Source of the DNA: Acuticoccus sediminis
GTDB taxonomy: Bacteria; Pseudomonadota; Alphaproteobacteria; Rhizobiales; Amorphaceae
Direction: 5' to 3'
NCBI RefSeq assembly: GCF_003258595.1
Contig: NZ_QHHQ01000002.1
Coordinates: forward strand, 620,001-684,000
Length of the DNA stretch: 64,000 nt
Part shown: positions 1-64,000 of the stretch, piece after piece
Numbering within the stretch: position 1 is the stretch's first letter
Layout: each line of letters begins with the position of its first letter
Program-made: the position numbers and the translations under genes
The notes under the pieces: model-generated
The model's input: only the letters and a program-made list of their open reading frames with translations
Databases searched by the model: none
Told to the model about the DNA's origin: nothing

Positions 1-1
1 C

Positions 2-244
2 GACACGTTCGACGCGTCCGTCGCGGGCCTGGGGGGCTGCCCGTTCGCCGGTCACCGCGCCGCCGCGGGCAACGTGTGCAGCGAGGACCTTGCCTTCCTG
101 TGCGAGGAGATGGGCATCGAGACCGGCATCGACCTCGACGCGCTGTCCGAAGCGGCCCGGCTCGCCGAGCGCGTCGTGGGACACGCGCTGCCGGGGAGCG
201 TCATGAAGGCCGGGCGGCTCTCCGGCTACCGCAGCGCCGCCTGA
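2..244 (+). CDS. Hydroxymethylglutaryl-CoA lyase family protein, C-terminal fragment
   Basis: The window opens inside this gene; 80 C-terminal residues remain and the start lies upstream of base 1. The segment SVAGLGGCPFA followed by GNVCSEDL is the signature of the HMG-CoA lyase branch of the DRE-TIM metallolyases, where the Cys closes the active site. Members cleave 3-hydroxy-3-methylglutaryl-CoA to acetoacetate and acetyl-CoA in leucine breakdown; related enzymes act on other 3-hydroxyacyl-CoA esters. It converges on the flavin-reductase-like gene with only 15 bases between stops. The exact substrate cannot be read from this fragment. Confidence 0.85.
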   Translation, partial: DTFDASVAGLGGCPFAGHRAAAGNVCSEDLAFLCEEMGIETGIDLDALSEAARLAERVVGHALPGSVMKAGRLSGYRSAA

Positions 245-259
245 TCGGGACCGGCGGGG

Positions 260-928
260 TCAGTCGACCTTGCCGGCGCGCTCGCGCCACTCCTCGAGCG
301 ACATCCGCGGCATCGAGAAGCGCTGGCTCTGTGTGGAGTAGAGGCTCGCGAACAGCCGGCCCAGCGGTTTGTAGCGCTCGATGTCGATGTTGAACGTCTC
401 CGGGTCGACCATCCCCTCGCGAACGTGGACGCAGACGACCTCGCCCATCACGATGTTGCGTCGCGGCGAGAACTTGAGCGTCTGCACCTCGCGGCACTCG
501 AGCGCGATCGGGCTCTCCGCGATGCGCCCGGGCCGGACCATGCTGGACGGGGCGATCGACAGGTTCGCCGCCTCGATCTCGCTCTCCTCCGGCGGCAGGT
601 CGACGGCGCAGATGTTCATCTGTTCGGCGAGCGCGTCGTCGACGAGGTTGACCACGAACTCGCCGTCGCGGGCGATGTTGGTCGCGGTGTCCTTGTGCTC
701 ACCCGCCGCGTTCACCTGCAGGCCGAGCGCGACGATCGCCGGATCCTCCGACAGGACGTTGAAGAAGGAGTAGGGCGCGGCGTTGTGGTGGCCGGCGGCA
801 GAGAGCGTCACCACGAGCGCGATGGGTCGCGGGACGACCGCGCTCGACAGGAGCTTGTAGCGCTCCCGCGGGGTGAGGTCGGCGAGATCGAAGCGCATCG
901 TGGCGTCGGCGGTGGTCGTGTCGGTCAT
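260..928 (-). CDS. Flavin reductase-like (FMN-binding split-barrel) protein
   Basis: This 222-residue protein has the fold pattern of the flavin reductase-like domain (PF01613): the stretch SSAVVPRPIALV near residue 29, NAAPYSFFNVLSEDP near residue 49 and a GEFVVNLV strand near residue 90. Family members bind FMN; some reduce free flavin for a monooxygenase, many have no known reaction. A GAGG element precedes the ATG. It lies six bases after the stop of the amidohydrolase gene, so the two are one transcription unit; the enzyme may serve an oxygenase or a redox step on the same substrate (inference). The specific reaction is unknown. Confidence 0.8.
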   Translation of the reverse strand: MTDTTTADATMRFDLADLTPRERYKLLSSAVVPRPIALVVTLSAAGHHNAAPYSFFNVLSEDPAIVALGLQVNAAGEHKDTATNIARDGEFVVNLVDDALAEQMNICAVDLPPEESEIEAANLSIAPSSMVRPGRIAESPIALECREVQTLKFSPRRNIVMGEVVCVHVREGMVDPETFNIDIERYKPLGRLFASLYSTQSQRFSMPRMSLEEWRERAGKVD

Positions 929-934
929 CGCGCC

Positions 935-1876
935 TCAGGCGTAGAGGGTTGTGGGGGTGTCGACGAGGATCGCCTTGAGCGCCGCCGCGTCGCCCTCACA
1001 CCATGAGGCGAGGACATCGAGGAGGTCGGCGTCGTCCGGCATGATCCCGGCGTGGTTCGGGTGGGGCCAGTCGGTGCCCCAGACGAGCCGGGTCGGGCCG
1101 GCGGCGACGATCTTCGCCGCCATCGGCGCGACGTCCGGGTAGTGGGGCGCGTTGTTGGAGATGCGGTAGGCGCCGGAGATCTTGGCGTAGGCCTCGCCCG
1201 CGGCGAGCATCTCGCACAGCAGCGAGAAACCCGGGTCGTCCGCGCCGCGCGCCGCCTGGGTGCGGCCGAAGTGGTCGATGACGAAGGGGATCGGCAGCCG
1301 GGCGAGGTCCCCCCGCAGATCCGCCAGGAGCGCCGAATCCACCCAGAGCTGCGCGTGCCAGCCCATGTCCTTCACGCGCGCGGCCAGCGGGGCGAGGTGC
1401 TCGCGCCCGACGCCGCCGGAGAAGTGCGCGCCGCCGGTCTCGCGCATAAGGTTGATGCGGAAGCCCCGGACGCCGGCCTCGTGCATGTCGCGCAGCGCGG
1501 CGTCGGAGACGGTGCTGTCGATCACCGCGATGCCGCGCAGCCAGCCCGCTGCGGTGTCCGCCCCGTTCGCTTCCTTCAGGGCCTCGATCAGCAGGCGGTT
1601 GTCGGTGCCGTAGACGGTCGAGGTGACGAAGACGCCCTTTGCGAGCCCCAGCCGGTCGAGCAGGGCCCGGTAGTCGGCGAGCGTCGCCTCCGGGGCGACA
1701 TGGGTCGCGCTGTCGGCCGGCAGGTAGCGGTCGAGGGCGCCGAAGAGGTGGCAGTGGGCGTCCCATCCACCCGCCGGGATCGAAGCGTGCGGGCGCTTCG
1801 AGCTGGCGAGAGGCGGGGCGCAGAGCGGCTTGCCGTGGACGAGTCGGGGCGCGGGGGAGGCGCTGGCGGGGTCCAT
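935..1876 (-). CDS. Amidohydrolase-2 family protein, 2-pyrone-4,6-dicarboxylate hydrolase-like
   Basis: This is a TIM-barrel metal hydrolase of the COG3618/PF04909 type. It shows the N-terminal metal motif HCH (His41, His43), the later VIDHFGR segment and the C-terminal VWGTDWPHPNH segment with the catalytic Asp, as in LigI-type lactonases that open 2-pyrone-4,6-dicarboxylate. The substrate is probably a cyclic carboxylic acid lactone (inference from family). The ATG at 1876 gives 313 residues and has GAGGG upstream; an in-frame ATG at 1900 adds eight residues and cannot be excluded. It is transcribed away from the TAXI-TRAP operon, with a TGTATACA palindrome between them. Confidence 0.8.
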   Translation of the reverse strand: MDPASASPAPRLVHGKPLCAPPLASSKRPHASIPAGGWDAHCHLFGALDRYLPADSATHVAPEATLADYRALLDRLGLAKGVFVTSTVYGTDNRLLIEALKEANGADTAAGWLRGIAVIDSTVSDAALRDMHEAGVRGFRINLMRETGGAHFSGGVGREHLAPLAARVKDMGWHAQLWVDSALLADLRGDLARLPIPFVIDHFGRTQAARGADDPGFSLLCEMLAAGEAYAKISGAYRISNNAPHYPDVAPMAAKIVAAGPTRLVWGTDWPHPNHAGIMPDDADLLDVLASWCEGDAAALKAILVDTPTTLYA

Positions 1877-1919
1877 TGGAGGGCGACCCTCATTTTTCAT
1901 TGAAGTAATCTTGAACGAA

Positions 1920-1927
1920 TGTATACA
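1920..1927. promoter_or_regulatory. Candidate GntR operator, TGTATACA palindrome
   Basis: A perfect 8-base palindrome TGTATACA sits in the 119-base divergent region between the amidohydrolase and the TAXI-TRAP receptor. FCD-type GntR proteins commonly bind TTGTATACAA-like sites. Its complement reads CTGTATACATT, close to the TTGCATACA motif found before tcuA, MmgE, Ldh2 and the GntR gene in this window. Confidence 0.5.
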
Positions 1928-1995
1928 GTAGCATCCTGTTGCGCGCAAGCGTCGCCAGCACCGCCAGATCGTCGTAAATGCCAAGGGAGGAAACC

Positions 1996-2946
1996 ATGGC
2001 GACCACAACCAAAGCCCTGAAACGGCTGACCGGAGCGTTCGGGATAGCAGTCGTGGCGCTCGTGCCGCTGACGGCCTCGGCCCAGGAACGCATCACCATC
2101 GGGACGGGTTCGACGGGCGGCGTCTACTATCCGCTCGGCGGCGGCATGGCCGAGATCTTCTCCAAGACCATCGACGGCGTGTCCGCGTCAGCGGAGGTCA
2201 CCGGCGCCTCGATCGAGAACTCGCGCCGCGTCGGTTCGGGCGAGATGACGCTCGGCATCGGCAATGCCAACACGGTCTATTTCGCCAAGAACGGGGAGAA
2301 GCCGTTCCGCCAGGCGTGGCCGCTCGAGGCCGTCGCCGCGCTCTATCCGAGCACCATCCAGATCATCGTGCGCTCCGATTCCGGGATCGAGACCGTCGCC
2401 GACCTCGAGGGCAAGCGCGTGGCGGTCGGTCCTCCGGGCGGCTCCACCCGCGTCATGGCGGACGCCGTGTTCGAGGGCGCCGGGATCGACGTGCAGCGCG
2501 AGTACCTCGACTTCACCGAGGCGACCGAGGCGCTGAAGGACCGGAACCTCGACGCGTCCGTCGTGCTCGCCGCCTTTCCGACGCCGACGGTGATCGACCT
2601 CGCCACCACCGCCGACATCAAGGTCCTGCCGCTGGACGAGGACGTGCTCACCAAGACGCACGAAAAGTACCCCTACTACATCGCAGGGACCATCCCGGCG
2701 GGGACCTACGACGGCCAGGACGGCGACGTCGCGACGCTGAACATCTGGAACATCCTGTTCGTCAACGAGGCGACCGACGACGACCTCGTCTACCAGATGA
2801 CGAAGGCGCTGTTCGAGAACATCGCCGAGCTGCAGGCGATCCACCCGGCGGCCAAGCAGATCCAGCCCGAGACGGCCATCGAGACACCGATCGCCCTCTC
2901 GCCCGGCGCGGAGCGCTACTACCGCGAGGCCGGCGCCCTCGACTGA
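1996..2946 (+). CDS. TAXI-family TRAP transporter substrate-binding protein
   Basis: This 316-residue periplasmic receptor begins with a clear signal peptide (charged start, hydrophobic core, cleavage near TASAQ). It continues with ITIGTGSTGGVYYPLGGG, the mark of TAXI receptors (PF16868). It delivers a carboxylic acid to the fused permease encoded next. The ATG at 1996 is chosen because AAGGGAGG lies directly upstream; an in-frame ATG at 1978 is upstream of that ribosome site. The ligand is unknown, but the location in a tricarboxylate regulon suggests an organic acid. A strong hairpin follows the gene. Confidence 0.92.
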   Translation: MATTTKALKRLTGAFGIAVVALVPLTASAQERITIGTGSTGGVYYPLGGGMAEIFSKTIDGVSASAEVTGASIENSRRVGSGEMTLGIGNANTVYFAKNGEKPFRQAWPLEAVAALYPSTIQIIVRSDSGIETVADLEGKRVAVGPPGGSTRVMADAVFEGAGIDVQREYLDFTEATEALKDRNLDASVVLAAFPTPTVIDLATTADIKVLPLDEDVLTKTHEKYPYYIAGTIPAGTYDGQDGDVATLNIWNILFVNEATDDDLVYQMTKALFENIAELQAIHPAAKQIQPETAIETPIALSPGAERYYREAGALD

Positions 2947-2955
2947 CGTGAGCGC

Positions 2956-2978
2956 CCGGCGCGCAGCCTGCGCGCCGG
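2956..2978 (+). other. Intra-operon hairpin after the receptor gene
   Basis: CCGGCGCGCA pairs with TGCGCGCCGG across a three-base loop, and no T-run follows. It lies between the receptor and permease genes, where such stems often protect the receptor part of the mRNA and set a higher receptor-to-permease ratio (known for binding-protein operons; inferred here). Confidence 0.5.
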
Positions 2979-3044
2979 CGAAGCGCCTCGCCGCGAGCCG
3001 CGGCTCGTCGGACTCCCCGCATTGTATCAAAGTCTCATGAAGCG

Positions 3045-4979
3045 ATGACCCAAAGCATCTCGCCCGCCAGCACGCGGGCCGAAAGCGAACGTCTTCTGGC
3101 GGAGGATCCGGAGGCGGCGGCCGGCAGGGACCTGGGCGGACACGGTCCGCTCGCCCTGCGGCTCGTCGTCGGTATCGGCGTCGTCGCCTTCGCCCTGTTC
3201 CAGCTCTACACGGCCTATGTCGGCCCCTACACGGCGCTGCAGCAGCGGGTCGTCCACGTCTCGGGGCTGTGCGCGATCCTCTTCCTCGCCGTCGCCAAGG
3301 GGACGGGGCTGTGGCGGCGGATGGGTCTGATCGCGCTCGCGGTGCTGGTGTCGCTGCCCGCGCTCTACATCTGCCTCAACTATCAGGAGATCATCGAGAC
3401 GGCCGGCATCGTCACCGAGCGGCAGATGTGGCTCGGCGCCATCCTGATCGTCGCGGTTCTGGTGGCGACGCGCCTCGTCATCGGCTGGCCGCTGGTCATC
3501 ATCGCGCTCGTGGCGCTCGCCTACGCCGCGTTCGGCAACTATCTGCCCCCGCCGATCGGCCATTCGGGCTACTCGGTCGAGCGCATCGTCTCGCACCTCT
3601 TCCTGACGACGGAGGGCGTGCTGGGCACCCCGGTGGGCGCGTCGGCGACCTATATCGCCATCTTCGTCCTCTTCGGCGCCCTGTTGCAGACGACGGGGAT
3701 GGGCGACGTCTTCATCAACTTCGGCTACTCGCTGACGGGCCGGAAGGCCGGCGGACCGGCCTATGTGGCGGTGATCTCGTCGGCCCTCTTCGGCTCGATC
3801 AACGGAAGCGCTGTCGCCAACGTCGCCAGCACCGGGACCTTCACGATCCCGCTGATGATCCGCACGGGCTACAAGCCGCAGACCGCCGCCGCGATCGAGG
3901 CGGCCGCGTCCTCCGGCGGGCAGATCATGCCGCCGATCATGGGCGCGGCGGCGTTCCTCATGGTCTCGTTCACAGGCATCCCGTATGTCGAGATCATCGG
4001 CCACGCGCTGGTGCCGGCGCTCCTTTATTTCGGCGCGGTCTTCGCGGCGGTGCAGCTCCATGCGGCCAAGAACGGCGTGCGCGCGGTGGCGGCCGAGGAC
4101 GTCCCGAACTTCCGCCACCTCCTGGTCACCAGCGGCTACATGCTGCTGCCGATCCCGATCCTGCTCTACTTCCTGCTCGACGGTTACACGCCCTACCGCG
4201 CCGGCTTCTATGCGATCGTTGCCGCGCTCGTGCTGTCGCTCTTCGCGCGCCGGTCCTGGCCGACGCCGCAGCGCCTGTTCGACACGTGCCGCGCCGCGGT
4301 GAACGGCATCCTGCCGGTGGCGACGGCCTGCGCCTGCGCCGGCATCGTCATCGGCATCCTGACCCTGACCGGGCTGGGGCTGAAGCTGTCCGGTCTCATC
4401 GTCGACGCCAGCGGCGGGTCGCTGTTCGTGGCGCTGTGCCTGACGGCGATCACCTCGATCGTCCTCGGCATGGGCCTGCCGACGGTCGGCGTCTACCTTC
4501 TCCTCGCCGTCCTCGTCGCGCCGGCGCTGACCGAGATGGGCGTGCCGCTGATCGCCGCGCACCTCTTCATCTTCTACTACGGCCTCGTCTCGGCGATCAC
4601 GCCGCCGGTGGCGCTGGCGGCCTATGCGGCGGCGGCGATTGCGAAGTCGAAGCCGCTGGAGACGTCCGTCGAGGCGTTCCTGATGGGGCTCGCCAAGGTG
4701 ATCGTGCCGTTCATCTTCGTCTACGGCCCGCAGATCCTGCTGATAGGTACGCCCTTCGAGATCGCCATCGCGATCGTCTCCAGCTTCGTCGGCGTCTATG
4801 CGCTGTCGATCGCGACGACGGGGTGGTGGCAGGGCCCGCTTCCGGCATGGCGCCGTGTGGTGGTCTGCGCCGGCTCGGTGCTGATGATGATGCCCGGCAT
4901 CTGGACGGACCTCGTCGCCATCCCGGTGATCCTCGCGCCGCTCTACCTTCTGCGGCCGGACAGGCGGCAGCCGGCATGA
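3045..4979 (+). CDS. TRAP transporter fused permease (DctQ-DctM, TAXI type)
   Basis: This 644-residue multi-helix membrane protein has the length and layout of fused TRAP permeases that work with TAXI receptors. A cytoplasmic N-terminal tail is followed by a small-subunit-like bundle and then a large DctM-like part (PF06808). The DctM signature is visible as INGSAVANVASTGTFTIPLM around residue 255 and the GLPTVGVYLLLA helix near residue 480. It should drive Na+- or H+-coupled uptake in the inner membrane. The following Ldh2 gene starts in an ATGA overlap, so transport and the first oxidation are probably translated together. Confidence 0.92.
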   Translation: MTQSISPASTRAESERLLAEDPEAAAGRDLGGHGPLALRLVVGIGVVAFALFQLYTAYVGPYTALQQRVVHVSGLCAILFLAVAKGTGLWRRMGLIALAVLVSLPALYICLNYQEIIETAGIVTERQMWLGAILIVAVLVATRLVIGWPLVIIALVALAYAAFGNYLPPPIGHSGYSVERIVSHLFLTTEGVLGTPVGASATYIAIFVLFGALLQTTGMGDVFINFGYSLTGRKAGGPAYVAVISSALFGSINGSAVANVASTGTFTIPLMIRTGYKPQTAAAIEAAASSGGQIMPPIMGAAAFLMVSFTGIPYVEIIGHALVPALLYFGAVFAAVQLHAAKNGVRAVAAEDVPNFRHLLVTSGYMLLPIPILLYFLLDGYTPYRAGFYAIVAALVLSLFARRSWPTPQRLFDTCRAAVNGILPVATACACAGIVIGILTLTGLGLKLSGLIVDASGGSLFVALCLTAITSIVLGMGLPTVGVYLLLAVLVAPALTEMGVPLIAAHLFIFYYGLVSAITPPVALAAYAAAAIAKSKPLETSVEAFLMGLAKVIVPFIFVYGPQILLIGTPFEIAIAIVSSFVGVYALSIATTGWWQGPLPAWRRVVVCAGSVLMMMPGIWTDLVAIPVILAPLYLLRPDRRQPA

Positions 4980-5968
4980 GCACGATGACACCGGAGGCGC
5001 TGGATGCGCTCGCCGTGCGGGCGCTCCGGGCGAACGGCGCGCCGGCGGACATCGCGGCGACGGTCGCCTCGGTGCTGGTGGAGGCGGACGTCCGCGGCGT
5101 CGCCTCCCACGGGGTGGCCCGGCTGCCGAACTATATCGCGCGGGCGCGGGCGGGCCTCGTGGACGCCGCGGCCACCGCCGAGATCGTGACCGACGCGGGT
5201 GGCCTCGTCGTGCTGGACGGGCGCAACGGCTATGGGCCGACGGCGGCCGCGCGGGCGGTGGAGATCGCCGCCGAGCGTGCCGCGGCGCACGGCGTCGCCT
5301 GGGTCTCGGTCCGCCGCTCCAATCATTTCGGGCTCGCGGCCGCCTACTCCCGCTGGCTGGCGCGGGCGGGGTGCGCGGCGATCGTCCTGTCGAACGCGCC
5401 ACCGGCGATGGCGGCGTTCGGCGGCAAGCGTCCGGTGCTGGGCACCAACCCGATCTCCATGGCGGTCCCCGGCGCCGAGCCGCCGGTGACGCTCGACATG
5501 GCGACCACCGTCGTCGCCCGCGGCAAGATCCGCCGCGCGGCGGCCGAGGGCGCTCCCATCGCCGAGAGCCTCGCGCTCGACGCCGACGGGCACCCGACGA
5601 CGGACGCCGGAGCCGCGCTCGACGGGACGTTGGCGCCGATCGGCGGTCCGAAGGGCTACGGTCTGGCCCTGATGATCGAGCTGATGACGGGCTTCCTCGC
5701 CGGGGGCGCGGCCTCCACCGAGCTCGGCGAATCGAGCGACTTCTCCGGCGAGGCCGGCACGTGCTTCACCTTCATCGCCGCCCGGACCGACCATGTCCGT
5801 CAGCCCGAGGCACGGCTCGCAGAGATCGTCGCCATGGTGCGCGGATCGGGCGAACCGGGCGAGGTGCTGATGCCCGGCGAGATCGAGGACCGCCGCGCCG
5901 AGGCGAGCATGCGCGACGGTCTCGCCATCCCCGCGAAGGTCCTCGCCGAGATCGAGGCGCTGCTCTAG
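4976..5968 (+). CDS. Ldh2/malate-lactate dehydrogenase family oxidoreductase
   Basis: This 330-residue NAD(P)-dependent 2-hydroxyacid (or imine) dehydrogenase belongs to the Ldh_2 family (PF02615). It shows the family motifs ASHGVARLP (His45), the catalytic region RRSNHFG (His117), VLGTNPISMAVP, and GGPKGYGLALMIELMTG. Known members oxidise malate, L-lactate, ureidoglycolate, sulfolactate or similar. It overlaps the permease stop by four bases. A long reading frame exists upstream in the same frame, but the ATG at 4976 begins the conserved domain. A strong terminator follows at 6042-6071. Confidence 0.88.
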   Translation: MSTMTPEALDALAVRALRANGAPADIAATVASVLVEADVRGVASHGVARLPNYIARARAGLVDAAATAEIVTDAGGLVVLDGRNGYGPTAAARAVEIAAERAAAHGVAWVSVRRSNHFGLAAAYSRWLARAGCAAIVLSNAPPAMAAFGGKRPVLGTNPISMAVPGAEPPVTLDMATTVVARGKIRRAAAEGAPIAESLALDADGHPTTDAGAALDGTLAPIGGPKGYGLALMIELMTGFLAGGAASTELGESSDFSGEAGTCFTFIAARTDHVRQPEARLAEIVAMVRGSGEPGEVLMPGEIEDRRAEASMRDGLAIPAKVLAEIEALL

Positions 5969-6041
5969 CCGCCCGTCCCGCCGCCGTTCGGGCGTGCGGT
6001 CCGCCATCGAAGCGACGTACCGAGGTCGCTCCAGGCATGAA

Positions 6042-6071
6042 AAAAGCCCGCCTTCGAAGGCGGGCTTTTTG
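6042..6071. terminator. Bidirectional Rho-independent terminator
   Basis: A-tract, AAAGCCCGCCTTCGAAGGCGGGCTTT-type stem and T-tract form a near-perfect symmetrical hairpin between the convergent Ldh2 and tcuB genes. The A-run on one side and T-run on the other let it stop transcription from both directions. Confidence 0.95.
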
Positions 6072-6076
6072 GTGTG

Positions 6077-7240
6077 TCAGGCGGCGCGGCGGACCGGTGG
6101 GGCGGGTTCCGGCCTGGCGGGAGCGCCATGGGCCATGCGCTGCTCGTGAGCGTGGCGCACGAGGGCTGCCGTCCGGTAGAGGCCGTGGACGAACTTCGAG
6201 TAGGGGAGCGTCAGGAAGAAGGCGAAGACGACGCCGAGATGAAGGGCGAGCATCACGCCCATCGCCGGCGTCGAGCGCAGGGCGAGAAGGAGGAGCCCCG
6301 TGGCGCTGGTCGCCACCAGCATCAGGATGAAGGCCGTCCCCATGTCGCGCGAGCCGCGCCCGCTGCTGGGGCTGGCGATCGCCGGGTCGCGGCGGGCGCG
6401 CGTTGCCAGCAGCCCGAGCGGGCCGACGACCAGGCCGATACCCCCCGCCGTGCCGAGCAGGACCACCGGGTGCCACAGCGGGTAGGGCGCCTCGACGCCG
6501 GCATAGTGGAACAGCGTCGCGAGGGACGTCGACGCGAAGCACAGCATGAAGCCGTAGAAGGTGAAGTGGTGGTAGAGGCGGCGCTTCTCTTCCGGGCGGT
6601 CGTCCTCGTTCATGCAGCCCATGCCGCCGCCGTCGAGGTACCGCAGCGTCGCCGCGTCGTGGAAGGCGCGGCCGAGCGCGGCGAGCGACAGGCCGGAGAC
6701 CGGTCCACCCGCGCGCCAGAACTTACGCACGCTGAGCGCTGTCGCGAGGATCGCGAAGAGGAACGCGCCGCCGAAGATCAGCGCCATCGCGTTGTGCGGC
6801 ATGATCCGGTAGAACGCGCCCTCGCCGACATGGGTGGCGAACAGCACCGCCGGGTCCTTCCAGGCCATGAACCCGCCGATGAAGACCGCGACGAAGAGCG
6901 CCGCCAGCGTCGCCAGCCACACCCCGTTGCGCTCGAAGATCGGGCCGAGCGCGCCCGGCCACGCGTAGCGTGCGTAGGTCTCCTCGCGCAGGCCCGCCAT
7001 CGCCTGCGGCAGGTTGATCGCCAGCTCGTGCGGGGGGGCGTACTGGCAGTCGTAGTAGCAGGCGCCGCAGTTGTGGCAGAGGTTGGAGAGGTAATCGAGC
7101 TCTCCGGACGTGAACGTGCGCCGCAGCTCCATCGCCGGGAAGACGGCGCACAGGCCCTCGCAGTAGCGGCAGGCGTTGCAGACGACGAGATCGCGCTCGA
7201 CCTCCGCGGCGTAGGCCGAGAGCGGATCAGTTGCGGACAT
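6077..7240 (-). CDS. tcuB: Tricarballylate utilization protein TcuB (CitB-like electron transfer)
   Basis: TcuB is the membrane-bound iron-sulfur partner that reoxidises the flavin of TcuA and passes electrons to the respiratory chain. The 387-residue protein has two ferredoxin-like clusters at the N-terminus (Cys21-24-27-31 and Cys55-58-61-65), then about six membrane helices with histidines that may ligate haem. Length and order match the family. Its start lies inside the end of tcuA (14-base overlap), so the two are translationally coupled. The gene ends next to a bidirectional terminator. Confidence 0.92.
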   Translation of the reverse strand: MSATDPLSAYAAEVERDLVVCNACRYCEGLCAVFPAMELRRTFTSGELDYLSNLCHNCGACYYDCQYAPPHELAINLPQAMAGLREETYARYAWPGALGPIFERNGVWLATLAALFVAVFIGGFMAWKDPAVLFATHVGEGAFYRIMPHNAMALIFGGAFLFAILATALSVRKFWRAGGPVSGLSLAALGRAFHDAATLRYLDGGGMGCMNEDDRPEEKRRLYHHFTFYGFMLCFASTSLATLFHYAGVEAPYPLWHPVVLLGTAGGIGLVVGPLGLLATRARRDPAIASPSSGRGSRDMGTAFILMLVATSATGLLLLALRSTPAMGVMLALHLGVVFAFFLTLPYSKFVHGLYRTAALVRHAHEQRMAHGAPARPEPAPPVRRAA

Positions 7241-8651
7241 AGCTTGAGACTCCGTGCCCCGCGATCCGGCCGAACACGCTGCCGATGGTCATGCCGATTC
7301 CGGCGAGGTAGCCCTCGCCGAGGATGTTGCCGGCCATGATCTCGCCGGCGGCGAACATGTTGGGGGCGGGTTTGCCGTCGTTCATCAGCATGCGCCCGTG
7401 GGCGTCGATGCGGATACCGAGGTAAGTGAAGGTGATGCCCGGACGCAGCGAGTAGGCGTAGTAGGGCGGCGTGTCGATCGGGCGGGCCCAGTGGCTCTTG
7501 GGCGGTGTCAGCCCTTCGGTGCGGCAGTCGTCGTGGACGGTGTGGTCGAACGTGCCGCCGGTGCAGGCCGCGTTGAAGGCGGCGACGGTCTCGGCGACCT
7601 TCGCCGGGTCGACGCCGATGGTGCGCGACAGCGCCTCCAGCGTGTCCGCCTTCTCCGGCGGGTAGACCGAGGGCATGAACGAGTTGATCGATTTGGAATC
7701 GATGAGGACGTAGCCGACCTGGTCCGGCTGCGCCGCGACGAGACGGCCCCAGATCGCATAGCGCTTCGGCCAGAAATCCTCGCCCTCGTCGTAGAAGCGC
7801 TCGCCGTCGGCGTTGACGACGATGCCGAAGGGGACGCAGTCGAGCCGGGTGACGATGCCGCCGTCGAACTTCGGCGCCCGCCCGTCGATGGCGACCGCGT
7901 GGCACTGCTTCGGGTCGCCGACCGGGGCGAACCCCTTGTCCATCAGGAGGCGCAGGACCGAGCCCGTGTTGTAGGGCGTGCCGCGGATGAGGAAGTTCCG
8001 CGCCGCCGGGCCCCAGGCTTCCTCCAGCCAGTCGATGTTCGCCTCGAACCCCCCGGCGGCGGCGACGAAGCCGCGGGCCTTCACCGTCCGCTCGCCGTCA
8101 GCCGTCCGGACGGTGGCGCCGGTGAAGTAGCCTTCCTCCATCGCGACGTCGGTCAGCTCGGTATCGTAGAGCACCGTGACGCCGAGGTCCTCGGCCGTCT
8201 GGTAGAGGGCGTTGAGCATCGAGCGGCCGCCGCCGAGGAAGAAGGCGTTGGTCCGCCCGAGCGACAGCGTGCCGCCGAGCGAGGGCTGGAACCGCACCCC
8301 CTGCGCCCAGAGGAAATCCCAAAGCTCCTTGGACTTCTCGAGCGTCATCATCGCGAGGTCGACGTCGGTGTTGCCCTTGGTGACGCGTTCGAGGTCGTTC
8401 CAGAATTCCTCGACCGGGTACGGGCCGGTGAGGGTGCCGTTGGCTTCGTCGTGGGCGACGCGCATGTTGCGGGTGTGGCGCGTGTTGCCGCCGCGCCAGG
8501 CTTTCGGAGCCTTCTCGACGACGAGGACGCTCGCGCCGTTGCGCGCCGCCGTGATGGCCGCGCAAAGGGCGGCGTTGCCACCACCGGCGATCAGCACATC
8601 GGTGGTGATTTCGTTGCCGATGGCGATGTCGGGAGAGGGCATGAAATCCAT
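7227..8651 (-). CDS. tcuA: FAD-dependent tricarballylate dehydrogenase TcuA
   Basis: This fumarate-reductase-type flavoprotein of 474 residues is predicted to oxidise tricarballylate to cis-aconitate. An N-terminal FAD fold (VLIAGGGNAALCAAI, residues 19-33) is followed by the cap domain and the C-terminal segment GEIMAGNILGEGYLAGIGM that closes the FAD site. The substrate assignment rests on the paired TcuB. The ATG at 8651 is preferred since AAGGA lies upstream; other in-frame ATGs lie at 8693 and 8642. The usual tcuC permease is absent; TctABC or the TAXI-TRAP may replace it. A TTGCATACAAT motif lies 33 bases upstream. Confidence 0.88.
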   Translation of the reverse strand: MDFMPSPDIAIGNEITTDVLIAGGGNAALCAAITAARNGASVLVVEKAPKAWRGGNTRHTRNMRVAHDEANGTLTGPYPVEEFWNDLERVTKGNTDVDLAMMTLEKSKELWDFLWAQGVRFQPSLGGTLSLGRTNAFFLGGGRSMLNALYQTAEDLGVTVLYDTELTDVAMEEGYFTGATVRTADGERTVKARGFVAAAGGFEANIDWLEEAWGPAARNFLIRGTPYNTGSVLRLLMDKGFAPVGDPKQCHAVAIDGRAPKFDGGIVTRLDCVPFGIVVNADGERFYDEGEDFWPKRYAIWGRLVAAQPDQVGYVLIDSKSINSFMPSVYPPEKADTLEALSRTIGVDPAKVAETVAAFNAACTGGTFDHTVHDDCRTEGLTPPKSHWARPIDTPPYYAYSLRPGITFTYLGIRIDAHGRMLMNDGKPAPNMFAAGEIMAGNILGEGYLAGIGMTIGSVFGRIAGHGVSSYVRN

Positions 8652-8683
8652 TGCGTCGTGTCCTTGGGCACCAATAAATACCC

Positions 8684-8694
8684 TTGCATACAAT
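8684..8694. promoter_or_regulatory. Candidate GntR operator TTGCATACAAT before tcuA
   Basis: The motif TTGCATACAAT lies 33 bases before the tcuA start, where it would overlap the promoter. The core TTGCATAC is identical to the sites before the MmgE gene (13185), the second Ldh2 gene (29850, reverse) and the GntR gene (30692, reverse). Confidence 0.6.
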
Positions 8695-8768
8695 CGTGGT
8701 CAACGTCGCAGCCGTCCCGCCGACCGCTTTTCGCGTCCGTTGGCGCAGCCTTCCGGCTTCGCGGGGTG

Positions 8769-10886
8769 TCAGACCGGCGGGGACTCGAGGCGGATGACGG
8801 CGTCGAGCGCGACCACGCCGTCGCCGCGCGGCCTGACGAGGACGGGGTTGATCTCCGCTTCGGCGACCCGTGCGTCCGACGCGAGGGTCGAGAGCCGCAC
8901 GACCACGTCCGCGAGCGCGTCGAGGTCGCCCTCGGGCGCGCCGCGGTAGCCGCGCAGCAGCGCGAAGCTCTTCACCGAGGCGATCATCGCCCGCGCTCCC
9001 TCCGGCGAGACCGGGGCCGGGCTGATGGCGAGGTCGGCAAAGATCTCCGTCATCACGCCGCCGAGGCCGACGGAGATCATCGGACCGGTCACCGGGTCGC
9101 GCGTCAGCCCGACGATCGCCTCGCCGAGCCCCGTCTCCATGGCGGCGACGACGAAGCCGGAGACGACGGCGCCGGGGACGTTCGAGGTGAGGGCGGCGCG
9201 CATCTCGGCGACCGCCGAGGCCACGGCCGCGCGGTCCTTCAGGCCGAGCCGGACGGCCCCGGCCTCCGACTTGTGCGGCAGGACGGCCGAGACCGCCTTG
9301 AGGACGTACGGCCCGGCGAAACCGAGGGCCGGCACGTCGCCGTCGGGGCCGATCACGACGGAGGCCGGAACCGCGATCCCCAGCGCGCCGAGGACCGCCG
9401 AAGAGGAGACCTCGTCGGCGAGCCCCTCCGCGAGCGTGTCGAGGCGTGCCGTGACCGCTGCGGGCAGGGGGGCGGCGGCGGGGGGCAGCGGCTCCGGCTC
9501 GGCCAGCAGTGCCGACACGGCCTGCGCGCAGCTCTCCACCGTCCGGAAGGCGGGGATGCCGCCGGCGTTGAAGAGGGCGAGGCTTTCCGGCGCGTGCGGC
9601 ACCGGCATGGCGATCACCGGGGCGGCCCCGTCACCGAGCTCGGCGACCGCATCGACGATGGGCCGCACCGTCAGCTCGGGGTTGAACTGTGCCGAGGAGC
9701 CGATGGCGGCGACCACGAGGCCGGTCTCGGGGTCCTCGGCGAGGGCGGTGACGACGGCGCGCATCGTGTCGTACCGCGCACCGGCGAAGGTGACGTCGAC
9801 GATGGGACCGGGCTTGATCGAAAGCCCCTGCGCCTTCAGCGCGGCGTCGGCCGCCTTCGGCAGTCCGGTCAACGCGCTCCCCTTGAGCGCGATGCCGTCG
9901 TAGACCATGCCACCGCCGCCGCCGGTGGTGGTGAGCACCGTGGCGCGCTTCGGGCGGCCGGCGACGCGGCGGCGCAGGGACAGCGCGCCCGCCATCTCGA
10001 CCATGCCCTCGAACGTATCGGCGATGGTGACGCCATGGTGCTCCAGGAAGCTCGAGAGCGCCCGCGCGCCGCCGATCATCGCCCCGGTGTGGGACTGGGC
10101 GAGCGCGCGTCCCGCCTCCGAGCGGCCGACGAGGAACGCCGTCACGGGCTTGCCGAGGGCGCGCGCGCGGCGGGCGAAGGCGGCGACGCGGTCCGGCCGG
10201 CGCAGGGTCTCCAGAAAGAGCGCGAAGGAGTCGAACTCGTCGAGGTCCACCAGCGCCTCGCCCAGTTCGCCGACACCCAGCGCCGCCTCGTTGCCGACCG
10301 AGACGAAGGCGCCGAAGCCGCGCCCCGCCGCGGCCCCGCGCGACAGGATCGCGCCGATCACCGATCCCGACTGGGACAGCACCGCCGTCCGCCCGGTCGG
10401 CAGCGTGTCGAGCGCGAAGGCGGCGTTGGTGGTGGCGGAGAAGCCGGTGCGGGTGCCGACGACGCCGGTGGAGTTGGGCCCGACCAGGGCGATCCCGCCG
10501 TCGCACGCGGCCGCGACCAGCCGCGCCTGACGCGCGACACCCTCGCCGCCGGACTCGGCGAAGCCGTCCGCCAGCACGGTCGCGACCTTCACCCCGGCGG
10601 CCGCGCACTCGGCCACCGCCTCGATCGCGAGGTCCGTCTCCAGGAGGATGTAGGCGTGCTCCGGCGGCTCGGGCAGCGCGCCCACGGAGGGCCAGGCCTT
10701 CGCCCCCTGCACCGTCTCGCGGCGGGGGTTCACCGGGTAGACGCGGCCGCGATAACCGTGGCGCGCGAGGAAGGCCTGCGGCCGCGCCGTCAGCCGCCCG
10801 ACATTGTCGGACGCGCCGATGATGGCAACGCTGTCCGGCGCGATCAGCGCCTTCACCGCTGCCGCGTCGAGGACCGGGCGGCTCAT
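8769..10886 (-). CDS. ADP-forming acyl-CoA synthetase (acetate-CoA ligase/Pat family)
   Basis: This 705-residue single-chain NDP-forming acyl-CoA ligase has, in order, a CoA-binding Rossmann domain (VAIIGASDNVGR near residue 20), a succinyl-CoA ligase-like domain with the SQSGSVIGAIL loop near 171 and the phospho-His segment AQSHTGAM (His266), and a C-terminal ATP-grasp domain (about residues 500-705). It probably activates a carboxylic acid with ATP and CoA. It is the last gene of a minus-strand operon and overlaps the acyl-CoA dehydrogenase by ATGA. No GNAT acetyltransferase domain is attached. Confidence 0.88.
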   Translation of the reverse strand: MSRPVLDAAAVKALIAPDSVAIIGASDNVGRLTARPQAFLARHGYRGRVYPVNPRRETVQGAKAWPSVGALPEPPEHAYILLETDLAIEAVAECAAAGVKVATVLADGFAESGGEGVARQARLVAAACDGGIALVGPNSTGVVGTRTGFSATTNAAFALDTLPTGRTAVLSQSGSVIGAILSRGAAAGRGFGAFVSVGNEAALGVGELGEALVDLDEFDSFALFLETLRRPDRVAAFARRARALGKPVTAFLVGRSEAGRALAQSHTGAMIGGARALSSFLEHHGVTIADTFEGMVEMAGALSLRRRVAGRPKRATVLTTTGGGGGMVYDGIALKGSALTGLPKAADAALKAQGLSIKPGPIVDVTFAGARYDTMRAVVTALAEDPETGLVVAAIGSSAQFNPELTVRPIVDAVAELGDGAAPVIAMPVPHAPESLALFNAGGIPAFRTVESCAQAVSALLAEPEPLPPAAAPLPAAVTARLDTLAEGLADEVSSSAVLGALGIAVPASVVIGPDGDVPALGFAGPYVLKAVSAVLPHKSEAGAVRLGLKDRAAVASAVAEMRAALTSNVPGAVVSGFVVAAMETGLGEAIVGLTRDPVTGPMISVGLGGVMTEIFADLAISPAPVSPEGARAMIASVKSFALLRGYRGAPEGDLDALADVVVRLSTLASDARVAEAEINPVLVRPRGDGVVALDAVIRLESPPV

Positions 10887-12049
10887 GCGCCGGCCCTGGC
10901 CTTCGGCGGCCGCTGCGAGAAGCGGCGTCCGAAGACCTCCTCGGCGACGCGGTTCTTCAGGATCTCGGTGGTGCCTCCGGCGATCATCCAGCCCCGCGTG
11001 CGGCGCAGGCAGTACTGGACGATGTGGTCCTCGCCAAAGCCGAGAGCGCCCATCACCTGCAGCGCCTGGTCGGCCGCGAAGTGGCCCGCCTCGTTGCAGG
11101 CGAGCTTGGCCATTGCCGTATCGTAGCCCGACGGCAGGCCGTCGCCGGCGTTGACGACGGCGCGCTCGAGCAGCAGCTCCGCCGCGTCGAGCTTCACCGC
11201 CATTTCGGCGAACTTCCACTGGATGCCCTGGAACTCTGCCAGCGGGCGGCCGAACTGGCGCCGCTCCAGAGCATGCTCGCGCGCGACGTTGAAGGCGAGG
11301 CGTCCGACCGACACGGCGCGGGAGGAGTTGCCGAGCCGCTCCACGTTGAAGCCGGAGATCTGCTTCTTGAAGCCGCCGGGGCCGAGGAGGACGTTCTCCG
11401 GCGGGACGTAGACGTTGTCGAAGTAGAGCTGGCTCCAGCTCTCGCCGTTCATGTAGCGGATCGGCGGACCGGCGGTGAACCCGTCCGTGCCGCGCTCCAG
11501 CATGACCGAGCCGATGCCGGAGACGCCGGGACCGAACCGGCAGTAGCACAGGATGAGATCCGCCGTGCCGGAGTGGGTGCCGAACACCTTCGTGCCGTTC
11601 AGGCGGTAGCCGTCGCCGTCCGGCGTCGCGGTCGTGGTCAGCTCGGTGACGGCCGAACCCGCCTCGGGCTCGGACATGCCGACCGACATCAGCGTCTCGC
11701 CGGACAGGAGCCCGGGCAGCCAGCGTTCCTTCTGTGCAGGCGTGGCGAACTCGGAGAAGGTGCGGATTGCGCCGAAGTTGCCGGCCTGCACCACGTCGGC
11801 GCTGCGCGGGCAGGAGAGCGCGACGGCGCGGATGGCGATGACGGCGTCCATGAGCGAGCCGCCCTGACCGCCGTCCTCCTCCGGCATCATGATGCCCATC
11901 AGGCCCATCTCGACCAGCTTCGCCTTGGTCGCCGCGTCGAACCCGTCGGCGTTGGCGCGGGCGACGCGGTCGGGCGCCAGCTCGGTCTCGGCGAACCGGG
12001 TGAGCGTGTCGCGGAACATGAGCTGTTCGTCGGTGTAGAGCAGGTCCAT
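10883..12049 (-). CDS. Acyl-CoA dehydrogenase
   Basis: This 388-residue FAD enzyme of the acyl-CoA dehydrogenase family has the substrate/FAD segment MSVGMSEPEAGSAVTEL at about residues 121-137 and the C-terminal FAD segment QVMGALGFGEDH. The usual MCAD catalytic Glu before the GTTEI motif is replaced (AGGTTEI), but Glu238 in NVERLGN sits where isovaleryl-CoA and long-chain dehydrogenases carry theirs, suggesting a branched or carboxylated acyl-CoA substrate (inference). It starts 11 bases after the isocitrate-dehydrogenase-like gene and overlaps the acyl-CoA synthetase gene. Confidence 0.9.
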   Translation of the reverse strand: MDLLYTDEQLMFRDTLTRFAETELAPDRVARANADGFDAATKAKLVEMGLMGIMMPEEDGGQGGSLMDAVIAIRAVALSCPRSADVVQAGNFGAIRTFSEFATPAQKERWLPGLLSGETLMSVGMSEPEAGSAVTELTTTATPDGDGYRLNGTKVFGTHSGTADLILCYCRFGPGVSGIGSVMLERGTDGFTAGPPIRYMNGESWSQLYFDNVYVPPENVLLGPGGFKKQISGFNVERLGNSSRAVSVGRLAFNVAREHALERRQFGRPLAEFQGIQWKFAEMAVKLDAAELLLERAVVNAGDGLPSGYDTAMAKLACNEAGHFAADQALQVMGALGFGEDHIVQYCLRRTRGWMIAGGTTEILKNRVAEEVFGRRFSQRPPKARAGA

Positions 12050-12060
12050 GGCGTCTCTCC

Positions 12061-13113
12061 TCAGCCTGCGAGTTCCGCCGCGACGGCGGCCGCGAACGCC
12101 GACGTCGTGCTCCTGCCGCCAAGGTCGGGGGTGTGGTTGGCAGGGTCGGCGAGGGCGGCGGTCACGGCGCGGTCGATCGCGTCGGCGGCCTCAGCGAGGC
12201 GCGGCTCGCCCCGGCGGGCGCCGAGCCGCTGCAGGAGGAGCGCGGCCGAGAGGATGAGCGCGACCGGGTTGGCAATGCCGCGCCCCGCGATGTCCGGCGC
12301 GGATCCGTGCACCGCCTGCGCGACGGCATGGTCGTCGCCGGCGTTGAGTGCCGGGGCGAGGCCGAGCCCGCCGGCGAGCTCGCCCGCCTCGTCGGACAGG
12401 ATGTCGCCGTACATGTTGGTGGTGACGACGACGTCGAAACGGGCGGCGTCGCGCACCAGCAGCGCGGCCATCGCGTCGACGATCACCTCCTCGAGCCGCA
12501 CGTCGGGAAACTCTCCGGCGACGGTCCGGACCGCATCCAGGAAGAGCCCGTCGCTCTGGCGCAGGACGTTCGCCTTGTGGACGGCGGTGACGAGGCCGCG
12601 GCGCCGGGCGGCGGCCTCGAACGCGGCACGCGCGATCCGCTCGGACGCCTGCCGCGTGATCTTGCGCACCGAGAGGGCGAGATCGGCGGTCGGCATGAAC
12701 TCGCCGCTGCCGGCGAACATCGAGCGGTCGGAGTAAAAGCCCTCGGTGTTCTCGCGGTAGATCACGAGGTCGAGGCGCCGGCCGACGCCCGGCAGGCGCG
12801 ACACGCTGGGGCGGATGTTGGCGTAGAGGTCCAGCGTGCGCCGCACCTGCGCGGACGGGTTCGGCTGGCCCTCGGGGTATTGGTAGGTGTCGAGCGGGGC
12901 GAGGATGATCCCTTCCGCCGCCTCCACCCGCGCCGCGGTCTCGGCCGGGTAGGTGGAGCCGGCGGCCGCGAGCGCGGCGAGGCCGACCGGCACGTCCTCG
13001 AAGCTCAGGCCGAGACCGAAGCGGTCGCTGGCCGCGGCCAGCACCGAAAGTGTCGCCTCGCTGATTTCGGGACCGATGCCGTCACCTTTGAGGACGGCGA
13101 GGGTGAGGCTCAT
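12061..13113 (-). CDS. Isocitrate/isopropylmalate dehydrogenase family protein
   Basis: This 350-residue NAD(P)-dependent beta-decarboxylating dehydrogenase (PF00180) shows VLKGDGIGPEI at the N-terminus, the substrate-binding LYANIRPS and YRENTEGFY segments, and the metal-binding NMYGDILSDEAGELAGGLGLAP. The family includes isocitrate, isopropylmalate, homoisocitrate and tartrate dehydrogenases. In this regulon a (homo)isocitrate-like hydroxy-tricarboxylate is likely, but this is inference. A GGGAGGA site precedes the ATG at 13113. It leads the operon with the acyl-CoA dehydrogenase and synthetase and is divergent from MmgE/PrpD. Confidence 0.88.
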   Translation of the reverse strand: MSLTLAVLKGDGIGPEISEATLSVLAAASDRFGLGLSFEDVPVGLAALAAAGSTYPAETAARVEAAEGIILAPLDTYQYPEGQPNPSAQVRRTLDLYANIRPSVSRLPGVGRRLDLVIYRENTEGFYSDRSMFAGSGEFMPTADLALSVRKITRQASERIARAAFEAAARRRGLVTAVHKANVLRQSDGLFLDAVRTVAGEFPDVRLEEVIVDAMAALLVRDAARFDVVVTTNMYGDILSDEAGELAGGLGLAPALNAGDDHAVAQAVHGSAPDIAGRGIANPVALILSAALLLQRLGARRGEPRLAEAADAIDRAVTAALADPANHTPDLGGRSTTSAFAAAVAAELAG

Positions 13114-13184
13114 GGGGATCCTCCCGAAGCGCATTGGTTGCGCCTTTATTTGTACGATTGACCGGACATTTGATCTGGCGTTCA

Positions 13185-13196
13185 ATTGCATACACT
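13185..13196. promoter_or_regulatory. Candidate GntR operator ATTGCATACACT
   Basis: ATTGCATACACT lies in the 186-base divergent region between the isocitrate-dehydrogenase-like operon and the MmgE/PrpD gene. It shares the eight-base core TTGCATAC with three other sites in the window and could control both directions. Confidence 0.6.
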
Positions 13197-13299
13197 GCGA
13201 GTGTTCGGCAAGACTCGCCCCAGGGCGGAGCAACACGCCCGCGTACGCCAATCGGCAGACCGCACACGCCGCAAGGCATCCAGACAAAGGGAAACGGCC

Positions 13300-14667
13300 A
13301 TGCTCTTGACCGAGATCGGACATTACGTCGCCGGGGAGCGTACCGCGACGCTGTCCGACAAGACGATGCACCACGCCAAACGGGCGGTGATCGATTGGTT
13401 CGCGGCGATGTACCCGGGCACCGTGATCAATCCAGGTCCGATGCTGCGCGAGGCGCTCGCCGAAGAGCTCGGGCACGGCCGCTCGGTGGTGTTCCCTGCG
13501 GGCGAGCTGGCGCTGACGCGCACCGCCGCCTTCCTGAACGGCAGCGCGGCGCACACCGCCGAGTTCGACGACATCCACCGCGACTCCGCCGTCCATCCGG
13601 GCTGCGCGACGATCGCCGCCGCGCTCGCGTGCGCGCAGGCGACGGGCTGCGACGGCGAGACCTTCCTGCGCGGCGTGATCGCCGGGTTCGAGGTGTCGAC
13701 GCGCATCGGCCTCGCGATGACGCGCGAGCACTACAAGTTCTGGCACGCGACGGCGACCATCTCGACCTTCGGCGCCTCGGCCGCGTCGTCCCTGATCCTC
13801 GGCCTCAACGGGGACCAGACCGCCCACGCCCTTGCCACCGCCGCGACGATGGCGGCCGGGCTGCAGCAGGCCTTCCGGTCCGACGCGATGAGCAAGCCGA
13901 TCCACGCCGGCCACGCGGCGGAAGCGGGCGTCACCAGCGCGATGGCGGCGGCGAAGGGCGTCACCGGCGCGCTCGACGTCCTGGACGGGCCGGTCGGCAT
14001 GGGCGCGGCGATGAGCGGCAAGGCGGACTGGTCGAAGGCCACCGCCGGCCTCGGGCGCGACTACAACATCGAGATCATGACCTTCAAGAATCACGGCTGC
14101 TGCGGCCACACGTTCGCGGCGATCGACGGGGCGCTGGTGCTGAAGGAGCGGCATGGCCTGACGCCGGACCAGATCGCGCGCATCGAGGTCGGCGGATATC
14201 GCCCGACGGTCGACATCTGCGACCGGCCCGATCCGCGTACGCCGGTCGACTGCAAGTTCAGCCTCCAGTACGTTGTGTCGCACGCGCTGGTGCACGGCTC
14301 GGTGCGCCTCGCCGCGTTCGAGGCCGAGCGGATGTCCGATCCGGCCGTTCGCGCGCTGCTGCCGCTGGTGGACCTGCGCCTCGACGAGGAGATCGACTCG
14401 CGCTTCCCCGGCCAGCGCGCCGCCCGCGTCGCCATCACCACCAGGGCCGGCGATCGGTTCGAGTTCCTGCAGCCGACGCGCAAGGGCGACCCGGACATGC
14501 CGCTCTCGGACGAGGAGCTCTCCGACAAGTTCACCGAGCTCGCCGGATCGGTGCTGGACGCGGCCGATGCCAAGTCGCTCCTCGCCGCGCTGTGGGGGCT
14601 CGAGAAGCGCAAGTCGCTCGACCTTCCCGGCACCACCGCGCCCGCCGCGCGCCGCGCCAGCGCGTAA
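13300..14667 (+). CDS. MmgE/PrpD family protein
   Basis: This 455-residue member of the MmgE/PrpD superfamily (PF03972) belongs with 2-methylcitrate dehydratase, cis-aconitate decarboxylase and iminodisuccinate epimerase. It shows HTAEFDDIH near residue 85, the KFWHATATISTFGASAASSLILGL stretch, and FKNHGCCGHTFAAIDGAL near residue 262, where the family has its active-site His/Cys region. Beside tcuAB, which makes cis-aconitate, a decarboxylase, isomerase or dehydratase of a tricarboxylate is plausible but unproven. The ATG at 13300 is chosen by AAAGG upstream. It converges on tctA with a terminator hairpin between. Confidence 0.88.
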   Translation: MLLTEIGHYVAGERTATLSDKTMHHAKRAVIDWFAAMYPGTVINPGPMLREALAEELGHGRSVVFPAGELALTRTAAFLNGSAAHTAEFDDIHRDSAVHPGCATIAAALACAQATGCDGETFLRGVIAGFEVSTRIGLAMTREHYKFWHATATISTFGASAASSLILGLNGDQTAHALATAATMAAGLQQAFRSDAMSKPIHAGHAAEAGVTSAMAAAKGVTGALDVLDGPVGMGAAMSGKADWSKATAGLGRDYNIEIMTFKNHGCCGHTFAAIDGALVLKERHGLTPDQIARIEVGGYRPTVDICDRPDPRTPVDCKFSLQYVVSHALVHGSVRLAAFEAERMSDPAVRALLPLVDLRLDEEIDSRFPGQRAARVAITTRAGDRFEFLQPTRKGDPDMPLSDEELSDKFTELAGSVLDAADAKSLLAALWGLEKRKSLDLPGTTAPAARRASA

Positions 14668-14677
14668 CGCGGCGGCA

Positions 14678-14703
14678 GGGGCCGGGCGGGCAGGCCCGGC
14701 CCC
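14678..14703. terminator. GC-rich hairpin between convergent genes
   Basis: GGGGCCGGGC pairs with GCCCGGCCCC over a six-base loop, exactly between the stops of MmgE/PrpD and tctA. A C-run rather than a T-run follows, so it is a terminator-like stem with less certain strength. Confidence 0.55.
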
Positions 14704-14717
14704 ATCCCCCCAGCCGC

Positions 14718-16226
14718 CTACGAGGCGGCGGCGTGGGCGGTCCTGCGCTTGGCGATGCTGTCGCGCACGATCGGGAACGCCAGGACCAGCACGGTGAGGG
14801 CGGCGATCCCCAGCGAGATCGGCCGGGTCACGAAGACGAGCCAGTCGTTCTGCGAGATGAGGAGAGCGAGGCGCATGTTCTCCTCCGCCATCGGCCCCAG
14901 GATCAGGCCCAGCACCGCCGGCGCGAGCGGGAAGTCGAGCCGTTCCATCGCGTACCCGAGCAGCCCGAAGCCGAGCATCATGTAGAGGTCGAACATCGAG
15001 TTGTTGATCGAGTAGACGCCGACCGCCGTGAGCCCCGCGATCAGCGGCACCAGCAGCACCCGCGGCAGGCGCAGCACGTGGATGAAGACGCGCGTGCCGA
15101 TCACCCCGCCGATCAGGATCAGGAGGAGCGAGGTGAAGAACATCTGGATCATGAACCCGTAGACGATGTCCGGATGGTCGCGGAAGAGGGCGGGGCCGGG
15201 CCGCAGGCCGTGGATCAGGAGTCCGCCCAGGATGACGGCCGCCACCGCGCTGCCCGGCACGCCGAGCGTCAGCGCCGGGACCAGCGCGGCGGAGTTGTCG
15301 GCGTTGTTGCCGCACTCGCCGGCGGCGACCCCCTCCGGCGCGCCATGGCCGAAGGCGTCGGGATCGGGCGAGGCGCGCTTGGTCTCGTTGTAGGATAGGA
15401 ACGCGGCGATGTTGCCGCCGGCGCCCGGCAGCAGGCCCACCAGCACGCCGATGAAGGATGAGCGCGCCCAGACCTTCCACAGCCGCCGCCAGTCGTCGAA
15501 CATGCCGTGCTCGGACTTCACCTTCAGCTTGGCGCGGCTGATGCCGGTCTTCACCGCCTCTTCGGCCATCGCGAGCGCCGGCGGCACCGCGTAGAGGCCC
15601 GTCAGCAGCACGACGATGTTGAACCCGTCGAAGAGGTTCACGTTGCCGAAGGTGAAGCGCTGCGCCCCGGTGATGGTGTCGATCCCGACGCAGCCGATGA
15701 GGAGGCCGATACAGCCGGAAATGATCCCCTTGATGGGGTTCTTGCCGACGAAGACGGCGATCGCCGAGAGGCCGAAGACACCGACCCAGAAATATTCCGC
15801 CGGTCCGAACGCGAGGGTGACGCGCGCGAGGGGCGGCGCCAGGGTCATGAGGACGATCGCGCTCACCATGCCGCCGATCGCGGACGAGACGACGGCGATC
15901 TGCAGCGCCCGTCCCGCCTCACCTCGCTGTGCCATCGGGTAGCCGTCGAAGGTGGTGACGATCGAGGCCGGTGTGCCGGGGATGCGCAGCAGCACCGCGG
16001 GGATCGCCCCGCCGTACATGGCGCCGTTGTAGATGCCCGCCATCATGCCGAGGCCCACGAGCGGGTCGAGCCCGAAGGTGAGGGGGATGAGCACGGCGAT
16101 GCCCATCGTCGCCGAGAGGCCCGGTAGTGCGCCGATGGCGATGCCGAGCGCCGTGCCGCCGACCATCGCTGCGAAGTTCGCGGGATGGAACACGACGGGC
16201 AGGGCGTGGAGGAGCTGGTCGAACAA
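14718..16226 (-). CDS. tctA: Tripartite tricarboxylate transporter large permease TctA
   Basis: This roughly 500-residue inner-membrane permease (PF01970) has about 12 helices. The family repeats are visible: ALGIAIGALPGLSATMGIAVLIPLTFG at the N-terminus, GGAIPAVLLRIPGTP near residue 100, and the second-half counterpart VGLLPGAGGNIAAFLSYN. It moves tricarboxylates or other carboxylates captured by TctC, driven by ion gradients. The start appears to be a TTG at 16226, 29 bases after the tctB stop, preceded by CCGGAG; no ATG fits the domain start. It forms an operon with tctB. Confidence 0.92.
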   Translation of the reverse strand: MFDQLLHALPVVFHPANFAAMVGGTALGIAIGALPGLSATMGIAVLIPLTFGLDPLVGLGMMAGIYNGAMYGGAIPAVLLRIPGTPASIVTTFDGYPMAQRGEAGRALQIAVVSSAIGGMVSAIVLMTLAPPLARVTLAFGPAEYFWVGVFGLSAIAVFVGKNPIKGIISGCIGLLIGCVGIDTITGAQRFTFGNVNLFDGFNIVVLLTGLYAVPPALAMAEEAVKTGISRAKLKVKSEHGMFDDWRRLWKVWARSSFIGVLVGLLPGAGGNIAAFLSYNETKRASPDPDAFGHGAPEGVAAGECGNNADNSAALVPALTLGVPGSAVAAVILGGLLIHGLRPGPALFRDHPDIVYGFMIQMFFTSLLLILIGGVIGTRVFIHVLRLPRVLLVPLIAGLTAVGVYSINNSMFDLYMMLGFGLLGYAMERLDFPLAPAVLGLILGPMAEENMRLALLISQNDWLVFVTRPISLGIAALTVLVLAFPIVRDSIAKRRTAHAAAS

Positions 16227-16255
16227 GGGGGAACTCCGGATTTCTCGCCCAGGCG

Positions 16256-16714
16256 TCAGTAGAACATGCCGTGCGGCAGGGGACGCTCGAAGGTGAGGAT
16301 GAAAACGACGTAGACCAGCGCGACGAAGGCGACCGTCGAGGCGCCGAGCATCTTGATGTCGCGGAAGCCGAGCGCGAGGGAGAGCGCGATGATGAGGATC
16401 ACCGTCGACACGAAGTAGCCGAGATAGCCGATGGCGACCGTGTAGACGATGAGCGCGGCGAAGGTGATGAGGAAGTTCAAACCGTTGCGGAAGAACGGCT
16501 CCTTCAGCTTGGGATCGGACGCCGCCGCGGGGGCCTTGCCCGCCGAGAACGAGACCGTGCGCAGGAACATCAGCACCGCGCACAGCCCCATCACCACGAC
16601 GATCATCCGCGGGAAGATCATCGACTTGAACGGCAGTTGTCCCGAGATCACGAAAACGCTCACGGCAACGATCAGCAGGATACCCGCAGCGATCCTGTCT
16701 TTGATGTAGGTCAT
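16256..16714 (-). CDS. tctB: Tripartite tricarboxylate transporter small subunit TctB
   Basis: This 152-residue protein has four predicted membrane helices, the size and layout of TctB (PF07331), the poorly conserved small subunit of the TTT permease. It precedes tctA and is divergent from tctC; the shared region carries a TGATGTATGC element and a GTATTTA inverted repeat. Confidence 0.9.
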   Translation of the reverse strand: MTYIKDRIAAGILLIVAVSVFVISGQLPFKSMIFPRMIVVVMGLCAVLMFLRTVSFSAGKAPAAASDPKLKEPFFRNGLNFLITFAALIVYTVAIGYLGYFVSTVILIIALSLALGFRDIKMLGASTVAFVALVYVVFILTFERPLPHGMFY

Positions 16715-16740
16715 GCTAGCTTTACCGATCGATGGGGCCG

Positions 16741-16750
16741 TGATGTATGC
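16741..16750. promoter_or_regulatory. TGATGTATGC element before tctB
   Basis: The ten bases TGATGTATGC occur here and again at 18290-18299 before the second tctC. On the complementary strand they read GCATACATCA, matching the GCATACA part of the TTGCATACA motif found before tcuA and MmgE. Confidence 0.5.
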
Positions 16751-16806
16751 GGCGCTGTTCTGCAGATGTCGTATCGATTGTCAAATATTGCATTTCTATA
16801 TCCGAA

Positions 16807-16825
16807 GTATTTACTTGATAAATAC
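16807..16825. promoter_or_regulatory. Inverted repeat GTATTTA-N5-TAAATAC
   Basis: A perfect 7-base inverted repeat with a CTTGA spacer lies between tctB and tctC in an AT-rich patch that probably holds the divergent promoters. Such symmetry suits a dimeric regulator; which one is unknown. Confidence 0.55.
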
Positions 16826-16902
16826 GATAGTGCACGATGCGCATGCGATCGCGTCTTGCGGCGCCGGTCGCGGACATTCAAGAAAACATGGAGGAGCCCG
16901 GG

Positions 16903-17874
16903 ATGCAGTTTCGCAAATCCTTGGCGTGGGCGGGCGCTGTCGCCGCGCTGACGAGCCTGGCCGCCGGTGCGCAGGCGGACGAATACCCCGAGCGCAACGT
17001 GACGATGTACATCGCCTACTCGCCGGGCGGCGGCACGGACGTCATGGCCCGCACGATGATCCCCTACCTGGAGAAGTACCTTCCCGGGGATGGGTCCATC
17101 GCCGTCGAGAACAAGCCGGGCGCCGGGGGAGAGATCGGCTTCACCGCGATCGCGGTGGCCGGCAACGACGGCTACAGCATCGGCATGCTGAACGTGCCGG
17201 CGGTCGTCACGCCGCTGATCCAGCGGGACCCCAACTACGACCTGTCGAGCTTCACGATGCTCGGCAATGTGGTGTCCGATCCCGGCTCGATCGTCGTGCG
17301 CGCCGATTCCGAATTCGAGACGCTCGAGGACTTCGTGACCTACGTCCGCGAGAACCCCGGCAAGCTGCCGGTCGGCAACTCGGCTGTCGGCGGGGCGACG
17401 CACACGGCGCTGCTGCGCTTCCTCGGCATGGAGGACCTCGAGGTCACCCACGTGCCGTTCCCGGGTTCGGCGCCGAGCCGCACCGCGCTCCTCGGCGGTC
17501 ACGTCGCGGCCTCCATCATGGGGCTCGGCGAGGCGGGCGAGTACCACAAGGAAGGCACGTTGCGCATCCTCGGCACCATGGCGGCCGAGCGCTGGGACGA
17601 GGTGCCGGACGTGCCGACCTTCAAGGAGCTGGGCTACGACATCGTCGCCGGCTCGGACCGGGGCATGGCCGCGCCGGCCGGCATCCCGGACGACGTTGCC
17701 GCCCAGCTCGCCGAGGCGGTGAAGAAGGCTGTCGCCGACCCGGAATTCCAGGAGGAGGCGCGCAAGCAGCTCCTGCCGCTCCACTACATGGACCCGGATG
17801 CGCAGGCCGCGCACATCGCCGACACGCTCGAGAAGATGGAAGTGGTCTGGGAACGCACGCCCTGGGGCCAGTAA
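16903..17874 (+). CDS. tctC: TTT-family tricarboxylate-binding receptor TctC, copy 1
   Basis: This 323-residue periplasmic receptor of the Bug/TctC family (PF03401) starts with a signal peptide cleaved near AGAQADEYP. The signatures are YSPGGGTDVMART, VENKPGAGGEIGFTAIA, and the ligand-loop region GNSAVGGATHT. It hands a carboxylate to TctAB. The ATG at 16903 has GGAGGAG upstream. The next gene is a close paralog, with long stretches nearly identical, indicating a tandem duplication. A GC hairpin follows at 17892-17914. Confidence 0.92.
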   Translation: MQFRKSLAWAGAVAALTSLAAGAQADEYPERNVTMYIAYSPGGGTDVMARTMIPYLEKYLPGDGSIAVENKPGAGGEIGFTAIAVAGNDGYSIGMLNVPAVVTPLIQRDPNYDLSSFTMLGNVVSDPGSIVVRADSEFETLEDFVTYVRENPGKLPVGNSAVGGATHTALLRFLGMEDLEVTHVPFPGSAPSRTALLGGHVAASIMGLGEAGEYHKEGTLRILGTMAAERWDEVPDVPTFKELGYDIVAGSDRGMAAPAGIPDDVAAQLAEAVKKAVADPEFQEEARKQLLPLHYMDPDAQAAHIADTLEKMEVVWERTPWGQ

Positions 17875-17891
17875 CGGCGCACCGCGCGCCC

Positions 17892-17914
17892 GCGCGCCCG
17901 TCCACCGGGCGCGC
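17892..17914 (+). terminator. Terminator-like hairpin after tctC copy 1
   Basis: GCGCGCCCG pairs with CGGGCGCGC over the loop TCCAC, 18 bases after the tctC stop. No T-run follows, so it may be an mRNA-stabilising stem or a weak terminator. Confidence 0.45.
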
Positions 17915-18434
17915 ATCACGGGACGGGGCACTCGCCCCATGCCTCGCATGGCACGCCCGATGCCGTGCGCGGCACGCCGCGTCCGGCTCCGGGCCGCCGG
18001 CGTTCCCCGGGCGGCACCCGGGGTGCGGCGCCCACGATCGTTTCGCAGCACACTGGCTGGCACTTGCGCGGTCCCTCCCGACTCGCCGGCTTGTTCGCCG
18101 ATCTCGCTTCACGGTCGCGTCAACTACTGTACCGTTGTATACCGTAGTCTACAAGTGGAGACCCGTGCCTTGAAACACGACCGTGCGCCGGCGTCTGTGT
18201 GCGCCCCGGCTGTGTGTGCGGATGCATGCGGTCGCGTCCATTCAAGTCTCTGAAGTCAAAGGCGTCTCTCGGGCCGGGCATATGTATCTTGATGTATGCT
18301 ATTGTATTCGGGAGTGCGCCGCGTCTAGTTTCACGTCGCGGGTCACGGACCAGACCGTGTTCATTCACCTGCGGCTCGCGAGAACCGGGCAACCCGGCGC
18401 CGAGTCGCAGAGGCTCAGATCGGAGAAAACGCCA
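17915..18434. other. Long intergenic region with operator-like elements, no gene
   Basis: No convincing gene lies here. The first 180 bases are GC-rich without motif. From about 18120 the composition shifts: GTTGTATACC (18134-18143) sits between GTAC and GTAG repeats, and CATATGTATCTTGATGTATGCTATTG-like AT-rich sequence (18280-18305) contains TGATGTATGC. This is probably a separate, regulated promoter for tctC copy 2 with a long leader of more than 100 bases. Confidence 0.5.
18290..18299. promoter_or_regulatory. TGATGTATGC element before tctC copy 2
   Basis: This element is identical in ten bases to the one before tctB (16741). It lies in an AT-rich island 135 bases before the tctC copy 2 start and is related to the GTATGCAA form of the GntR motif. 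Confidence 0.5.
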
Positions 18435-19400
18435 ATGGCATTTGCATTGAAGACGACCGCTGCGATCGCAGCCTCCCTCCTCATCGCGGGAGCCGCGCAC
18501 GCGCAGGACTATCCCAACCGGGACATCACGGTGATCGTCGGCTACTCGGCCGGCGGCGGCACCGACGTCATGGCCCGCACCGTCGCCCCCTTCCTCGAGA
18601 AGTACCTCGGCAACGACGTCTCGGTGACGGTGGAGAACAAGCCCGGGGCCGGTGGCGAGCTCGGCTTCACCGCGATCGCGAACGCCAAGCCGGACGGGTA
18701 CACGATCGGGATGCTGAACATCCCGTCGTTCATCAACCCGATCATCCAGCGCGACCCCGACTACACCATCGACTCGTTCGAGCCCGTCGCCAACATCGTC
18801 TCCGACGCGACCACGCTCGTCGTGCGCAAGGACAGCCAGTTCAAGACGCTGCAGGACTTCGTCGATTACGTGAAGGCGAACCCGGGCGCGATGCCGGTCG
18901 GCAACTCCTCCCTCGGCGGGGCGACGCACACCTCCTTCCTGCGCTTCCTCAACGCGGCGGACCTTCAGGTGACGCACGTTCCGTTCCCGGGCGCCGCGCC
19001 GAGCCGCACCGCGCTCCTCGGCGGGCACGTGGCCGCCTCGGTGATGGGCATCGGTGAGGCCGCGCCGTACGTGAAGGAAGGCGACCTGCGCGCGCTCGCC
19101 ACCATGCGCAAGGACCGCTGGGACCAGCTTCCCGACGTGCCGACCTTCACCGAGCTCGGTTACAAGGTCGTCGCCGGCTCCGACCGCGGCCTCGCCGCGC
19201 CGAAAGGCATTCCGGAGGACGCGAAGGCCGCGCTCGTCGCCGCCGTCGCGCAGATGATGGACGACGCCGAGTTCATCGACGCGGCGCAGAAGCAGGACCT
19301 CCCGCTGAACTTCCTGGAGCCCGACGACTACGCGGCGCTGATGCAGGAGACCCAGGACGAGATGCAGAAGATCTGGGACAAGACCCCCTGGGCGCAGTAA
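18435..19400 (+). CDS. tctC: TTT-family tricarboxylate-binding receptor TctC, copy 2
   Basis: This 321-residue receptor of the Bug/TctC family has a signal peptide cleaved near AGAAHAQDYP. It closely resembles copy 1 across its length (YSAGGGTDVMART, VENKPGAGGELGFTAIA, VTHVPFPGAAPSRTALLGGHVAAS). Differences cluster in the C-terminal fifth and in the segment after GNSSLGGATHT, which could change ligand choice. GGAGA precedes the ATG at 18435. It has its own leader region and no second permease nearby, so it likely shares TctAB. Confidence 0.92.
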   Translation: MAFALKTTAAIAASLLIAGAAHAQDYPNRDITVIVGYSAGGGTDVMARTVAPFLEKYLGNDVSVTVENKPGAGGELGFTAIANAKPDGYTIGMLNIPSFINPIIQRDPDYTIDSFEPVANIVSDATTLVVRKDSQFKTLQDFVDYVKANPGAMPVGNSSLGGATHTSFLRFLNAADLQVTHVPFPGAAPSRTALLGGHVAASVMGIGEAAPYVKEGDLRALATMRKDRWDQLPDVPTFTELGYKVVAGSDRGLAAPKGIPEDAKAALVAAVAQMMDDAEFIDAAQKQDLPLNFLEPDDYAALMQETQDEMQKIWDKTPWAQ

Positions 19401-19475
19401 CCGCCCGCGTCGGCATCGACGCCTCGCCTCCCGGTCCCCGGGGGGCGGCTTTCGTCAACGGATCAGGACTGAACC

Positions 19476-20267
19476 ATGCATGACGCCAGGGGTGCCATCC
19501 TCCTGTCGGTGTCCGACGGAATTGCCACCATCACCCTCAACCGGCCGGAGAAGCGCAACGCCATCGACGACGCGACGCGCATCATCCTCATCGACACGCT
19601 GGAGCAGGTGAACGCGGACGACGAGGTGCGCGCGGTGGTGCTGACGGGGGCCGGCAGCGCGTTCTGCGCGGGCGGCGACATCGCCGGCATGAAGGCGCGG
19701 CTCGAGGCGCCGGTGGGCCGCGTCGGGATCAACGGCTGGAAGCGGCAGAAGTCGACCCACCGCGCCATCCAAACCATGAACACGATCGACAAGCCGACCA
19801 TCGCGGCGGTCAACGGACCGGCGTCCGGGCTCGGCTGCGACCTCGCGCTCGCCTGCGACTTCGTGATGGTCGGGCCGGGTGCGAGTTTCGCCATGGCCTA
19901 TCGCAAGCGCGGCCTGATCCCGGACGGCGGCGGGCTCTACTTCCTCCCCCGCCGTGTCGGGCTGCCGCGCGCCAAGGAGCTGATCTACTCGGCCCGCACC
20001 GTCGACGCGGAGGAGGCGCTCGCCATCGGACTCGCCGACCGGGCGGCCGAGGGCGACCTGCTGGCGGCGGCGCGTTCCTGGGCGAGCGAGCTCACCGAAG
20101 GCTCGATGATCGCCATGTCGCTCGCCAAGTCGATCCTCAACCGCGCCCTCGACCTGCCGGCCGAGCAGATCTTCGCCCTCGGCTCGGAGGCGCAGTCGAT
20201 CTGCTACGCCACCGACGAGCACCGCGACGCCGTCCGCGCCTTCCTCGAGCGGGGGAGCCGCAAGTGA
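19476..20267 (+). CDS. Enoyl-CoA hydratase/isomerase family protein (crotonase)
   Basis: This 263-residue crotonase-fold enzyme has the oxyanion motif AFCAGGDIAGM and GLGCDLALACDF. The first catalytic Glu of classical hydratases (rat Glu144) is not present (the site reads MAYRKRGLIPDGGG), while the second Glu is kept in RAKELIYS. The Asp after LIP resembles PaaG-type isomerases, so an isomerase or atypical hydratase is likely (inference). Its stop overlaps the CoA-transferase start (GTGA), so the two genes act on the same CoA ester. Confidence 0.85.
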   Translation: MHDARGAILLSVSDGIATITLNRPEKRNAIDDATRIILIDTLEQVNADDEVRAVVLTGAGSAFCAGGDIAGMKARLEAPVGRVGINGWKRQKSTHRAIQTMNTIDKPTIAAVNGPASGLGCDLALACDFVMVGPGASFAMAYRKRGLIPDGGGLYFLPRRVGLPRAKELIYSARTVDAEEALAIGLADRAAEGDLLAAARSWASELTEGSMIAMSLAKSILNRALDLPAEQIFALGSEAQSICYATDEHRDAVRAFLERGSRK

Positions 20268-21460
20268 GCCCGGCTGCGCTGGCGCCACCGGCGTTCGAGG
20301 GTGTCAAGGTCGTCGAGCTCGCGCAGGGTGTCGCCGCGCCCTACTGCGGGATGATGCTCGCCCAGAACGGCGCCTCCGTCACCAAGATCGAGCCGGTCGG
20401 CTACGGCGACTGGAGCCGCGGGCTCGGCCGGCGCGTGGGCGACTATTCGGCCGAGGCGATCGTCCTCAATCGGGGCAAGCGCAGCCTGGCGCTGAACCTC
20501 AAGGCGCCCGAGGGCCGCGACGCGGCCTTCCGCCTCGTCGCCGACGCGGACGTCGTCATCGAGAACTATCGCCCCGGCGTCACCCGCCGCCTGGGGCTTG
20601 ACTACGAGACGGTCGCCACCGCGAACCCGTCCGTGGTCTACGCCACCGTCACCGGCTTCGGCGAGACGGGCCCCAACCGGGACCTCCCGGCGACGGACAC
20701 GGTGATGCAGGGCTATACCGGCTTCATGTCGATCAACCGGGACACCGAGGGTGTGCCGCGGCGGCTCAACATGCTGGCGATCGACGTGTCCACCGGGCTC
20801 TACCTGTCGCAGGCCGTCTCCGCCGCGCTCTACCGCAAGGCGGTGCGGGGGGAGGGCGTCCACATCCGCACCAGCCTCCTCGAATGCGCGATGGCCTTCC
20901 AGGAGGCGCGCATCGTGGCCGAGGTCTTCGACGGCGCGGCGGTGAAGCCTGTCGGCGCACCCGTCGGTACGTTCCCGACGGCGGACGGCTACCTCAGCCT
21001 CAACGCCAGGCGCGACGCGCATTTCGTCAGGCTCTGCGACATCGTCGGGCATCCGGAGTGGCGCGCCGACCCGCGTTTCGCCAGCGAGCAGCAGCGCGTC
21101 GCCCATGCCGCGGACCTCAACGCGCTCGTCGCGCCGTTCGTGGCGGCGCACCCCACCGACTGGTGGAAGGAGAAGCTCTCCGAGGCGGACATCCTCCACG
21201 CCAAGGTGCACGACTATCGCGAGCTGATGGACGACCCGCAGGTGGTCGAGATGGAGGCGATCGGCTGGGCGGAGATCGAAGGGCTGGGCCGGCTTCCGGC
21301 GACGCGGCTGCCCGGGTTGCCCGCCGCGTCCGCCCGCAGCGCCGCGCTGGCGCATCCGCCCCGGGTCGGCGAGGGGGGCCGCGCGGCGCTGGCGGAGGCG
21401 GGTTTCGGCGAGGCCGAGATCGAAGCGCTCGGCGCATGCGGCGCGGCCGTCTACGCCTGA
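20264..21460 (+). CDS. Family III CoA-transferase (CaiB/BaiF/Frc type), copy 1
   Basis: This 398-residue protein belongs to the family III CoA-transferases (PF02515), which move CoA between carboxylic acids through aspartyl-CoA thioester intermediates. The catalytic Asp is Asp174 in LAIDVSTGLYL; VENYRPGV is seen as IENYRPGVTRRLG. GTG is the start, in a GTGA overlap with the crotonase and after a GGGGGAG ribosome site. The acid it activates is unknown; a dicarboxylate or methylated dicarboxylate such as itaconate or mesaconate fits the family and setting. Confidence 0.9.
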   Translation: MSPAALAPPAFEGVKVVELAQGVAAPYCGMMLAQNGASVTKIEPVGYGDWSRGLGRRVGDYSAEAIVLNRGKRSLALNLKAPEGRDAAFRLVADADVVIENYRPGVTRRLGLDYETVATANPSVVYATVTGFGETGPNRDLPATDTVMQGYTGFMSINRDTEGVPRRLNMLAIDVSTGLYLSQAVSAALYRKAVRGEGVHIRTSLLECAMAFQEARIVAEVFDGAAVKPVGAPVGTFPTADGYLSLNARRDAHFVRLCDIVGHPEWRADPRFASEQQRVAHAADLNALVAPFVAAHPTDWWKEKLSEADILHAKVHDYRELMDDPQVVEMEAIGWAEIEGLGRLPATRLPGLPAASARSAALAHPPRVGEGGRAALAEAGFGEAEIEALGACGAAVYA

Positions 21461-21534
21461 CGCGCGGCGGCCACCACCCGCGGCGCCTGCGCGCGCCGCT
21501 CGGGCCGCGTGCCGCGCCGGGCCTCGAGCGCGGC

Positions 21535-22494
21535 CTAGCCGAGCGCCGGCGCGTCCTCGGTCATGACGCGGATCGGGTATCCGGATTGGAACGCGGCGAT
21601 ATCCTCGACCATCTGGCGGAAGAACAGCCCCATGTTCTCGGCCGAGACGTAGCCCACGTGCGGCGTCAGGACGAGGTTGGGCACTCGGCGCAGCGGGTCG
21701 TCCGCCGGCAGCGGCTCCACGTCGTAGACGTCGATCGCCGCGCCTGCGATGCGCCCCGCGCCGAGTGCCTCCGCGAGGGCGGCGGTGTCGACGAGGCCGG
21801 CACGCGCGGCGTTGACGAAGTAGGCGGTCGGCTTCATCGCCGCGATGGCGGCGCGGTCGACGATGCCGCGCGTGCGCTCCGACAGGTTGAGATGAAGGCT
21901 CACAACGTCGGCGGTGGCGAACAGCTCCTCCTTGGAGACGCGCCGCGTGCCGTGTTCGGCGGCCGACTCTTCGGTCAGGTTCTGGCTCCACGCGACGACG
22001 TCCATTCCGAACGCCGGCGCGATCGCGGCCACGCGGCGCCCGAGCCGGCCGAGCCCGACGATGCCGAGCCGCTTGCCCTCCAGCAGCGTCCCCATCCCGG
22101 TCTGCCAGCGGCCGGCCTTCATCGCCGCGTCGTTCTGCGGCACGCGCTGCGTCAGTCCCAGGATGAGCGCCCACGTCAGCTCGACGGTGCCGCCGCCGTG
22201 GCTGTCGGTGCCGCACACGGTGATCCCGCGTTCGGTTGCGGCGGCGATGTCGATCTTCGCGTTGCGCCGTCCCGCGGTGACGATGAGCGAGAGGTTGGGC
22301 AGCGCCTCGATGGTGCGCCGGGTCAGGGGGGTGCGCTCGCGGGTCAGGCACACCGCGTCGAAGGGGGCGAGCAGCCCGGCGAGGCGTTCCTCGGCCACAT
22401 GCTCGCGCACGAATGACACCTCGGCCTCAAGCGTCCCCCATGGCGCGAGATCCTTCGCGGTGCCGAGCCAGTCGTCGAGGACGGCGATCTTCAT
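21535..22494 (-). CDS. D-isomer-specific 2-hydroxyacid dehydrogenase, copy 1
   Basis: This 319-residue NAD(P)-dependent dehydrogenase is of the D-2-hydroxyacid family (PF00389/PF02826). The coenzyme loop is GIVGLGRLGRRVAAIA; the catalytic triad appears as Arg in NAARAGLVD, Glu in DVYDVEPL and His in TPHVGYVS. PGDH- or glyoxylate-reductase-like roles are possible. Its start overlaps the end of the DMT-transporter gene by ATGA, suggesting the transporter moves the substrate or product. It converges on the CoA-transferase gene. Confidence 0.88.
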   Translation of the reverse strand: MKIAVLDDWLGTAKDLAPWGTLEAEVSFVREHVAEERLAGLLAPFDAVCLTRERTPLTRRTIEALPNLSLIVTAGRRNAKIDIAAATERGITVCGTDSHGGGTVELTWALILGLTQRVPQNDAAMKAGRWQTGMGTLLEGKRLGIVGLGRLGRRVAAIAPAFGMDVVAWSQNLTEESAAEHGTRRVSKEELFATADVVSLHLNLSERTRGIVDRAAIAAMKPTAYFVNAARAGLVDTAALAEALGAGRIAGAAIDVYDVEPLPADDPLRRVPNLVLTPHVGYVSAENMGLFFRQMVEDIAAFQSGYPIRVMTEDAPALG

Positions 22495-23567
22495 CGGTAA
22501 GCTCCCGGCACCGGCTCGGAGGTCTTGGCGACGCTCGTCGCGCTCGCAGCGTCCACCGGCGGCGCGGCGATGGTGCGGTGGCGGCGAAGCTGCAGGATCG
22601 TCACCGTCGCCGCAAGGATGATCGCCGTGCCGAGGAAGGTCCACCATGTCGGCTGCTCGCCGAAGACCATGTAGCCGACGAACGCGGCGGCGGGCACGCG
22701 GATGAAGTCGATCGGCGTCACCACCGTCATCTCCCCGTACTTCACCGCGAGGGAGGACATCATCTGCCCCAGCGAGCCGAACACGGCCATCGCCGCGAGC
22801 CAGGAGAGTTGCTCCATGGTCGGCGTCTGCCACCACAGGACCGCCGGCACGAACAGGATCGCGGTGCAGAAGGCGGAGAAATAGAGGAGGATGCGCGCCA
22901 CCGGCTCGGTCCGCGTCAGGCTCTTGATATAGACCAGCGCGAGGCTCGACGACGCCGCGCCCGCGAGCGCGATGATCATTCCGTGGTGGATGCCCGTCTG
23001 CGGCTGCACGATGATGAGAACGCCGCCGAAGCCGGTCATCGTGGCGATCCCGCCGAGCCAGCCGATGACCTCTCCGAACGCGACGTACGAGGTCACCATC
23101 GACCAGATCGGCCGGGTGAAGGAGAGGGCGGTCGCGTCCGCGAGGGGCAGCACGGTCACGGCGTAGAATGCGGAGGCCATCATCCCGAGGCCGAACACGG
23201 CGCGGCCGACGTGCGCGCCCAGCCGCCGGGTGCGGAGCCCGGAGAAACCGACACGCCACGTCGCCAGCGGCAGGGCGATGGACATGATCATCGCCATGCG
23301 CAGGAAGAGGATCATCACGACGGGCAGATCGTGCCCGAGGTGCTTCACGATCGAACCCTGGACGGTGAGGACGAGGGCGCTGCCCAGCATCCACAGCGCG
23401 CCGACGACATTGGGACCGGGAGTCCTCACGCGGCGCCCGACGGCGCGCACGCCGCGCTGGACGTCGCGGGCGGCGAGGGGTGGCGGCGTCCGGGGCGGAG
23501 CGCCCGCGGCGGGATGAAGCAGTCCAAGGCGGGATCCTTCCGAAGCGTCGGGCGGTGGCTTGCCCAT
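22491..23567 (-). CDS. DMT-superfamily (EamA-type) transporter
   Basis: This inner-membrane protein has ten predicted helices built from two EamA repeats (PF00892), typical of drug/metabolite exporters or amino-acid and organic-acid permeases. The N-terminal 50 residues are hydrophilic and basic. The ATG at 23567 is assumed; an in-frame ATG at 23588 adds seven residues and no strong ribosome site marks either. It forms an operon with 2-hydroxyacid dehydrogenase copy 1 and is divergent from copy 2. Confidence 0.85.
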   Translation of the reverse strand: MGKPPPDASEGSRLGLLHPAAGAPPRTPPPLAARDVQRGVRAVGRRVRTPGPNVVGALWMLGSALVLTVQGSIVKHLGHDLPVVMILFLRMAMIMSIALPLATWRVGFSGLRTRRLGAHVGRAVFGLGMMASAFYAVTVLPLADATALSFTRPIWSMVTSYVAFGEVIGWLGGIATMTGFGGVLIIVQPQTGIHHGMIIALAGAASSSLALVYIKSLTRTEPVARILLYFSAFCTAILFVPAVLWWQTPTMEQLSWLAAMAVFGSLGQMMSSLAVKYGEMTVVTPIDFIRVPAAAFVGYMVFGEQPTWWTFLGTAIILAATVTILQLRRHRTIAAPPVDAASATSVAKTSEPVPGAYR

Positions 23568-23727
23568 TTGTCCGGTTGTTACTATCAATCATACAAATTG
23601 GGGCGGCAATGTCCAGCCACGCGCCGTGACAGGCCGCGCGCCAGGCCCAGCTGCCCGCCCCGCCAGACAGACCCCGCAAGAACCGAAGTCCCTCCGGACG
23701 ACGACCCTCAACAGAACTGGAGACGGA

Positions 23728-24705
23728 ATGTCCATGCTCGGCAGCCCCGAGGCGAAGGTCCCCGTGCGCGCCCTGGTGTTCCCCCCTCTGGTGGACGCCG
23801 CCTTCGCATTCCTGGCCGAGGGCTGTGAGGCCACGGACCTGCGCAACCGCCTCGGCGAGTTCGATGCCGCGTTCATGCCCGCGGCGGAGCGCGAGGCGGT
23901 CGAAGTGGTGGTGTCGAGCGGCATCGTCGGCTTCACCGCCGCGCAGATGGACCTGCTGCCGAACCTGAAGCTCATCGCCAGCTTCAGCGTCGGCTTCGAG
24001 AATATCGACCTCGAGGCCGCCGCCGCCCGCGGCATCGCCGTCACCAATGCGCCGGCGACCAACGGGGAAACCGTCGCCGACCACACCATCATGCTGATGA
24101 TGGCTGCCGCGCGCGGCCTGCCGGAGGTGATGGCGGCGGCCCGCGCCGGGCACTGGAACGAGGCCCGCAAGCGGTACCGGCCGACCCTCAACGGCTCGCG
24201 CGTCGGCATGCTGGGGCTCGGCGCCATCGGCGCGGCGATCGCGACGCGGGCGTCCGCCTTCAATGCCACCGTCAGCTACACCACGCGCACCGAGAAGCCG
24301 GGCGTGCCCTACCGCCACGTCCCCGACCTCATGGCCCTTGCGGCGGAAAGCGACTTCCTGGTGGCGGCGATCCCCGGGGGGCCGGCGACGCGTCACCTGA
24401 TCGACGCGACGGTCCTCGACGCGCTGGGGCCGAACGGTGTGCTGGTGAACGTCGGCCGCGGCTCCGTCGTCGACTCGCAGGCTCTGGCGACGGCGCTGAA
24501 GGAAGGGCGCATCCACGCCGCCGGCGTCGACGTGCTGGAGGAGGAACCGGACATCCCGGCGGCGCTGCTGGATGCGCCGAACCTCGTCGTCACGCCGCAT
24601 ATGGCCGGGCGCTCGCCGATCGGCCTGCGGCGGCAGTGCGAGCGGGCGCTGGACAACATCGGCCGCCTCCGGCGAGGCGAACCCTTCGTCTGCCGCGTCG
24701 GCTGA
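23728..24705 (+). CDS. D-isomer-specific 2-hydroxyacid dehydrogenase, copy 2 (glyoxylate/hydroxypyruvate reductase-like)
   Basis: This 325-residue enzyme of the D-2-hydroxyacid dehydrogenase family has the coenzyme loop GMLGLGAIGAAIA. The triad appears as Arg in NVGRGSVVD, Glu in DVLEEEPD and His in TPHMAGRS. Its sequence style is closest to bacterial hydroxypyruvate/glyoxylate reductases. The ATG at 23728 follows CTGGAGACGGA. It is only distantly similar to copy 1 on the other side of the promoter region, so the pair is not a recent duplication. Confidence 0.88.
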   Translation: MSMLGSPEAKVPVRALVFPPLVDAAFAFLAEGCEATDLRNRLGEFDAAFMPAAEREAVEVVVSSGIVGFTAAQMDLLPNLKLIASFSVGFENIDLEAAAARGIAVTNAPATNGETVADHTIMLMMAAARGLPEVMAAARAGHWNEARKRYRPTLNGSRVGMLGLGAIGAAIATRASAFNATVSYTTRTEKPGVPYRHVPDLMALAAESDFLVAAIPGGPATRHLIDATVLDALGPNGVLVNVGRGSVVDSQALATALKEGRIHAAGVDVLEEEPDIPAALLDAPNLVVTPHMAGRSPIGLRRQCERALDNIGRLRRGEPFVCRVG

Positions 24706-24796
24706 CGCGCGCCCCGGCCGGCGGGCGCCGCCATTTGACATCGCGGCTGTCATCGCCAAAGCGTTGGACGATGGCGGGCCGGCCGAAGGGGCGAGA

Positions 24797-25579
24797 ATGG
24801 AACTGTTGACGGACCCGCTCGGCGGATCGGGCCAGTCGCCGCGCTATCTGCGGATCGCGCAGGCGCTGGCCGCGGACATCGCCGACGGCCGCTACGAAGT
24901 CGGAGGGATGCTGCCGACCGAGGCCGAGCTGTGCGCGCTGTTCGGCGTCAGCCGGTCGACCGTGCGCGAGGCGTTGCGCCGGCTGACCGTGCTCGGCCTC
25001 GTCTCCCGCACGCAGGGGATCGGGACGCGCGTCGTCCAGCGCCACGCCAAGTCGACCTACATCATGTCAGCCCAGTCGGTGGACCGGGTGATGCAGTACG
25101 CCGCCGAGACCGAGCTGACGCTGCAGGTCATCGAGGACGTGGTGGCGGACAAGGAACTCGTGGCCACCATCGGCGGCGTCGTCGGACAGCGGTGGCTGCT
25201 GTTCTCCGGGACGCGCGCGGTGCCCCGGGACGAGCAGGGCACCTTCTGCCACACCCGCGCCTACGTTGCCGGCCGCTACGGCGCGGTGCGGTCGTCCATC
25301 GGCCTCGGCGGGCCTCCCCTCACGACGCCCATCTACCAGGCGGTGTGCCAGACCTACGGCATCGCGATCGGCGAGATCCGCCAGACCATGCGCGCCGAGG
25401 CGGCGTCCCCGGACGACGCGGCCCTGCTGAATGTCGCGGAGGGGTCGCCGGTGCTGCGCATCGTGCGGCACTACATCACCACCGACGGGGAGACGCTGGA
25501 GGTGTCCGTCAACACCTACCCGGCCGGCCGCTTCGAGTATTCGATGCGCCTGCGCATCACGCCCGCCGGGGCGCCGTAG
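24797..25579 (+). CDS. GntR-family regulator with UTRA ligand domain
   Basis: This 260-residue regulator has an N-terminal winged helix (about residues 15-80; PTEAELCALFGVSRSTVREALRRL) and a C-terminal UTRA domain of the HutC subfamily (VLRIVRHYITTDGETLEVSVNTYP). UTRA domains sense small metabolites. AAGGGG precedes the ATG at 24797. It follows 2-hydroxyacid dehydrogenase copy 2 by about 90 bases on the same strand and may control that gene or its divergent neighbours; no site can be assigned. Confidence 0.9.
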   Translation: MELLTDPLGGSGQSPRYLRIAQALAADIADGRYEVGGMLPTEAELCALFGVSRSTVREALRRLTVLGLVSRTQGIGTRVVQRHAKSTYIMSAQSVDRVMQYAAETELTLQVIEDVVADKELVATIGGVVGQRWLLFSGTRAVPRDEQGTFCHTRAYVAGRYGAVRSSIGLGGPPLTTPIYQAVCQTYGIAIGEIRQTMRAEAASPDDAALLNVAEGSPVLRIVRHYITTDGETLEVSVNTYPAGRFEYSMRLRITPAGAP

Positions 25580-25609
25580 GGCGCCGTCCGTCCGCCCGAC
25601 GACCGACGG

Positions 25610-26500
25610 TCAGGCGTGCCCCGCAGGCGCGTCGGCGGTAAGCTCGGTCAGGATCTCGGCGAACCGGGCGGCCGACGGGGGAAGGGCGGTCCCGCGCCGC
25701 GTCAGCAGCATGAAGCTGCGCGAGAGCGTCGTCTCGGGCAACGCGATCTCGGTCAGGATGCCGAGCGAGCCGCGGCCCGCGAACGTGAGCAGCCCCATCT
25801 CGACGACGAGGGCGGGGAGGGCGGAGATGGAGCTGGTCTCGACCTTCGCATGGGGCGCCGGCAGACCGCTCGAGGTGAACACCCGGTCGAGCCAGGCGCG
25901 CGTTCCCATCGAGCGGGACGGCAGGACCCACTCCTGACCGGCGAGGTCGGCGAGCGCTACCGTCCGCCCGGCCAGCGGATGGGACGGGCCGGCGGCGACC
26001 ACCATCTCGTCGCGATAGACGGTGCGGGCGGCGAACTCGGTCTGCGCGGCGGCGTCGGCCGGCGCGATGACGAGGTCGCACTCGCCCTTGCGCAGATGGT
26101 CCTGCAGGATGTCGCTCATCCCCACGGTGAGGGCGATATTCACCTGCGGCGCCTGCTCGGCGAGGACCCGGCACGCGTGCGGCAGCACATGCTCCACCAC
26201 GGTGGTGCCCGAGCCGACGCGCAGGGTGCCGTGCTCCCCGCGCGCGACCTCGCCGACCTCCCGCGTGGCGGCCTCCGCCTCCCGCCGCAGGTGCCGCGCC
26301 TTGTCGAGCAGCACCAGCCCGACCGGGCTCAGCCGCTTGCCCCGACCCTCGCGGTCGAACAGGCGGGCGCCGATCTCGTCCTCCAGCCGCCGCACCGCCT
26401 TGGTCAGTGCGGGCTTGGTGCGCCCGACGTGCAGCGCGGCCTCCTCATAGGACGCGCTGTCGGCCACGGCTTCGAAGAACGCCAGGTCGCGAAGGTCCAT
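25610..26500 (-). CDS. LysR-family transcriptional regulator
   Basis: This 296-residue LysR protein has an N-terminal helix-turn-helix (MDLRDLAFFEAVADSASYEEAALHVG..KPALTKAVRRLE) and a C-terminal periplasmic-binding-like effector domain. It is divergent from the class II aldolase and CoA-transferase genes across a 156-base region, the usual arrangement for a LysR activator of its neighbour. It converges on the GntR-UTRA gene. Confidence 0.92.
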   Translation of the reverse strand: MDLRDLAFFEAVADSASYEEAALHVGRTKPALTKAVRRLEDEIGARLFDREGRGKRLSPVGLVLLDKARHLRREAEAATREVGEVARGEHGTLRVGSGTTVVEHVLPHACRVLAEQAPQVNIALTVGMSDILQDHLRKGECDLVIAPADAAAQTEFAARTVYRDEMVVAAGPSHPLAGRTVALADLAGQEWVLPSRSMGTRAWLDRVFTSSGLPAPHAKVETSSISALPALVVEMGLLTFAGRGSLGILTEIALPETTLSRSFMLLTRRGTALPPSAARFAEILTELTADAPAGHA

Positions 26501-26656
26501 CGGAAACCACCAGTTACCGTTTCGACCGAATTAGTGCATGGAAAGTTCCCGGGCAATGTTTCACATTCCGCCCATGGGCCGGGGCGCTCCCGCGGAGCGC
26601 CGGCCGGAGAACGAAGGGGCGCGGCCGAACGCGTCCGGAAGCGGAGGACGACCCTG

Positions 26657-27487
26657 ATGACCAAGCACGAGCGCAGCATCGTCGCCGACGACCCGATGGC
26701 GGTCCTCAAGACGAAGAACTACACCACCGACATTCCCTCCATGAAGGACCGCGTCAGCGAGGCGGAGTGGGAGGCGCGCGTGAACCTCGCGGCGGCCTAC
26801 CGCCTCGTCGCGCTCTGGGGCATGGACGAGATGATCGCGAACCACATTTCGGTGCGCGTGCCGGGCGAGGACGGGACCTTCCTCATCAATCCCTACGGCT
26901 ACCTGTACGAGGAGATCACGGCGTCGAGCCTCATCAAGATCGACCTCGAAGGCAACGTGGTGCAGAAGCCGGATTTCGACTACGAGCCGAACCGCGCCGG
27001 ATTCGTGATCCACAGCGCGATCCACCGCGCCCGGGACGACGCGCACTGCGTCATCCACACGCACACGCCCGCCGGCATGGCCGTCTCCACGATGAAGTGC
27101 GGGCTGCTGCCGCTGACGCAGACGGCGCTCCGCTTCGCCAAGATCGGCTACCACGACTACCAGTCGGTCGCGGTGGACCTCGCCGAGCAGGAGTCCATCG
27201 TCGCCGACCTCGGCGACGCGGACCTTCTGGTGCTGCGCAACCACGGGCTGCTCGTCGTCGGACCGTCGATCGCGCAGGCCTTCTCGAACATCTACCGTGC
27301 CGAGCTCGCCTGCAAGGTCCAGGTGATGGCGATGGCGGCGAACACCGAGATCGGCACGCCCCCGGCCGACATCATCGAGAAGACCAACCACCTCTACCGT
27401 CCCGAGGTGCGCCGTCCCTTCGGCGTACTTGAATGGCCGGCCCTTCTGCGCAAACTCGACCGGATCGACCCCTCTTTCCGGGACTGA
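26657..27487 (+). CDS. Class II aldolase/adducin family protein
   Basis: This 276-residue metal-dependent aldolase or decarboxylase of PF00596 has the zinc-binding HTH pair in IHTHTPAGM (His134, His136), His196 in RNHGLLVVG, and the early NHISVRVPG segment. Relatives act on sugar phosphates, but unphosphorylated-acid members also occur in catabolic operons. The start at 26657 follows GCGGAGGACG. The CoA-transferase gene begins three bases after its stop. Confidence 0.88.
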   Translation: MTKHERSIVADDPMAVLKTKNYTTDIPSMKDRVSEAEWEARVNLAAAYRLVALWGMDEMIANHISVRVPGEDGTFLINPYGYLYEEITASSLIKIDLEGNVVQKPDFDYEPNRAGFVIHSAIHRARDDAHCVIHTHTPAGMAVSTMKCGLLPLTQTALRFAKIGYHDYQSVAVDLAEQESIVADLGDADLLVLRNHGLLVVGPSIAQAFSNIYRAELACKVQVMAMAANTEIGTPPADIIEKTNHLYRPEVRRPFGVLEWPALLRKLDRIDPSFRD

Positions 27488-27490
27488 GTT

Positions 27491-28696
27491 TTGGCACACG
27501 AAAACGGCGCGGGACTGCCGCTGAGCGGGATTCGCGTCCTCGACTTCGGACACACGGTGATGGGGCCGACGGCCGGTCTCATCCTCGCCGACCTCGGCGC
27601 GGACGTCATCAAGATCGAGCCGGCGCCGAAGGGTGACCCGACCCGGACCCTCAAGGGGTTCGGAACGGGCTATTTCGGCTTCTTCAACCGCAACAAGCGG
27701 TCGATCGCGGTCGACCTCAAGTCGGTCGAGGGGCAGGCGATCGCCCACGCGCTGGTCAAGAGCGCCGACGTGCTGGTGGAGAACTTCGCTCCCGGCACGA
27801 TGGACCGGCTCGGCCTCTCGCAGGAGACGGTCGCCGCGATCAACCCCCGCCTCATCTACGCCAGCCTCAAGGGCTTCCTGGCCGGGCCCTACGACAAGCG
27901 CCTCGCGCTCGACGAGGTGGTGCAGATGATGGCCGGGCTCGCCTACATGACCGGCCCGCCGGGGCAGCCGCTCCGCGCGGGCGCCTCGGTGGTCGACGTC
28001 ACGGGGGGCATGTTCGCCGTGATCGGCATCCTCGCGGCGCTGCGGCGCCGCGAGGAGACGGGGGAGGCGAGCGGCGTCTCCTCGGCTCTCTTCGAGTCGT
28101 GTGTCTTCCTCGTCGGACAGCACCTCGCCTACGCTTCGCAGATCGACGAGCCGGTGCCGCCTATGCCGGCCCGCCGCTCCTCGTGGGCGGTCTACGACCT
28201 GTTCATCCTCGGCGACGGGGAGCAGCTGTTCGTCGGCATCACCACCGACGCGCACTGGCGCCGCTTCTGCGAGACCGTGGGGCGGGCGGACCTCGCCGCC
28301 GACGCGGAGCTCGCGACGAACAACCAGCGCGTCGCGGCGCGGCCGCGCCTGATGCCGCTGGTGGCGGAGATCTTCGCCGGGCTCGACACCGCCGAGGCCA
28401 TCGCGCTGTGCGAGACGGCGCGCATCCCGTTCGCGCCCATCGCCGAGCCGGCCGACCTCTTCGACGATCCGCACCTGGAAGCGACCGGCGGCCTCCTGCC
28501 GACGACGATGCCCAACGGGACGAAGACGAAGCTGCCGCGCCTGCCGGTGCGCATCGAGGGCGCCGACCTGACGATCCGTTCCGACCCGCCGGCTCTCGGC
28601 GCCGACACGGACGCCATCCTCGCCGATCTCGGCTACGACGCCCCCGCCATCGCCGCGCTGCGCCGGGACGGCGTCATCGTCGACCCGGCGGCCTAG
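27491..28696 (+). CDS. Family III CoA-transferase (CaiB/BaiF/Frc type), copy 2
   Basis: This 401-residue family III CoA-transferase keeps the catalytic Asp169 in SVVDVTGGM and the VENFAPGTMDRLGL segment. The start is TTG at 27491, immediately after the aldolase stop, so translation is probably coupled. It is only moderately similar to copy 1 at 20264. Together with the aldolase and under the divergent LysR gene it forms a two-gene unit acting on one unknown acid. Confidence 0.9.
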   Translation: MAHENGAGLPLSGIRVLDFGHTVMGPTAGLILADLGADVIKIEPAPKGDPTRTLKGFGTGYFGFFNRNKRSIAVDLKSVEGQAIAHALVKSADVLVENFAPGTMDRLGLSQETVAAINPRLIYASLKGFLAGPYDKRLALDEVVQMMAGLAYMTGPPGQPLRAGASVVDVTGGMFAVIGILAALRRREETGEASGVSSALFESCVFLVGQHLAYASQIDEPVPPMPARRSSWAVYDLFILGDGEQLFVGITTDAHWRRFCETVGRADLAADAELATNNQRVAARPRLMPLVAEIFAGLDTAEAIALCETARIPFAPIAEPADLFDDPHLEATGGLLPTTMPNGTKTKLPRLPVRIEGADLTIRSDPPALGADTDAILADLGYDAPAIAALRRDGVIVDPAA

Positions 28697-28705
28697 ACGG
28701 ACCGG

Positions 28706-28726
28706 CGCCGGCCGTCGCGGCCGGCG
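28706..28726. terminator. Hairpin between convergent genes
   Basis: CGCCGGCCG pairs with CGGCCGGCG over a TCG loop in the 37-base gap between CoA-transferase copy 2 and the Ldh2 gene. The stem is symmetrical and lacks a T-run. Confidence 0.5.
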
Positions 28727-28733
28727 ATACCGT

Positions 28734-29783
28734 TCACCCGATCCCGGCGACGCCCGCCTTGCCGGCTTCCGCCTCGATGGACGCGATCTCGTTGGCCGAG
28801 AGGGGGAGACCCTCGCGGCGGCAGCGTTCGGCGCGCCGGGACTCCGGCTCGCCCGGCAGCAGGATCTCCTCGAACCCGGCGGCCTTCCGGCCGCCCTTGA
28901 TGCGGTCGCGGTACTGACCGGCCCGCGCATCGTACGCGTCGCGCGCGACGAAGAGGTCGGGGCGCATGGCCATGAAGAAGTGGCCGACGTCCTGCCCGCG
29001 GGTGAAGTCGTCGTTCTGGTTGACGACGAGGTCGCCGAACGCCGCGCCGGACATCACCCCGGCGAACACGTCGATCATCACCGCGATGCCGGAGCCTTTC
29101 GGACCGGCCATCGGAAGGACGACACCCTTCAGCGCTTCGGCGGGGTCCGTCGTCGGCCGCCCCTCGCCGTCGAGCGCCCAGCCCTCCGGGATCGTCTCGC
29201 CCCTTGCGAGCGCGCGGCGCACCTTGCCCTTCGCGGCCACAGAGGTCGCCATGTCGAGGACGAACGGCGTCGGTCCGGGCGCGCCCATCGCCAGCGGGTT
29301 GGTGCCGAGGACGGGGTCGCGGCCGCCCCAGACCGGCATCGTCGGCGCGGCGTTGGTGAAGACGAACGAGGCGAGGCCGGCCTGAAGCGCCCGGTGCACG
29401 TAGAGGGAGGACATGCCGTAGTGGTTCGACCGCGACGCCGCCGCCAGCCCCACGCCGAACATCTGCGCCTTCTCGATGGCGAGGTCCATCGCGCGCCGAC
29501 CCACGACGTAGCCGATCCCGTTGTCGCCATCGACGTGCGCGGCGACCGGCATGCGCTCGGTGACGGCGAGCCGAGGCGCCGGGTTCAGGACGCCTTCGCG
29601 CAGGCGCCGCGCATAGGTCGGGAGCCGCGCGATGCCGTGGGAAGAGACGCCCCGCAGGTCCGCCTCGATCAGGCATTCGGCGCAGAAGCGCGCGTCATCG
29701 GCCGGCATGGCGTACGCGGCGAGGATGTCCGCCACCACGCGGGTCAGCGCATCCACTCCGATCAACCTGTCGCCTTCGGCCAT
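28734..29783 (-). CDS. Ldh2/malate-lactate dehydrogenase family oxidoreductase, second copy
   Basis: This 349-residue enzyme is of the same Ldh_2 family as the gene at 4976. It shows SSHGIARLPTYARRL, the active-site ASRSNHYGMS region, VLGTNPLAMGAPG and GPKGSGIAVMIDVFAG. It probably oxidises a 2-hydroxyacid with NAD(P). The ATG at 29783 is preferred over that at 29807 because GAAGGAGG lies just upstream. An AATGTATGCAAGT motif lies 67 bases upstream, linking it to the regulon of the neighbouring GntR gene. Confidence 0.88.
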   Translation of the reverse strand: MAEGDRLIGVDALTRVVADILAAYAMPADDARFCAECLIEADLRGVSSHGIARLPTYARRLREGVLNPAPRLAVTERMPVAAHVDGDNGIGYVVGRRAMDLAIEKAQMFGVGLAAASRSNHYGMSSLYVHRALQAGLASFVFTNAAPTMPVWGGRDPVLGTNPLAMGAPGPTPFVLDMATSVAAKGKVRRALARGETIPEGWALDGEGRPTTDPAEALKGVVLPMAGPKGSGIAVMIDVFAGVMSGAAFGDLVVNQNDDFTRGQDVGHFFMAMRPDLFVARDAYDARAGQYRDRIKGGRKAAGFEEILLPGEPESRRAERCRREGLPLSANEIASIEAEAGKAGVAGIG

Positions 29784-29849
29784 CGTCCGCCCTCCTTCGA
29801 GTGTCACGCGCCCGATCCGGCGCGCGGTCTACTCAAAGCGCGGTGCGCC

Positions 29850-29862
29850 AATGTATGCAAGT
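29850..29862. promoter_or_regulatory. Candidate GntR operator AATGTATGCAAGT
   Basis: The complement reads ACTTGCATACATT and carries the same TTGCATAC core as the sites before tcuA and MmgE. It lies between the GntR gene and the second Ldh2 gene, 67 bases before the Ldh2 start. Confidence 0.6.
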
Positions 29863-29921
29863 GTCCTCAAGGCACGCCGGCGCCCGGACTCGCGTTCCTT
29901 CGCGCGTCCGCGAAAGGTCGT

Positions 29922-30602
29922 TCAGGCGGACTTCGGCGGCAGGTCGGGGAACATCATCTTGAGGCGGATCCGGTAGGATTCGATGATGTGGTCATGCGCG
30001 GCGCGATGAGCCGCCTCCGCATCGCCGGAGCGGATCGCCTCCACGATCTCCGAGTGTTCCTTGTGGGCCTGCTCGATGCGGCCGGGCGTGGAGAAGGTCG
30101 TCCCGGGCAGCAGCGACAGCCAGTCCGAGAACCGCATCTGCAGCGTTTCCAGGTACCGGTTGCGGCAGCACGAGTGGATGCCTTCGTGGAAGAGGTTGTT
30201 GTAGTGCGCTGCGGCGGCCGGGGTGTCGGCCCGGGCGCACGCCTCGGCGAGGTCGGCGATCCGCTCCACGTCCTCGCGGGTCGCGTGGCGGGCGGCGAGC
30301 GAGGCGGCCGCGCCCTCCAGGATGGCGCGCAGCGCGTAGAGCTCCGACACCTGCGCGCGGTCGAGCCGCGCCACCGACAGGCCGCCGAGGTTGTTGTACT
30401 CGAGGAGGCCGTTCTCGACGAGCCTGCGGATCGCCTCGCGGATCGGCGTGCGGCTCACCTTGAGGCGCTCCGCCAGCTCCGCCTCGCGCACACGCGAGCC
30501 CGGCTTCAGCTGGCCCGAGCGCATCTCCGCCCGAAGTGTCTCGTGCACGTACTCGGCGCGCGAGGCATAGACGGTTTCGTCGGGCGCGGGGGCTGATTTC
30601 AC
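29922..30602 (-). CDS. GntR-family regulator with FCD domain
   Basis: This FadR-type regulator has a winged helix near residues 12-75 (REAELAERLKVSRTPIREAIRRLVENGLLEY) and an all-alpha FCD ligand domain with the metal-site histidines typical of carboxylate sensors. The GTG at 30602 (VKSAPAPDE, GAGGG upstream) gives 226 residues, the usual family length. An ATG at 30740 would place the GTATGCAA motif inside the gene. That motif 90 bases upstream suggests autoregulation; the same motif before other operons makes this the best candidate regulator of region 1. Confidence 0.88.
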   Translation of the reverse strand: MKSAPAPDETVYASRAEYVHETLRAEMRSGQLKPGSRVREAELAERLKVSRTPIREAIRRLVENGLLEYNNLGGLSVARLDRAQVSELYALRAILEGAAASLAARHATREDVERIADLAEACARADTPAAAAHYNNLFHEGIHSCCRNRYLETLQMRFSDWLSLLPGTTFSTPGRIEQAHKEHSEIVEAIRSGDAEAAHRAAHDHIIESYRIRLKMMFPDLPPKSA

Positions 30603-30691
30603 CGGAAGGGACCCTCGAAGTACATCGCTCACAGACTGAACCGGACGACGGAACGCCCGGAATGTCAGCAGATAGTAGGACCCCGGCAGAC

Positions 30692-30702
30692 AGTATGCAA
30701 TT
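30692..30702. promoter_or_regulatory. Candidate autoregulatory GntR operator AGTATGCAATT
   Basis: The complement AATTGCATACT contains the shared TTGCATAC core. It lies 90 bases before the chosen GTG start of the GntR gene. Confidence 0.55.
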
Positions 30703-30740
30703 GCCGACAATGGGGGCAGGCTCGCCTGCGACAACGGCAA

Positions 30741-31069
30741 AAGGTCGTGGGCGGCGAGGGTCGGAGCGGACGAGCCGGCGGTTCTGGCGCCCTTCGGGGC
30801 GCTGCGATTCTCCCGGTCGCTCCCGACGATCGCGGATCGTAGCTTCCCGACTATCGGACAACTGCGCGCCGCCGCAAAGCCCTTTCATCGTCCGTCGGCC
30901 GGGGACCGGGCCGGGCGTCATGACCCGCCTCGCGACCGGTCGCGGGGGCCGTCGGCGCAGCGTTCCGTGCCGTGGCCGAGCGGCCGCCCGGGACCCTCCC
31001 GATCAATTGATTCGCCTGAAATTACCCGGTGATGCATCCTGCGGTAGAGATCAGGATCGGGTGATCGCC
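30741..31069. other. Intergenic region before the polyketide operon
   Basis: The 330 bases contain no gene I can support. Open frames here are short or shadows in GC-rich sequence. An AT-richer patch, TTGATTCGCCTGAAATTACC (31012-31027 and following), lies about 45 bases before the polyketide synthase start and is the likely promoter zone. Confidence 0.4.
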
Positions 31070-32140
31070 ATGCCGGCTCATATCAACCGCATCGCGACCG
31101 CCGTCCCGCGCTACGAGGTGCACGACTTCTTCCTCCGCTTCGCCGCGTCGCAGCTCACGGAGATGCCGCGCCACCGCGCGCTCTTCCGCAAGATGGCGGA
31201 CAAGGCCGGGATCGAGCGGCGCTACTGCGCTCTGATGCCCTCCAACGACCCCGAAGGCGACCGGCTCGACGCCGGCGGCCTCTTCGTGCGCGGCAACTTC
31301 CCCGGCACCGCGGTGCGGATGGACCTCTTCGACGCGCACGCGCCCGACCTCGCGATGACGGCGATCGACCGGCTCGATCTCAGCGCAGCGGAACGCGCCT
31401 CGATCACCCATCTCGTCGTCGCCACCTGCACCGGCATGTCGGCGCCGGGGCTCGACCTCGAGATCGTCGCGCGCGCCGGTCTGCCTGACGACGTGGAACG
31501 CACGCTCATCGGCTTCATGGGCTGCTACGCCGCGATCAGCGCGCTGAAGGTCGCCCATCACATCGTCCGCTCGACGCCATCGGCGAAGGTCCTGATCGTC
31601 AATCTCGAGCTCTGCACGCTGCACTTCAAGGAGACGGTCGATCTCGAACGGCTGCTGACCTTCGCCCTCTGGGGCGACGGCTGCTCGGCCGCCCTCGTCA
31701 CCGGCGAGGCTGCGGGCCTGCGGCTCGAGAGCTTCACCGCGCTGCTCGCATCGGACGCGCGCGAGCTCATGAGCTGGAAGGTGCGCGACGACGGGTTCGA
31801 CATGGTCCTCTCCGGACGCGTCCCGGCGACGATCCAGGCGATCCTCGCCCGCCACGCGGACCGGATGCTCGGAGGGCGCGAGGTGCCGGACGTCGATCTC
31901 TGGGCGGTCCACCCCGGCGGCCGCTCGGTGCTGGACGCCGTCGAGCACACGCTCGCGCTGCCGCCGGATGCGCTCGCCCCATCCCGCACGGTGCTGCGCG
32001 ACAACGGCAACATGTCCTCCGCGACGGTGATGTTCGTCCTCGCGGCGATGCTGGCCTCCGCGCGGCCGGGGGAGTTCGGCTGCGGGATGGCCTTCGGACC
32101 GGGCCTCACCGCCGAGACCTTCACCTTCGCGATGGCCTGA
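31070..32140 (+). CDS. Type III polyketide synthase (chalcone/stilbene synthase family)
   Basis: This 356-residue homodimeric ketosynthase-like enzyme extends an acyl-CoA starter with malonyl-CoA. All three catalytic residues are visible: Cys152 in GFMGCYAA, His281 in AVHPGGRS and Asn314 in DNGNMSSAT. Length matches bacterial type III PKSs, which make alkylpyrones, alkylresorcinols or phloroglucinols; the product cannot be read. The ATG at 31070 is taken; a GTG at 31061 nine bases earlier has a better-spaced AGGATCGG. The next gene starts at its stop codon (TGATG). Confidence 0.92.
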   Translation: MPAHINRIATAVPRYEVHDFFLRFAASQLTEMPRHRALFRKMADKAGIERRYCALMPSNDPEGDRLDAGGLFVRGNFPGTAVRMDLFDAHAPDLAMTAIDRLDLSAAERASITHLVVATCTGMSAPGLDLEIVARAGLPDDVERTLIGFMGCYAAISALKVAHHIVRSTPSAKVLIVNLELCTLHFKETVDLERLLTFALWGDGCSAALVTGEAAGLRLESFTALLASDARELMSWKVRDDGFDMVLSGRVPATIQAILARHADRMLGGREVPDVDLWAVHPGGRSVLDAVEHTLALPPDALAPSRTVLRDNGNMSSATVMFVLAAMLASARPGEFGCGMAFGPGLTAETFTFAMA

Positions 32141-32874
32141 TGCGTTCGCTCGCCGCCCGCAGCCTGGTGCCCGAGCTGCTCGACACGCTTCCCGCCGACG
32201 ATCCCGGCGCGATCAGATCGCGCGGCGACATCCGGCGGATCAACGCGATCAGCTTCGCCGCGCACATCCTCGCCGGGCGGATGCGGCGGCACGCGGTGGC
32301 ACCGCCGCGCCGGATCCTCGACATCGGCTGCGGCGACGGGCGCATCATGCTCGCGCTCGCGCGTCGTCTGGCCTCCACCTGGCCGGGCGTCGCGGTCACC
32401 CTACTCGACCGGCAGGACATCGTCGTGCCCCGCACGCTCGCCGGCTTCACCGCGCTCGGCTGGTCCGCCGCGACGCGAGGGGAGGACGTCCTCCGGCCGG
32501 AGGCCTTCACGTCCGGGCCGTTCGACATCGTCGTCGCCAACCTCTTTCTCCACCATTTCGGCGACGCGGCACTTGCCCCACTGCTCGCGAACGTCGCCGC
32601 GTCGGCGGGACTGTTCGTCGCCGCCGAGCCGCGCCGGCGCCCGCTGACCCTCGTCGCGGCGCAGGCTCTCGGCGCGATCGGCGCCAACCGCGTGACGCGG
32701 CACGATGCCCCCGCGAGCGTCCGTGCCGGCTTTCGCGCGGGCGAGCTCACCGCGCTGTGGCCGCGGTCGCGGCAGGTGCTGGAAGAGCGGACGGTCGGCC
32801 CGTTCACGCATGTCTTTGCCGCCCGCGGGACGGCCGCGGGACCGGCCGGGCGACCGCCGGAGGACGCGGCATGA
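32140..32874 (+). CDS. SAM-dependent class I methyltransferase
   Basis: This 244-residue methyltransferase has the SAM-binding motif I ILDIGCGDGRIMLALAR near residue 59 and the later FDIVVANLFLHHF. Its position, overlapping both the type III PKS (one base) and the FAD enzyme (ATGA), indicates it methylates the polyketide or an intermediate. Similar PKS-methyltransferase-oxidoreductase trios occur in other bacteria. Confidence 0.88.
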   Translation: MRSLAARSLVPELLDTLPADDPGAIRSRGDIRRINAISFAAHILAGRMRRHAVAPPRRILDIGCGDGRIMLALARRLASTWPGVAVTLLDRQDIVVPRTLAGFTALGWSAATRGEDVLRPEAFTSGPFDIVVANLFLHHFGDAALAPLLANVAASAGLFVAAEPRRRPLTLVAAQALGAIGANRVTRHDAPASVRAGFRAGELTALWPRSRQVLEERTVGPFTHVFAARGTAAGPAGRPPEDAA

Positions 32875-34046
32875 CCCACGATGCGATCGTCATCGGCGGC
32901 GGGCCCGCGGGCGCGACGGCGGCGGTCGCGCTCGCCCGGGCCGGACGCCGGGTCGCGTTGGTCGAGCGGGCCGCGTTTCCGCGCCGCAAGGTGTGCGGCG
33001 AGTTCCTCTCGGCGACGACGTTGCCGGTGCTGGAGCGGATCGGGGTGGCCGACGCATGGCGGGAGCGGACGGGCCCCGAAGTCCGCCGCGTCGCGCTCTT
33101 CGCTGCTGAACGGATCGTCGTCGCGCCGATGCCGGCCGGGCCGAGCGGCTACGGCCGGGCCCTCGGCCGCGACGTTCTCGACCTGCTGCTCGTCGACGCC
33201 GCGCGCGCCGCCGGGGCGGACATCCTGCAGCCGGCGCGGGCCGTGGCCCTGGTGCCGGACGCGGCGGGTCATCGTGTCGTGCTCGCCGAGGCGGACGGCG
33301 GCCGAACGCTCGCCGCCCCGGTGATCGTCGCAGCGCACGGCTCATGGGAACGCGGGCCGCTGCCGACGCAGGCCGCCGGGCCTCACACGGCGGCGGACCT
33401 CCTCGCTTTCAAGGCGCATTTCACCGGTGGAGCACTGCCCCCCGACCTGATGGCCGCGTTCTCGTTTCCCGGCGGCTACGGCGGCACCGTGTCGGCGGAC
33501 CGGGGGCGCCTGTCGGTGTCGCTGTGCATCCGCCGGGACCGGCTCGCCGCGATCCGCGGTCGGGCCGGCGAGGCGGCGTCGGCGGCCGTGTTCCGGCACC
33601 TTACAGGTTCGGTTAGGGGCGCGCGGGAGACGTTCGGCGCGGCTGCGCTGGACGGCCCATGGCTCGCCGCGGGGCCGATCCGGCCGGGACTGCGGCCGGG
33701 CTACGCCGGCGACATCTTCCGGGTCGGCAACCTTGCAGGCGAGTCGCACCCGATCATCGCCGAGGGGATCGCGATGGCGATTCAGTCCGGCTGGCTGCTC
33801 GCCGCCGCCCTTCAGGGACGGGACTTTGCCTCTCGCGCCGACCGGGAGGCGGCCGGGACCGCCTACGACCGGGCCTTCCGCCGGCAGTTCGCGCTGCGCA
33901 TGCAGGCGGCTCGGGCGTTCGCCGCGCTCGCCTCCCGTCCCGGCCTCAGCGCACCGCTTGCCGCCGCCGTCGGCCGGGCGCCGTCCCTCCTCGCCTTCGC
34001 AGCGAGCCTCAGCGGCAAGACGAAGGACCTGTCCGCCTCCGCCTGA
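32871..34046 (+). CDS. FAD-dependent oxidoreductase (geranylgeranyl reductase/halogenase-like)
   Basis: This 391-residue flavoprotein has the FAD-binding GxGxxG loop AIVIGGGPAGATAAVALARAGRRVALVER at the N-terminus, the CGEFLSATTLPVL segment and a C-terminal GDxxG-like region FRVGNLAGESHPIIAEGI. This is the pattern of the geranylgeranyl-reductase and FAD monooxygenase group. It likely oxidises or reduces the methylated polyketide. The start overlaps the methyltransferase stop; this is the last gene of the operon. Confidence 0.88.
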   Translation: MTHDAIVIGGGPAGATAAVALARAGRRVALVERAAFPRRKVCGEFLSATTLPVLERIGVADAWRERTGPEVRRVALFAAERIVVAPMPAGPSGYGRALGRDVLDLLLVDAARAAGADILQPARAVALVPDAAGHRVVLAEADGGRTLAAPVIVAAHGSWERGPLPTQAAGPHTAADLLAFKAHFTGGALPPDLMAAFSFPGGYGGTVSADRGRLSVSLCIRRDRLAAIRGRAGEAASAAVFRHLTGSVRGARETFGAAALDGPWLAAGPIRPGLRPGYAGDIFRVGNLAGESHPIIAEGIAMAIQSGWLLAAALQGRDFASRADREAAGTAYDRAFRRQFALRMQAARAFAALASRPGLSAPLAAAVGRAPSLLAFAASLSGKTKDLSASA

Positions 34047-34102
34047 GCCGCATGCGCGGGCACGGGCGGGCGCCCACGCTGACGGTCCCGCTCGTGCCGG
34101 GG

Positions 34103-36418
34103 TCAGACGATGGCGATGTCCATCGCATCGCTCACATCGAGGCCCACGAGGAGAACGGAGCTCGCCCCGTCGGCGCTCTCGATGAGGAGGCCCCGGTGGG
34201 TCCCGGTCTGCGTCAGATCCTCGTGGCCATGGCCGGAGAAGTGCAACTCGTCCGCGTCGACGTCGAAGTCGCGGATGGTGTCGTCGCCGAACCGGTACGC
34301 GAAGGAAAACCGGTCGGCACCGTCGCCGCCCGACATGGTGTCGTCGCCGCGTCCGCCGATCAGCGTATCGTCGCCGGACCCGCCGCGCAGGACGTCGTCG
34401 CCCGCGCCGCCGTGGATCACGTCCGCGTCGGAGCCGCCGGCGAGGCGGTCCGCCCCGTGGCCGCCGCGCAGGCTGTCGTTGCCGGCGCCCCCGAGCATCG
34501 TGTCGTCGCCGGCGCCGCCCAGCATCCGGTCCGCGTCGTCGCCGCCGGAGAGCCAGTCGTCTCCGTGCCCGCCGCGCATGGTGTCCTCGCCGGGTCCGCC
34601 GGAGACGCTGTCGTCCCCGCGTCCGCCGGCGAGGCGGTCCTCTCCGGCCCCGCCGTAGAGCGAATCGTCGCCACCGCCGCCATTGAACCAGTCGTCGCCG
34701 GGTCCGCCCAGAAGCTGGTCGTTGCCACGGCCCGCGAAGGTCCTGAGGTTCGGCGTCTCAGAGCCGCTGAGGTCGACCGCGTACCACGCGACCCCCTCGA
34801 GCCTGTAGCCCGCCTCGAGCCCCGCGGACCGGTCCGCGGTGTAGAGGTGGTCGCTCGACGCCCTGGAGTAGAAGCGGTAGATCGGCGCGGCCCCCTCGGC
34901 GGGGTCGGCGAGGCCGTAGAAGACCACGCCCTCGTCGACGTAACCGTCGTCCGTCAGCGCGTCGATCTCGTCCTGGTCGGCGGTGAGGACATAGTCGGTC
35001 GCGTCGGCATCGTAGAGCCGATGGATCTGAAGCGGGCCGGAGCCGCCCTGCTCGCTGGAGAAGGGCACGCCGAGTTCCTTCCAGCCGTCGGCGAGGAAGG
35101 ACGATGCCTCGTTGGTGCTCGCGGTGTAGACGTGCGTGCCGTCGTCCGGATCGACCAGCGCGAACACGACCGACAGATTATCCGCCAGATCGTAGTCCGC
35201 GACGCTTTGCGCGGCGTAGCTCACGGCGCGCGCATCGTCGAGCGCGATCTCGATGTCGAACCGCTGCGCCGCGGCGGGCTGGGTGTAGGTGACACCCTCG
35301 GTCGGGGTCTGGCCGGGACCGCCGGGATTGTAGATGTCGCTGTACCCCTCTTCGGCGGCGGTCGGGATCTCGACCACGGTAAGGCGGCGCATCGCGGCCT
35401 CGTCACCGGCGAGGACGATGTCGAACTGGTTGTCGTGGTCTTCCTGGTAGTAGGCCGGGTCGCCCGCCTCCGCGGTGTTGCCGAGCTCCGCGAGGCCGAC
35501 GACGCGGAGCGTGCCGTCGCCGAGATCGTAGTCGACGCCGGCCTGATCGATGACGACGGTCCTGCCGTCCGCGTCGATCGCCTCGAGGCGGAAAAAGCGC
35601 GCGAACTCGTCCGGCAGGAACCCGCTGACGCCGTCGGGAGAGAACCCGCCCGAGGTGAAGAGGCGCAGCCGGTACTCCGCCTCGTCGCCGTAGAGCGCCT
35701 GGCCGTCGTTCGGGGAGGCGGTGCCGATGCCGACGGGGGCGAAGTCGCCGACCGGCGAGAGCACCGTCAGCTTGGCCCCGACGAGCTGCGGGCCGCCGTC
35801 CTCGACGTAAGGGTTCGTGCTGTCGTGCGTCAGCCCGACGGCGGAGACGAGACCGTCGGGTCCCAACGCCATCAGCGGCGTGTCGTCGGCGACGATCTCG
35901 ATGCCGACGGGATAGATCGCGCCCTCGGTGCCCGGCGTGAGGCGGTTGCCGAAGGAGCCGAACACGACCACCGTCGAGCGCTCATTGAGGTCGTAGTTCG
36001 GGTTGATCGCCGCCGCGTCCGGGGTGACGACCTCGCCGGTGTTCAGCGTGATGGCGATGTCCGTCGGGTCGAGCGTGCTCGGCAGGACCGGAAAGCTGAA
36101 CTCGATCGGCATCGCGTCGGCGTTGACGACGGCGGCGCCGAACCCGGAGCCGACGACGCCGATCACCGAGGTGGCCGAGGTCACGTTGCGCATGGGCGCG
36201 GCCGGATCGAGGTCGGCCCAGTTGAGGCTCATGCCGGCGCCGGCGTCGATGGCCGCGTCGAGGTTGCCGGTCTGGAGCGTGGCAATGCCGGTGATCCCCT
36301 CGAAGCCGAAGCCCGCTGCGAGGATCTGGAGGTCCTCGCCCCAGAGATCGGCATGGAGGATGATGTCGCGATGGAGCGTGAGGTACGCAGGCATCGTGGT
36401 CGCAATCGTCGTCGTCAT
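34103..36418 (-). CDS. RTX (hemolysin-type calcium-binding) repeat protein with DUF5648-like repeats
   Basis: This 771-residue acidic protein has no Sec signal peptide. The N-terminal ~390 residues are beta-rich and unrecognised. Next come DUF5648-like repeats (HVYTASTNEASSF, HRLYDADATDYVLTAD, YRFYSRASSDHLYTADRS), then about 16 RTX nonapeptides of GGxGxDxxx type (about residues 553-695, DNA 34290-34760), then a ~75-residue C-terminal secretion-like tail. The architecture means export by a type I system and calcium-induced folding outside the cell. No type I transporter lies in this window. Its role, perhaps surface binding or carbohydrate contact, is unknown. Confidence 0.88.
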   Translation of the reverse strand: MTTTIATTMPAYLTLHRDIILHADLWGEDLQILAAGFGFEGITGIATLQTGNLDAAIDAGAGMSLNWADLDPAAPMRNVTSATSVIGVVGSGFGAAVVNADAMPIEFSFPVLPSTLDPTDIAITLNTGEVVTPDAAAINPNYDLNERSTVVVFGSFGNRLTPGTEGAIYPVGIEIVADDTPLMALGPDGLVSAVGLTHDSTNPYVEDGGPQLVGAKLTVLSPVGDFAPVGIGTASPNDGQALYGDEAEYRLRLFTSGGFSPDGVSGFLPDEFARFFRLEAIDADGRTVVIDQAGVDYDLGDGTLRVVGLAELGNTAEAGDPAYYQEDHDNQFDIVLAGDEAAMRRLTVVEIPTAAEEGYSDIYNPGGPGQTPTEGVTYTQPAAAQRFDIEIALDDARAVSYAAQSVADYDLADNLSVVFALVDPDDGTHVYTASTNEASSFLADGWKELGVPFSSEQGGSGPLQIHRLYDADATDYVLTADQDEIDALTDDGYVDEGVVFYGLADPAEGAAPIYRFYSRASSDHLYTADRSAGLEAGYRLEGVAWYAVDLSGSETPNLRTFAGRGNDQLLGGPGDDWFNGGGGDDSLYGGAGEDRLAGGRGDDSVSGGPGEDTMRGGHGDDWLSGGDDADRMLGGAGDDTMLGGAGNDSLRGGHGADRLAGGSDADVIHGGAGDDVLRGGSGDDTLIGGRGDDTMSGGDGADRFSFAYRFGDDTIRDFDVDADELHFSGHGHEDLTQTGTHRGLLIESADGASSVLLVGLDVSDAMDIAIV
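34290..34760 (-). repeat. RTX nonapeptide-coding repeats
   Basis: A run of imperfect 27-base units encodes GGAGDDxLxGG-type calcium-binding turns in the RTX protein. On the plus strand the units are seen as repeated GTCGTCGCC..CCGCCG blocks. Confidence 0.85.
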
Positions 36419-36502
36419 GAGTCCGTGGCGATGAGAGGGGCGGTATCCCGCTTCGGGCGGCTGGGCCGAGACTGTGTGGCTCCGGCCATGGCGCCGACAA
36501 CG

Positions 36503-36755
36503 TCAGAAAATGGACCACCATCTTCCCGCGATTGCGAAATTCCGTCCGACACGGAGGACGGCATAGCCCGACACGGCGAACGCTGACGACGCGATCATGA
36601 GCCCGATGGTGCGGCAGTCGATGGCGCTCCAGGCCGCGCCGGCGTGATCACCCCCGGCGCGATGAGGGCCATGGCGCCGACCACGGCAGCGCCGGGCCAT
36701 CCACGTTGAAGCCGGCGATGTACACGAGGCTGAAGATCGCGATCGTCAGGTCCAC
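36503..36755 (-). pseudogene. Frameshifted remnant of an SLC13/ArsB-type anion permease N-terminus
   Basis: Three reading frames joined in order give a plausible start of an anion permease: VDLTIAIFSLVYIAGFNVD, then AAVVGAMALIAPGVITPA, then AAWSAIDCRTIGLMIASSAF. This matches the order of an opening helix, an 'alxGAxxxxxxGvitpaeA' segment and an 'aIDwrTigLLxa' segment known from SLC13/ArsB/NhaD transporters. Two small frameshifts break it, and the remaining four-fifths of the gene is missing. It directly follows the DctM gene of the TRAP operon. The family match is by pattern only; a database search is needed. Confidence 0.5.
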
Positions 36756-36874
36756 GGCTCTCGCTCGGCGCAGGCTCGAGGCGAGGCCTGCCCAGCCGAC
36801 GCTGCGGCGCAGCGCAGCCCCCTGCCGCGGTGGTTCGGCGGCAGCGGCGGGAAAATGTGTGTCCCCTGCCGTGA

Positions 36875-38137
36875 CTAGGGCAGACCGCTGGTCAGGATCT
36901 GCGCGACCGGAACGTACATAAGCACCAGGAGCACCAGTACAATCGAGAGCGCGAACGGCAGCGTACCCTTGAAGACCTCGACCACCGGCACCCGGCTCGT
37001 CGCGCTGACGACGAAGAGGTTGAGGCCGATCGGCGGGCTGATGACCGCAAGTTCCATGTTGATGATCAGCAGGACGCAGAAATGGACAAGGTTGATGTCC
37101 ATCTCGACGAGGATGGGCGCGAGGATCGGCATCGCGATGAGGATGACGGAGATGACCTCCAGGAACATCCCGCACGCGATGAAGAAGATCATGATCAGCC
37201 CGAGGAGCTGCCACGGCTCCAGCTGGAGGGCGACGATGAAGTTGAACACCCGGTAGGGCACCCGCTCGACGGTGAGTGCGTAGCCGAAGAGGGTGGCCCC
37301 GGCGAGGATGAGCAGGATCATCCCGGCGATCGCCGCCGAGTTCGACAGGATCTGCGGAATGTCCCGCAGCGGCACGCGGTACTGCAGCACCGCCAGGCCG
37401 AGCGCGTAGATGCTGGCGACCGCCGACGCCTCGGTCGGCGTGAACTGGCCGGAGAAGATGCCGCCGAGGATGAGCACCGGGAGGAAGAGGACGCCGCCGG
37501 CGCTCCAGGTCCGCCGCAGTCGCTCGCGCATGGACTGCTTCGGTGCCGGCTCGATCCCCGAGCGGCGGCCGATCACGTACGCGACCGCCGCCAGCGTCGC
37601 GGCGAGCAGAAGGCCCGGCAGCAGCGTCGCCGAGAACAGGCTGCCGATCGATTGCTCGGTGACCATCCCGTAGACGATCACCGGTATGGACGGCGGGATC
37701 AGGATGCCGAGGCCGCCGGCGGTGGCGACGAGGCCGACGGCGAAGCGCTTGTCGTAGCCCCGCGCCACCATCTCGGGGATCATCACTGAACCGATCGCCG
37801 CGGCCGTGGCGACGGACGATCCGGAGATGGCGGAGAAGAAAGCCGTTGCGACCACGGCGACGACCGGGAGGCCGCCCTTGTTGTGGCCGAGCCAGGCGTC
37901 GACCATGCGCACCAGCCGGCTCGTTCCGCCCGACCGGTTGAGGATCTCCACCGCCAGGATGAAGAAGGGGATCGACAGGAGCGTGGTGGAGTTCAGCGCG
38001 CCGAAGAGGTTCGCGGCGAAGGTGCTCGGATACTCCCCGGCGAGGAGGATGTAGGACAGGCCCGCCGCCGCCAACGCGAAGGCGACGGGGACGCCGAGAA
38101 CGAGCGCGGTGCCAAGCACACCAACCGTGGCTAACAT
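36875..38137 (-). CDS. dctM: TRAP transporter large permease DctM, enamidase-cluster system
   Basis: This 420-residue inner-membrane permease (PF06808) has about 12 helices. The DctM marks AISGSSVATAAAIGSVMIPEM near residue 100, GGLGILIPPSIPVIVYG and the C-terminal ISPPIGLNLFVV are present. It forms the ion-coupled channel for the receptor DctP. The ATG at 38137 has CGGAG upstream. It ends the dctPQM operon and is followed by a permease remnant. Confidence 0.93.
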   Translation of the reverse strand: MLATVGVLGTALVLGVPVAFALAAAGLSYILLAGEYPSTFAANLFGALNSTTLLSIPFFILAVEILNRSGGTSRLVRMVDAWLGHNKGGLPVVAVVATAFFSAISGSSVATAAAIGSVMIPEMVARGYDKRFAVGLVATAGGLGILIPPSIPVIVYGMVTEQSIGSLFSATLLPGLLLAATLAAVAYVIGRRSGIEPAPKQSMRERLRRTWSAGGVLFLPVLILGGIFSGQFTPTEASAVASIYALGLAVLQYRVPLRDIPQILSNSAAIAGMILLILAGATLFGYALTVERVPYRVFNFIVALQLEPWQLLGLIMIFFIACGMFLEVISVILIAMPILAPILVEMDINLVHFCVLLIINMELAVISPPIGLNLFVVSATSRVPVVEVFKGTLPFALSIVLVLLVLMYVPVAQILTSGLP

Positions 38138-38165
38138 CGTCGGATACTCCGGTTGGGCGTGTCGT

Positions 38166-38681
38166 TCAGGCGGTCGGGACCACGTCGTGCTCTTCCAGCA
38201 CCGCGACCTTGCCCTGCGCGAGGGCGACAATCCGAGCGATCGACCGGATCATGACGAGGGCACCGCCGAGAGGCATGATGGACTGCGGGATCCACATCGG
38301 GATGCGGATGGTGCCCAGCGTGGAGTCGCCGAAGACGAGGCTCTCCTGGACCAGCAGCACGCCGCTGTAGACGAGCGCGGCGCCGATAGCGGCCATCACG
38401 AGGCAGATGACGACCTCCATCCAGAAGGCGACCGGCGCCGGGACGAGGCGGATGAGGATGTCGACGCGGACGTGGACGTTGCGGCGGATCCCGGCGCCGG
38501 CGGTCAGGATGACGCTCCAGATCATGCAGAACGTCGCGACTTCGTAGATGCCGCTGATCCCGTAGCCGAAGACGGCCCGCATCAGCGTCTGACCGACGAT
38601 CAGGAGGGACGATATCAGGAGAAGCATCCCGCCGGCCCGGTCTTCGATGAAGGTCAGTACGGAGGACAGTCCTCTCAGCAT
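38166..38681 (-). CDS. dctQ: TRAP transporter small permease DctQ, enamidase-cluster system
   Basis: This 171-residue four-helix protein is of the DctQ family (PF04290), with the typical central segment NVHVRVDILIRLVP. It pairs with DctM and docks the receptor. AGGAGA precedes the ATG, and it sits between dctP and dctM. Confidence 0.92.
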   Translation of the reverse strand: MLRGLSSVLTFIEDRAGGMLLLISSLLIVGQTLMRAVFGYGISGIYEVATFCMIWSVILTAGAGIRRNVHVRVDILIRLVPAPVAFWMEVVICLVMAAIGAALVYSGVLLVQESLVFGDSTLGTIRIPMWIPQSIMPLGGALVMIRSIARIVALAQGKVAVLEEHDVVPTA

Positions 38682-38711
38682 GGTCGTCTCCTGATCGCCG
38701 GTGTGACGGGG

Positions 38712-39695
38712 TTATTCCTGGATCTGGGTGATGTAGTCCTTGATCATCTGGGGCTGCTCATCCCAGATGGCGGCACCGGCGCTCTGCCAGGCGGTGAACT
38801 CCTCGTCGGTCGGCGTGTACCAGGTGATGCCGTTCGCACCGAGCTCGTCTTCCCAGTGCTTGACGTTCTCGAGCGCCTTCTCCTGGTTCCAGGCCGCCGC
38901 CTCCTCGACCGCGCGCATGAAGCCCTCGCGCTGGCTGTCGGACAGCTTGGCGAGGCTGCGCTGGTTCATCACGAGGCCGTAGCCACCCCAGCCCCAGATC
39001 ACCTTCGTGCCGTTGGTGAGGACCTCGTTCCAGCGGGAGGGGCCCGCGTAGGTCGGGGTGGTGGCGACGGAGTCGGCGACGCCCTGCTGCAGGGCGAGGT
39101 AGACTTCCGGCGCGGGGAGGGCGACGGGCGTCGCCGAAGCGCCCTCGATCAGCGCCTCCAGCGGAGCGGAGGGAGCGACGCGGGTCTTCAGCCCGGCCAT
39201 GTCCGCCGGCGTCTTGACCTCGCGGTCCTTGGAAAAGAGGTAGACCGGTCCGTCATGCCAGATCGACAGGCCGACGAGACCGGAATTTTCCACCCTCTCC
39301 AGAATGCTCCGACCGACCGGCCCAGCAAACACTTCCACCGCCTGCTCAGGGCTGGCGAACAGCGTCGGCATGTAGAAGACGTTCCACGCCTCGTCGATCG
39401 CCGAGAAGTAGCTCGTGTATGGCGCGACGAGGTCGACCTGCCCGCGCGACACGGCACGGAGCTCCTCGACCGTGGGGACGAGCTGCGCCCCCGGGAAGAC
39501 CTGAACCTCGACTTCGCCGTTGGTGTATTCGCTGACGAGCTCGGCCAGGCGCGTCGCGGTCTGACCCTTGATCGTGGTCTCGGGCGCTTCGTGCGCCAGC
39601 TTGAGGACCACCTCCTGGGCGCTTGCGGGCAGGACCCAGACCGCGGCCGTCACGGCCGCCGCGGCGAGCGCGACCTTGAATTTGTCGTGGGACAT
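38712..39695 (-). CDS. dctP: TRAP transporter substrate-binding protein DctP, enamidase-cluster system
   Basis: This 327-residue periplasmic receptor (PF03480) has a signal peptide cleaved near PASAQE and the family core ending in LKTRVAPSAPLEALIEG, which holds the Arg that pairs with the ligand carboxylate. The ligand is unknown; genes upstream process an N-containing or dicarboxylic acid. AGAGGAGA precedes the ATG. The promoter region carries a long inverted repeat. Confidence 0.93.
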   Translation of the reverse strand: MSHDKFKVALAAAAVTAAVWVLPASAQEVVLKLAHEAPETTIKGQTATRLAELVSEYTNGEVEVQVFPGAQLVPTVEELRAVSRGQVDLVAPYTSYFSAIDEAWNVFYMPTLFASPEQAVEVFAGPVGRSILERVENSGLVGLSIWHDGPVYLFSKDREVKTPADMAGLKTRVAPSAPLEALIEGASATPVALPAPEVYLALQQGVADSVATTPTYAGPSRWNEVLTNGTKVIWGWGGYGLVMNQRSLAKLSDSQREGFMRAVEEAAAWNQEKALENVKHWEDELGANGITWYTPTDEEFTAWQSAGAAIWDEQPQMIKDYITQIQE

Positions 39696-39788
39696 TCGCT
39701 TCTCCTCTGTGTTGGGAGGTCCGTACCGGCGGCCTCGCCGCCAAATTCCGCTCTCACAGCGCTCACGACAGTACTATTACAATATGGG

Positions 39789-39818
39789 GTTACAAGCAAA
39801 ATTTTTGCCAATTGTAAC
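39789..39818. promoter_or_regulatory. Inverted repeat GTTACAA ... TTGTAAC before the TRAP operon
   Basis: GTTACAA and TTGTAAC frame an inner GCAAAA/TTTTGC near-palindrome. Further ATTACAAT (39776) and paired AGTACTA/TGTACTA elements lie around it. The AATTGTAAC half recurs at 44819-44827 before the GntR gene, so the same regulator probably acts at both promoters. Confidence 0.6.
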
Positions 39819-39845
39819 ACTATGATTTGGCAGACTGTACTATTT

Positions 39846-40349
39846 TTAGGCAGATGCCGTGAGCAGCCCCCTCGATTGCGCGGCGGCGCGGCGGAAGACC
39901 TGGATCGTCACGGTGCCGTCCGCGACGCGGCGGCCGTCGTCGGTCAGGATGTCGAACCGGCGGGTGACGACGCCGAAGTCGGCGTTGGACTTCGACGGCC
40001 GCATGGCCTCCACGACGAGTTCGACGTGGATTGACGCGCCCGCTTCCACCACTCCGGTGAAGCGCCAGTTCGACTGGAGGATGGCGTTCGAGGCGACCTG
40101 ATCGAGCCCCATGTCGTGGACGAGGCCGGCGGCCCAGGCGACGGTCATGTAGCCGTGCGCGATGACGTCCCCGAAGCCGGACCGCCGGGCATGCGCCGGG
40201 TCGAGGTGGATCGGGTTGAAGTCGCGGGTCGCCGCCGCGAACGCGCGGATGTCGTCGGCACCAACGCGTCTCGCCCCGGTGACCCAGCAGTGCCCGACAC
40301 CGAGCCGCTCGTAGTCCTCGAAGAACACCGCCCGGTCGGTTTGGGCCAC
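39846..40349 (-). CDS. MaoC family (R)-hydratase-like protein
   Basis: This 167-residue hot-dog-fold protein (PF01575) has the catalytic Asp/His set typical of (R)-specific enoyl-CoA hydratases in RDFNPIHLDPAHARRSGFGDVIAHGYM near residue 42. It probably hydrates an unsaturated acyl-CoA made in this cluster. The start is GTG at 40349, two bases after the crotonase stop, preceded by GGAAGGG. It is the last gene before the TRAP operon. Confidence 0.87.
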   Translation of the reverse strand: MAQTDRAVFFEDYERLGVGHCWVTGARRVGADDIRAFAAATRDFNPIHLDPAHARRSGFGDVIAHGYMTVAWAAGLVHDMGLDQVASNAILQSNWRFTGVVEAGASIHVELVVEAMRPSKSNADFGVVTRRFDILTDDGRRVADGTVTIQVFRRAAAQSRGLLTASA

Positions 40350-40351
40350 AG

Positions 40352-41206
40352 TCAGTATCCCTTCCAGACCGGCGGTCGCTTCTCGGCGAACGCCCGCGGT
40401 CCTTCGCGCACGTCTTCCGACGCCCGCAGCCGGCGCACCGCAGTCCGCTCGTCCTGACGGGAGAGGGACTGCTCCACCGGGTCCATGAGGGCCGCAACCG
40501 TGTCCTTTGCGGCGCGCACGGCGAGCGGTGAGCTCCGGCAGACCCGCCGCGCCCAGTCCATCGCGGCTTCGAGGACGGCACCGTCCTCCACCACCTCGTT
40601 GACGAGACCGAACCTCTCCGCCTCCTCGGCGGTGATAGCGTCGCCCGTCATGATCATCGCCATCGCGCGCTTGAGGCCGACCTGCGTGGTGAGACGCTGA
40701 AGGCCGCCCGACGCCGGGATCAGGCCGGCCCGGCACTCCGGCAGCCCGAAGCGCGCGCCGCGTGCGGCCACCACCAGGTCGCAGGCGAGGGCGAGCTCGA
40801 ACCCACCGCCCAGCGCCAGCCCGTTGACGGCGGCGATGATCGGCTTGTCGCAGTCGAACCGGCGCGCGAGCCCGCCGAAGCCGCCCGGTCCCCACCCTTC
40901 GGTTTCGCCGGCGGCAAGCGCCTTCAGGTCGTATCCGGTGCAGAAGGCACGGGGGCCGGCACCGGTGAGAATCGCGACCCACTGGTCGGGATCGGCGGCG
41001 AACGCGTCGAAGATCTCGCCGAGCTCCTCGTGCGCGGCGCGGTGCAGCGCGTTCATCACCTCGGGCCGGTTCAGCGTGACCACGGTGATCCGGCCGACCG
41101 TCTCGACGGAGGCAAAGCGACGGGCGATCGACGTCTCCGGGTCGGTCCGCTCCATGTCGGCCGGCTGCATGTCGGTCGGCTGCATGTCGGCGCGGCCTCC
41201 GCTCAC
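40352..41206 (-). CDS. Enoyl-CoA hydratase/isomerase family protein (crotonase), enamidase cluster
   Basis: This crotonase-fold protein has AFCTGYDLKAL and GGGFELALACDL for the oxyanion hole. The first catalytic Glu is kept (LPECRAGLIPASGG), but the second (rat Glu164) is Ala in RAMAMIMTG, so it may be an isomerase, carnityl-CoA-dehydratase-like enzyme or thioesterase rather than a standard hydratase. The GTG at 41206 overlaps the CoA-transferase beta stop, giving 284 residues. The first 18 residues come from a 15-base tandem repeat, so an ATG at 41185 or 41155 could also be used. Confidence 0.85.
   Translation of the reverse strand: MSGGRADMQPTDMQPADMERTDPETSIARRFASVETVGRITVVTLNRPEVMNALHRAAHEELGEIFDAFAADPDQWVAILTGAGPRAFCTGYDLKALAAGETEGWGPGGFGGLARRFDCDKPIIAAVNGLALGGGFELALACDLVVAARGARFGLPECRAGLIPASGGLQRLTTQVGLKRAMAMIMTGDAITAEEAERFGLVNEVVEDGAVLEAAMDWARRVCRSSPLAVRAAKDTVAALMDPVEQSLSRQDERTAVRRLRASEDVREGPRAFAEKRPPVWKGY
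41154..41195. repeat. 15-base tandem repeat in the crotonase 5' end
   Basis: The unit ATGTCGGyCGGCTGC occurs twice plus a partial third copy. On the coding (minus) strand it encodes repeated (A/T)DMQP and supplies several in-frame ATG codons at the gene start. Confidence 0.7.
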
Positions 41207-41973
41207 GCGATGAAGATGCGTTCGGGGTCGAGACGGCGCAGGATCTCGAGTTCCCGCAGCGTCACCGGCGACGTCACAGGCACCTCGTCCGGCCAGTGGA
41301 CGTCGAAGCCGGTGTTGTCGGCGACCTCGTCGCGTGTCACCCCGGCGTGGAGGGCCCTGGCCCGCATCCGTCGTGTCTCAGGGGCGAAGTCGAACAGCCC
41401 AAGGTCAGTGACGACCAGGCGGCATCCCCCGTACGGCAGGCCGTTGTCGCCGCGGCTGGTGCCGCCCGCGAGGAACCCGGGTGTTGTGATAAAGTCCACC
41501 TTCGGCACGAACCGCCGCCGTTCGTGGCGCATCGAGACGATGTAGTCGGTCAGGCTGCCGATGTCGTTCGCACCGCCGGAGCCCGGCAGGCGCACCCTGG
41601 GGCTCGCCGTTTCGCCGATGAAGGAGGAGTTGAGGTTGCCGTATGCGTCGATCTGGGCCCCGCCGAGGAAGCCGATATCGACGTAGCCTCGCTGCATCAT
41701 CAGCATGACCTCCGAACTGCCGAGGACCATGCGGGAGAGCCGGGTGCAGCGCTGGTCGTTGGTCGACGGCGGCAACCTGCCGTCTTCCACCCAGGCGCCG
41801 ATGATCCCGCCCTCGAAGAGGATGGTCAGCTCCGGGCAATCGAGGCGTTGCGCGAGGCTCGCCGCGAGAAGCGGCGTCCCGACCCCGGCAAAGACGACCT
41901 GCCCGTTCTGCAGGGCACGGGCGGAGTAGACGGCGAGCACCTCGGCGGCGGTCGCCTCGGGTCGGTCAGTCAC
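41203..41973 (-). CDS. CoA-transferase family I, beta subunit (glutaconate CoA-transferase B-like)
   Basis: This 256-residue subunit (PF01144) has VFAGVGTPLLAASLAQRL at the N-terminus and the FLGGAQIDAYGNLNSS segment. Family I enzymes use a glutamyl-CoA intermediate; the Glu candidate is in the LFEGGIIGAW segment, which departs from the SENG/ENG motif of acetate-type enzymes. It pairs with the upstream alpha subunit. The GTG at 41973 overlaps the alpha stop by eight bases. The substrate is unknown; glutaconate- or steroid-ring-acid-type enzymes share this layout. Confidence 0.85.
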   Translation of the reverse strand: MTDRPEATAAEVLAVYSARALQNGQVVFAGVGTPLLAASLAQRLDCPELTILFEGGIIGAWVEDGRLPPSTNDQRCTRLSRMVLGSSEVMLMMQRGYVDIGFLGGAQIDAYGNLNSSFIGETASPRVRLPGSGGANDIGSLTDYIVSMRHERRRFVPKVDFITTPGFLAGGTSRGDNGLPYGGCRLVVTDLGLFDFAPETRRMRARALHAGVTRDEVADNTGFDVHWPDEVPVTSPVTLRELEILRRLDPERIFIA

Positions 41974-42928
41974 GGTAGATGCTCCTTCCCCGGCCCATCG
42001 CCTCGACAAGCTCGGCGACGCCGATCCGCTCCAGGAACTGCGTCCAGTCCGCCGGTTCATGCACCAGCTCGGTCATCAGTGCCTCGAAGCCGCTCCGCGG
42101 GTCCGAGTTGGCGCGGGCGACGTAGCGGTCGAGATGGCGCATCATAGGCTCGTAGAGGCCGAAGCACTCGTGCGGCGCGCTCCCGAACGGGACGTCGACC
42201 ACCGCCTCGACGCAGAAGAACGGGATCCTGGTCCGCTCCGGCGCCCGCCGGATCTGCTCGGTGGATACGATCTCCTCGGTGGTCAGGATCACCCGGTCGG
42301 CCGCGCAGGCGAGGTCGATGTCCATGAACGGCAATCCGTCGATCTGCGCGTTTCCGAACCGGTCGCAGCGCTGGACGTGGATGATCGCGACCTCGGGATT
42401 GAGAGCGGGGACGAGGAGCACTTCCTCACCGGTGAACGGGCACGTCGAGCGGCCGACCTTGCCTGCGGCGAGGCGCTCCAAGTCGGAGCCGATGACCGTG
42501 CGCATCGGCATGAACGGAACGCCCATCGCGCCGGCGTGGTAGCGCTGCCCCATGGCGAGGTGGCTCCACTCCTCGTAGACGACCGCGCCGGTCTCGAACC
42601 GGTCCCGCGCCACCTTCGACAGGCCCCAGGAGATGCCCTGCGCGCACCAGGATGTCTCGATCCGGTCCGCGATGCCGCTGCCGACCACCCAGTCCCCGTC
42701 GGTGGACATCATGCTGCGGGAGACGTTGAGGTTCCGCCGGCCGGACTTGATCAGCTGCCAGATCATCGCCATGGGCGTGCGGGACATGATCGAGCCGCCG
42801 ATACCGAGCGAGGCACCGTCGGGCACGAGCGCGGCGGCCTCGGCCAGCGACATCGTCTTGTCATGCATCGACCGGTCGCGCCGGCCGACACTGTCCCGGA
42901 TGTCTCGGTAAGCTCTCACCGAATTCAA
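41966..42928 (-). CDS. CoA-transferase family I, alpha subunit (glutaconate CoA-transferase A-like)
   Basis: This subunit opens with SLAEAAALVPDGASLGIGGSIMSRTPMAM, typical of family I alpha chains, and continues with GVPFMPMRTVIGSDL and the PFTGEEVLLVPALNPEVAIIHVQRCDRFGNAQIDG segment. The TTG at 42928 has AGAGGAG seven bases upstream and is preferred; an ATG at 42868 starts closer to the domain. It follows the enamidase-like gene by about 50 bases and overlaps the beta gene. Confidence 0.85.
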   Translation of the reverse strand: MNSVRAYRDIRDSVGRRDRSMHDKTMSLAEAAALVPDGASLGIGGSIMSRTPMAMIWQLIKSGRRNLNVSRSMMSTDGDWVVGSGIADRIETSWCAQGISWGLSKVARDRFETGAVVYEEWSHLAMGQRYHAGAMGVPFMPMRTVIGSDLERLAAGKVGRSTCPFTGEEVLLVPALNPEVAIIHVQRCDRFGNAQIDGLPFMDIDLACAADRVILTTEEIVSTEQIRRAPERTRIPFFCVEAVVDVPFGSAPHECFGLYEPMMRHLDRYVARANSDPRSGFEALMTELVHEPADWTQFLERIGVAELVEAMGRGRSIYRD

Positions 42929-42980
42929 TCCAGTCTCCTCTGGTAGAGGTTCGCCCGTTGCCGTGCCGTAAAGGCGCCGG

Positions 42981-44168
42981 TCAGGCGGAGAAATCGTTGA
43001 TGATGTCCGAGCGGACGACGCGCACGGGCGTCCTGGTCGGCGGAGTGTTCCGGCTGCGGCCGACGAAGCGCGGCACACCGTTCGAGATGACCGCGCCGAC
43101 GGCGCAGATGTCGCCGTTGGCGAGGGCAGACTGGGCGTCGGCCATCGCGCCGCCCTCGCAGGCGTCCAGGATCACGAGGTCGGCATCGCGACCTTCCGCG
43201 AGGAGACCGCAGTTCAGTCCGTAGACGCGGGCGTTGCTCCCGGTCGCGGCGCCATAGGCGCGCGCCGGGTCGATCCCGCCGAGCGCGCTGAGGTGGGAGA
43301 TCGTATAGAGCATGCCGAGCGGCATGATCCCGCTGCCGGTGGGCGTGTCGGTGGCGATGAGGACACGCTCGAACGCGCCGGCGGCATCGGCCAGCGCGGC
43401 GGTGAGGAGCGCCGTGCGCAGGTTTCCGGCGGTGCAGATCTGCAGCGCCACCTCGCTCTCGTTGACGATGCGCGGGAAGTCTGCCTCGGGCATCGCAACG
43501 GGTCCGCCGTTGACGTGGAACGAGACGTGGGGGTTCACCCTGATCACGTGATCCGCCCAGATGCCGGACGAACCGGGGATCGAGGCGCCACCGGTGTGCA
43601 TGAGCGTGATCATCCCCGCCGCGCGGGCGGCGGCGACGAGCTCGGCATAGTCGTAGGGTGTCTCGAACGCGCCGAACCCGGCCTTCGCCAGCCAGACGCC
43701 CTTCGCCGCCAGCTCCGCCATGTCGCCGGGCTCGAGCGTCGGCTCGAGGATCACCGCGCCGGCATGGACCCGCATCCCGCCCGGGCGGAACCCTTCGAAG
43801 CAGCCGCGCGCGGCGAGCGCCAGCGCCTTCAGCCCCTCGCGGTCCTTCGGACGCCCCGGCGTATGCACCTCGGATGCGGTGATCGACGTGGTGACGCCGC
43901 CCTGCAGGTAGCTCTCGAGGAAACCGACCGTCTTCTGGCGCGGCGTGTAGTCGCCGAACGTGATGTGGACATGAGAGTCGATGAGGCCCGGCGCCAGCGT
44001 GGCGCCTCCCGCGTCGATGACGACGTTGCAGGATTCCACGTCGGCTGGGCTTGCGGACCCAACCGTCCGGATCAGTCCGTCTTCGCAGATCACCGTATCG
44101 GCTGATCGTACCGGGTCGTCGACCGCGCCGGTGAAGATCGTACCGATATTGACGATCGCGACTTTCAC
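42981..44168 (-). CDS. Enamidase-like amidohydrolase
   Basis: This 395-residue metallohydrolase of the amidohydrolase superfamily has the metal motif HVH (His66, His68), further ligands His191 (LMHTGGASIPGSS) and His218 (SFHVNGGP) and Asp274 (ATDTPTGSG). The HTGG..PGSS, NGGP and C-terminal SRNTPP segments resemble, from memory, enamidase of Eubacterium barkeri, which opens 6-oxo-1,4,5,6-tetrahydronicotinate to 2-formylglutarate and ammonia. A cyclic enamide or lactam substrate is therefore likely. It overlaps the PF06684-family gene by ATGA. No nicotinate hydroxylase is in the window. Confidence 0.78.
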   Translation of the reverse strand: MKVAIVNIGTIFTGAVDDPVRSADTVICEDGLIRTVGSASPADVESCNVVIDAGGATLAPGLIDSHVHITFGDYTPRQKTVGFLESYLQGGVTTSITASEVHTPGRPKDREGLKALALAARGCFEGFRPGGMRVHAGAVILEPTLEPGDMAELAAKGVWLAKAGFGAFETPYDYAELVAAARAAGMITLMHTGGASIPGSSGIWADHVIRVNPHVSFHVNGGPVAMPEADFPRIVNESEVALQICTAGNLRTALLTAALADAAGAFERVLIATDTPTGSGIMPLGMLYTISHLSALGGIDPARAYGAATGSNARVYGLNCGLLAEGRDADLVILDACEGGAMADAQSALANGDICAVGAVISNGVPRFVGRSRNTPPTRTPVRVVRSDIINDFSA

Positions 44169-44749
44169 GCCGAGGCTGCCTTGCGGCGCGAGCGGGCCTC
44201 TTCGTGGGTGAGGCCGCCGACCCGGGCGCCGATCCGGCCGCGCGTCAGCATGCAGAAGATCACGGCAATTTCGTCGGGCATGGGCGTGCCCGGAAAACAG
44301 AGGGACACCGCGTCGTAGTGCGACCGGACGTAGATGTCGTGGATGTTGTTCACGGGCACGTCGATCAGCGTCCCGGCCGGCGCGACCTTGGTGACGGACG
44401 AGATCCAGGCGACGGGGTCGCCGATCATGTCGCGAAGGGGGTTGGCGAAGGCCGTCGTCAGCAGTGCGTTGGCATGCTCCTGCTCGCCCGCGAGGCCGAC
44501 GAGTCCGGCCTTGCCGTAGCTCTGGATGTCCAGCCCGCGGCAGAGACCGGTGGCGATCTCGACCATGTGATGGGCGAGGCCGACACTCCCGTCGACCAGC
44601 GGCGAGAGGTCGTCCACCTGCTGGCCGGCGAAGGGGTTTTCGACCACCGACACGACCGAGATCCGCGTCAGCGGCGGGTCACCCGCGCGTCCTGCAATGA
44701 CGTGCAGATCGTCCCGCTGAATGATGTCCCGTCGAACAACCAGGTCCAT
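44165..44749 (-). CDS. Amino acid synthesis family protein (PF06684-like), unknown reaction
   Basis: This 194-residue protein resembles the family named 'amino acid synthesis' (formerly DUF1185). It shows ISVVSVVENPFAGQQVDDLSPLVD at the N-terminus, YGKAGLVGLAGEQEHANALL near residue 90 and the C-terminal DEIAVIFCMLTRGRIGARVGGL. The true function of this family is not established. It is the first gene of the enamidase-cluster operon, with GGAGCG before the ATG at 44749, which suggests a core step such as ring hydrolysis or substrate handling (inference). Confidence 0.75.
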   Translation of the reverse strand: MDLVVRRDIIQRDDLHVIAGRAGDPPLTRISVVSVVENPFAGQQVDDLSPLVDGSVGLAHHMVEIATGLCRGLDIQSYGKAGLVGLAGEQEHANALLTTAFANPLRDMIGDPVAWISSVTKVAPAGTLIDVPVNNIHDIYVRSHYDAVSLCFPGTPMPDEIAVIFCMLTRGRIGARVGGLTHEEARSRRKAASA

Positions 44750-44781
44750 GTGAATCGCTCCATTCCAAGCGTAATAGGACG

Positions 44782-44827
44782 GATTGTCTTGCAATCTGTC
44801 AATCTGGCATGCAAACAAAATTGTAAC
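44782..44827. promoter_or_regulatory. Divergent promoter region with GATTG-N5-CAATC and AATTGTAAC
   Basis: The short inverted repeat GATTG/CAATC (44782-44796) and the AATTGTAAC half-site (44819-44827) lie between the divergent enamidase-cluster operon and the GntR gene. AATTGTAAC also occurs before the TRAP operon at 39810-39818, pointing to common control, probably by this GntR. Confidence 0.5.
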
Positions 44828-44897
44828 GGGAAATTTGCGGAGCGGATCACCTCCTCCCGGGGGTGGCCGCGCAGCGGATAGGGGAGGTGGCAGCCGG

Positions 44898-45644
44898 ATG
44901 GAGGCGAAGAGGAAGCCGGATACGTCGTCAATGGGCGATCTGCGCATCGCGCCGCGGCTTCTCGTCGACGAGGTCGTCAACCGGATCAGGGACCTCATCG
45001 CGACGGGCGCGCTCCGGCCGGGTGACCGCATCGTCGAGACCGACCTGTCGGCGCGGTTCGGGGTGAGCCGCCCGCTGCTGCGCGAGGCGATCAGGACGCT
45101 GCAGGCCCAGCGTCTGTGCGTGATAACCCCTCACCGGGGGGCCCACATCCCCGTGCTCGGATGGGATGACGCGCGCGAGATCTACCACGTGCGCGAGCTG
45201 CTGGAGGGCGAGGCCTGCGCCCTCTGCGCCGCCGCTGTCACCGACAACGACGTCGCCGAGCTGGAGGGCGCGCTCGCCCGCTTCGGTGCGGCCGTCGAGG
45301 CGGACGCGCCGTCCGGGCGCATCGAGGCCACCGAAGAGTTCTACGAAATCATCGTCCGCACCGCCGGCAATTCCGTGCTCGAGGAGCTGCTGCAGGGGCT
45401 CATCGCGCGCGTCAGCATGCTCCGCGCGCGCTCCATGGAGCGGCCCGGTCGCGCCCGGCACAGCTACGTCGAGATGAAGGCGATCTGCGAGGCCATCGCC
45501 CGGCGGGATGGAGCGGCCGCGCGCGAAGCCGCGATCGACCACGTGCGTCACGCACGGGAGGCCGCCAAGGCCTCGTTCGCCGCCGCCGGCGGTCGGGATC
45601 CCGCCGGGCGGGGCAGTGAAGGTGGGGAGACCGGACTTGGATAG
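44898..45644 (+). CDS. GntR-family regulator with FCD domain, enamidase cluster
   Basis: This 248-residue FadR-type regulator has a winged helix (LVDEVVNRIRDLIATGALRPGD..VETDLSARFGVSRPLLREAIRTLQ) near residues 20-85 and an FCD sensor domain. It is divergent from the enamidase cluster and is probably its repressor. The ATG at 44898 has GGGGAGG upstream. Unusually, its stop overlaps the start of a PurA homolog by eight bases, so the regulator and PurA are co-translated. Confidence 0.9.
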   Translation: MEAKRKPDTSSMGDLRIAPRLLVDEVVNRIRDLIATGALRPGDRIVETDLSARFGVSRPLLREAIRTLQAQRLCVITPHRGAHIPVLGWDDAREIYHVRELLEGEACALCAAAVTDNDVAELEGALARFGAAVEADAPSGRIEATEEFYEIIVRTAGNSVLEELLQGLIARVSMLRARSMERPGRARHSYVEMKAICEAIARRDGAAAREAAIDHVRHAREAAKASFAAAGGRDPAGRGSEGGETGLG

Positions 45645-46929
45645 TGTCGTTGTCGTCGGCGCGCAGTGGGGCGACGAGGGTAAGGGGAAGATCGTCGACC
45701 TTCTTGCCGGTGAGGCGGACATGGTCGTGCGCTTCAACGGCGGGCACAACGCCGGCCACACGCTGGTGATCGGCGGGGCGACGTACAAGCTCGCTCTCAT
45801 TCCGAGCGGCGTCGTGCGGGGCTGCAGGTCGCTCATCGGCGGCGGCGCGGTCGTGGACCCGCAGCACTTCCGGCGGGAGCTCGCAGGCCTCGCGGACCTC
45901 GGCGTCGCGGTCGGTCCGGACCTCCTCAAGGTGGCCGACAACGCGGCGCTCATCCTTTCGCCCCATCGCGAGCTCGACCGTGCCCGCGAGACGGTGTCCA
46001 CCGGCGGCGCGCGCATCGGCACGACGCAGCGCGGCATCGGCCCCGCCTACGAGGACAAGGTCGGCCGGCGCGCGATCCGGATCGCGGACCTGCGCGATTT
46101 GAATCGGCTCGGCGAGCGGATTTCCGGCTTGTGTGCGCACCACGACCCGCTCCGTGCGGCGTGCGGTCTGGCGCCGATCGACCCGGACGCCCTGATGGCG
46201 GAACTGCGGGAGGCGGCCGAGGTGCTCCTTCCATTCGCGGTCAACGCGACGCACGCTCTGGCGCAGGACGCGCCCGCACGGGTCCTCTACGAAGGCGCGC
46301 AGGGCTCCCTGCTGGATCCGGACTTCGGCACCTACCCATACGTCACCTCGTCGACCACGCTCGCCGGATTCGCATCCGTGGGCGCCGATCACGGTCGTGG
46401 CGGGGTCCACCGCGTGCTGGGCGTCGTGAAGGCTTACGCCACGCGGGTCGGCGAGGGACCGCTGCCGACGGAGCTGCACGACGCGGTGGGTACGCACCTC
46501 GGCGAACGCGGCCAGGAGTTCGGCGTCAATACCGGGCGCAAGCGCCGCTGCGGCTGGCTCGACGCCGTCGCGCTGCGGTACGCCGCGCGGCTCAACGGCA
46601 TGACCGGAATGGCGCTCACCAAGATCGACGTGCTGGATGGGCTCGACTGCCTCGAGGTCTGCGTCGGATACGAGCTTGACGGCGGCACCATCGACTACCT
46701 GCCGACCGGCATCTGCGCCCAGACGCGGATGAAGCCCGTGTACCGGACGTTCGAGGGATGGCGTGGATCGACTGCCGATATCCAGAGCATGGAACGGTTC
46801 CCGCAGCAGGCCCGCACGTACATGGACTTCATCGCCGAGTTCACACAGATCCCGCTCGACCTCGTATCGACCGGGCCGGACCGCGCCTCCACCATCATCA
46901 TCAACGATCCCTGGGCGCCCGCGAACTGA
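45637..46929 (+). CDS. purA: Adenylosuccinate synthetase (PurA) homolog
   Basis: This 430-residue GTP-dependent ligase is of the PurA family. With the TTG at 45637 (GGGGAGA upstream) the two catalytic residues fall at Asp13 (GDEGKGK) and His41 (GGHNAGHT), the same numbers as in E. coli. The IMP segment GTTQRGIGPAYEDK and the GWLD..ALTKIDVLDGL guanine region are kept. The aspartate loop reads VNTGRKRR instead of the usual TTTGR/ATTGR. Standard activity makes adenylosuccinate from IMP and aspartate; its coupling to a catabolic GntR gene raises the chance of a paralog with another role. Whether a second purA exists in the genome is unknown. Confidence 0.88.
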   Translation: MDSVVVVGAQWGDEGKGKIVDLLAGEADMVVRFNGGHNAGHTLVIGGATYKLALIPSGVVRGCRSLIGGGAVVDPQHFRRELAGLADLGVAVGPDLLKVADNAALILSPHRELDRARETVSTGGARIGTTQRGIGPAYEDKVGRRAIRIADLRDLNRLGERISGLCAHHDPLRAACGLAPIDPDALMAELREAAEVLLPFAVNATHALAQDAPARVLYEGAQGSLLDPDFGTYPYVTSSTTLAGFASVGADHGRGGVHRVLGVVKAYATRVGEGPLPTELHDAVGTHLGERGQEFGVNTGRKRRCGWLDAVALRYAARLNGMTGMALTKIDVLDGLDCLEVCVGYELDGGTIDYLPTGICAQTRMKPVYRTFEGWRGSTADIQSMERFPQQARTYMDFIAEFTQIPLDLVSTGPDRASTIIINDPWAPAN

Positions 46930-46953
46930 ACCGGTGACGAGCGCCGGAGGTCA

Positions 46954-46976
46954 GGTCCGGCCCGGGCGTCCGGACC
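46954..46976 (+). terminator. Terminator-like hairpin after purA homolog
   Basis: GGTCCGG pairs with CCGGACC over a nine-base loop, 25 bases after the stop; no T-run. Confidence 0.4.
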
Positions 46977-47056
46977 GCTGCGCCGGCCCTCGCCGTGGCC
47001 ATGTCGCATGAGTTGCACCAGGCAGGAGGGAGAATCGGATACAATCGGCTAGCGTA

Positions 47057-47099
47057 CTGTACATTATCCAGCTACGACCGTAAGCGAACCGGTACAGTT
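47057..47099. promoter_or_regulatory. Inverted repeat ACTGTAC ... GTACAGT before the MocR gene
   Basis: ACTGTACATT and ACCGGTACAGT frame a 29-base spacer just upstream of the MocR-type gene. The pieces GTACATT and TGTACCGGT (complement of ACCGGTACA) reappear before the aminotransferase gene at 48579-48615, consistent with a MocR autoregulatory and target operator pair. Confidence 0.6.
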
Positions 47100-47134
47100 C
47101 CCACGATCGGGCGCACCAAGCTGGCAGGGAGACG

Positions 47135-48511
47135 ATGGGGTCTGCATCCAACGCGTGGAATCCGAAAGTCGGGATGCACGACGGGCCGAAGTATACCGCG
47201 GTCCTGGACACTCTCGAGCGCGACATTCGCAACGGAACGCTGGTGCCGGGCGACCGTCTGCCGCCGCAGCGGCATATCGCGGACCACTTCGGCGTCACCA
47301 TCTCGACGATCACCAAGGCGATCACCGAGGCGGCACGCCGCGGGCTGGTCCACACCACGCCCGGTAGCGGCACGTTCATAGCCCCCGGCCTTCCCGAGGT
47401 GCCCGACGCGGGCCATTTCATCGAGATGGGGATCAACCTCGTCCCCCAGGCGCTTTGCGAGGACCACCTCCGATCGGCGCTGAGGGAGCTGACCGGCACG
47501 GGCAACGTCGCGGACACCCTCGGCTATCGGGGATATCGGCTGACACCGGGCTCGTCCGGTCATCAGTTCACGGCCTGGCTCGCCGCTCAGGGCTATCCGC
47601 TGGACGCCGGTACGCGCCTCACCTGCAACGGCACACAGCAGGGACTGCTCGCGGCGATGCGTACCCTCTCCAAGCCCGGGGATGCGGTGATCTGCGAGGG
47701 TGTGACCTACACCGGGATCCTGCGGATCATCGGCCAGCTCGGCCTCGTCGCGCACGGCGTCGACATGGACCGCGAGGGAGCGCTGCCGGACGCGCTGGAG
47801 AGGGCGCTGAAGGAGAGTGGCGCGAAGCTGATTGTGTTGACGCCGACTGCGCAGAACCCGACCGGCGCGACGATGTCCGATGCCCGCCGCGCCGCAGTCG
47901 CCGCGCTCGCCCGCCGCTACGACGCGATGGTGATCGAGGACGCGGTGACCGCCCCGGTGTCCGGGGTCGAACCCTCGTCGATCACCCGGTTCGCCCCGGA
48001 CCATTGCATCTACCTGACGGGTGCCTCCAAGTCGGTGGCGCCGGGGGTGCGATTCGGTGTGATGCGCGTCCCGGACCGGCTGGCGGCGGCCATCGAGGTC
48101 GCGCTTACCACGACGAACTGGATGGGCCCGGCGTACTTCGCCGAGCTTGCCGACCTGCTCGCCCGCTCGGGCCGGATGGACGAGATCGTCGCCCTCTACC
48201 GCGCCGACGCATCTGCCCGGCAGGAGCTTGCGCGCCGGTATCTCGGCGGTCCGCCGCCAACGGCGATCGCCTATCACTACTGGCACGGCCTCACCGAGCC
48301 CAACTCGGCGGACTCGGTGGTGATGGAGGCGGCCGGCAGCAATATCCACCTGTCCTCCGCCTCGTCCTTCACCTGCCCCAACTATGCGCCGCCCAATGCA
48401 CTGCGCCTCTGCCTTGGGGCGGAGCCGGACCTCGCCGTCCTCGAGGACGGCCTGCGCCGGCTGACCGGCCTGCTGGCGAACTCCAGGCCGCTGGCGGCCC
48501 CGGTCATCTGA
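47135..48511 (+). CDS. MocR-type regulator (GntR winged helix fused to PLP aminotransferase fold)
   Basis: This 458-residue regulator has a GntR winged helix (about residues 20-85; DRLPPQRHIADHFGVTISTITKAI) and a class I aminotransferase domain. The PLP lysine is Lys299 in LTGASKSVAPG and the pocket Asn/Pro is in AQNPTGAT. MocR proteins sense amino acids or amines through PLP. It lies directly before the aminotransferase/HyuAB operon and is the likely controller of it; shared half-sites before both promoters support this. Confidence 0.92.
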   Translation: MGSASNAWNPKVGMHDGPKYTAVLDTLERDIRNGTLVPGDRLPPQRHIADHFGVTISTITKAITEAARRGLVHTTPGSGTFIAPGLPEVPDAGHFIEMGINLVPQALCEDHLRSALRELTGTGNVADTLGYRGYRLTPGSSGHQFTAWLAAQGYPLDAGTRLTCNGTQQGLLAAMRTLSKPGDAVICEGVTYTGILRIIGQLGLVAHGVDMDREGALPDALERALKESGAKLIVLTPTAQNPTGATMSDARRAAVAALARRYDAMVIEDAVTAPVSGVEPSSITRFAPDHCIYLTGASKSVAPGVRFGVMRVPDRLAAAIEVALTTTNWMGPAYFAELADLLARSGRMDEIVALYRADASARQELARRYLGGPPPTAIAYHYWHGLTEPNSADSVVMEAAGSNIHLSSASSFTCPNYAPPNALRLCLGAEPDLAVLEDGLRRLTGLLANSRPLAAPVI

Positions 48512-48578
48512 CGGCCGGACCTTTCGCACGACGCGTGCCGGCAATGAGGTCACTGCCGATGTGCGATGCGCTTTATAC

Positions 48579-48615
48579 CAGTACATTCCAATTGACACGG
48601 AAGATTGTACCGGTC
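48579..48615. promoter_or_regulatory. MocR operator candidate before the aminotransferase operon
   Basis: CAGTACATT (48579-48587) and TTGTACCGGT (48605-48614) lie 30-65 bases before the start codon. Both halves match the elements before the MocR gene: GTACATT is identical, and TGTACCGGT is the exact complement of ACCGGTACA there. Confidence 0.6.
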
Positions 48616-48644
48616 TAATCAGAGGGCAGCAGACGCCAGGAGAG

Positions 48645-49775
48645 ATGACCGTGCCGCAGGTCAGTTCGAGAGCTTTGGTTGAAGGTCCGGTTTATGTTCC
48701 CGGCCTTCCACGGGAATACGTCGCCGCGAAGTACGGCATCCCGCTGGACGACATCGCGAAGCTCGGCTCCGCTGAGAACCCGCACGGCCCTTCGCCCAAG
48801 GCCGTCGAGGCGCTCGCCAAGATGGACCCCAAGCTCGACATCTATCCGGACTGGACCGCCAGGCCGCTGCGTGAGGCCATCGCCAAACGCTACGGCTTCG
48901 ACCCCGACTGCGTGGTCTGCGGCTCAGGGGAGACCGAGGTCATCTCACTCGTCATCCGCGCCTTCTGCGGCGTCGGCGAGTCCATCCTGATGCACGACCC
49001 CTGCTTCCCGATCTACCGGATCTTCTCCACCGTCGAGGGCCGCGTGCCGATGCTCGTGCGCATGGGCGAGGACTTCGACCCGGTGGTCGATGCCTACGTC
49101 GCGCGGCTGGCGGAGAAGCCGCGCATCGCCTTCATCACCAGCCCGCACAACCCGACGGGCAGGCTCCTCGACGAGACCGAGGTGCGCCGGATCTGCGACG
49201 CCGCGGACCGCGAGACCCTCGTCGTGCTGGACGAAGCCTACATTCATTATTCCGAGACCGACGGGATGATGCATCTGCTGCGCGAGTACGACAACCTGAT
49301 CGTGCTGCGCACCTTCTCCAAGGCCTATGGTCTCGCCGGGCTGCGCGTCGGGTTCGGCATCGCGGCCAACCCCGACCTGATCCGCCCGCTGCGCAACATC
49401 AAGCCGACCTGGAACATGGGCCACCTGCAGATGGCCGGCGGAGCCGCGGCCGTGTTCGACGACGAACACGTCAACCGCGCCGTCGCAACCGTCGTCGCCT
49501 CCAAGGCGATGGTCGAAGCGGCGATGGCGAAGATGAACGCCTTCCGCATGGTGCCCGGCTGCCGGTCGAACTTCTTCCTCACCGAGATCCTCGATCCCGA
49601 CCTCGATTCCACCGCCGTGTTCAACGGCCTGCTCGAGCGGGGCGTGATCGTGAAGGACGGGACCGACATCGAGGGGCTGGGGCCGCGGTATCTGCGGGTC
49701 GACCTCAACCTGCAGAAGCACATGGAGCGGTTCCTCGGCGCGCTGCGCGACATCGAAATGAGCAAGGTCGCCTGA
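48645..49775 (+). CDS. Aminotransferase class I/II, histidinol-phosphate aminotransferase-like
   Basis: This 376-residue PLP enzyme of fold type I has the PLP lysine Lys226 in RTFSKAYGLAGLRVG, the cofactor Asp in VVLDEAYIHYSE and NPTG in SPHNPTGRLL, as in the HisC group. In a catabolic operon it more likely transaminates the product of ring opening than histidinol phosphate. The ATG at 48645 has CCAGGAGAG directly upstream. HyuA begins at the base after its stop. Confidence 0.9.
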   Translation: MTVPQVSSRALVEGPVYVPGLPREYVAAKYGIPLDDIAKLGSAENPHGPSPKAVEALAKMDPKLDIYPDWTARPLREAIAKRYGFDPDCVVCGSGETEVISLVIRAFCGVGESILMHDPCFPIYRIFSTVEGRVPMLVRMGEDFDPVVDAYVARLAEKPRIAFITSPHNPTGRLLDETEVRRICDAADRETLVVLDEAYIHYSETDGMMHLLREYDNLIVLRTFSKAYGLAGLRVGFGIAANPDLIRPLRNIKPTWNMGHLQMAGGAAAVFDDEHVNRAVATVVASKAMVEAAMAKMNAFRMVPGCRSNFFLTEILDPDLDSTAVFNGLLERGVIVKDGTDIEGLGPRYLRVDLNLQKHMERFLGALRDIEMSKVA

Positions 49776-51854
49776 TTGGCCGGCGTCGCGATGAAGATCG
49801 AGATCGGGATCGACGTCGGCGGGACCTTCACCGACGCCACGGTTCTGGACGGCGAGGACGGGGCGGTCATCGCCGCGTTCAAGCTGCCGTCCACGCGGCG
49901 CGATCCGGGCGATGCCGTCCTCGAGGCGCTGCGCCGGATCGGCGCCGAGCACGACCTTTCCGCGGCGCAGGTCAGCCACGGCACGACCGTCGGCACGAAC
50001 GCCCTGATCGAGCGGAAGGGGGCGCGCACCGCGCTCGTCACGACGGCGGGGTTCGCCGACGTGATCGAACTGCGCCGCCAGGACCGCCCGGAGCTCTATC
50101 GCTGGGACGTGCGGGTCACGGCGCCGCTCGTCCCGCACGAACTCCGGTTCGAGGCGGCGGAGCGTCTCGACCATACGGGCGCGGTGGTCCGGCCGCTCGG
50201 CAACCTCGACGCCCTCGTCCGCGACCTTCTTGCCGCCGCGCCGGATGCGGTGGCGATTTCGTGTCTCCACGCCTACGCCAACCCGGCGCACGAGATCGCG
50301 CTGAAGGCGGCGATCACCGAGGCGCTGCCGGACGCCTTCGTGAGTGCCTCCCACGAGGTCTGCCCCGAGCTCGGCGAGTACGAGCGGACCTCCACCACCG
50401 TCGTCAACGCCTACATCGGCCCGGCCGTGTCCCGCTATCTGCGCCGGCTGGAGCGGGAGGCGGCGGCCATGGGGGTCCGGTCCCTCTCCATCGTCAAGTC
50501 AAACGGCGGCCTCACTTCGCCCGAGAACGCCTCGCGCTTTCCCGCACACCTCATCGAGAGCGGCCCTGCCGCGGGGATCATCGCCGCCGCGGCCTACGCC
50601 GGAGCCTCGCAGCACCGCGACCTGATCGCGTTCGACATGGGTGGCACGACCGCCAAGGCGAGCGTCGTCAGGGACACGCGGCCGAGCGTCGGCAAGGAAT
50701 TCCTCGCCGACCGTCTCGTGGATGGGCGGGACGAGGGTGGCCATCTCATCCGCAGCACGGTGCTCGACGTGGTCGAGATCGGCGCGGGCGGTGGCTCGAT
50801 CGCCGCGATCGACGCAGGCGGTGTGCTGAAGGTCGGGCCGCAGAGCGCCGGCGCAGACCCGGGGCCGGCGTGCTACAGCCGCGGCGGCGACCGCCCGACC
50901 GTTACGGACGCCCACGCCGTCATCGGCACCCTCGCCGCCGAGACCTTCGAGGGGACCGGCGTGACCTTCGACCGCGACCGCGCCGTGCGCGTGATCGCCG
51001 ATCGGATCGCCGGTCCGATGGGCTGGGACCTCTCGCGCGCCGCCTACGCGATCCTCGACCTCGCGACCGCCCGCATGGCCGAGATGGTGCGCATGGCGAC
51101 GGTCCGGCGCGGCCTCGACCCGCGCGATTTCACGCTGCTCGCCTCCGGTGGAGCCGGCCCTCTCCACGCCGCCAACGTTGCCGCAGAGACCGGCGTGCGT
51201 GCCGTGGTCGTACCGCCACTGCCGGGCATGTTCTCGGCGCTGGGCGCGACCATGGGCGAGATTCGCCACGACCTGTCGAAGGCCTCTCTGGCGCTGATCG
51301 CGCAGGCGGACCACGGTTCCGTCGCGGAAGGGTTCGAGGCGCTTCGCGGGGAGGCCGAGACGCTGCTGGCGCGCGAGGTGCTGTCGGGGACGACCCGTAC
51401 CTTCGAGCGCTACCTCGACCTGCGCTTTGCCGGACAGCTCTTCGAGCTACGGATCCCGGTCGGCAGTGCCGAGCAGCCGCTGCCGCCGCTGTCCGAAGTG
51501 GAGCGGCGCTTCCGCGACGCATACCGTGAAGAGTTCGGTTTCGACCTGCCGAACGTCGCGGTCCAGTCGGTCAAGCTGCACGTCACTGCGCGGATGCAGC
51601 CTGACAGCTCCAGCGTGCGGGTCTTCCGCGAACAGGCGGCTCACCTCCGCGCGCCCGTGCCGACCCGGCGCCAGCCGTTCCTCGGCCGCGACGGCACGGT
51701 GTTCGACATCGACGTCTACAGGACCGGGCCGGTGGCCGGGCGGGTCGACGGTCCGGCGTTGATCGAGCACGCCGGATCGACGATCTGGATCGAGCGCGGG
51801 CATGTCGCGGAATTCTGCCGGGACGGTTCGGTGAAGGTGGAGGTCGGCTCGTGA
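49776..51854 (+). CDS. hyuA: Hydantoinase/oxoprolinase A-type subunit (HyuA)
   Basis: This 692-residue subunit of the ATP-dependent hydantoinase/5-oxoprolinase group (PF05378, PF01968) has the actin-like ATPase loop GIDVGGTFTDATVL at the N-terminus, the second phosphate loop AFDMGGTTAKASVV near residue 287 and SGGAGPLHAANVA near residue 455. With HyuB it hydrolyses cyclic amides (N-methylhydantoin, 5-oxoproline, caprolactam) or carboxylates ketones. TTG at 49776 directly after the aminotransferase stop is taken; an ATG at 49791 is an alternative. Substrate unassigned. Confidence 0.9.
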   Translation: MAGVAMKIEIGIDVGGTFTDATVLDGEDGAVIAAFKLPSTRRDPGDAVLEALRRIGAEHDLSAAQVSHGTTVGTNALIERKGARTALVTTAGFADVIELRRQDRPELYRWDVRVTAPLVPHELRFEAAERLDHTGAVVRPLGNLDALVRDLLAAAPDAVAISCLHAYANPAHEIALKAAITEALPDAFVSASHEVCPELGEYERTSTTVVNAYIGPAVSRYLRRLEREAAAMGVRSLSIVKSNGGLTSPENASRFPAHLIESGPAAGIIAAAAYAGASQHRDLIAFDMGGTTAKASVVRDTRPSVGKEFLADRLVDGRDEGGHLIRSTVLDVVEIGAGGGSIAAIDAGGVLKVGPQSAGADPGPACYSRGGDRPTVTDAHAVIGTLAAETFEGTGVTFDRDRAVRVIADRIAGPMGWDLSRAAYAILDLATARMAEMVRMATVRRGLDPRDFTLLASGGAGPLHAANVAAETGVRAVVVPPLPGMFSALGATMGEIRHDLSKASLALIAQADHGSVAEGFEALRGEAETLLAREVLSGTTRTFERYLDLRFAGQLFELRIPVGSAEQPLPPLSEVERRFRDAYREEFGFDLPNVAVQSVKLHVTARMQPDSSSVRVFREQAAHLRAPVPTRRQPFLGRDGTVFDIDVYRTGPVAGRVDGPALIEHAGSTIWIERGHVAEFCRDGSVKVEVGS

Positions 51855-53455
51855 CCCACGACGGAACTTCGATCCTGGAGCGCGATCCGGTGACCTTCGA
51901 GGTCGTCCGCAGCGCGCTCTACGCCATCTGCGCCGAGATGAAGAGCGTGATCATGCGCACTTCGTTCTCGCCGCTGCTCAGCCTGTCGGCGGACCTTTCC
52001 TGCGCGCTGCTCGACCGCGAGGGACGCGTCGTCGCCCAGGGCAACGACATTCCCGTGCACCTCGGCGCAGCACGATTCACCGCCGACGCCATCTTCCGTG
52101 CCTTCCCGGTGGCGCAGTGGAAACCCCGTGACGCCGTCATCACGAACGACCCGTATTCCGGCGGCACCCATCTTCCGGACGTTTCGATGCTGACGCCGGT
52201 CTTCGGCGGCGACACCCTGCTGGGATTTGCGCTCAGCCGGATCCACTGGCCGGACGTTGGCGGGATTGCGCGCGGCTCGTCGAGCGTCAGCGACGAGATC
52301 ATTAAGGAAGGCCTGCGCATCCCGCCCCTGAAGATCGTCGAGGAGGGGCGCGTGCGTGAGGACGCGCTCGGCCTGATCCTCGCCAACGTGCGCGCCCCGT
52401 CCGACCGCGAAGGGGATTTCCGCGCCGCCATCGCCGGGCACCTGCGGGCCGAGGCGCGGCTTCAGGGCCTGGCGGAGAAGTACTCCGCGCCGGCGATCGT
52501 CGCGATCATGGGCGACACGCAGGCCTACAGCCGCAGCCTCGTCGACGCGCGGCTGCGCGAGCTGCCGGACACCGTCGTCCACCACGCGGAGCCGCTGGAC
52601 GGTGACGGCGTCGACCCCGACGCCGCGCCAGTGATCCGCGTTGCGATCGAAAAGCGCGGCACGTCTCTGCGTTTCGACTTCACCGGTTCGGACGCCTGTG
52701 TCGCCGGTCCGGTGAACGCGCCGATCGCGGTGACATCGTCGGCGGTCTTCTACACCGTCCTGGCGTTCGCGGGCGGCGATATCGCCCCCAACTCGGGGGT
52801 CTACGACAACGTCGAGATCGTCGCGCCCGAGGGCAGCGTCGTGAACGCGGCCTATCCGGCCCCCGTCGTCGCGGCGAACACCGAGACGGCGAACCGGCTC
52901 GCGGACATTCTCATCGCGGCGCTCGGCAAGAGCTATCCCGACAGGGTCTCCGGCGGCGGCTACGGGTCGGCGTGCGTCTACACCCTCGGCGGGCGGGATC
53001 CGCGCCGGGACAGCCCCTTCGTCCACTACGAGACGATCGGCGGCGGCATGGGGGCCACGCGGGACATGGACGGGGCGAGCGGGCTGCGCGTCCACATGGG
53101 CAACACGATGAACCTGCCCGTCGAGGCGACCGAGGCGCTGGTTCCGGTGCGGTTTGTCGACTACGCGCTGGTGCGCGGAAGCGGCGGCGACGGGCAGCGC
53201 TGTGGGGGTCTCGGCGTGCGCAAGACCCTCGTCGCGCTCACCGGCGGGATCGAGGCGTCGATCCTTGGCGAGCGTACGCGGTCTCCCGCCCACGGCGCGG
53301 CCGGTGGCGAGCCCGGCGCCTGCGCCAGCTTCGCGATCGTCGGTTCGGACGGCACGCGCCGCGAGCTGGGCGCGAAGAGCGGGCCGCACAGGCTCGCCGA
53401 AGGAGACCGGCTGGAGATGGTGACCGCCGGTGGCGGCGGCTGGGGCGAGGCATGA
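51851..53455 (+). CDS. hyuB: Hydantoinase/oxoprolinase B-type subunit (HyuB)
   Basis: This 534-residue subunit is of PF02538. It opens with RDPVTFEVVRSALYAICAEMKSVIMRTSFSPLLS and shows VAQGNDIPVHLG and TNDPYSGGTHLPDV, standard for HyuB where metal and substrate bind. The GTG at 51851 overlaps the HyuA stop (GTGA), as expected for the heteromer. Confidence 0.92.
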   Translation: MTHDGTSILERDPVTFEVVRSALYAICAEMKSVIMRTSFSPLLSLSADLSCALLDREGRVVAQGNDIPVHLGAARFTADAIFRAFPVAQWKPRDAVITNDPYSGGTHLPDVSMLTPVFGGDTLLGFALSRIHWPDVGGIARGSSSVSDEIIKEGLRIPPLKIVEEGRVREDALGLILANVRAPSDREGDFRAAIAGHLRAEARLQGLAEKYSAPAIVAIMGDTQAYSRSLVDARLRELPDTVVHHAEPLDGDGVDPDAAPVIRVAIEKRGTSLRFDFTGSDACVAGPVNAPIAVTSSAVFYTVLAFAGGDIAPNSGVYDNVEIVAPEGSVVNAAYPAPVVAANTETANRLADILIAALGKSYPDRVSGGGYGSACVYTLGGRDPRRDSPFVHYETIGGGMGATRDMDGASGLRVHMGNTMNLPVEATEALVPVRFVDYALVRGSGGDGQRCGGLGVRKTLVALTGGIEASILGERTRSPAHGAAGGEPGACASFAIVGSDGTRRELGAKSGPHRLAEGDRLEMVTAGGGGWGEA

Positions 53456-53546
53456 ACCTTCCCCTATCGCGATACCGTCTTCGCGTGTTCGAACCCCAAT
53501 GCACCGCCGCCCGTGGCGCGGCTGGCGCGGATGAAAGGACTTTGAA

Positions 53547-54248
53547 GTGACCGATACATCTCGCCGTCGCGCGCGGATCGCGCTCATCGTGCCGTCGTCG
53601 AACACGGTCATGGAGAATGACCTCCACCGCGGGCTCCCGGCAGACCGTTATACCGTGCACACCGACCGGATGTACCTCATCGAGACGACGCGCGAGGCGG
53701 AGGTCCGGATGATCGAGGAGTTCGCCAAGCCGGCAGCCTCGGATCTCGGGACGCTGAACCCGGATCTCCTCGTCTTCGGCTGCACCTCGGCGGGGTCGCT
53801 GTTCGGGCTCGACTACGACGCCCGCGTCTGCGCCGAACTCGGCGAACTGGCCGGCTGCCCGGCGATGGGCGTTATCAACGCCGCGTCGGAGGCGCTGGAC
53901 GGCGCTGGCGCGCGCCGGCTCGCGGTGATCACGCCGTATATCGACGACCTCACCCGGTCGGTCGCAACGGCGCTGTCGGAGAAGGGCCGGGAGGTGGTCG
54001 CTGCGCACGGGATGGGCATCAGCGTCAACGTCGAGCTCTCCGATCCCACACCCGAGGACATCGTGCGCTTCGCCGCCGAGCGGCTGGACGGCGTCAGCTT
54101 CGACACCCTGTTCGTGTCCTGCACCAACTTCCGCGCGCTCGAAGCCCGAGAGGCCCTCGCCGCCCATTTCGGCGTCCCGGTCCTGACCAGCAATTCCACC
54201 GTGATCGACGCCATCCGCAAGCGGGTCGAAGCGTCCGTCGCGGCCTGA
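53547..54248 (+). CDS. Maleate cis-trans isomerase/arylmalonate decarboxylase-like protein
   Basis: This 233-residue member of the two-cysteine Asp/Glu racemase superfamily has catalytic Cys candidates Cys79 (VFGCTSAGS) and Cys192 (VSCTNFRAL) and the phosphate/carboxylate loop PSSNTVMEND. Relatives are maleate isomerase (final step of aerobic nicotinate breakdown), hydantoin racemase and arylmalonate decarboxylase. After HyuAB either racemising a hydantoin-like substrate or isomerising an unsaturated diacid fits. It lies 91 bases after HyuB on the same strand. Confidence 0.87.
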   Translation: MTDTSRRRARIALIVPSSNTVMENDLHRGLPADRYTVHTDRMYLIETTREAEVRMIEEFAKPAASDLGTLNPDLLVFGCTSAGSLFGLDYDARVCAELGELAGCPAMGVINAASEALDGAGARRLAVITPYIDDLTRSVATALSEKGREVVAAHGMGISVNVELSDPTPEDIVRFAAERLDGVSFDTLFVSCTNFRALEAREALAAHFGVPVLTSNSTVIDAIRKRVEASVAA

Positions 54249-54289
54249 ACGGGCGCACGCCTGTCAGGGCGCCCCGCCGCCCGACACGC

Positions 54290-54517
54290 CTACGAGATCG
54301 AGGCGCGGGCGACGGCGCGGCGATAGTCCGTGGGCTTGGGCGTCGGAATCGGGGCGATGTGGGACACCGTCGGGGTGATGTCGCCGGCCGCAAAGACCAC
54401 GACGGCACGCGGCGCGGCATAGCCGACGAGCACGACGGGAAGCGCCAGGCTCATGAGGACGAGTGCGCTGATCACGAAGGAAAACGCAGAGGTCCGATAC
54501 TTTTCGCTGGCGCTCAT
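54290..54517 (-). CDS. Small single-helix membrane protein, unknown function
   Basis: This 75-residue protein has one predicted membrane helix (about residues 12-34) and a proline-rich tail. A well-spaced GGGAGAA precedes the ATG, which supports it as a real gene. It follows the SoeABC-type operon on the same strand, 265 bases downstream, and may be a small accessory subunit of it. I do not recognise the family. Confidence 0.5.
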   Translation of the reverse strand: MSASEKYRTSAFSFVISALVLMSLALPVVLVGYAAPRAVVVFAAGDITPTVSHIAPIPTPKPTDYRRAVARASIS

Positions 54518-54781
54518 GGTCGTTCTCCCGATTGGCGCGATGGCTTCGTGCGGGACTTTCGGTTTCGGTTGTCACGTTAATTGGATGTTCACCATGTTCG
54601 CCGGTGTGACGGACATCACACTTTGCGCCCCCCTTTCGCCGCCGGCCGACGCGCCTTCAGGCCCGCCGCCACGGCGTTGAACGGCGCAGAACCCCAGGCA
54701 TCCTGTGCCGCATCGGGATGAGGAGGCGGCTGGAGCGCCCGTCGGTGCACCCGGCGCTCGCGGCCGGGCGCCTCGGTGTGC

Positions 54782-55714
54782 TCAGCGGCCGTAGTAGATC
54801 GTGGACACGTGGGTGGCTTCTGCGAAGAAGAGCCAGCGCTCCACCAGCAGGCCCGCGAGCGCCAGCGGCACGGCGAGCGCACTGGCGACTGTGGGCACGA
54901 TGCCGACTGCGGCGAGGAGGACGAGGAGGGCAGGGCCGACGAAGGCGAGCGCCAGCGCGATGCGCCGCAGCTTCGCGGCATGCTTCCGCGCGATCCGGAA
55001 GCCCATCTCGCGCAGGATGTAGTTCTCGGTGAAGTGGGGCTGCTCCAGCGGCCGCACGGTGCCGAGCGACGTGAGGCCGGTGGCGGACGCGAGGGTGGCG
55101 AGCGGAGACTGCCGGTCGATGAAGCGCCAGTAGGCGAGCTTGGCCACGCCCGCGACGACGGCCGCGCACAGTGCCGCGAGGGCGAGCGCCCGCGACGGCC
55201 CGAACCACAGCGCCCACACGGCGAGGAGCAGGACGGCGCCGGAGAACACGGCGTAGATCAGATAGTCCGGGGCGGTATGACGGTTGTGCCACTGCCGGAT
55301 CGGCTTCAGGCTCGCGTAGATCATCGCGGTGCAGCCGACCGTCACGATCGCCAGCCCCGCCGTCGCCACGCCGAGGACCCGGGTCGACGCCGCGTCCGGC
55401 CCGAAGGACCACCAGGCGACGGCGAACAGCACCGACACGGGACAGGCGACGACCGATGCGACGCCCTCGCGCGACAGCCACGACGAGCGCCACTGGGAGA
55501 AGGCACGCCACGCGCGCTCGGGCCGCCCGAGGTGCAGCACCGAGGCCATGAGGCCGGCGCCCGAGCAGACGAGGCCCAGGACCACCGCCACTGGCACGAA
55601 CGACGGCGAGGACGGGACGAGCCCGAGCGCGGCGAGGATCCCGAGCCAGGCCAGCAGGCCGAAGCCGAACCCGGTGAGCGTGGTCAGCAGGAGGATGGAG
55701 CCCGCCGGGATCAT
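54782..55714 (-). CDS. SoeC/DmsC-type membrane anchor of a molybdoenzyme
   Basis: This 310-residue protein with eight predicted helices belongs to the DmsC anchor family (PF04976). It contains the SVLHLGRPERAWRAFSQWRSSWLSREG segment typical of quinone-reactive anchors. It links the catalytic and iron-sulfur subunits to the quinone pool. The ATG at 55714 overlaps the iron-sulfur gene stop by ATGA. Small-anchor sequence suits SoeC of sulfite dehydrogenase as well as DMSO reductase. Confidence 0.88.
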   Translation of the reverse strand: MIPAGSILLLTTLTGFGFGLLAWLGILAALGLVPSSPSFVPVAVVLGLVCSGAGLMASVLHLGRPERAWRAFSQWRSSWLSREGVASVVACPVSVLFAVAWWSFGPDAASTRVLGVATAGLAIVTVGCTAMIYASLKPIRQWHNRHTAPDYLIYAVFSGAVLLLAVWALWFGPSRALALAALCAAVVAGVAKLAYWRFIDRQSPLATLASATGLTSLGTVRPLEQPHFTENYILREMGFRIARKHAAKLRRIALALAFVGPALLVLLAAVGIVPTVASALAVPLALAGLLVERWLFFAEATHVSTIYYGR

Positions 55715-56454
55715 CGCGAGAGTACCTTGTCGATCAGCCGCAGCAGCGCGTTGGCGGTTCCCCCATCCGCCCGCTCCAGCGGCGGGGCGGTGATGCTCGC
55801 CTTGCGCGGCGGGAGATACTTGTTGGTCGGCCGGTAGCCGAGCTCCGGCATCAGGTCGACGCCGCCGCGCTCGGCGACGAGGCGCGAGACCGCGCTCTCC
55901 GGGTCGCCCAGATCGCCGAAGTGGCGTGCCCGCGACGGGCAGGTGGCGACGCACGCCGGCTCGCGTTCCGCTTCCGGCAGGGTCTCGTTGTAGATGCGGT
56001 CGATGCAGAGCGTGCACTTCTTCATCACGCCCGCGTCCTCGTCGAACTCGCGCGCGCCGTAGGGACAGGCCCAGGAGCACAGCTTGCAGCCGATGCAGAT
56101 GTCGAGGTCGACGAGCACGATCCCGTCCTCGGCGCGCTTGTAGGACGCGCCCGTCGGGCAGACCGTGACGCACTGCGGCTCCTCGCAGTGAAGGCACGAG
56201 CGGGGAAAATTCACCGTCTTGCTGCCGCACGCGTCGGCGGCCCCGGTTTCGACCTCGTAGGCGTGGATGCGGTTGAACCAGACGCCGTCGGGCGCCTTGC
56301 CGTAGGGGTCGTAGTCCGGCAGCGGCGCGGAGTGCCCGCCGGTGTTCCACTCCTTGCAGTTTACCGCGCAGGCATGGCAGCCGACGCAGGTGTCGAGGTC
56401 GATCACCAGCCCGAGCGTCTTCGCGCCCGGTTGCCGTTCGGGGAGGCTGGTCAC
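55711..56454 (-). CDS. Four-cluster iron-sulfur subunit (SoeB/DmsB type)
   Basis: This 247-residue ferredoxin-like subunit has four [4Fe-4S] motifs: Cys23-26-29-33 (CVGCHACAVNC), SCLHCEEPQCVTVCP, CIGCKLCSWACP and KCTLCIDRI with later ACVATCP. It carries electrons between the molybdenum subunit and the membrane anchor. The GTG at 56454 overlaps the catalytic subunit stop (GTGA). Confidence 0.92.
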   Translation of the reverse strand: MTSLPERQPGAKTLGLVIDLDTCVGCHACAVNCKEWNTGGHSAPLPDYDPYGKAPDGVWFNRIHAYEVETGAADACGSKTVNFPRSCLHCEEPQCVTVCPTGASYKRAEDGIVLVDLDICIGCKLCSWACPYGAREFDEDAGVMKKCTLCIDRIYNETLPEAEREPACVATCPSRARHFGDLGDPESAVSRLVAERGGVDLMPELGYRPTNKYLPPRKASITAPPLERADGGTANALLRLIDKVLSR

Positions 56455-59300
56455 GACGCGCGCGCCTTTCGCTTGGCGCCGAAGCGCAGGATCGGGGGAT
56501 GTGCCGGTTCGAACGGCGGCGACAGCGGATCGGGATGGGGCGACGTCTCGCCGACGGTTCCCGGCGCGCAGCGCTCGACCCGCACGGTGAGGTCGTACCA
56601 GGCCGCCTGCCCGGTGACGGGATCGCTGTTGGAGGCGCGGCGCCCGTCGCCGTCCGCCGGCAGGTACTCCGAGATGAGGTGGTTGAGGAGGAAGCCGGTG
56701 TCCGCTTCGGGGGCGTTCCTGTCGAGCGTCCAGGCGCCGGAGCGCTTGCCGATGGCGTTCCAGGTCCACACCGTGCCGGGGTTGAGGCCATCCATCAGGC
56801 GAGCCCGGCAGGTCAGCGTGCCGTTGCGGCTCTCGACACGGACCCAGTCCTCGTCCGCGATGCCGAGCCCGGTCGCGGTGGCGCGGGCGATGTAGAGGCG
56901 GTTCTCGGAGTGGATCTGCCGCAGCCATGCGTTCTGCGAGCCCCACGAATGGTACATCGCCATCGGGCGCTGGGTGATCGCGTGGAGCGGGTAGCGCCCG
57001 GCGTCGACGCGCGTCTCCTCGATCGGCGGGTACCAGAACGGCAGCGGGTCCATGTGGCGGGCGACGTGGGCGCGCAGGCGCTCCGGCGGCTGAGCGGCGC
57101 CGTGACCCTCCGCGGCGAGACGGAATTTCTGCAAGGTCTCGCTGTAGAGCTCGAGGGTGATCTTGTCCGCCCGCTCGATCAGTCCCATCGCCACCGCGCC
57201 CTCGAGGTAGGCGCGGTTGGAGTGCTTGAAGTAGAGCTGCTCCGGCGGCAGAGGGTGGCGCCAGAAGCTGCCGTTGGCGATGTAGCGCTCGAGCTGGTCG
57301 GGGTTCGGCGCGCCGCGGCCGGCAGCGGTCCCGTCCTCGCCGCGGAAGCCGGCGAGGGGGCCGACCCCCGGCCGGCGCTGATGGCGTACCATGTAGTCCG
57401 CGTAGGACGCGTAGAGCGGCGCGCCTTCGCCGTCCACGAAGTTCGGCAGGCCGAGCCGGCCGGCGAGGTCGATCAGCACGTCCTGGAACGCGCGGACGTC
57501 GCGGTCGGGCTTGACGACGGGGATGCGGATCGCATCGGCCGGACCGTGCGCCGAGCCGATCGGCCGGTCGAGCAGCGAGATGCAGTCGTAGCGCTCGAGG
57601 TAGGTGGTGTCCGGGAGCACCAGGTCGGCGAAGTTGACGGTCTCGGAGAAGTAGGCGTCGGAGTAGATGACGAAGGGGATGCGGTAGTCTCCCGCCTCGT
57701 CCACGTCGGTCAGCATCCGCGTGGTCTCGCCCGGGTTCATCGCCGAGTTCCACGCCGAGTTGGCCATGTAGAGGAACAGCGTGTCGATGGGACGGCGGTC
57801 CTGCGCGTGCGCCTCCGCGATCGCCATGTGCATGAGGCCGTGCAGCGCGATCGGCGCGTCCCACGAGAACGCGCGGTCGAGCCGCAGCGCCTCGCCCTCC
57901 GCGTCGACGAGGAGGTCCTCCGGCCCGTGCGGAAAGCCGAGCGGCGGCAGGGTCAGCGCGCCGTCCGCCCGCCGCTCGCGCCCGCCGGGCGCGGGGCCCG
58001 GGGCGATCGGCTTGGGGTAGGGCGACTTGTAGCGCCACGACCCCGGCGTATCGATGGCGCCGAGCAGCATCTGCAGGAGATGGATCGCCCGGCACGTCTG
58101 GAACCCGTTGGAGTGGGCCGAGACGCCGCGCATGGCATGGATGGCGACCGGCCGGCCCACCATCGTCTCGTGGCGACGGCCCGCGGTATCCGTCCACGGC
58201 TGCTGGAGGACGACGGGCGTATCGAACGCGACGTGGGCGATCTCCGCGGCGAGGCGCCGGATCGTCTCCGCCGGTACGCCACACCGCTCGGCAACGGCCT
58301 CGGGCGCGTGCCCGGTCGAGAGGATGCGCTCCGCGAGGAGCGCGAACGCCGGTCGTGCGCGCCGTCCGTCCGGCAGCTCGTACGATCCGAGCAGGGCGGG
58401 GTCGATGCCGACGGATTCGGCATCGGCCGGCGCGCCGGCCCCGCGGTCCCACGCCAGCGGCCGACCTTCGCCGTCCCGCGCGAACAGGCCGTTCTCGCCC
58501 GTCCCCGGCGCGTCGACGACGAGGTAATGTGCATTGGTGTGCCGGACGAGGAACTCGGTGTCGATCTTCCCCGCTTCCAGCAGGGCGTGGGCGATCGCCA
58601 TCACGAGGAGCCCGTCGGTGCCAGGCGTGATGCCCACGAACTCGTCGGCGATGGCGGCGTAGCCGGTGCGCACGGGATTGATGGCGACGACCTTCGCCCC
58701 GCGTGCCTTCAACTGGCCGAGGCCGAGCTTGATGGGGTTGGAATCGTGGTCCTCGGCGACGCCGATCATGAGGAAGAGCCGGGCGTGCTCCCAGTCCGGC
58801 TCGCCGAACTCCCAGAAGGCGCCGCCGACCGTGTAGAGGCCCGCGGCCGCCATGTTGACGGTGCAGAAGCCGCCGTGCGCGGCGAAGTTCATCGTGCCGA
58901 ACATCTGCGCGAAGTAGCCGGTGAGCGCCTGGCTCTGGTCCCGTCCGGTGTAGATGGCGAGCCGGTCGGGGTCGGTCCGGCGGATGTGGTCGAGGCGCCG
59001 GGTGGCGATCGCCAGCGCCTCGTCCCACTCGATCTCCTCGAACTCGCCGGAACCGCGCGGGCCGGTGCGCCTCAGCGGCTTGCGCAGCCGGGCCGGCGAC
59101 AGGACGTTCATGATCCCCGCCGACCCCTTGCCGCACAGGACACCGCGGTTCACCGGATGGTCGCGGTTGCCCTCGATGTAACGCAGCTCCCCGTCCCGCA
59201 AGGTGACTTTGATCCCGCATCGGCACGCGCACATGTAGCAGGTGGTGTACGCGACCTCGTCGCCGACGGGAGTGGAGTAGTCGATAGCGCCGTGTTTCAT
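56451..59300 (-). CDS. Molybdopterin oxidoreductase catalytic subunit, SoeA/DmsA/PsrA-like
   Basis: This 949-residue molybdoenzyme of the DMSO-reductase family has a [4Fe-4S] set Cys21-24-28-56 and a likely Mo-ligand Cys146 in HGGFCTVNMA, which favours the PsrA/PhsA/SoeA branch. No Tat signal is seen, so it faces the cytoplasm as SoeA does. Cytoplasmic sulfite:quinone oxidoreductase SoeABC is the best guess; polysulfide or DMSO reduction remains possible. AAGGTGAG precedes the ATG. It heads the soeABC-like operon. Confidence 0.82.
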   Translation of the reverse strand: MKHGAIDYSTPVGDEVAYTTCYMCACRCGIKVTLRDGELRYIEGNRDHPVNRGVLCGKGSAGIMNVLSPARLRKPLRRTGPRGSGEFEEIEWDEALAIATRRLDHIRRTDPDRLAIYTGRDQSQALTGYFAQMFGTMNFAAHGGFCTVNMAAAGLYTVGGAFWEFGEPDWEHARLFLMIGVAEDHDSNPIKLGLGQLKARGAKVVAINPVRTGYAAIADEFVGITPGTDGLLVMAIAHALLEAGKIDTEFLVRHTNAHYLVVDAPGTGENGLFARDGEGRPLAWDRGAGAPADAESVGIDPALLGSYELPDGRRARPAFALLAERILSTGHAPEAVAERCGVPAETIRRLAAEIAHVAFDTPVVLQQPWTDTAGRRHETMVGRPVAIHAMRGVSAHSNGFQTCRAIHLLQMLLGAIDTPGSWRYKSPYPKPIAPGPAPGGRERRADGALTLPPLGFPHGPEDLLVDAEGEALRLDRAFSWDAPIALHGLMHMAIAEAHAQDRRPIDTLFLYMANSAWNSAMNPGETTRMLTDVDEAGDYRIPFVIYSDAYFSETVNFADLVLPDTTYLERYDCISLLDRPIGSAHGPADAIRIPVVKPDRDVRAFQDVLIDLAGRLGLPNFVDGEGAPLYASYADYMVRHQRRPGVGPLAGFRGEDGTAAGRGAPNPDQLERYIANGSFWRHPLPPEQLYFKHSNRAYLEGAVAMGLIERADKITLELYSETLQKFRLAAEGHGAAQPPERLRAHVARHMDPLPFWYPPIEETRVDAGRYPLHAITQRPMAMYHSWGSQNAWLRQIHSENRLYIARATATGLGIADEDWVRVESRNGTLTCRARLMDGLNPGTVWTWNAIGKRSGAWTLDRNAPEADTGFLLNHLISEYLPADGDGRRASNSDPVTGQAAWYDLTVRVERCAPGTVGETSPHPDPLSPPFEPAHPPILRFGAKRKARAS

Positions 59301-59672
59301 TCACTCACCTTGCCATGCGCGATGCGGACCGCGTCCAGCGAAGCAGACCGCAGAAACGTTACGCGAAAATGCATTGTCGCGGTTGGCTTGGTGTAGCGCG
59401 CGGATGCGGGCCGGGAGCGAGCGGCCGGCGCCGCGTGAGGGCCGGGAAAAATCCGGCCCTCAGGGGCGCCTCGCCCGCTGGCTACCGGTCGGGCGTTCGG
59501 CGCACCGGGGGATCGCGGAGTAGCGATTCGCCGGGGCGAGAGAGGGCGGCGCCCGGACGGCGCCGCCGGAGCTTCGGTCGGTGCCGCAGACGGGGCGCCT
59601 CGGCGTCCTTGAGGGCGAGCGGGGCCGTGCCCCGGCCTCTGGCGGTGGCCGGGGGGCTCCGGTGTGATGGTG
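59301..59672. other. Intergenic region with one perfect hairpin, no gene
   Basis: The region holds the start region of the SoeA-like gene and the end of the alpha/beta hydrolase operon. A perfect hairpin at 59436-59462 (TGAGGGCCGG / CCGGCCCTCA, loop GAAAAAT) is the likely terminator of the hydrolase operon or an mRNA end; no T-run follows. No gene was supported. Confidence 0.5.
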
Positions 59673-60452
59673 TCAGGCTGCCGGCTGACGGAGGAAGGCG
59701 TGGAGGGTCTCGTTGAACTTCGGCGCCTCCTCCCACATCGGCGCGTGGCCGCTCTCCTCGAAGAGGGCGAGGCGGGCGTCGGGGATGCCGGCCATCAGCC
59801 GCTCGGCATGGTCCATCGTGCGGCCGTGGTCGTGGACGCCGTGCGTTACCAGGACGGGCGCCGTGATCCTGGCGAGCTCGGGCGTCGTGTCCATGTCGAT
59901 GAGGCTCTGCTGGACCGAGAGCATCGCCTCCAGCGGTGCCTCCATGCTGTCGTCGACATAGCGCTCGAACGCCTCCCGGTCGGGAATCGTCTTGAACCAG
60001 TGCCGGGCGATCTCGTCCATGTTCTCGCGCGTGCGGCCGCGCTCGCGAAGCTGGTCCATCAGCATCAGCGCGACGCCGTGGTTGCGCACGTTGGGTCCGG
60101 TTGTCACCAGCACGAGCTGGCGCACCACCTCGGGCCGCCGCGCGCCGATGAGCTGGCACACGACACCCCCCATCGAGTGGCCGACGAACGTTGCCGGCGC
60201 GGCGCCCATGGCGAGGGCGAAGTCGGCGAGGTGGTCGGCGATCCCCTCCACCGAGTGGCCCTTGGGCGGCGGGTCGGAGTGAAGGAACATGTCCGCCGCG
60301 AGCGCCCGCACGCCGGGCGGCAGTGCCGCCGCCGTCCGGGCCCAGAGGTTGGCGGAGCTGCCGAAGCCGCCGTGGACGAAGATGACGTTCGTCTCGCCCT
60401 CTCCCCATTCACGGTAGTGGATCAGGCGTCCGTTGACGTGTGTCGTGGGCAT
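59673..60452 (-). CDS. Alpha/beta hydrolase
   Basis: This 259-residue alpha/beta-fold hydrolase has the oxyanion HGGFG near residue 27, nucleophile Ser93 in VGHSMGG, the acid in VTHGVHDHGR and His in ESGHAPMWE. It is similar in style to carboxylic-ester or C-C bond hydrolases of aromatic pathways. It lies ten bases after the dctM stop, so it belongs to the amidase/TRAP operon and probably hydrolyses the imported compound. Confidence 0.88.
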   Translation of the reverse strand: MPTTHVNGRLIHYREWGEGETNVIFVHGGFGSSANLWARTAAALPPGVRALAADMFLHSDPPPKGHSVEGIADHLADFALAMGAAPATFVGHSMGGVVCQLIGARRPEVVRQLVLVTTGPNVRNHGVALMLMDQLRERGRTRENMDEIARHWFKTIPDREAFERYVDDSMEAPLEAMLSVQQSLIDMDTTPELARITAPVLVTHGVHDHGRTMDHAERLMAGIPDARLALFEESGHAPMWEEAPKFNETLHAFLRQPAA

Positions 60453-60462
60453 GTGGGGTCCG

Positions 60463-61773
60463 TCAGTCGAAGAGGCGATTGGGAAGCCAGAGGGCGATCT
60501 CCGGGAACGCGATGAGGATCCCGGCGGTCAGGAGCATCGCTGCCAGGAAGGGCAGCGTGCCGATGATCGTGTCGTTGATGCTGCCGCCGCCCGGCCTGAC
60601 GCCCTGCACCACGAAGAGGTTCATTCCCACCGGCGGCGTCGCCAGCGCCAGCTCCGCCATGATGACGAGGAAGATGCCGAACCAGACCGGGTCGAACCCG
60701 AGGGACACCGCCAGCGGCGTGACGATCGGGATGGTGGTGACGATCATCGACAGCGTTTCGAGGACGCAGCCGAGCGCGATGTAGATGACCACCAGGAGGA
60801 GGATCGTCTGCATCGGCGTGAGGCCGAGCTCGGCGATCCAGCGGGCGATCGCCTGCGGTACGCCCAGGAGGCTGATGACGAAGTTGAGGAAGAAGGCGGC
60901 GAGGACGATGAGGAGCACCATCGCGGTCGTCTTCAGCGCCGAGAGGAACGAGGCGTGCAGCATCGCGACGCTCAGCCGGCGGTGCAGCGCGGCGAGCACC
61001 AGCGCCCCGACGACGCCGAGCCCGGCCGCCTCCGTCGGCGTCGCGAAACCGAAATAGATGGAGCCCATCACCAGCGCGAAGATGGCGAGCGGCGGGATCA
61101 GGTCCTTCAGCAGCCACACCCGGTCGCGCAACGCGATGCGCGCCTCGCCCGCGCCGGCGATCTGCGGCCGCACCAGCGCGAAGACGACGATGGTGAGGCT
61201 GAAGAGCAGCGCCATCAGGATGCCGGGGACGAGCCCGGCCGCGAACAGGCGGCCGATGGAGGTGTCCGTCATCGCGCCGTAGACGACGAGGTTGACCGAG
61301 GGCGGGATCAGGATGCCGAGCGTGCCGCCGGCGACCAGGGAGCCGAGCGCCATCCGTTCGCTGTAGCCGCGGTCCTGGAAGGCGGGGAGGGCGACCGTCC
61401 CGATCGTCGCCGCGGTCGCCACCGACGAGCCGGACGTGGCCGAGAACATCGCGCTCGCTGCGATGTTGGTGTGCAGGAGGCCGCCGGGGATGCGCGAGGT
61501 CCAGGCGGCCAGCGCGTTGTACATCCGGTCGCTGATGCCGCTGCGCAGCAGGATCTCGCCCATCAGGATGAAGAGCGGCGCGGCGACGAGGATGAAGTCC
61601 GTCTGCACGCTCCAGCCGAGGTTGCCGAGGTTGAGGACCACCCCCGTGCCGAGCGTCGCCCAGGCCGTCACCAGCGCGATCACCATCATGATGACGGCGA
61701 TGTGCACGCCGAGCGCCCCGAGTCCGAGGAGGGCGACCAGGAAGAGGATGGCGAAGGTCTGCGGGTCGATCAT
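60463..61773 (-). CDS. dctM: TRAP transporter large permease DctM, amidase-operon system
   Basis: This 436-residue DctM family permease has ATSGSSVATAATIGTVALPAF near residue 105, GGTLGILIPPSVNLVVYGAM and the C-terminal ATPPVGMNLFVVQG. The ATG at 61773 overlaps the dctQ stop by ATGA. It is only moderately similar to the DctM at 36875. Confidence 0.93.
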   Translation of the reverse strand: MIDPQTFAILFLVALLGLGALGVHIAVIMMVIALVTAWATLGTGVVLNLGNLGWSVQTDFILVAAPLFILMGEILLRSGISDRMYNALAAWTSRIPGGLLHTNIAASAMFSATSGSSVATAATIGTVALPAFQDRGYSERMALGSLVAGGTLGILIPPSVNLVVYGAMTDTSIGRLFAAGLVPGILMALLFSLTIVVFALVRPQIAGAGEARIALRDRVWLLKDLIPPLAIFALVMGSIYFGFATPTEAAGLGVVGALVLAALHRRLSVAMLHASFLSALKTTAMVLLIVLAAFFLNFVISLLGVPQAIARWIAELGLTPMQTILLLVVIYIALGCVLETLSMIVTTIPIVTPLAVSLGFDPVWFGIFLVIMAELALATPPVGMNLFVVQGVRPGGGSINDTIIGTLPFLAAMLLTAGILIAFPEIALWLPNRLFD

Positions 61774-62354
61774 GGCGTCCCTCGCGGGTCGGTGGCGGCC
61801 AGACGCTGGCGCGCGGCGTCGATCTCGTCCTCCACCTCGGCGGTGGTCGACGCGATGTCGTAGCGGCGCGTCACCTCGAGCGCGCGGCCGGTGAGGAGGA
61901 GGGCGGCGGCGCGCAGGGTCGCCCCGCCGGCGAGCAGCGCGAAGACGACGAGCGCGCCAGCCCAGATCGACTGCGGCCACACCAGCGGGGTGGCGAGCGG
62001 CGTCGGTGCGTGCGCGTCGAGAGCGGCCGATTCCATCGCGACGGCCGTGGCGCGCCAGGCGAGGATCGCCGCGAACGCCGTCAGCAGCGCGAGCGCGAGG
62101 ACGTTGAGGATCGCGCGGACCGTCATCGGCAGGCGCTTGTGGACGATGTCGATGCGGATGTGGGCCTTCGTCACGAAGGCGTAGGAGAAGCCGATCGCGG
62201 AGGAGAGGGCGAGGACGTAGCCGCCGATCTCGTCCGCCCCCTGCAGCGAGAAGGCGAAGAACTTGCGGCCGACCACTTCCACCGCGATGAGGAGGGAGAG
62301 GCCGACCAGCGACCAGCCGGCCACCAGCGCGGCGACCTCGACCGCGACCTCCAC
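61770..62354 (-). CDS. dctQ: TRAP transporter small permease DctQ, amidase-operon system
   Basis: This DctQ family protein of about 194 residues has four helices with the central AHIRIDIVHKRLP segment and an acidic, hydrophilic C-terminal tail of about 35 residues. No ATG fits; the GTG at 62354 just before the first helix is used, 65 bases after the dctP stop. A GTG slightly downstream could also serve. Confidence 0.85.
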   Translation of the reverse strand: MEVAVEVAALVAGWSLVGLSLLIAVEVVGRKFFAFSLQGADEIGGYVLALSSAIGFSYAFVTKAHIRIDIVHKRLPMTVRAILNVLALALLTAFAAILAWRATAVAMESAALDAHAPTPLATPLVWPQSIWAGALVVFALLAGGATLRAAALLLTGRALEVTRRYDIASTTAEVEDEIDAARQRLAATDPRGTP

Positions 62355-62419
62355 CAGCGGCCGCCGGGAGGCAGGGGGGCCGGACGTGCCGGACCCCCGC
62401 GCGTCTGGCCGATGGCCGC

Positions 62420-63451
62420 TCAATTGATCGTCACGCCGATCGCCTGGCCGATCGAATCGTTCCAGATCGCGGTGCACTCGGGGAAGCTCGCGTTGCAGGT
62501 TTTGCCCCAGTTCGGCAGCACGACGTTCTCGATCGCCGCCTGGAGCTTCTCCGGATCGCCCTCGGGGACCTCGACCAGCGTCATCTTGGCCGGGACGCCG
62601 TGTTCGCACGCACCGCCGGTGTTGCAGGTGATGCCGTCCTCGAAGGTGACGTCGGCGAGCACCCACATGTCCTCCTCCATCTTCTTGAGGCCGTCCATGA
62701 GGATCTGCTTCGCCTCGGGCGAGAGCTTGTCCATGTAGGCCTTGGAGGCGACGTGGGCCTGGATGCCCCAGCCGATGGAGAGCGGGTAGAGGTAGTCCGT
62801 CACCTCGTGCCAGTTGGCGGTGTTGCCGGAGAGCGAGCCGGTGATGGCGCAGTCCACCACGCCGCGCTGCAGGCCCTGGTAGACCTCGGAGAAGGCGAGC
62901 GAGACGGGGATGCCGCCGAACTCCGTCACGAGGTCCGCCATCGCCGGGGTGAAGGTGCGGACCTTTCGCCCCTTCAGGTCCTCGAGGCCGGAGAGCTCGT
63001 CCTTGCAGTAGAAGACCTGGCCCGGATAGGGCCACAGGGCGAGCGTGACGACGTCGTAGCGCTCCTCGAGCCGCTTGGAGAAGGGCTCGCGGTAGGCCTC
63101 GACCACCTTGCGCGCGGTCTGGACGTCCGGCGCGATGCCCGGCAGGTCGAGACCGAGGAGGAACGGTTCGTCACCGCTCACGTAGCCGAGCTGCATCGCC
63201 ATCACGTCGAAGATGCCGAGCTTGGTGAGGCGCAGGGCGTCGAAGCCCTTGAGGCCGACCTCGTCCATGGTGCGGAAGGTGACGTTGAACGTGCCGCCGC
63301 TTTCTTCGCCGAAGTGCTCGAAGAACGGGACTTCGACCTGGCTGCTCTGCAGCTGACCGGTGAAGTTGCCGAGGGCGCGCAGGTCGTAGGTTTGCGCGTA
63401 TGCGCCGGTCGAGATCATCGACGCGACGACGACAGCGGGCAGAATGCGCAT
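62420..63451 (-). CDS. dctP: TRAP transporter substrate-binding protein DctP, amidase-operon system
   Basis: This 343-residue receptor of PF03480 has a short signal peptide cleaved near AYAQTYD and the family segment GRKVRTFTPAMADLVTEFGG carrying the ligand-binding Arg. Four cysteines near the C-terminus (CNTGGAC and CNASFPEC) may form two disulfides, uncommon in DctP. AAGGA precedes the ATG. It lies 24 bases after the amidase stop. Confidence 0.93.
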   Translation of the reverse strand: MRILPAVVVASMISTGAYAQTYDLRALGNFTGQLQSSQVEVPFFEHFGEESGGTFNVTFRTMDEVGLKGFDALRLTKLGIFDVMAMQLGYVSGDEPFLLGLDLPGIAPDVQTARKVVEAYREPFSKRLEERYDVVTLALWPYPGQVFYCKDELSGLEDLKGRKVRTFTPAMADLVTEFGGIPVSLAFSEVYQGLQRGVVDCAITGSLSGNTANWHEVTDYLYPLSIGWGIQAHVASKAYMDKLSPEAKQILMDGLKKMEEDMWVLADVTFEDGITCNTGGACEHGVPAKMTLVEVPEGDPEKLQAAIENVVLPNWGKTCNASFPECTAIWNDSIGQAIGVTIN

Positions 63452-63475
63452 GAAGGTGTCCTTCTCGGTTGGTCG

Positions 63476-64000
63476 TCAGGATGCGGGGGAGAGGTGGCGT
63501 TCGAGCCATCGTCCCACCGCGGCGAGGTGCCGGTCGCGGCCGGGCGGGGCGATGACCTGAAGTCCGACGGGAAGAGCGGCCGGGGGAGCCTCGCCCACCG
63601 ACGGAACCGGGAGCGACAGGACCGGCAGCGACAGGGCCGGAGCCCCCATCAGCGTGGCCGGCACGCAGAAACTGCGGGCGCCGGGCGGCGGCCCCTCGGC
63701 CTCCGAGCCCAGCGGCGCCGGGGTCGGCGAGGCGAGGGTCAGGACGGCGTCGACGTTGCCGCCGAGGGCCGTCAGCCGCGCCCGCATCCGCTCGCGGCGG
63801 ACGAGGTTGGCGCGATGGTGGTCGGGGTCGATGGCGCGCCCGAGGTCGACCAGCGCCTTCACGCGATGGCCGAGCATGCCGGGGTGAGCCTCGTCGTAGG
63901 CGCGGAAGGGCCACTCCATCTCGTAGGCGAGGATGTCCTCGGAGACGGTGTCCGCGTCGGCAAGCTCCGTCTCGAGCGCGGCGAGAGCGGCGGCGTCGTG
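63476..64000 (-). CDS. Amidase signature family protein, C-terminal part
   Basis: The gene runs off the window at base 64000, so the start and the Ser-Ser-Lys catalytic part lie outside. The visible 174 residues show the amidase C-terminal features RERMRARLTALGGNVDAVLTLASPTPAP and ALPVGLQVIAPPGRD, as in PF01425. It is the first gene seen of an operon with DctPQM and an alpha/beta hydrolase, suggesting that an imported amide is hydrolysed. Confidence 0.88.
   Translation of the reverse strand, partial: HDAAALAALETELADADTVSEDILAYEMEWPFRAYDEAHPGMLGHRVKALVDLGRAIDPDHHRANLVRRERMRARLTALGGNVDAVLTLASPTPAPLGSEAEGPPPGARSFCVPATLMGAPALSLPVLSLPVPSVGEAPPAALPVGLQVIAPPGRDRHLAAVGRWLERHLSPAS

Follow-up and report, generated by a model that had tools for sequence, protein, structure and literature searches.

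A Lys-type enamidase homologue overlapping a PF06684 gene in Acuticoccus sediminis, a candidate ring-opening pair for an N-heterocycle

We analysed a 64,000-nucleotide stretch of the Acuticoccus sediminis genome (the window), in which genes were called with a GC3 heuristic. A sequence-only reading had described an enamidase-like operon at 39846–46929, and all the genes it named are present as open, tightly packed frames on the minus strand. Its right-hand limit, 46929, is where an opposite-strand adenylosuccinate synthetase gene ends, one that the reading left unmentioned, and the importer genes dctP, dctQ and dctM (36875–39695) fall outside the region. Genes conserved with the central pair in three other loci run on to 53.5 kb, and an EutA-like gene to 54.2 kb. 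The features are as follows.

36875–38137, minus strand: DctM, TRAP large permease (PF06808, 356 bits)
38166–38681, minus strand: DctQ, TRAP small permease (PF04290, 101.5 bits)
38712–39695, minus strand: DctP, TRAP solute-binding protein (PF03480, 192 bits)
39846–40349, minus strand: MaoC-like hydratase (PF01575, 80.5 bits)
40352–41206, minus strand: crotonase/enoyl-CoA hydratase family protein (ECH_1, 224 bits)
41203–41973, minus strand: glutaconate-type CoA-transferase subunit B (PDB 1POI chain B, 1.2e-43)
41966–42868, minus strand: glutaconate-type CoA-transferase subunit A (Pfam CoA_trans; PDB 1POI chain A, 9.8e-39)
42981–44168, minus strand: enamidase-family amidohydrolase, 395 aa, Lys-type (2VUN, E 5.2e-97)
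44165–44749, minus strand: PF06684 (AA_synth, formerly DUF1185) protein, 194 aa (Pfam 174.8 bits, cut-off 27)
44898–45644, plus strand: GntR/FCD regulator, divergent from the PF06684 gene (PF07729, PF00392; start codon checked)
47135–48511, plus strand: MocR-type regulator (nearest NCBIfam model EhuR, 329 bits against a cut-off of 480)
48561–49775, plus strand: HisC-like aminotransferase (TIGR01141, 269.4 bits, slightly below the cut-off of 276.55)
49776–51854, plus strand: HyuA, ATP-dependent lactamase/hydantoinase alpha subunit (PF01968, PF05378; caprolactamase alpha model, 458 bits)
51851–53455, plus strand: HyuB, ATP-dependent lactamase/hydantoinase beta subunit (caprolactamase beta model, 227 bits)
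53547–54248, plus strand: EutA/arylmalonate decarboxylase/maleate isomerase superfamily protein (PF17645, 61 bits; PDB 4FQ7 maleate isomerase, 2.4e-13)

The GTG start of the amidohydrolase gene overlaps the PF06684 stop by 4 bp. Only one enamidase homologue in the 7.76-Mb genome is full-length (five further matches are short, at ≤25.4 bits), and there is a single PF06684 gene, so a chance pairing of these two overlapping genes is not an issue.

The best solved match of the amidohydrolase is the enamidase of Eubacterium barkeri nicotinate fermentation (2VUN), aligned at full length over residues 2–384 with 43% identity and 328 bits. The folds agree (predicted model against 2VUN, TM 0.91, Foldseek E 2.5e-41), and the HTGG..PGSS, NGGP and SRNTPP segments, the last at the shared tail, align with 2VUN. 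By contrast, hydantoinase, dihydropyrimidinase, allantoinase and dihydroorotase models reach about 24–36 bits against cut-offs of 357–647. Dihydroorotase, hydantoinase and imidazolonepropionase are ruled out as best match by low and partial scores, and the enamidase-like assignment is supported. Five of six ligand columns are shared: H66, H68, H191, H218 and D274 correspond to H67, H69, H193, H220 and D276 of 2VUN, which we take to be metal ligands. At the sixth, K162, in the predicted strand 160–163, replaces Glu164, presumably the bridging metal ligand. The site surroundings (GD.TPRQ, HTGG.SIP, NGG, S.NTP) are common to the enzymes with either residue.

The window enzyme has Lys in this column, as does every one of the 97 rows in its clade, whereas 2VUN and 27 others have Glu. 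In a quick tree the 97 Lys-type rows group together (SH-aLRT 98), with label clustering far above that of shuffles, and the enzymes of nicotinate-type clusters fall outside the clade that holds the window gene. The window amidohydrolase is an enamidase homologue but, judged by its sequence, appears to be no plain enamidase, belonging to a separate Lys-type clade. The split sets nicotinate-type enzymes apart from a sister group for which the literature searched yielded no assay or activity of any member. Lys-type records are titled as Alpha- and Betaproteobacteria, Acidobacteria, Thermomicrobium and Rhodococcus; in the plasmid records examined, the genes are annotated simply as 'amidohydrolase family protein'.

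The PF06684 call was borne out by a Pfam score far above the cut-off. Structures of the family have been solved since 2007, and the window protein matches two of them, 2QTP (2.6e-29) and 3BYQ (8e-24). Its predicted model (pLDDT 85.9) fits 3BYQ best (TM 0.83), and a fold search for a newer functional relative returned only 3BYQ and 2QTP as close matches. An alignment of 13 chosen sequences, the window's included and L007, L132 and plasmid rows left out, has 22 invariant columns, with NPxAG, YGK, GExE, RSH, R172 and R176 kept; a 20-row version, two rows of which were broken or misframed, had 5.

We then compared related Lys-type loci, taking the best 80 of 143 relatives and dropping one duplicate (L061), which leaves 79; presence counts depend on the chosen bit-score limits and on the flank length of each locus. 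PF06684 occurs in 71 of the 79 and in 42 of the 43 with full flanks; in 53 of the 71 it lies upstream, within 1 kb, on the same strand. It was not seen in eight, seven without full flanks and one (L041) with. The GntR/FCD regulator has relatives in 21 of these loci. Of 387 genomes of the window's class, 41 have an enamidase homologue and 40 of these hold PF06684; among the remaining 346, 54 do. The surveys scored four or eight candidates per genome and could miss a second, weaker homologue, and the Fisher tests ignore kinship. In these genomes, 10 of the 12 Lys-type genes and 25 of the 34 Glu-type ones lie within 10 kb of PF06684. Only 50 of 149 PF06684 genes are that close to an enamidase homologue; together with the 54 genomes that hold PF06684 without one, this indicates that the family is not specific to the ring-opening step.

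Matters differ for the CoA-transferase, crotonase and MaoC genes. The two-subunit CoA-transferase, proposed earlier to act on a diacid, is indeed closest to the glutaconate type. The E of FEGG in subunit B aligns with the E of VESG in 1POI (5N01 chain D has N there), and this Glu we take to be catalytic in glutaconate CoA-transferase; both features of that enzyme, two subunits and a Glu in subunit B, are thus present. The best NCBIfam model for the crotonase is DpgD (270 bits, below the cut-off of 400). Among the 79 loci from the best 80 of 143 relatives, none has a CoA-transferase or MaoC relative and two have a crotonase relative, which rules out a conserved operon of enamidase, CoA-transferase, crotonase and MaoC. 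The sequence-only reading had suggested that this set, if real, would be a different route, and had named two findings that would speak against it, a best match outside the enamidases and a gene set unconserved in relatives; the second is what we found. It is quite possible, although we incline against it, that the three functions are unrelated to the amidohydrolase and form an independent acyl-CoA segment inserted between it and the importer. Besides the absence of CoA-transferase and MaoC from the 79 related loci, the importer directly follows the amidohydrolase in the closest relative (L007), and four other genomes have the CoA-transferase pair, where the 10.6–17 kb around it show no amidohydrolase match (subunit B relatives at E≤1e-60 were found in 5 of 289 genomes, its own included, with a few candidates scored per genome). 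Against such an insertion, the genes share a strand with the amidohydrolase across a gap of 112 bp, their base composition is like that of their neighbours, and a diacid-type CoA-transferase makes chemical sense past a ring opening.

A wider set recurs with the pair. DctPQM, MocR, the HisC-like aminotransferase and HyuAB accompany it in L007, L010 and L093; in the window, the MocR–HisC–HyuAB genes lie at 47.1–53.5 kb, to the right of the region first described. The aminotransferase relatives are 80% identical in L007 and 58% in L010 and L093, and HyuB relatives at 62–63% occur also in L015 and L034. EutA-like relatives (65–80%) are found in L007, L015, L028 and L034 and were not seen in L010 or L093. 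Leaving EutA aside, the full module was seen in just three other loci, with parts of it in another two. The earlier suggestion of a lactam substrate gains some support from the ATP-dependent lactamase/hydantoinase pair in this shared neighbourhood, but with 23 HyuA matches in the genome, a position near HyuAB says little on its own. The best NCBIfam models for HyuAB are those of caprolactamase CapAB, of the same HyuA/HyuB family (PMC8453981, in the parts available), yet scores of 458.1 and 227 bits against cut-offs of 1000 for both argue that the window proteins are not orthologues.

From the observed homology, ligand pattern, clade and gene association we infer a reaction, a substrate and an order of steps. 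On balance we favour the reading that the overlapping genes at 42981–44749 encode a ring-opening pair for an N-heterocycle within the TRAP/MocR/HisC/HyuAB module. The TRAP importer and the module's other genes, with the EutA-like gene in some relatives, make a lactam-type ring acid the probable imported compound. By homology, the amidohydrolase would most likely cut the C–N bond of a cyclic enamide or unsaturated lactam, releasing ammonia and an oxo- or formyl-carboxylate. The PF06684 protein would most likely act on the same step or its product, as its genome association and the published TgnF link suggest, and CoA-transferase, crotonase and MaoC, as a local addition, could carry the resulting diacid into beta-oxidation.

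Lys as bridging ligand is also found in hydantoinases and dihydroorotases, so an imide or ureide substrate is possible. The amidohydrolase would then be a cyclic imide or ureide hydrolase of hydantoin or dihydropyrimidine type, its enamidase likeness a matter of descent, and would degrade a hydantoin-like compound with HyuAB and the EutA-like protein. The HyuAB family does include hydantoinases (PMC8453981, in the parts available), and an EutA/AMDase superfamily protein lies in the neighbourhood. We consider this unlikely, given the low hydantoinase-type scores set against the full-length enamidase match and the site residues kept with Glu-type enzymes.

Nor do we think it likely that the window operon supplies the second half of an aerobic route for nicotinate. 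An aerobic enamidase route had seemed new but is already in print: in Azorhizobium caulinodans and Bradyrhizobiaceae SG-6C, nicotinate is degraded through tetrahydro-oxonicotinate to glutarate (PMC3511419, in the parts available). Among the loci analysed here, clusters of this kind (L127–L132, L149, L150) combine a Glu-type enamidase homologue with PF06684, UPF0280 and 6-hydroxynicotinate reductase and, where examined, a molybdenum hydroxylase and a Liv transporter. Neither the reductase nor the hydroxylase or Liv transporter adjoins the window pair, whose importer is of TRAP type. A nicotinate hydroxylase had been reported as not visible; this holds for the window, but another contig (C4) carries a cluster of molybdenum hydroxylase, 6-hydroxynicotinate reductase, UPF0280, cupin and Liv-type transporter genes, its reductase 67% identical to that of L130. 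The 30 kb searched around that cluster gave no match to PF06684 or HyuA, and the window has the sole PF06684 gene and sole full-length enamidase homologue of the genome. On this reading the amidohydrolase would open tetrahydro-oxonicotinate supplied by the C4 cluster, the glutaconate-type CoA-transferase, crotonase and MaoC carrying a glutarate-type diacid onward as in Azorhizobium.

Co-occurrence speaks against the window enzyme as nicotinate enamidase of its lineage. A reductase match lies nearby in 8 of 15 long Glu-type loci and in none of the 79 Lys-type loci from the best 80 of 143. Of the 47 genomes that have a Lys-type gene, 24 are reductase-positive, and 20 of these hold a Glu-type enzyme, as does 1 of the 23 reductase-negative ones; 22 have neither, where absence means no Glu-type match at E≤1e-40 (E≤1e-30 in one survey) and no reductase match at E≤1e-60. 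Thus the Glu type tracks the reductase, fitting the published aerobic route, and the Lys type does not. L007 carries the module and, in addition, a Glu-type gene whose start lies 3.7 kb from that of its reductase gene, which makes the module there unlikely to be its nicotinate route. Reductase loci also exist in genomes without an enamidase homologue, so the reductase needs none.

Returning to the ring-opening pair, we regard PF06684 as the lead, its role being testable because the family accompanies enamidase homologues through many genomes; this company, kept in two clades whose neighbours differ, reduces the question to a single assayable reaction step. Among genomes without an enamidase homologue, PF06684 sits with an alpha/beta hydrolase gene in 7 of 18 loci, most of them adding luciferase-like monooxygenase, flavin reductase and aldehyde dehydrogenase genes, a set that, we assume, resembles the tgn genes. 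We found no agreed PF06684 function in print. The parts of PMC7913881 available tie TgnF to trigonelline breakdown and succinic semialdehyde oxidation, and report no stimulating effect of HcdD, a PF06684 protein of a coumarin pathway, which involves no nitrogen. TgnF, likened here by description, serves N-heterocycle ring cleavage as the window protein may, but the window pair uses a metal amidohydrolase. Likewise set beside the window enzyme by description only, KpiC of 4-hydroxypyridine degradation figures in the available parts of PMC7356986 as a pyridine-pathway amidohydrolase with 28% identity to enamidase, and is also reported as an extradiol dioxygenase. A broader reading, which we hold to be rather doubtful, is that Lys-type homologues and PF06684 make up a widespread aerobic system, so far undescribed, for opening the rings of N-heterocyclic acids other than nicotinate, PF06684 being a formyl- or oxo-dicarboxylate decarboxylase or tautomerase on an unstable product (2-formylglutarate, 2-formylsuccinate and the like) common to nicotinate, trigonelline and Lys-type routes.

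Two specific substrates were set aside after literature searches: pyrrole-2-carboxylate, which 5-hydroxylation would turn into a cyclic enamide on the way to 2-oxoglutarate and ammonia, has some appeal given the HpaB-type, UbiD and UbiX neighbours in other loci but found no support, and homarine showed no matching operon. In favour of the ring-opening reading, families of ring-hydroxylating enzymes occur alongside the pair in other loci. Within the 79 loci (best 80 of 143 relatives), an HpaB-type monooxygenase is present in 40 and was not seen in 39, and an FAD monooxygenase is present in 16. Also in its favour, Mariluticola has an uninterrupted row of PF06684, amidohydrolase, monooxygenase and TRAP genes and an annotated succinate-semialdehyde dehydrogenase.

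All genes named in the sequence-only reading were found in the window on the minus strand, running from right to left as PF06684, amidohydrolase, CoA-transferase A and B, crotonase, MaoC, DctP, DctQ and DctM. Base composition across the set is even, intergenic gaps are small (112 bp between amidohydrolase and CoA-transferase), and the PF06684 stop and amidohydrolase start overlap by 4 bases. The gene set is real and well formed. The central features are as follows.

44165-44749, minus strand, PF06684 gene
42981-44168, minus strand, amidohydrolase gene
Right of the PF06684 gene, divergent, plus strand, GntR/FCD regulator gene
45508-46929, right of the GntR/FCD regulator gene, second copy of the adenylosuccinate synthetase gene

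The synthetase, which sits in a catabolic region, shares 52% identity with the contig C1 copy in the same genome and had no match in the related loci searched. Elsewhere, the window encodes an RTX-repeat protein with a DUF5648 domain (34106-36418) and, at 30536-34046, a type III polyketide synthase gene, after which come a small ORF and, judged by eye, a FAD-dependent oxidoreductase-like ORF.

Among solved structures, the best sequence relative of the amidohydrolase was enamidase 2VUN (328 bits, E 5.2e-97; runner-up 5.5e-8), from Eubacterium barkeri, whose nicotinate pathway reduces 2-formylglutarate instead of decarboxylating it. The AlphaFold2 model (pLDDT 88.6) also matched 2VUN best (E 2.5e-41, TM 0.91; runner-up E 2.1e-14). 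Six ligand columns in 128 homologues read HHKHHD (83), QHKHHD (14), HHEHHD (28) or HHFHHD (3). The third column, which we take to hold the residue bridging the metals, is Glu164 in 2VUN and Lys162, within a predicted strand (160-163), in the window protein; we refer to Glu-type and Lys-type homologues accordingly. A quick tree placed all 97 Lys sequences in a single group (SH-aLRT 98), with the window protein sister to that of L007, a Roseovarius MAG locus (support 100). The 28 Glu sequences did not group together (2 changes), as the branches of 2VUN and the L152 sequence are long and their placement is unsure. The enamidase label proposed earlier holds as homology to 2VUN, but needs the qualifier 'Lys-type sister clade'.

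In 14 Lys-type sequences the first metal-binding His is replaced by Gln (HxH to QxH): L049, L058, L062, L073, L076, L077, L083, L099, L104, L134, L138, L139, L140 and L141, from Betaproteobacteria, Acidobacteria and genomes of the window's class. The three HHFHHD sequences form a small third clade, for which another alignment places K at that column. It carries a KFIFFP motif (L132:15946, L133:9816, L143:9299) in loci with molybdenum hydroxylase genes; no PF06684 gene was found in L133 or L143, and the neighbour of the L143 gene encodes a class II aldolase.

The partnership of PF06684 with enamidase homologues is the lasting lead. Across 387 genomes of the window's class (taken to be Alphaproteobacteria), PF06684 occurred in 94, an enamidase homologue in 41 and both in 40 (Fisher p 4e-27, kinship ignored). 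PF06684 lay ≤10 kb from 10/12 Lys-type, 25/34 Glu-type and 1/6 third-clade genes; conversely, 50 of 149 PF06684 genes had an enamidase homologue within that distance. When PF06684 proteins were arranged in a tree, the 87 located near Lys-type genes required 4 label changes; shuffled labels gave 35.5. We found no paper linking PF06684 with enamidase in the open-access literature searched. Neighbours of the Lys type were counted in the loci of the best 80 of 143 relatives, less the duplicate L061 (n = 79), with domain identities taken from representatives.

Neighbours in 79 Lys-type loci (number of loci)
PF06684 71, HpaB-type monooxygenase 40, MarR 38, LivH 30, LivK 28
TctC 24, flavin reductase 23, DUF4286 22, GntR 21
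Cupin 16, FAD monooxygenase 16, UbiD 8, DctM 8
DUF2848 7, aldehyde dehydrogenase 7, UbiX 6, HyuB 5
EutA-like 4, MocR 4, HyuA 3, DctP 3
Molybdenum hydroxylase 3, crotonase 2, HisC-like 2
CoA-transferase 0, MaoC 0

Where both flanks were complete (n = 43), PF06684 was present in 42 loci, HpaB in 25 and FAD monooxygenase in 6. PF06684 was missing from L012, L024, L036, L041, L048, L053, L070 and L080, of which only L041 has full flanks.

Both CoA-transferase subunits matched glutaconate CoA-transferase best and keep its Glu column. Subunit B has few relatives (5 of 289 genomes, its own included), and in the four other genomes the stretch read around the pair held no amidohydrolase match. The CoA genes look like a local addition, and conservation does not support the 'different route' that had been built on them, CoA-transferase and MaoC having been found in none of the 79 Lys-type loci.

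PF06684 also occurs apart from enamidase. We read 18 PF06684 loci, all from genomes without an enamidase homologue; the gene named 6-hydroxynicotinate reductase was present in 8, HyuA in 5 and both in 4. Seven of the 18 held an alpha/beta hydrolase gene (families checked on members), mostly together with genes for a luciferase-like oxygenase, a flavin reductase and an aldehyde dehydrogenase, a set similar to the trigonelline genes. According to PMC7913881, the PF06684 homologue TgnF stimulates oxidation of succinic semialdehyde by TgnE, and HcdD, a member from a coumarin pathway, shows no such stimulation. Nicotinate-type clusters can contain two tandem PF06684 genes (L149:1887-3052, L150:2427-3691); one tree group of these copies accompanies Glu-type enamidase, and the other also accompanies the reductase in genomes without enamidase.

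The reductase name rests on one public record, from a Comamonadaceae plasmid; models from Pfam and NCBIfam do not give the protein a name. In 15 long Glu-type loci we found the reductase in 8, PF06684 in 9 and UPF0280 in 9; the other 6, including all four from the window's genus, had no PF06684 gene within reach. The reductase was present in none of the 79 Lys-type loci. Among 47 genomes with a Lys-type gene, 20 had both reductase and Glu-type enzyme, 22 neither, 4 the reductase only (the window's among them) and 1 the Glu-type enzyme only (Fisher p 2e-8, kinship ignored). Since the reductase tracks the Glu type and is absent from Lys-type loci, the Lys type probably serves another job. An aerobic enamidase route is itself not new, as it is already in the published account (PMC3511419), whose two further proteins we infer to be probably PF06684 and UPF0280.

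The best case for the idea of the sequence-only reading would be a nicotinate route, and it lies in the window's own genome. Its contig C4 carries a hydroxylase-reductase-UPF0280-cupin-Liv cluster (G000:C4:350001-361000); in 30 kb there, neither PF06684 nor HyuA had a match. The genome's sole full-length enamidase homologue and sole PF06684 gene are both in the window, with no Glu-type enamidase. The window operon would then be the lower half of an aerobic nicotinate pathway. We consider this unlikely; L007 has the same module as the window, yet next to its reductase there is a Glu-type enzyme as well.

That module joins the pair and DctPQM to MocR, HisC-like, HyuA and HyuB genes (47.1-53.5 kb), with relatives in L007, L010 (Microvirga massiliensis) and L093 (from the window's genus). 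HyuB and MocR relatives also occur in L015 and L034; the L032 proteins HyuA and HyuB are remote (38 and 29%). For the EutA-like gene at 53.5 kb, relatives at 65-80% occur in L007, L015, L028 and L034. CoA-transferase, crotonase, MaoC and synthetase had no match in 21 kb of L007. The closest models of HyuA and HyuB were caprolactamase, with scores far below cut-offs. With 23 HyuA-type matches in the whole genome (7.8 Mb), ATP-dependent lactamase/hydantoinase genes are greatly expanded, so HyuAB adjacency is weak evidence of substrate.

Four of the eight reductase loci among the 18 read (L170, L172, L173 and L175) combine reductase, UPF0280, PF06684 and HyuA with a molybdenum hydroxylase or its partner; HyuB is present in the first three, and Liv-type genes in three of the four. 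Their genomes had no enamidase homologue at E ≤ 1e-40, and an ATP-dependent lactamase may replace enamidase there in a nicotinate-like route.
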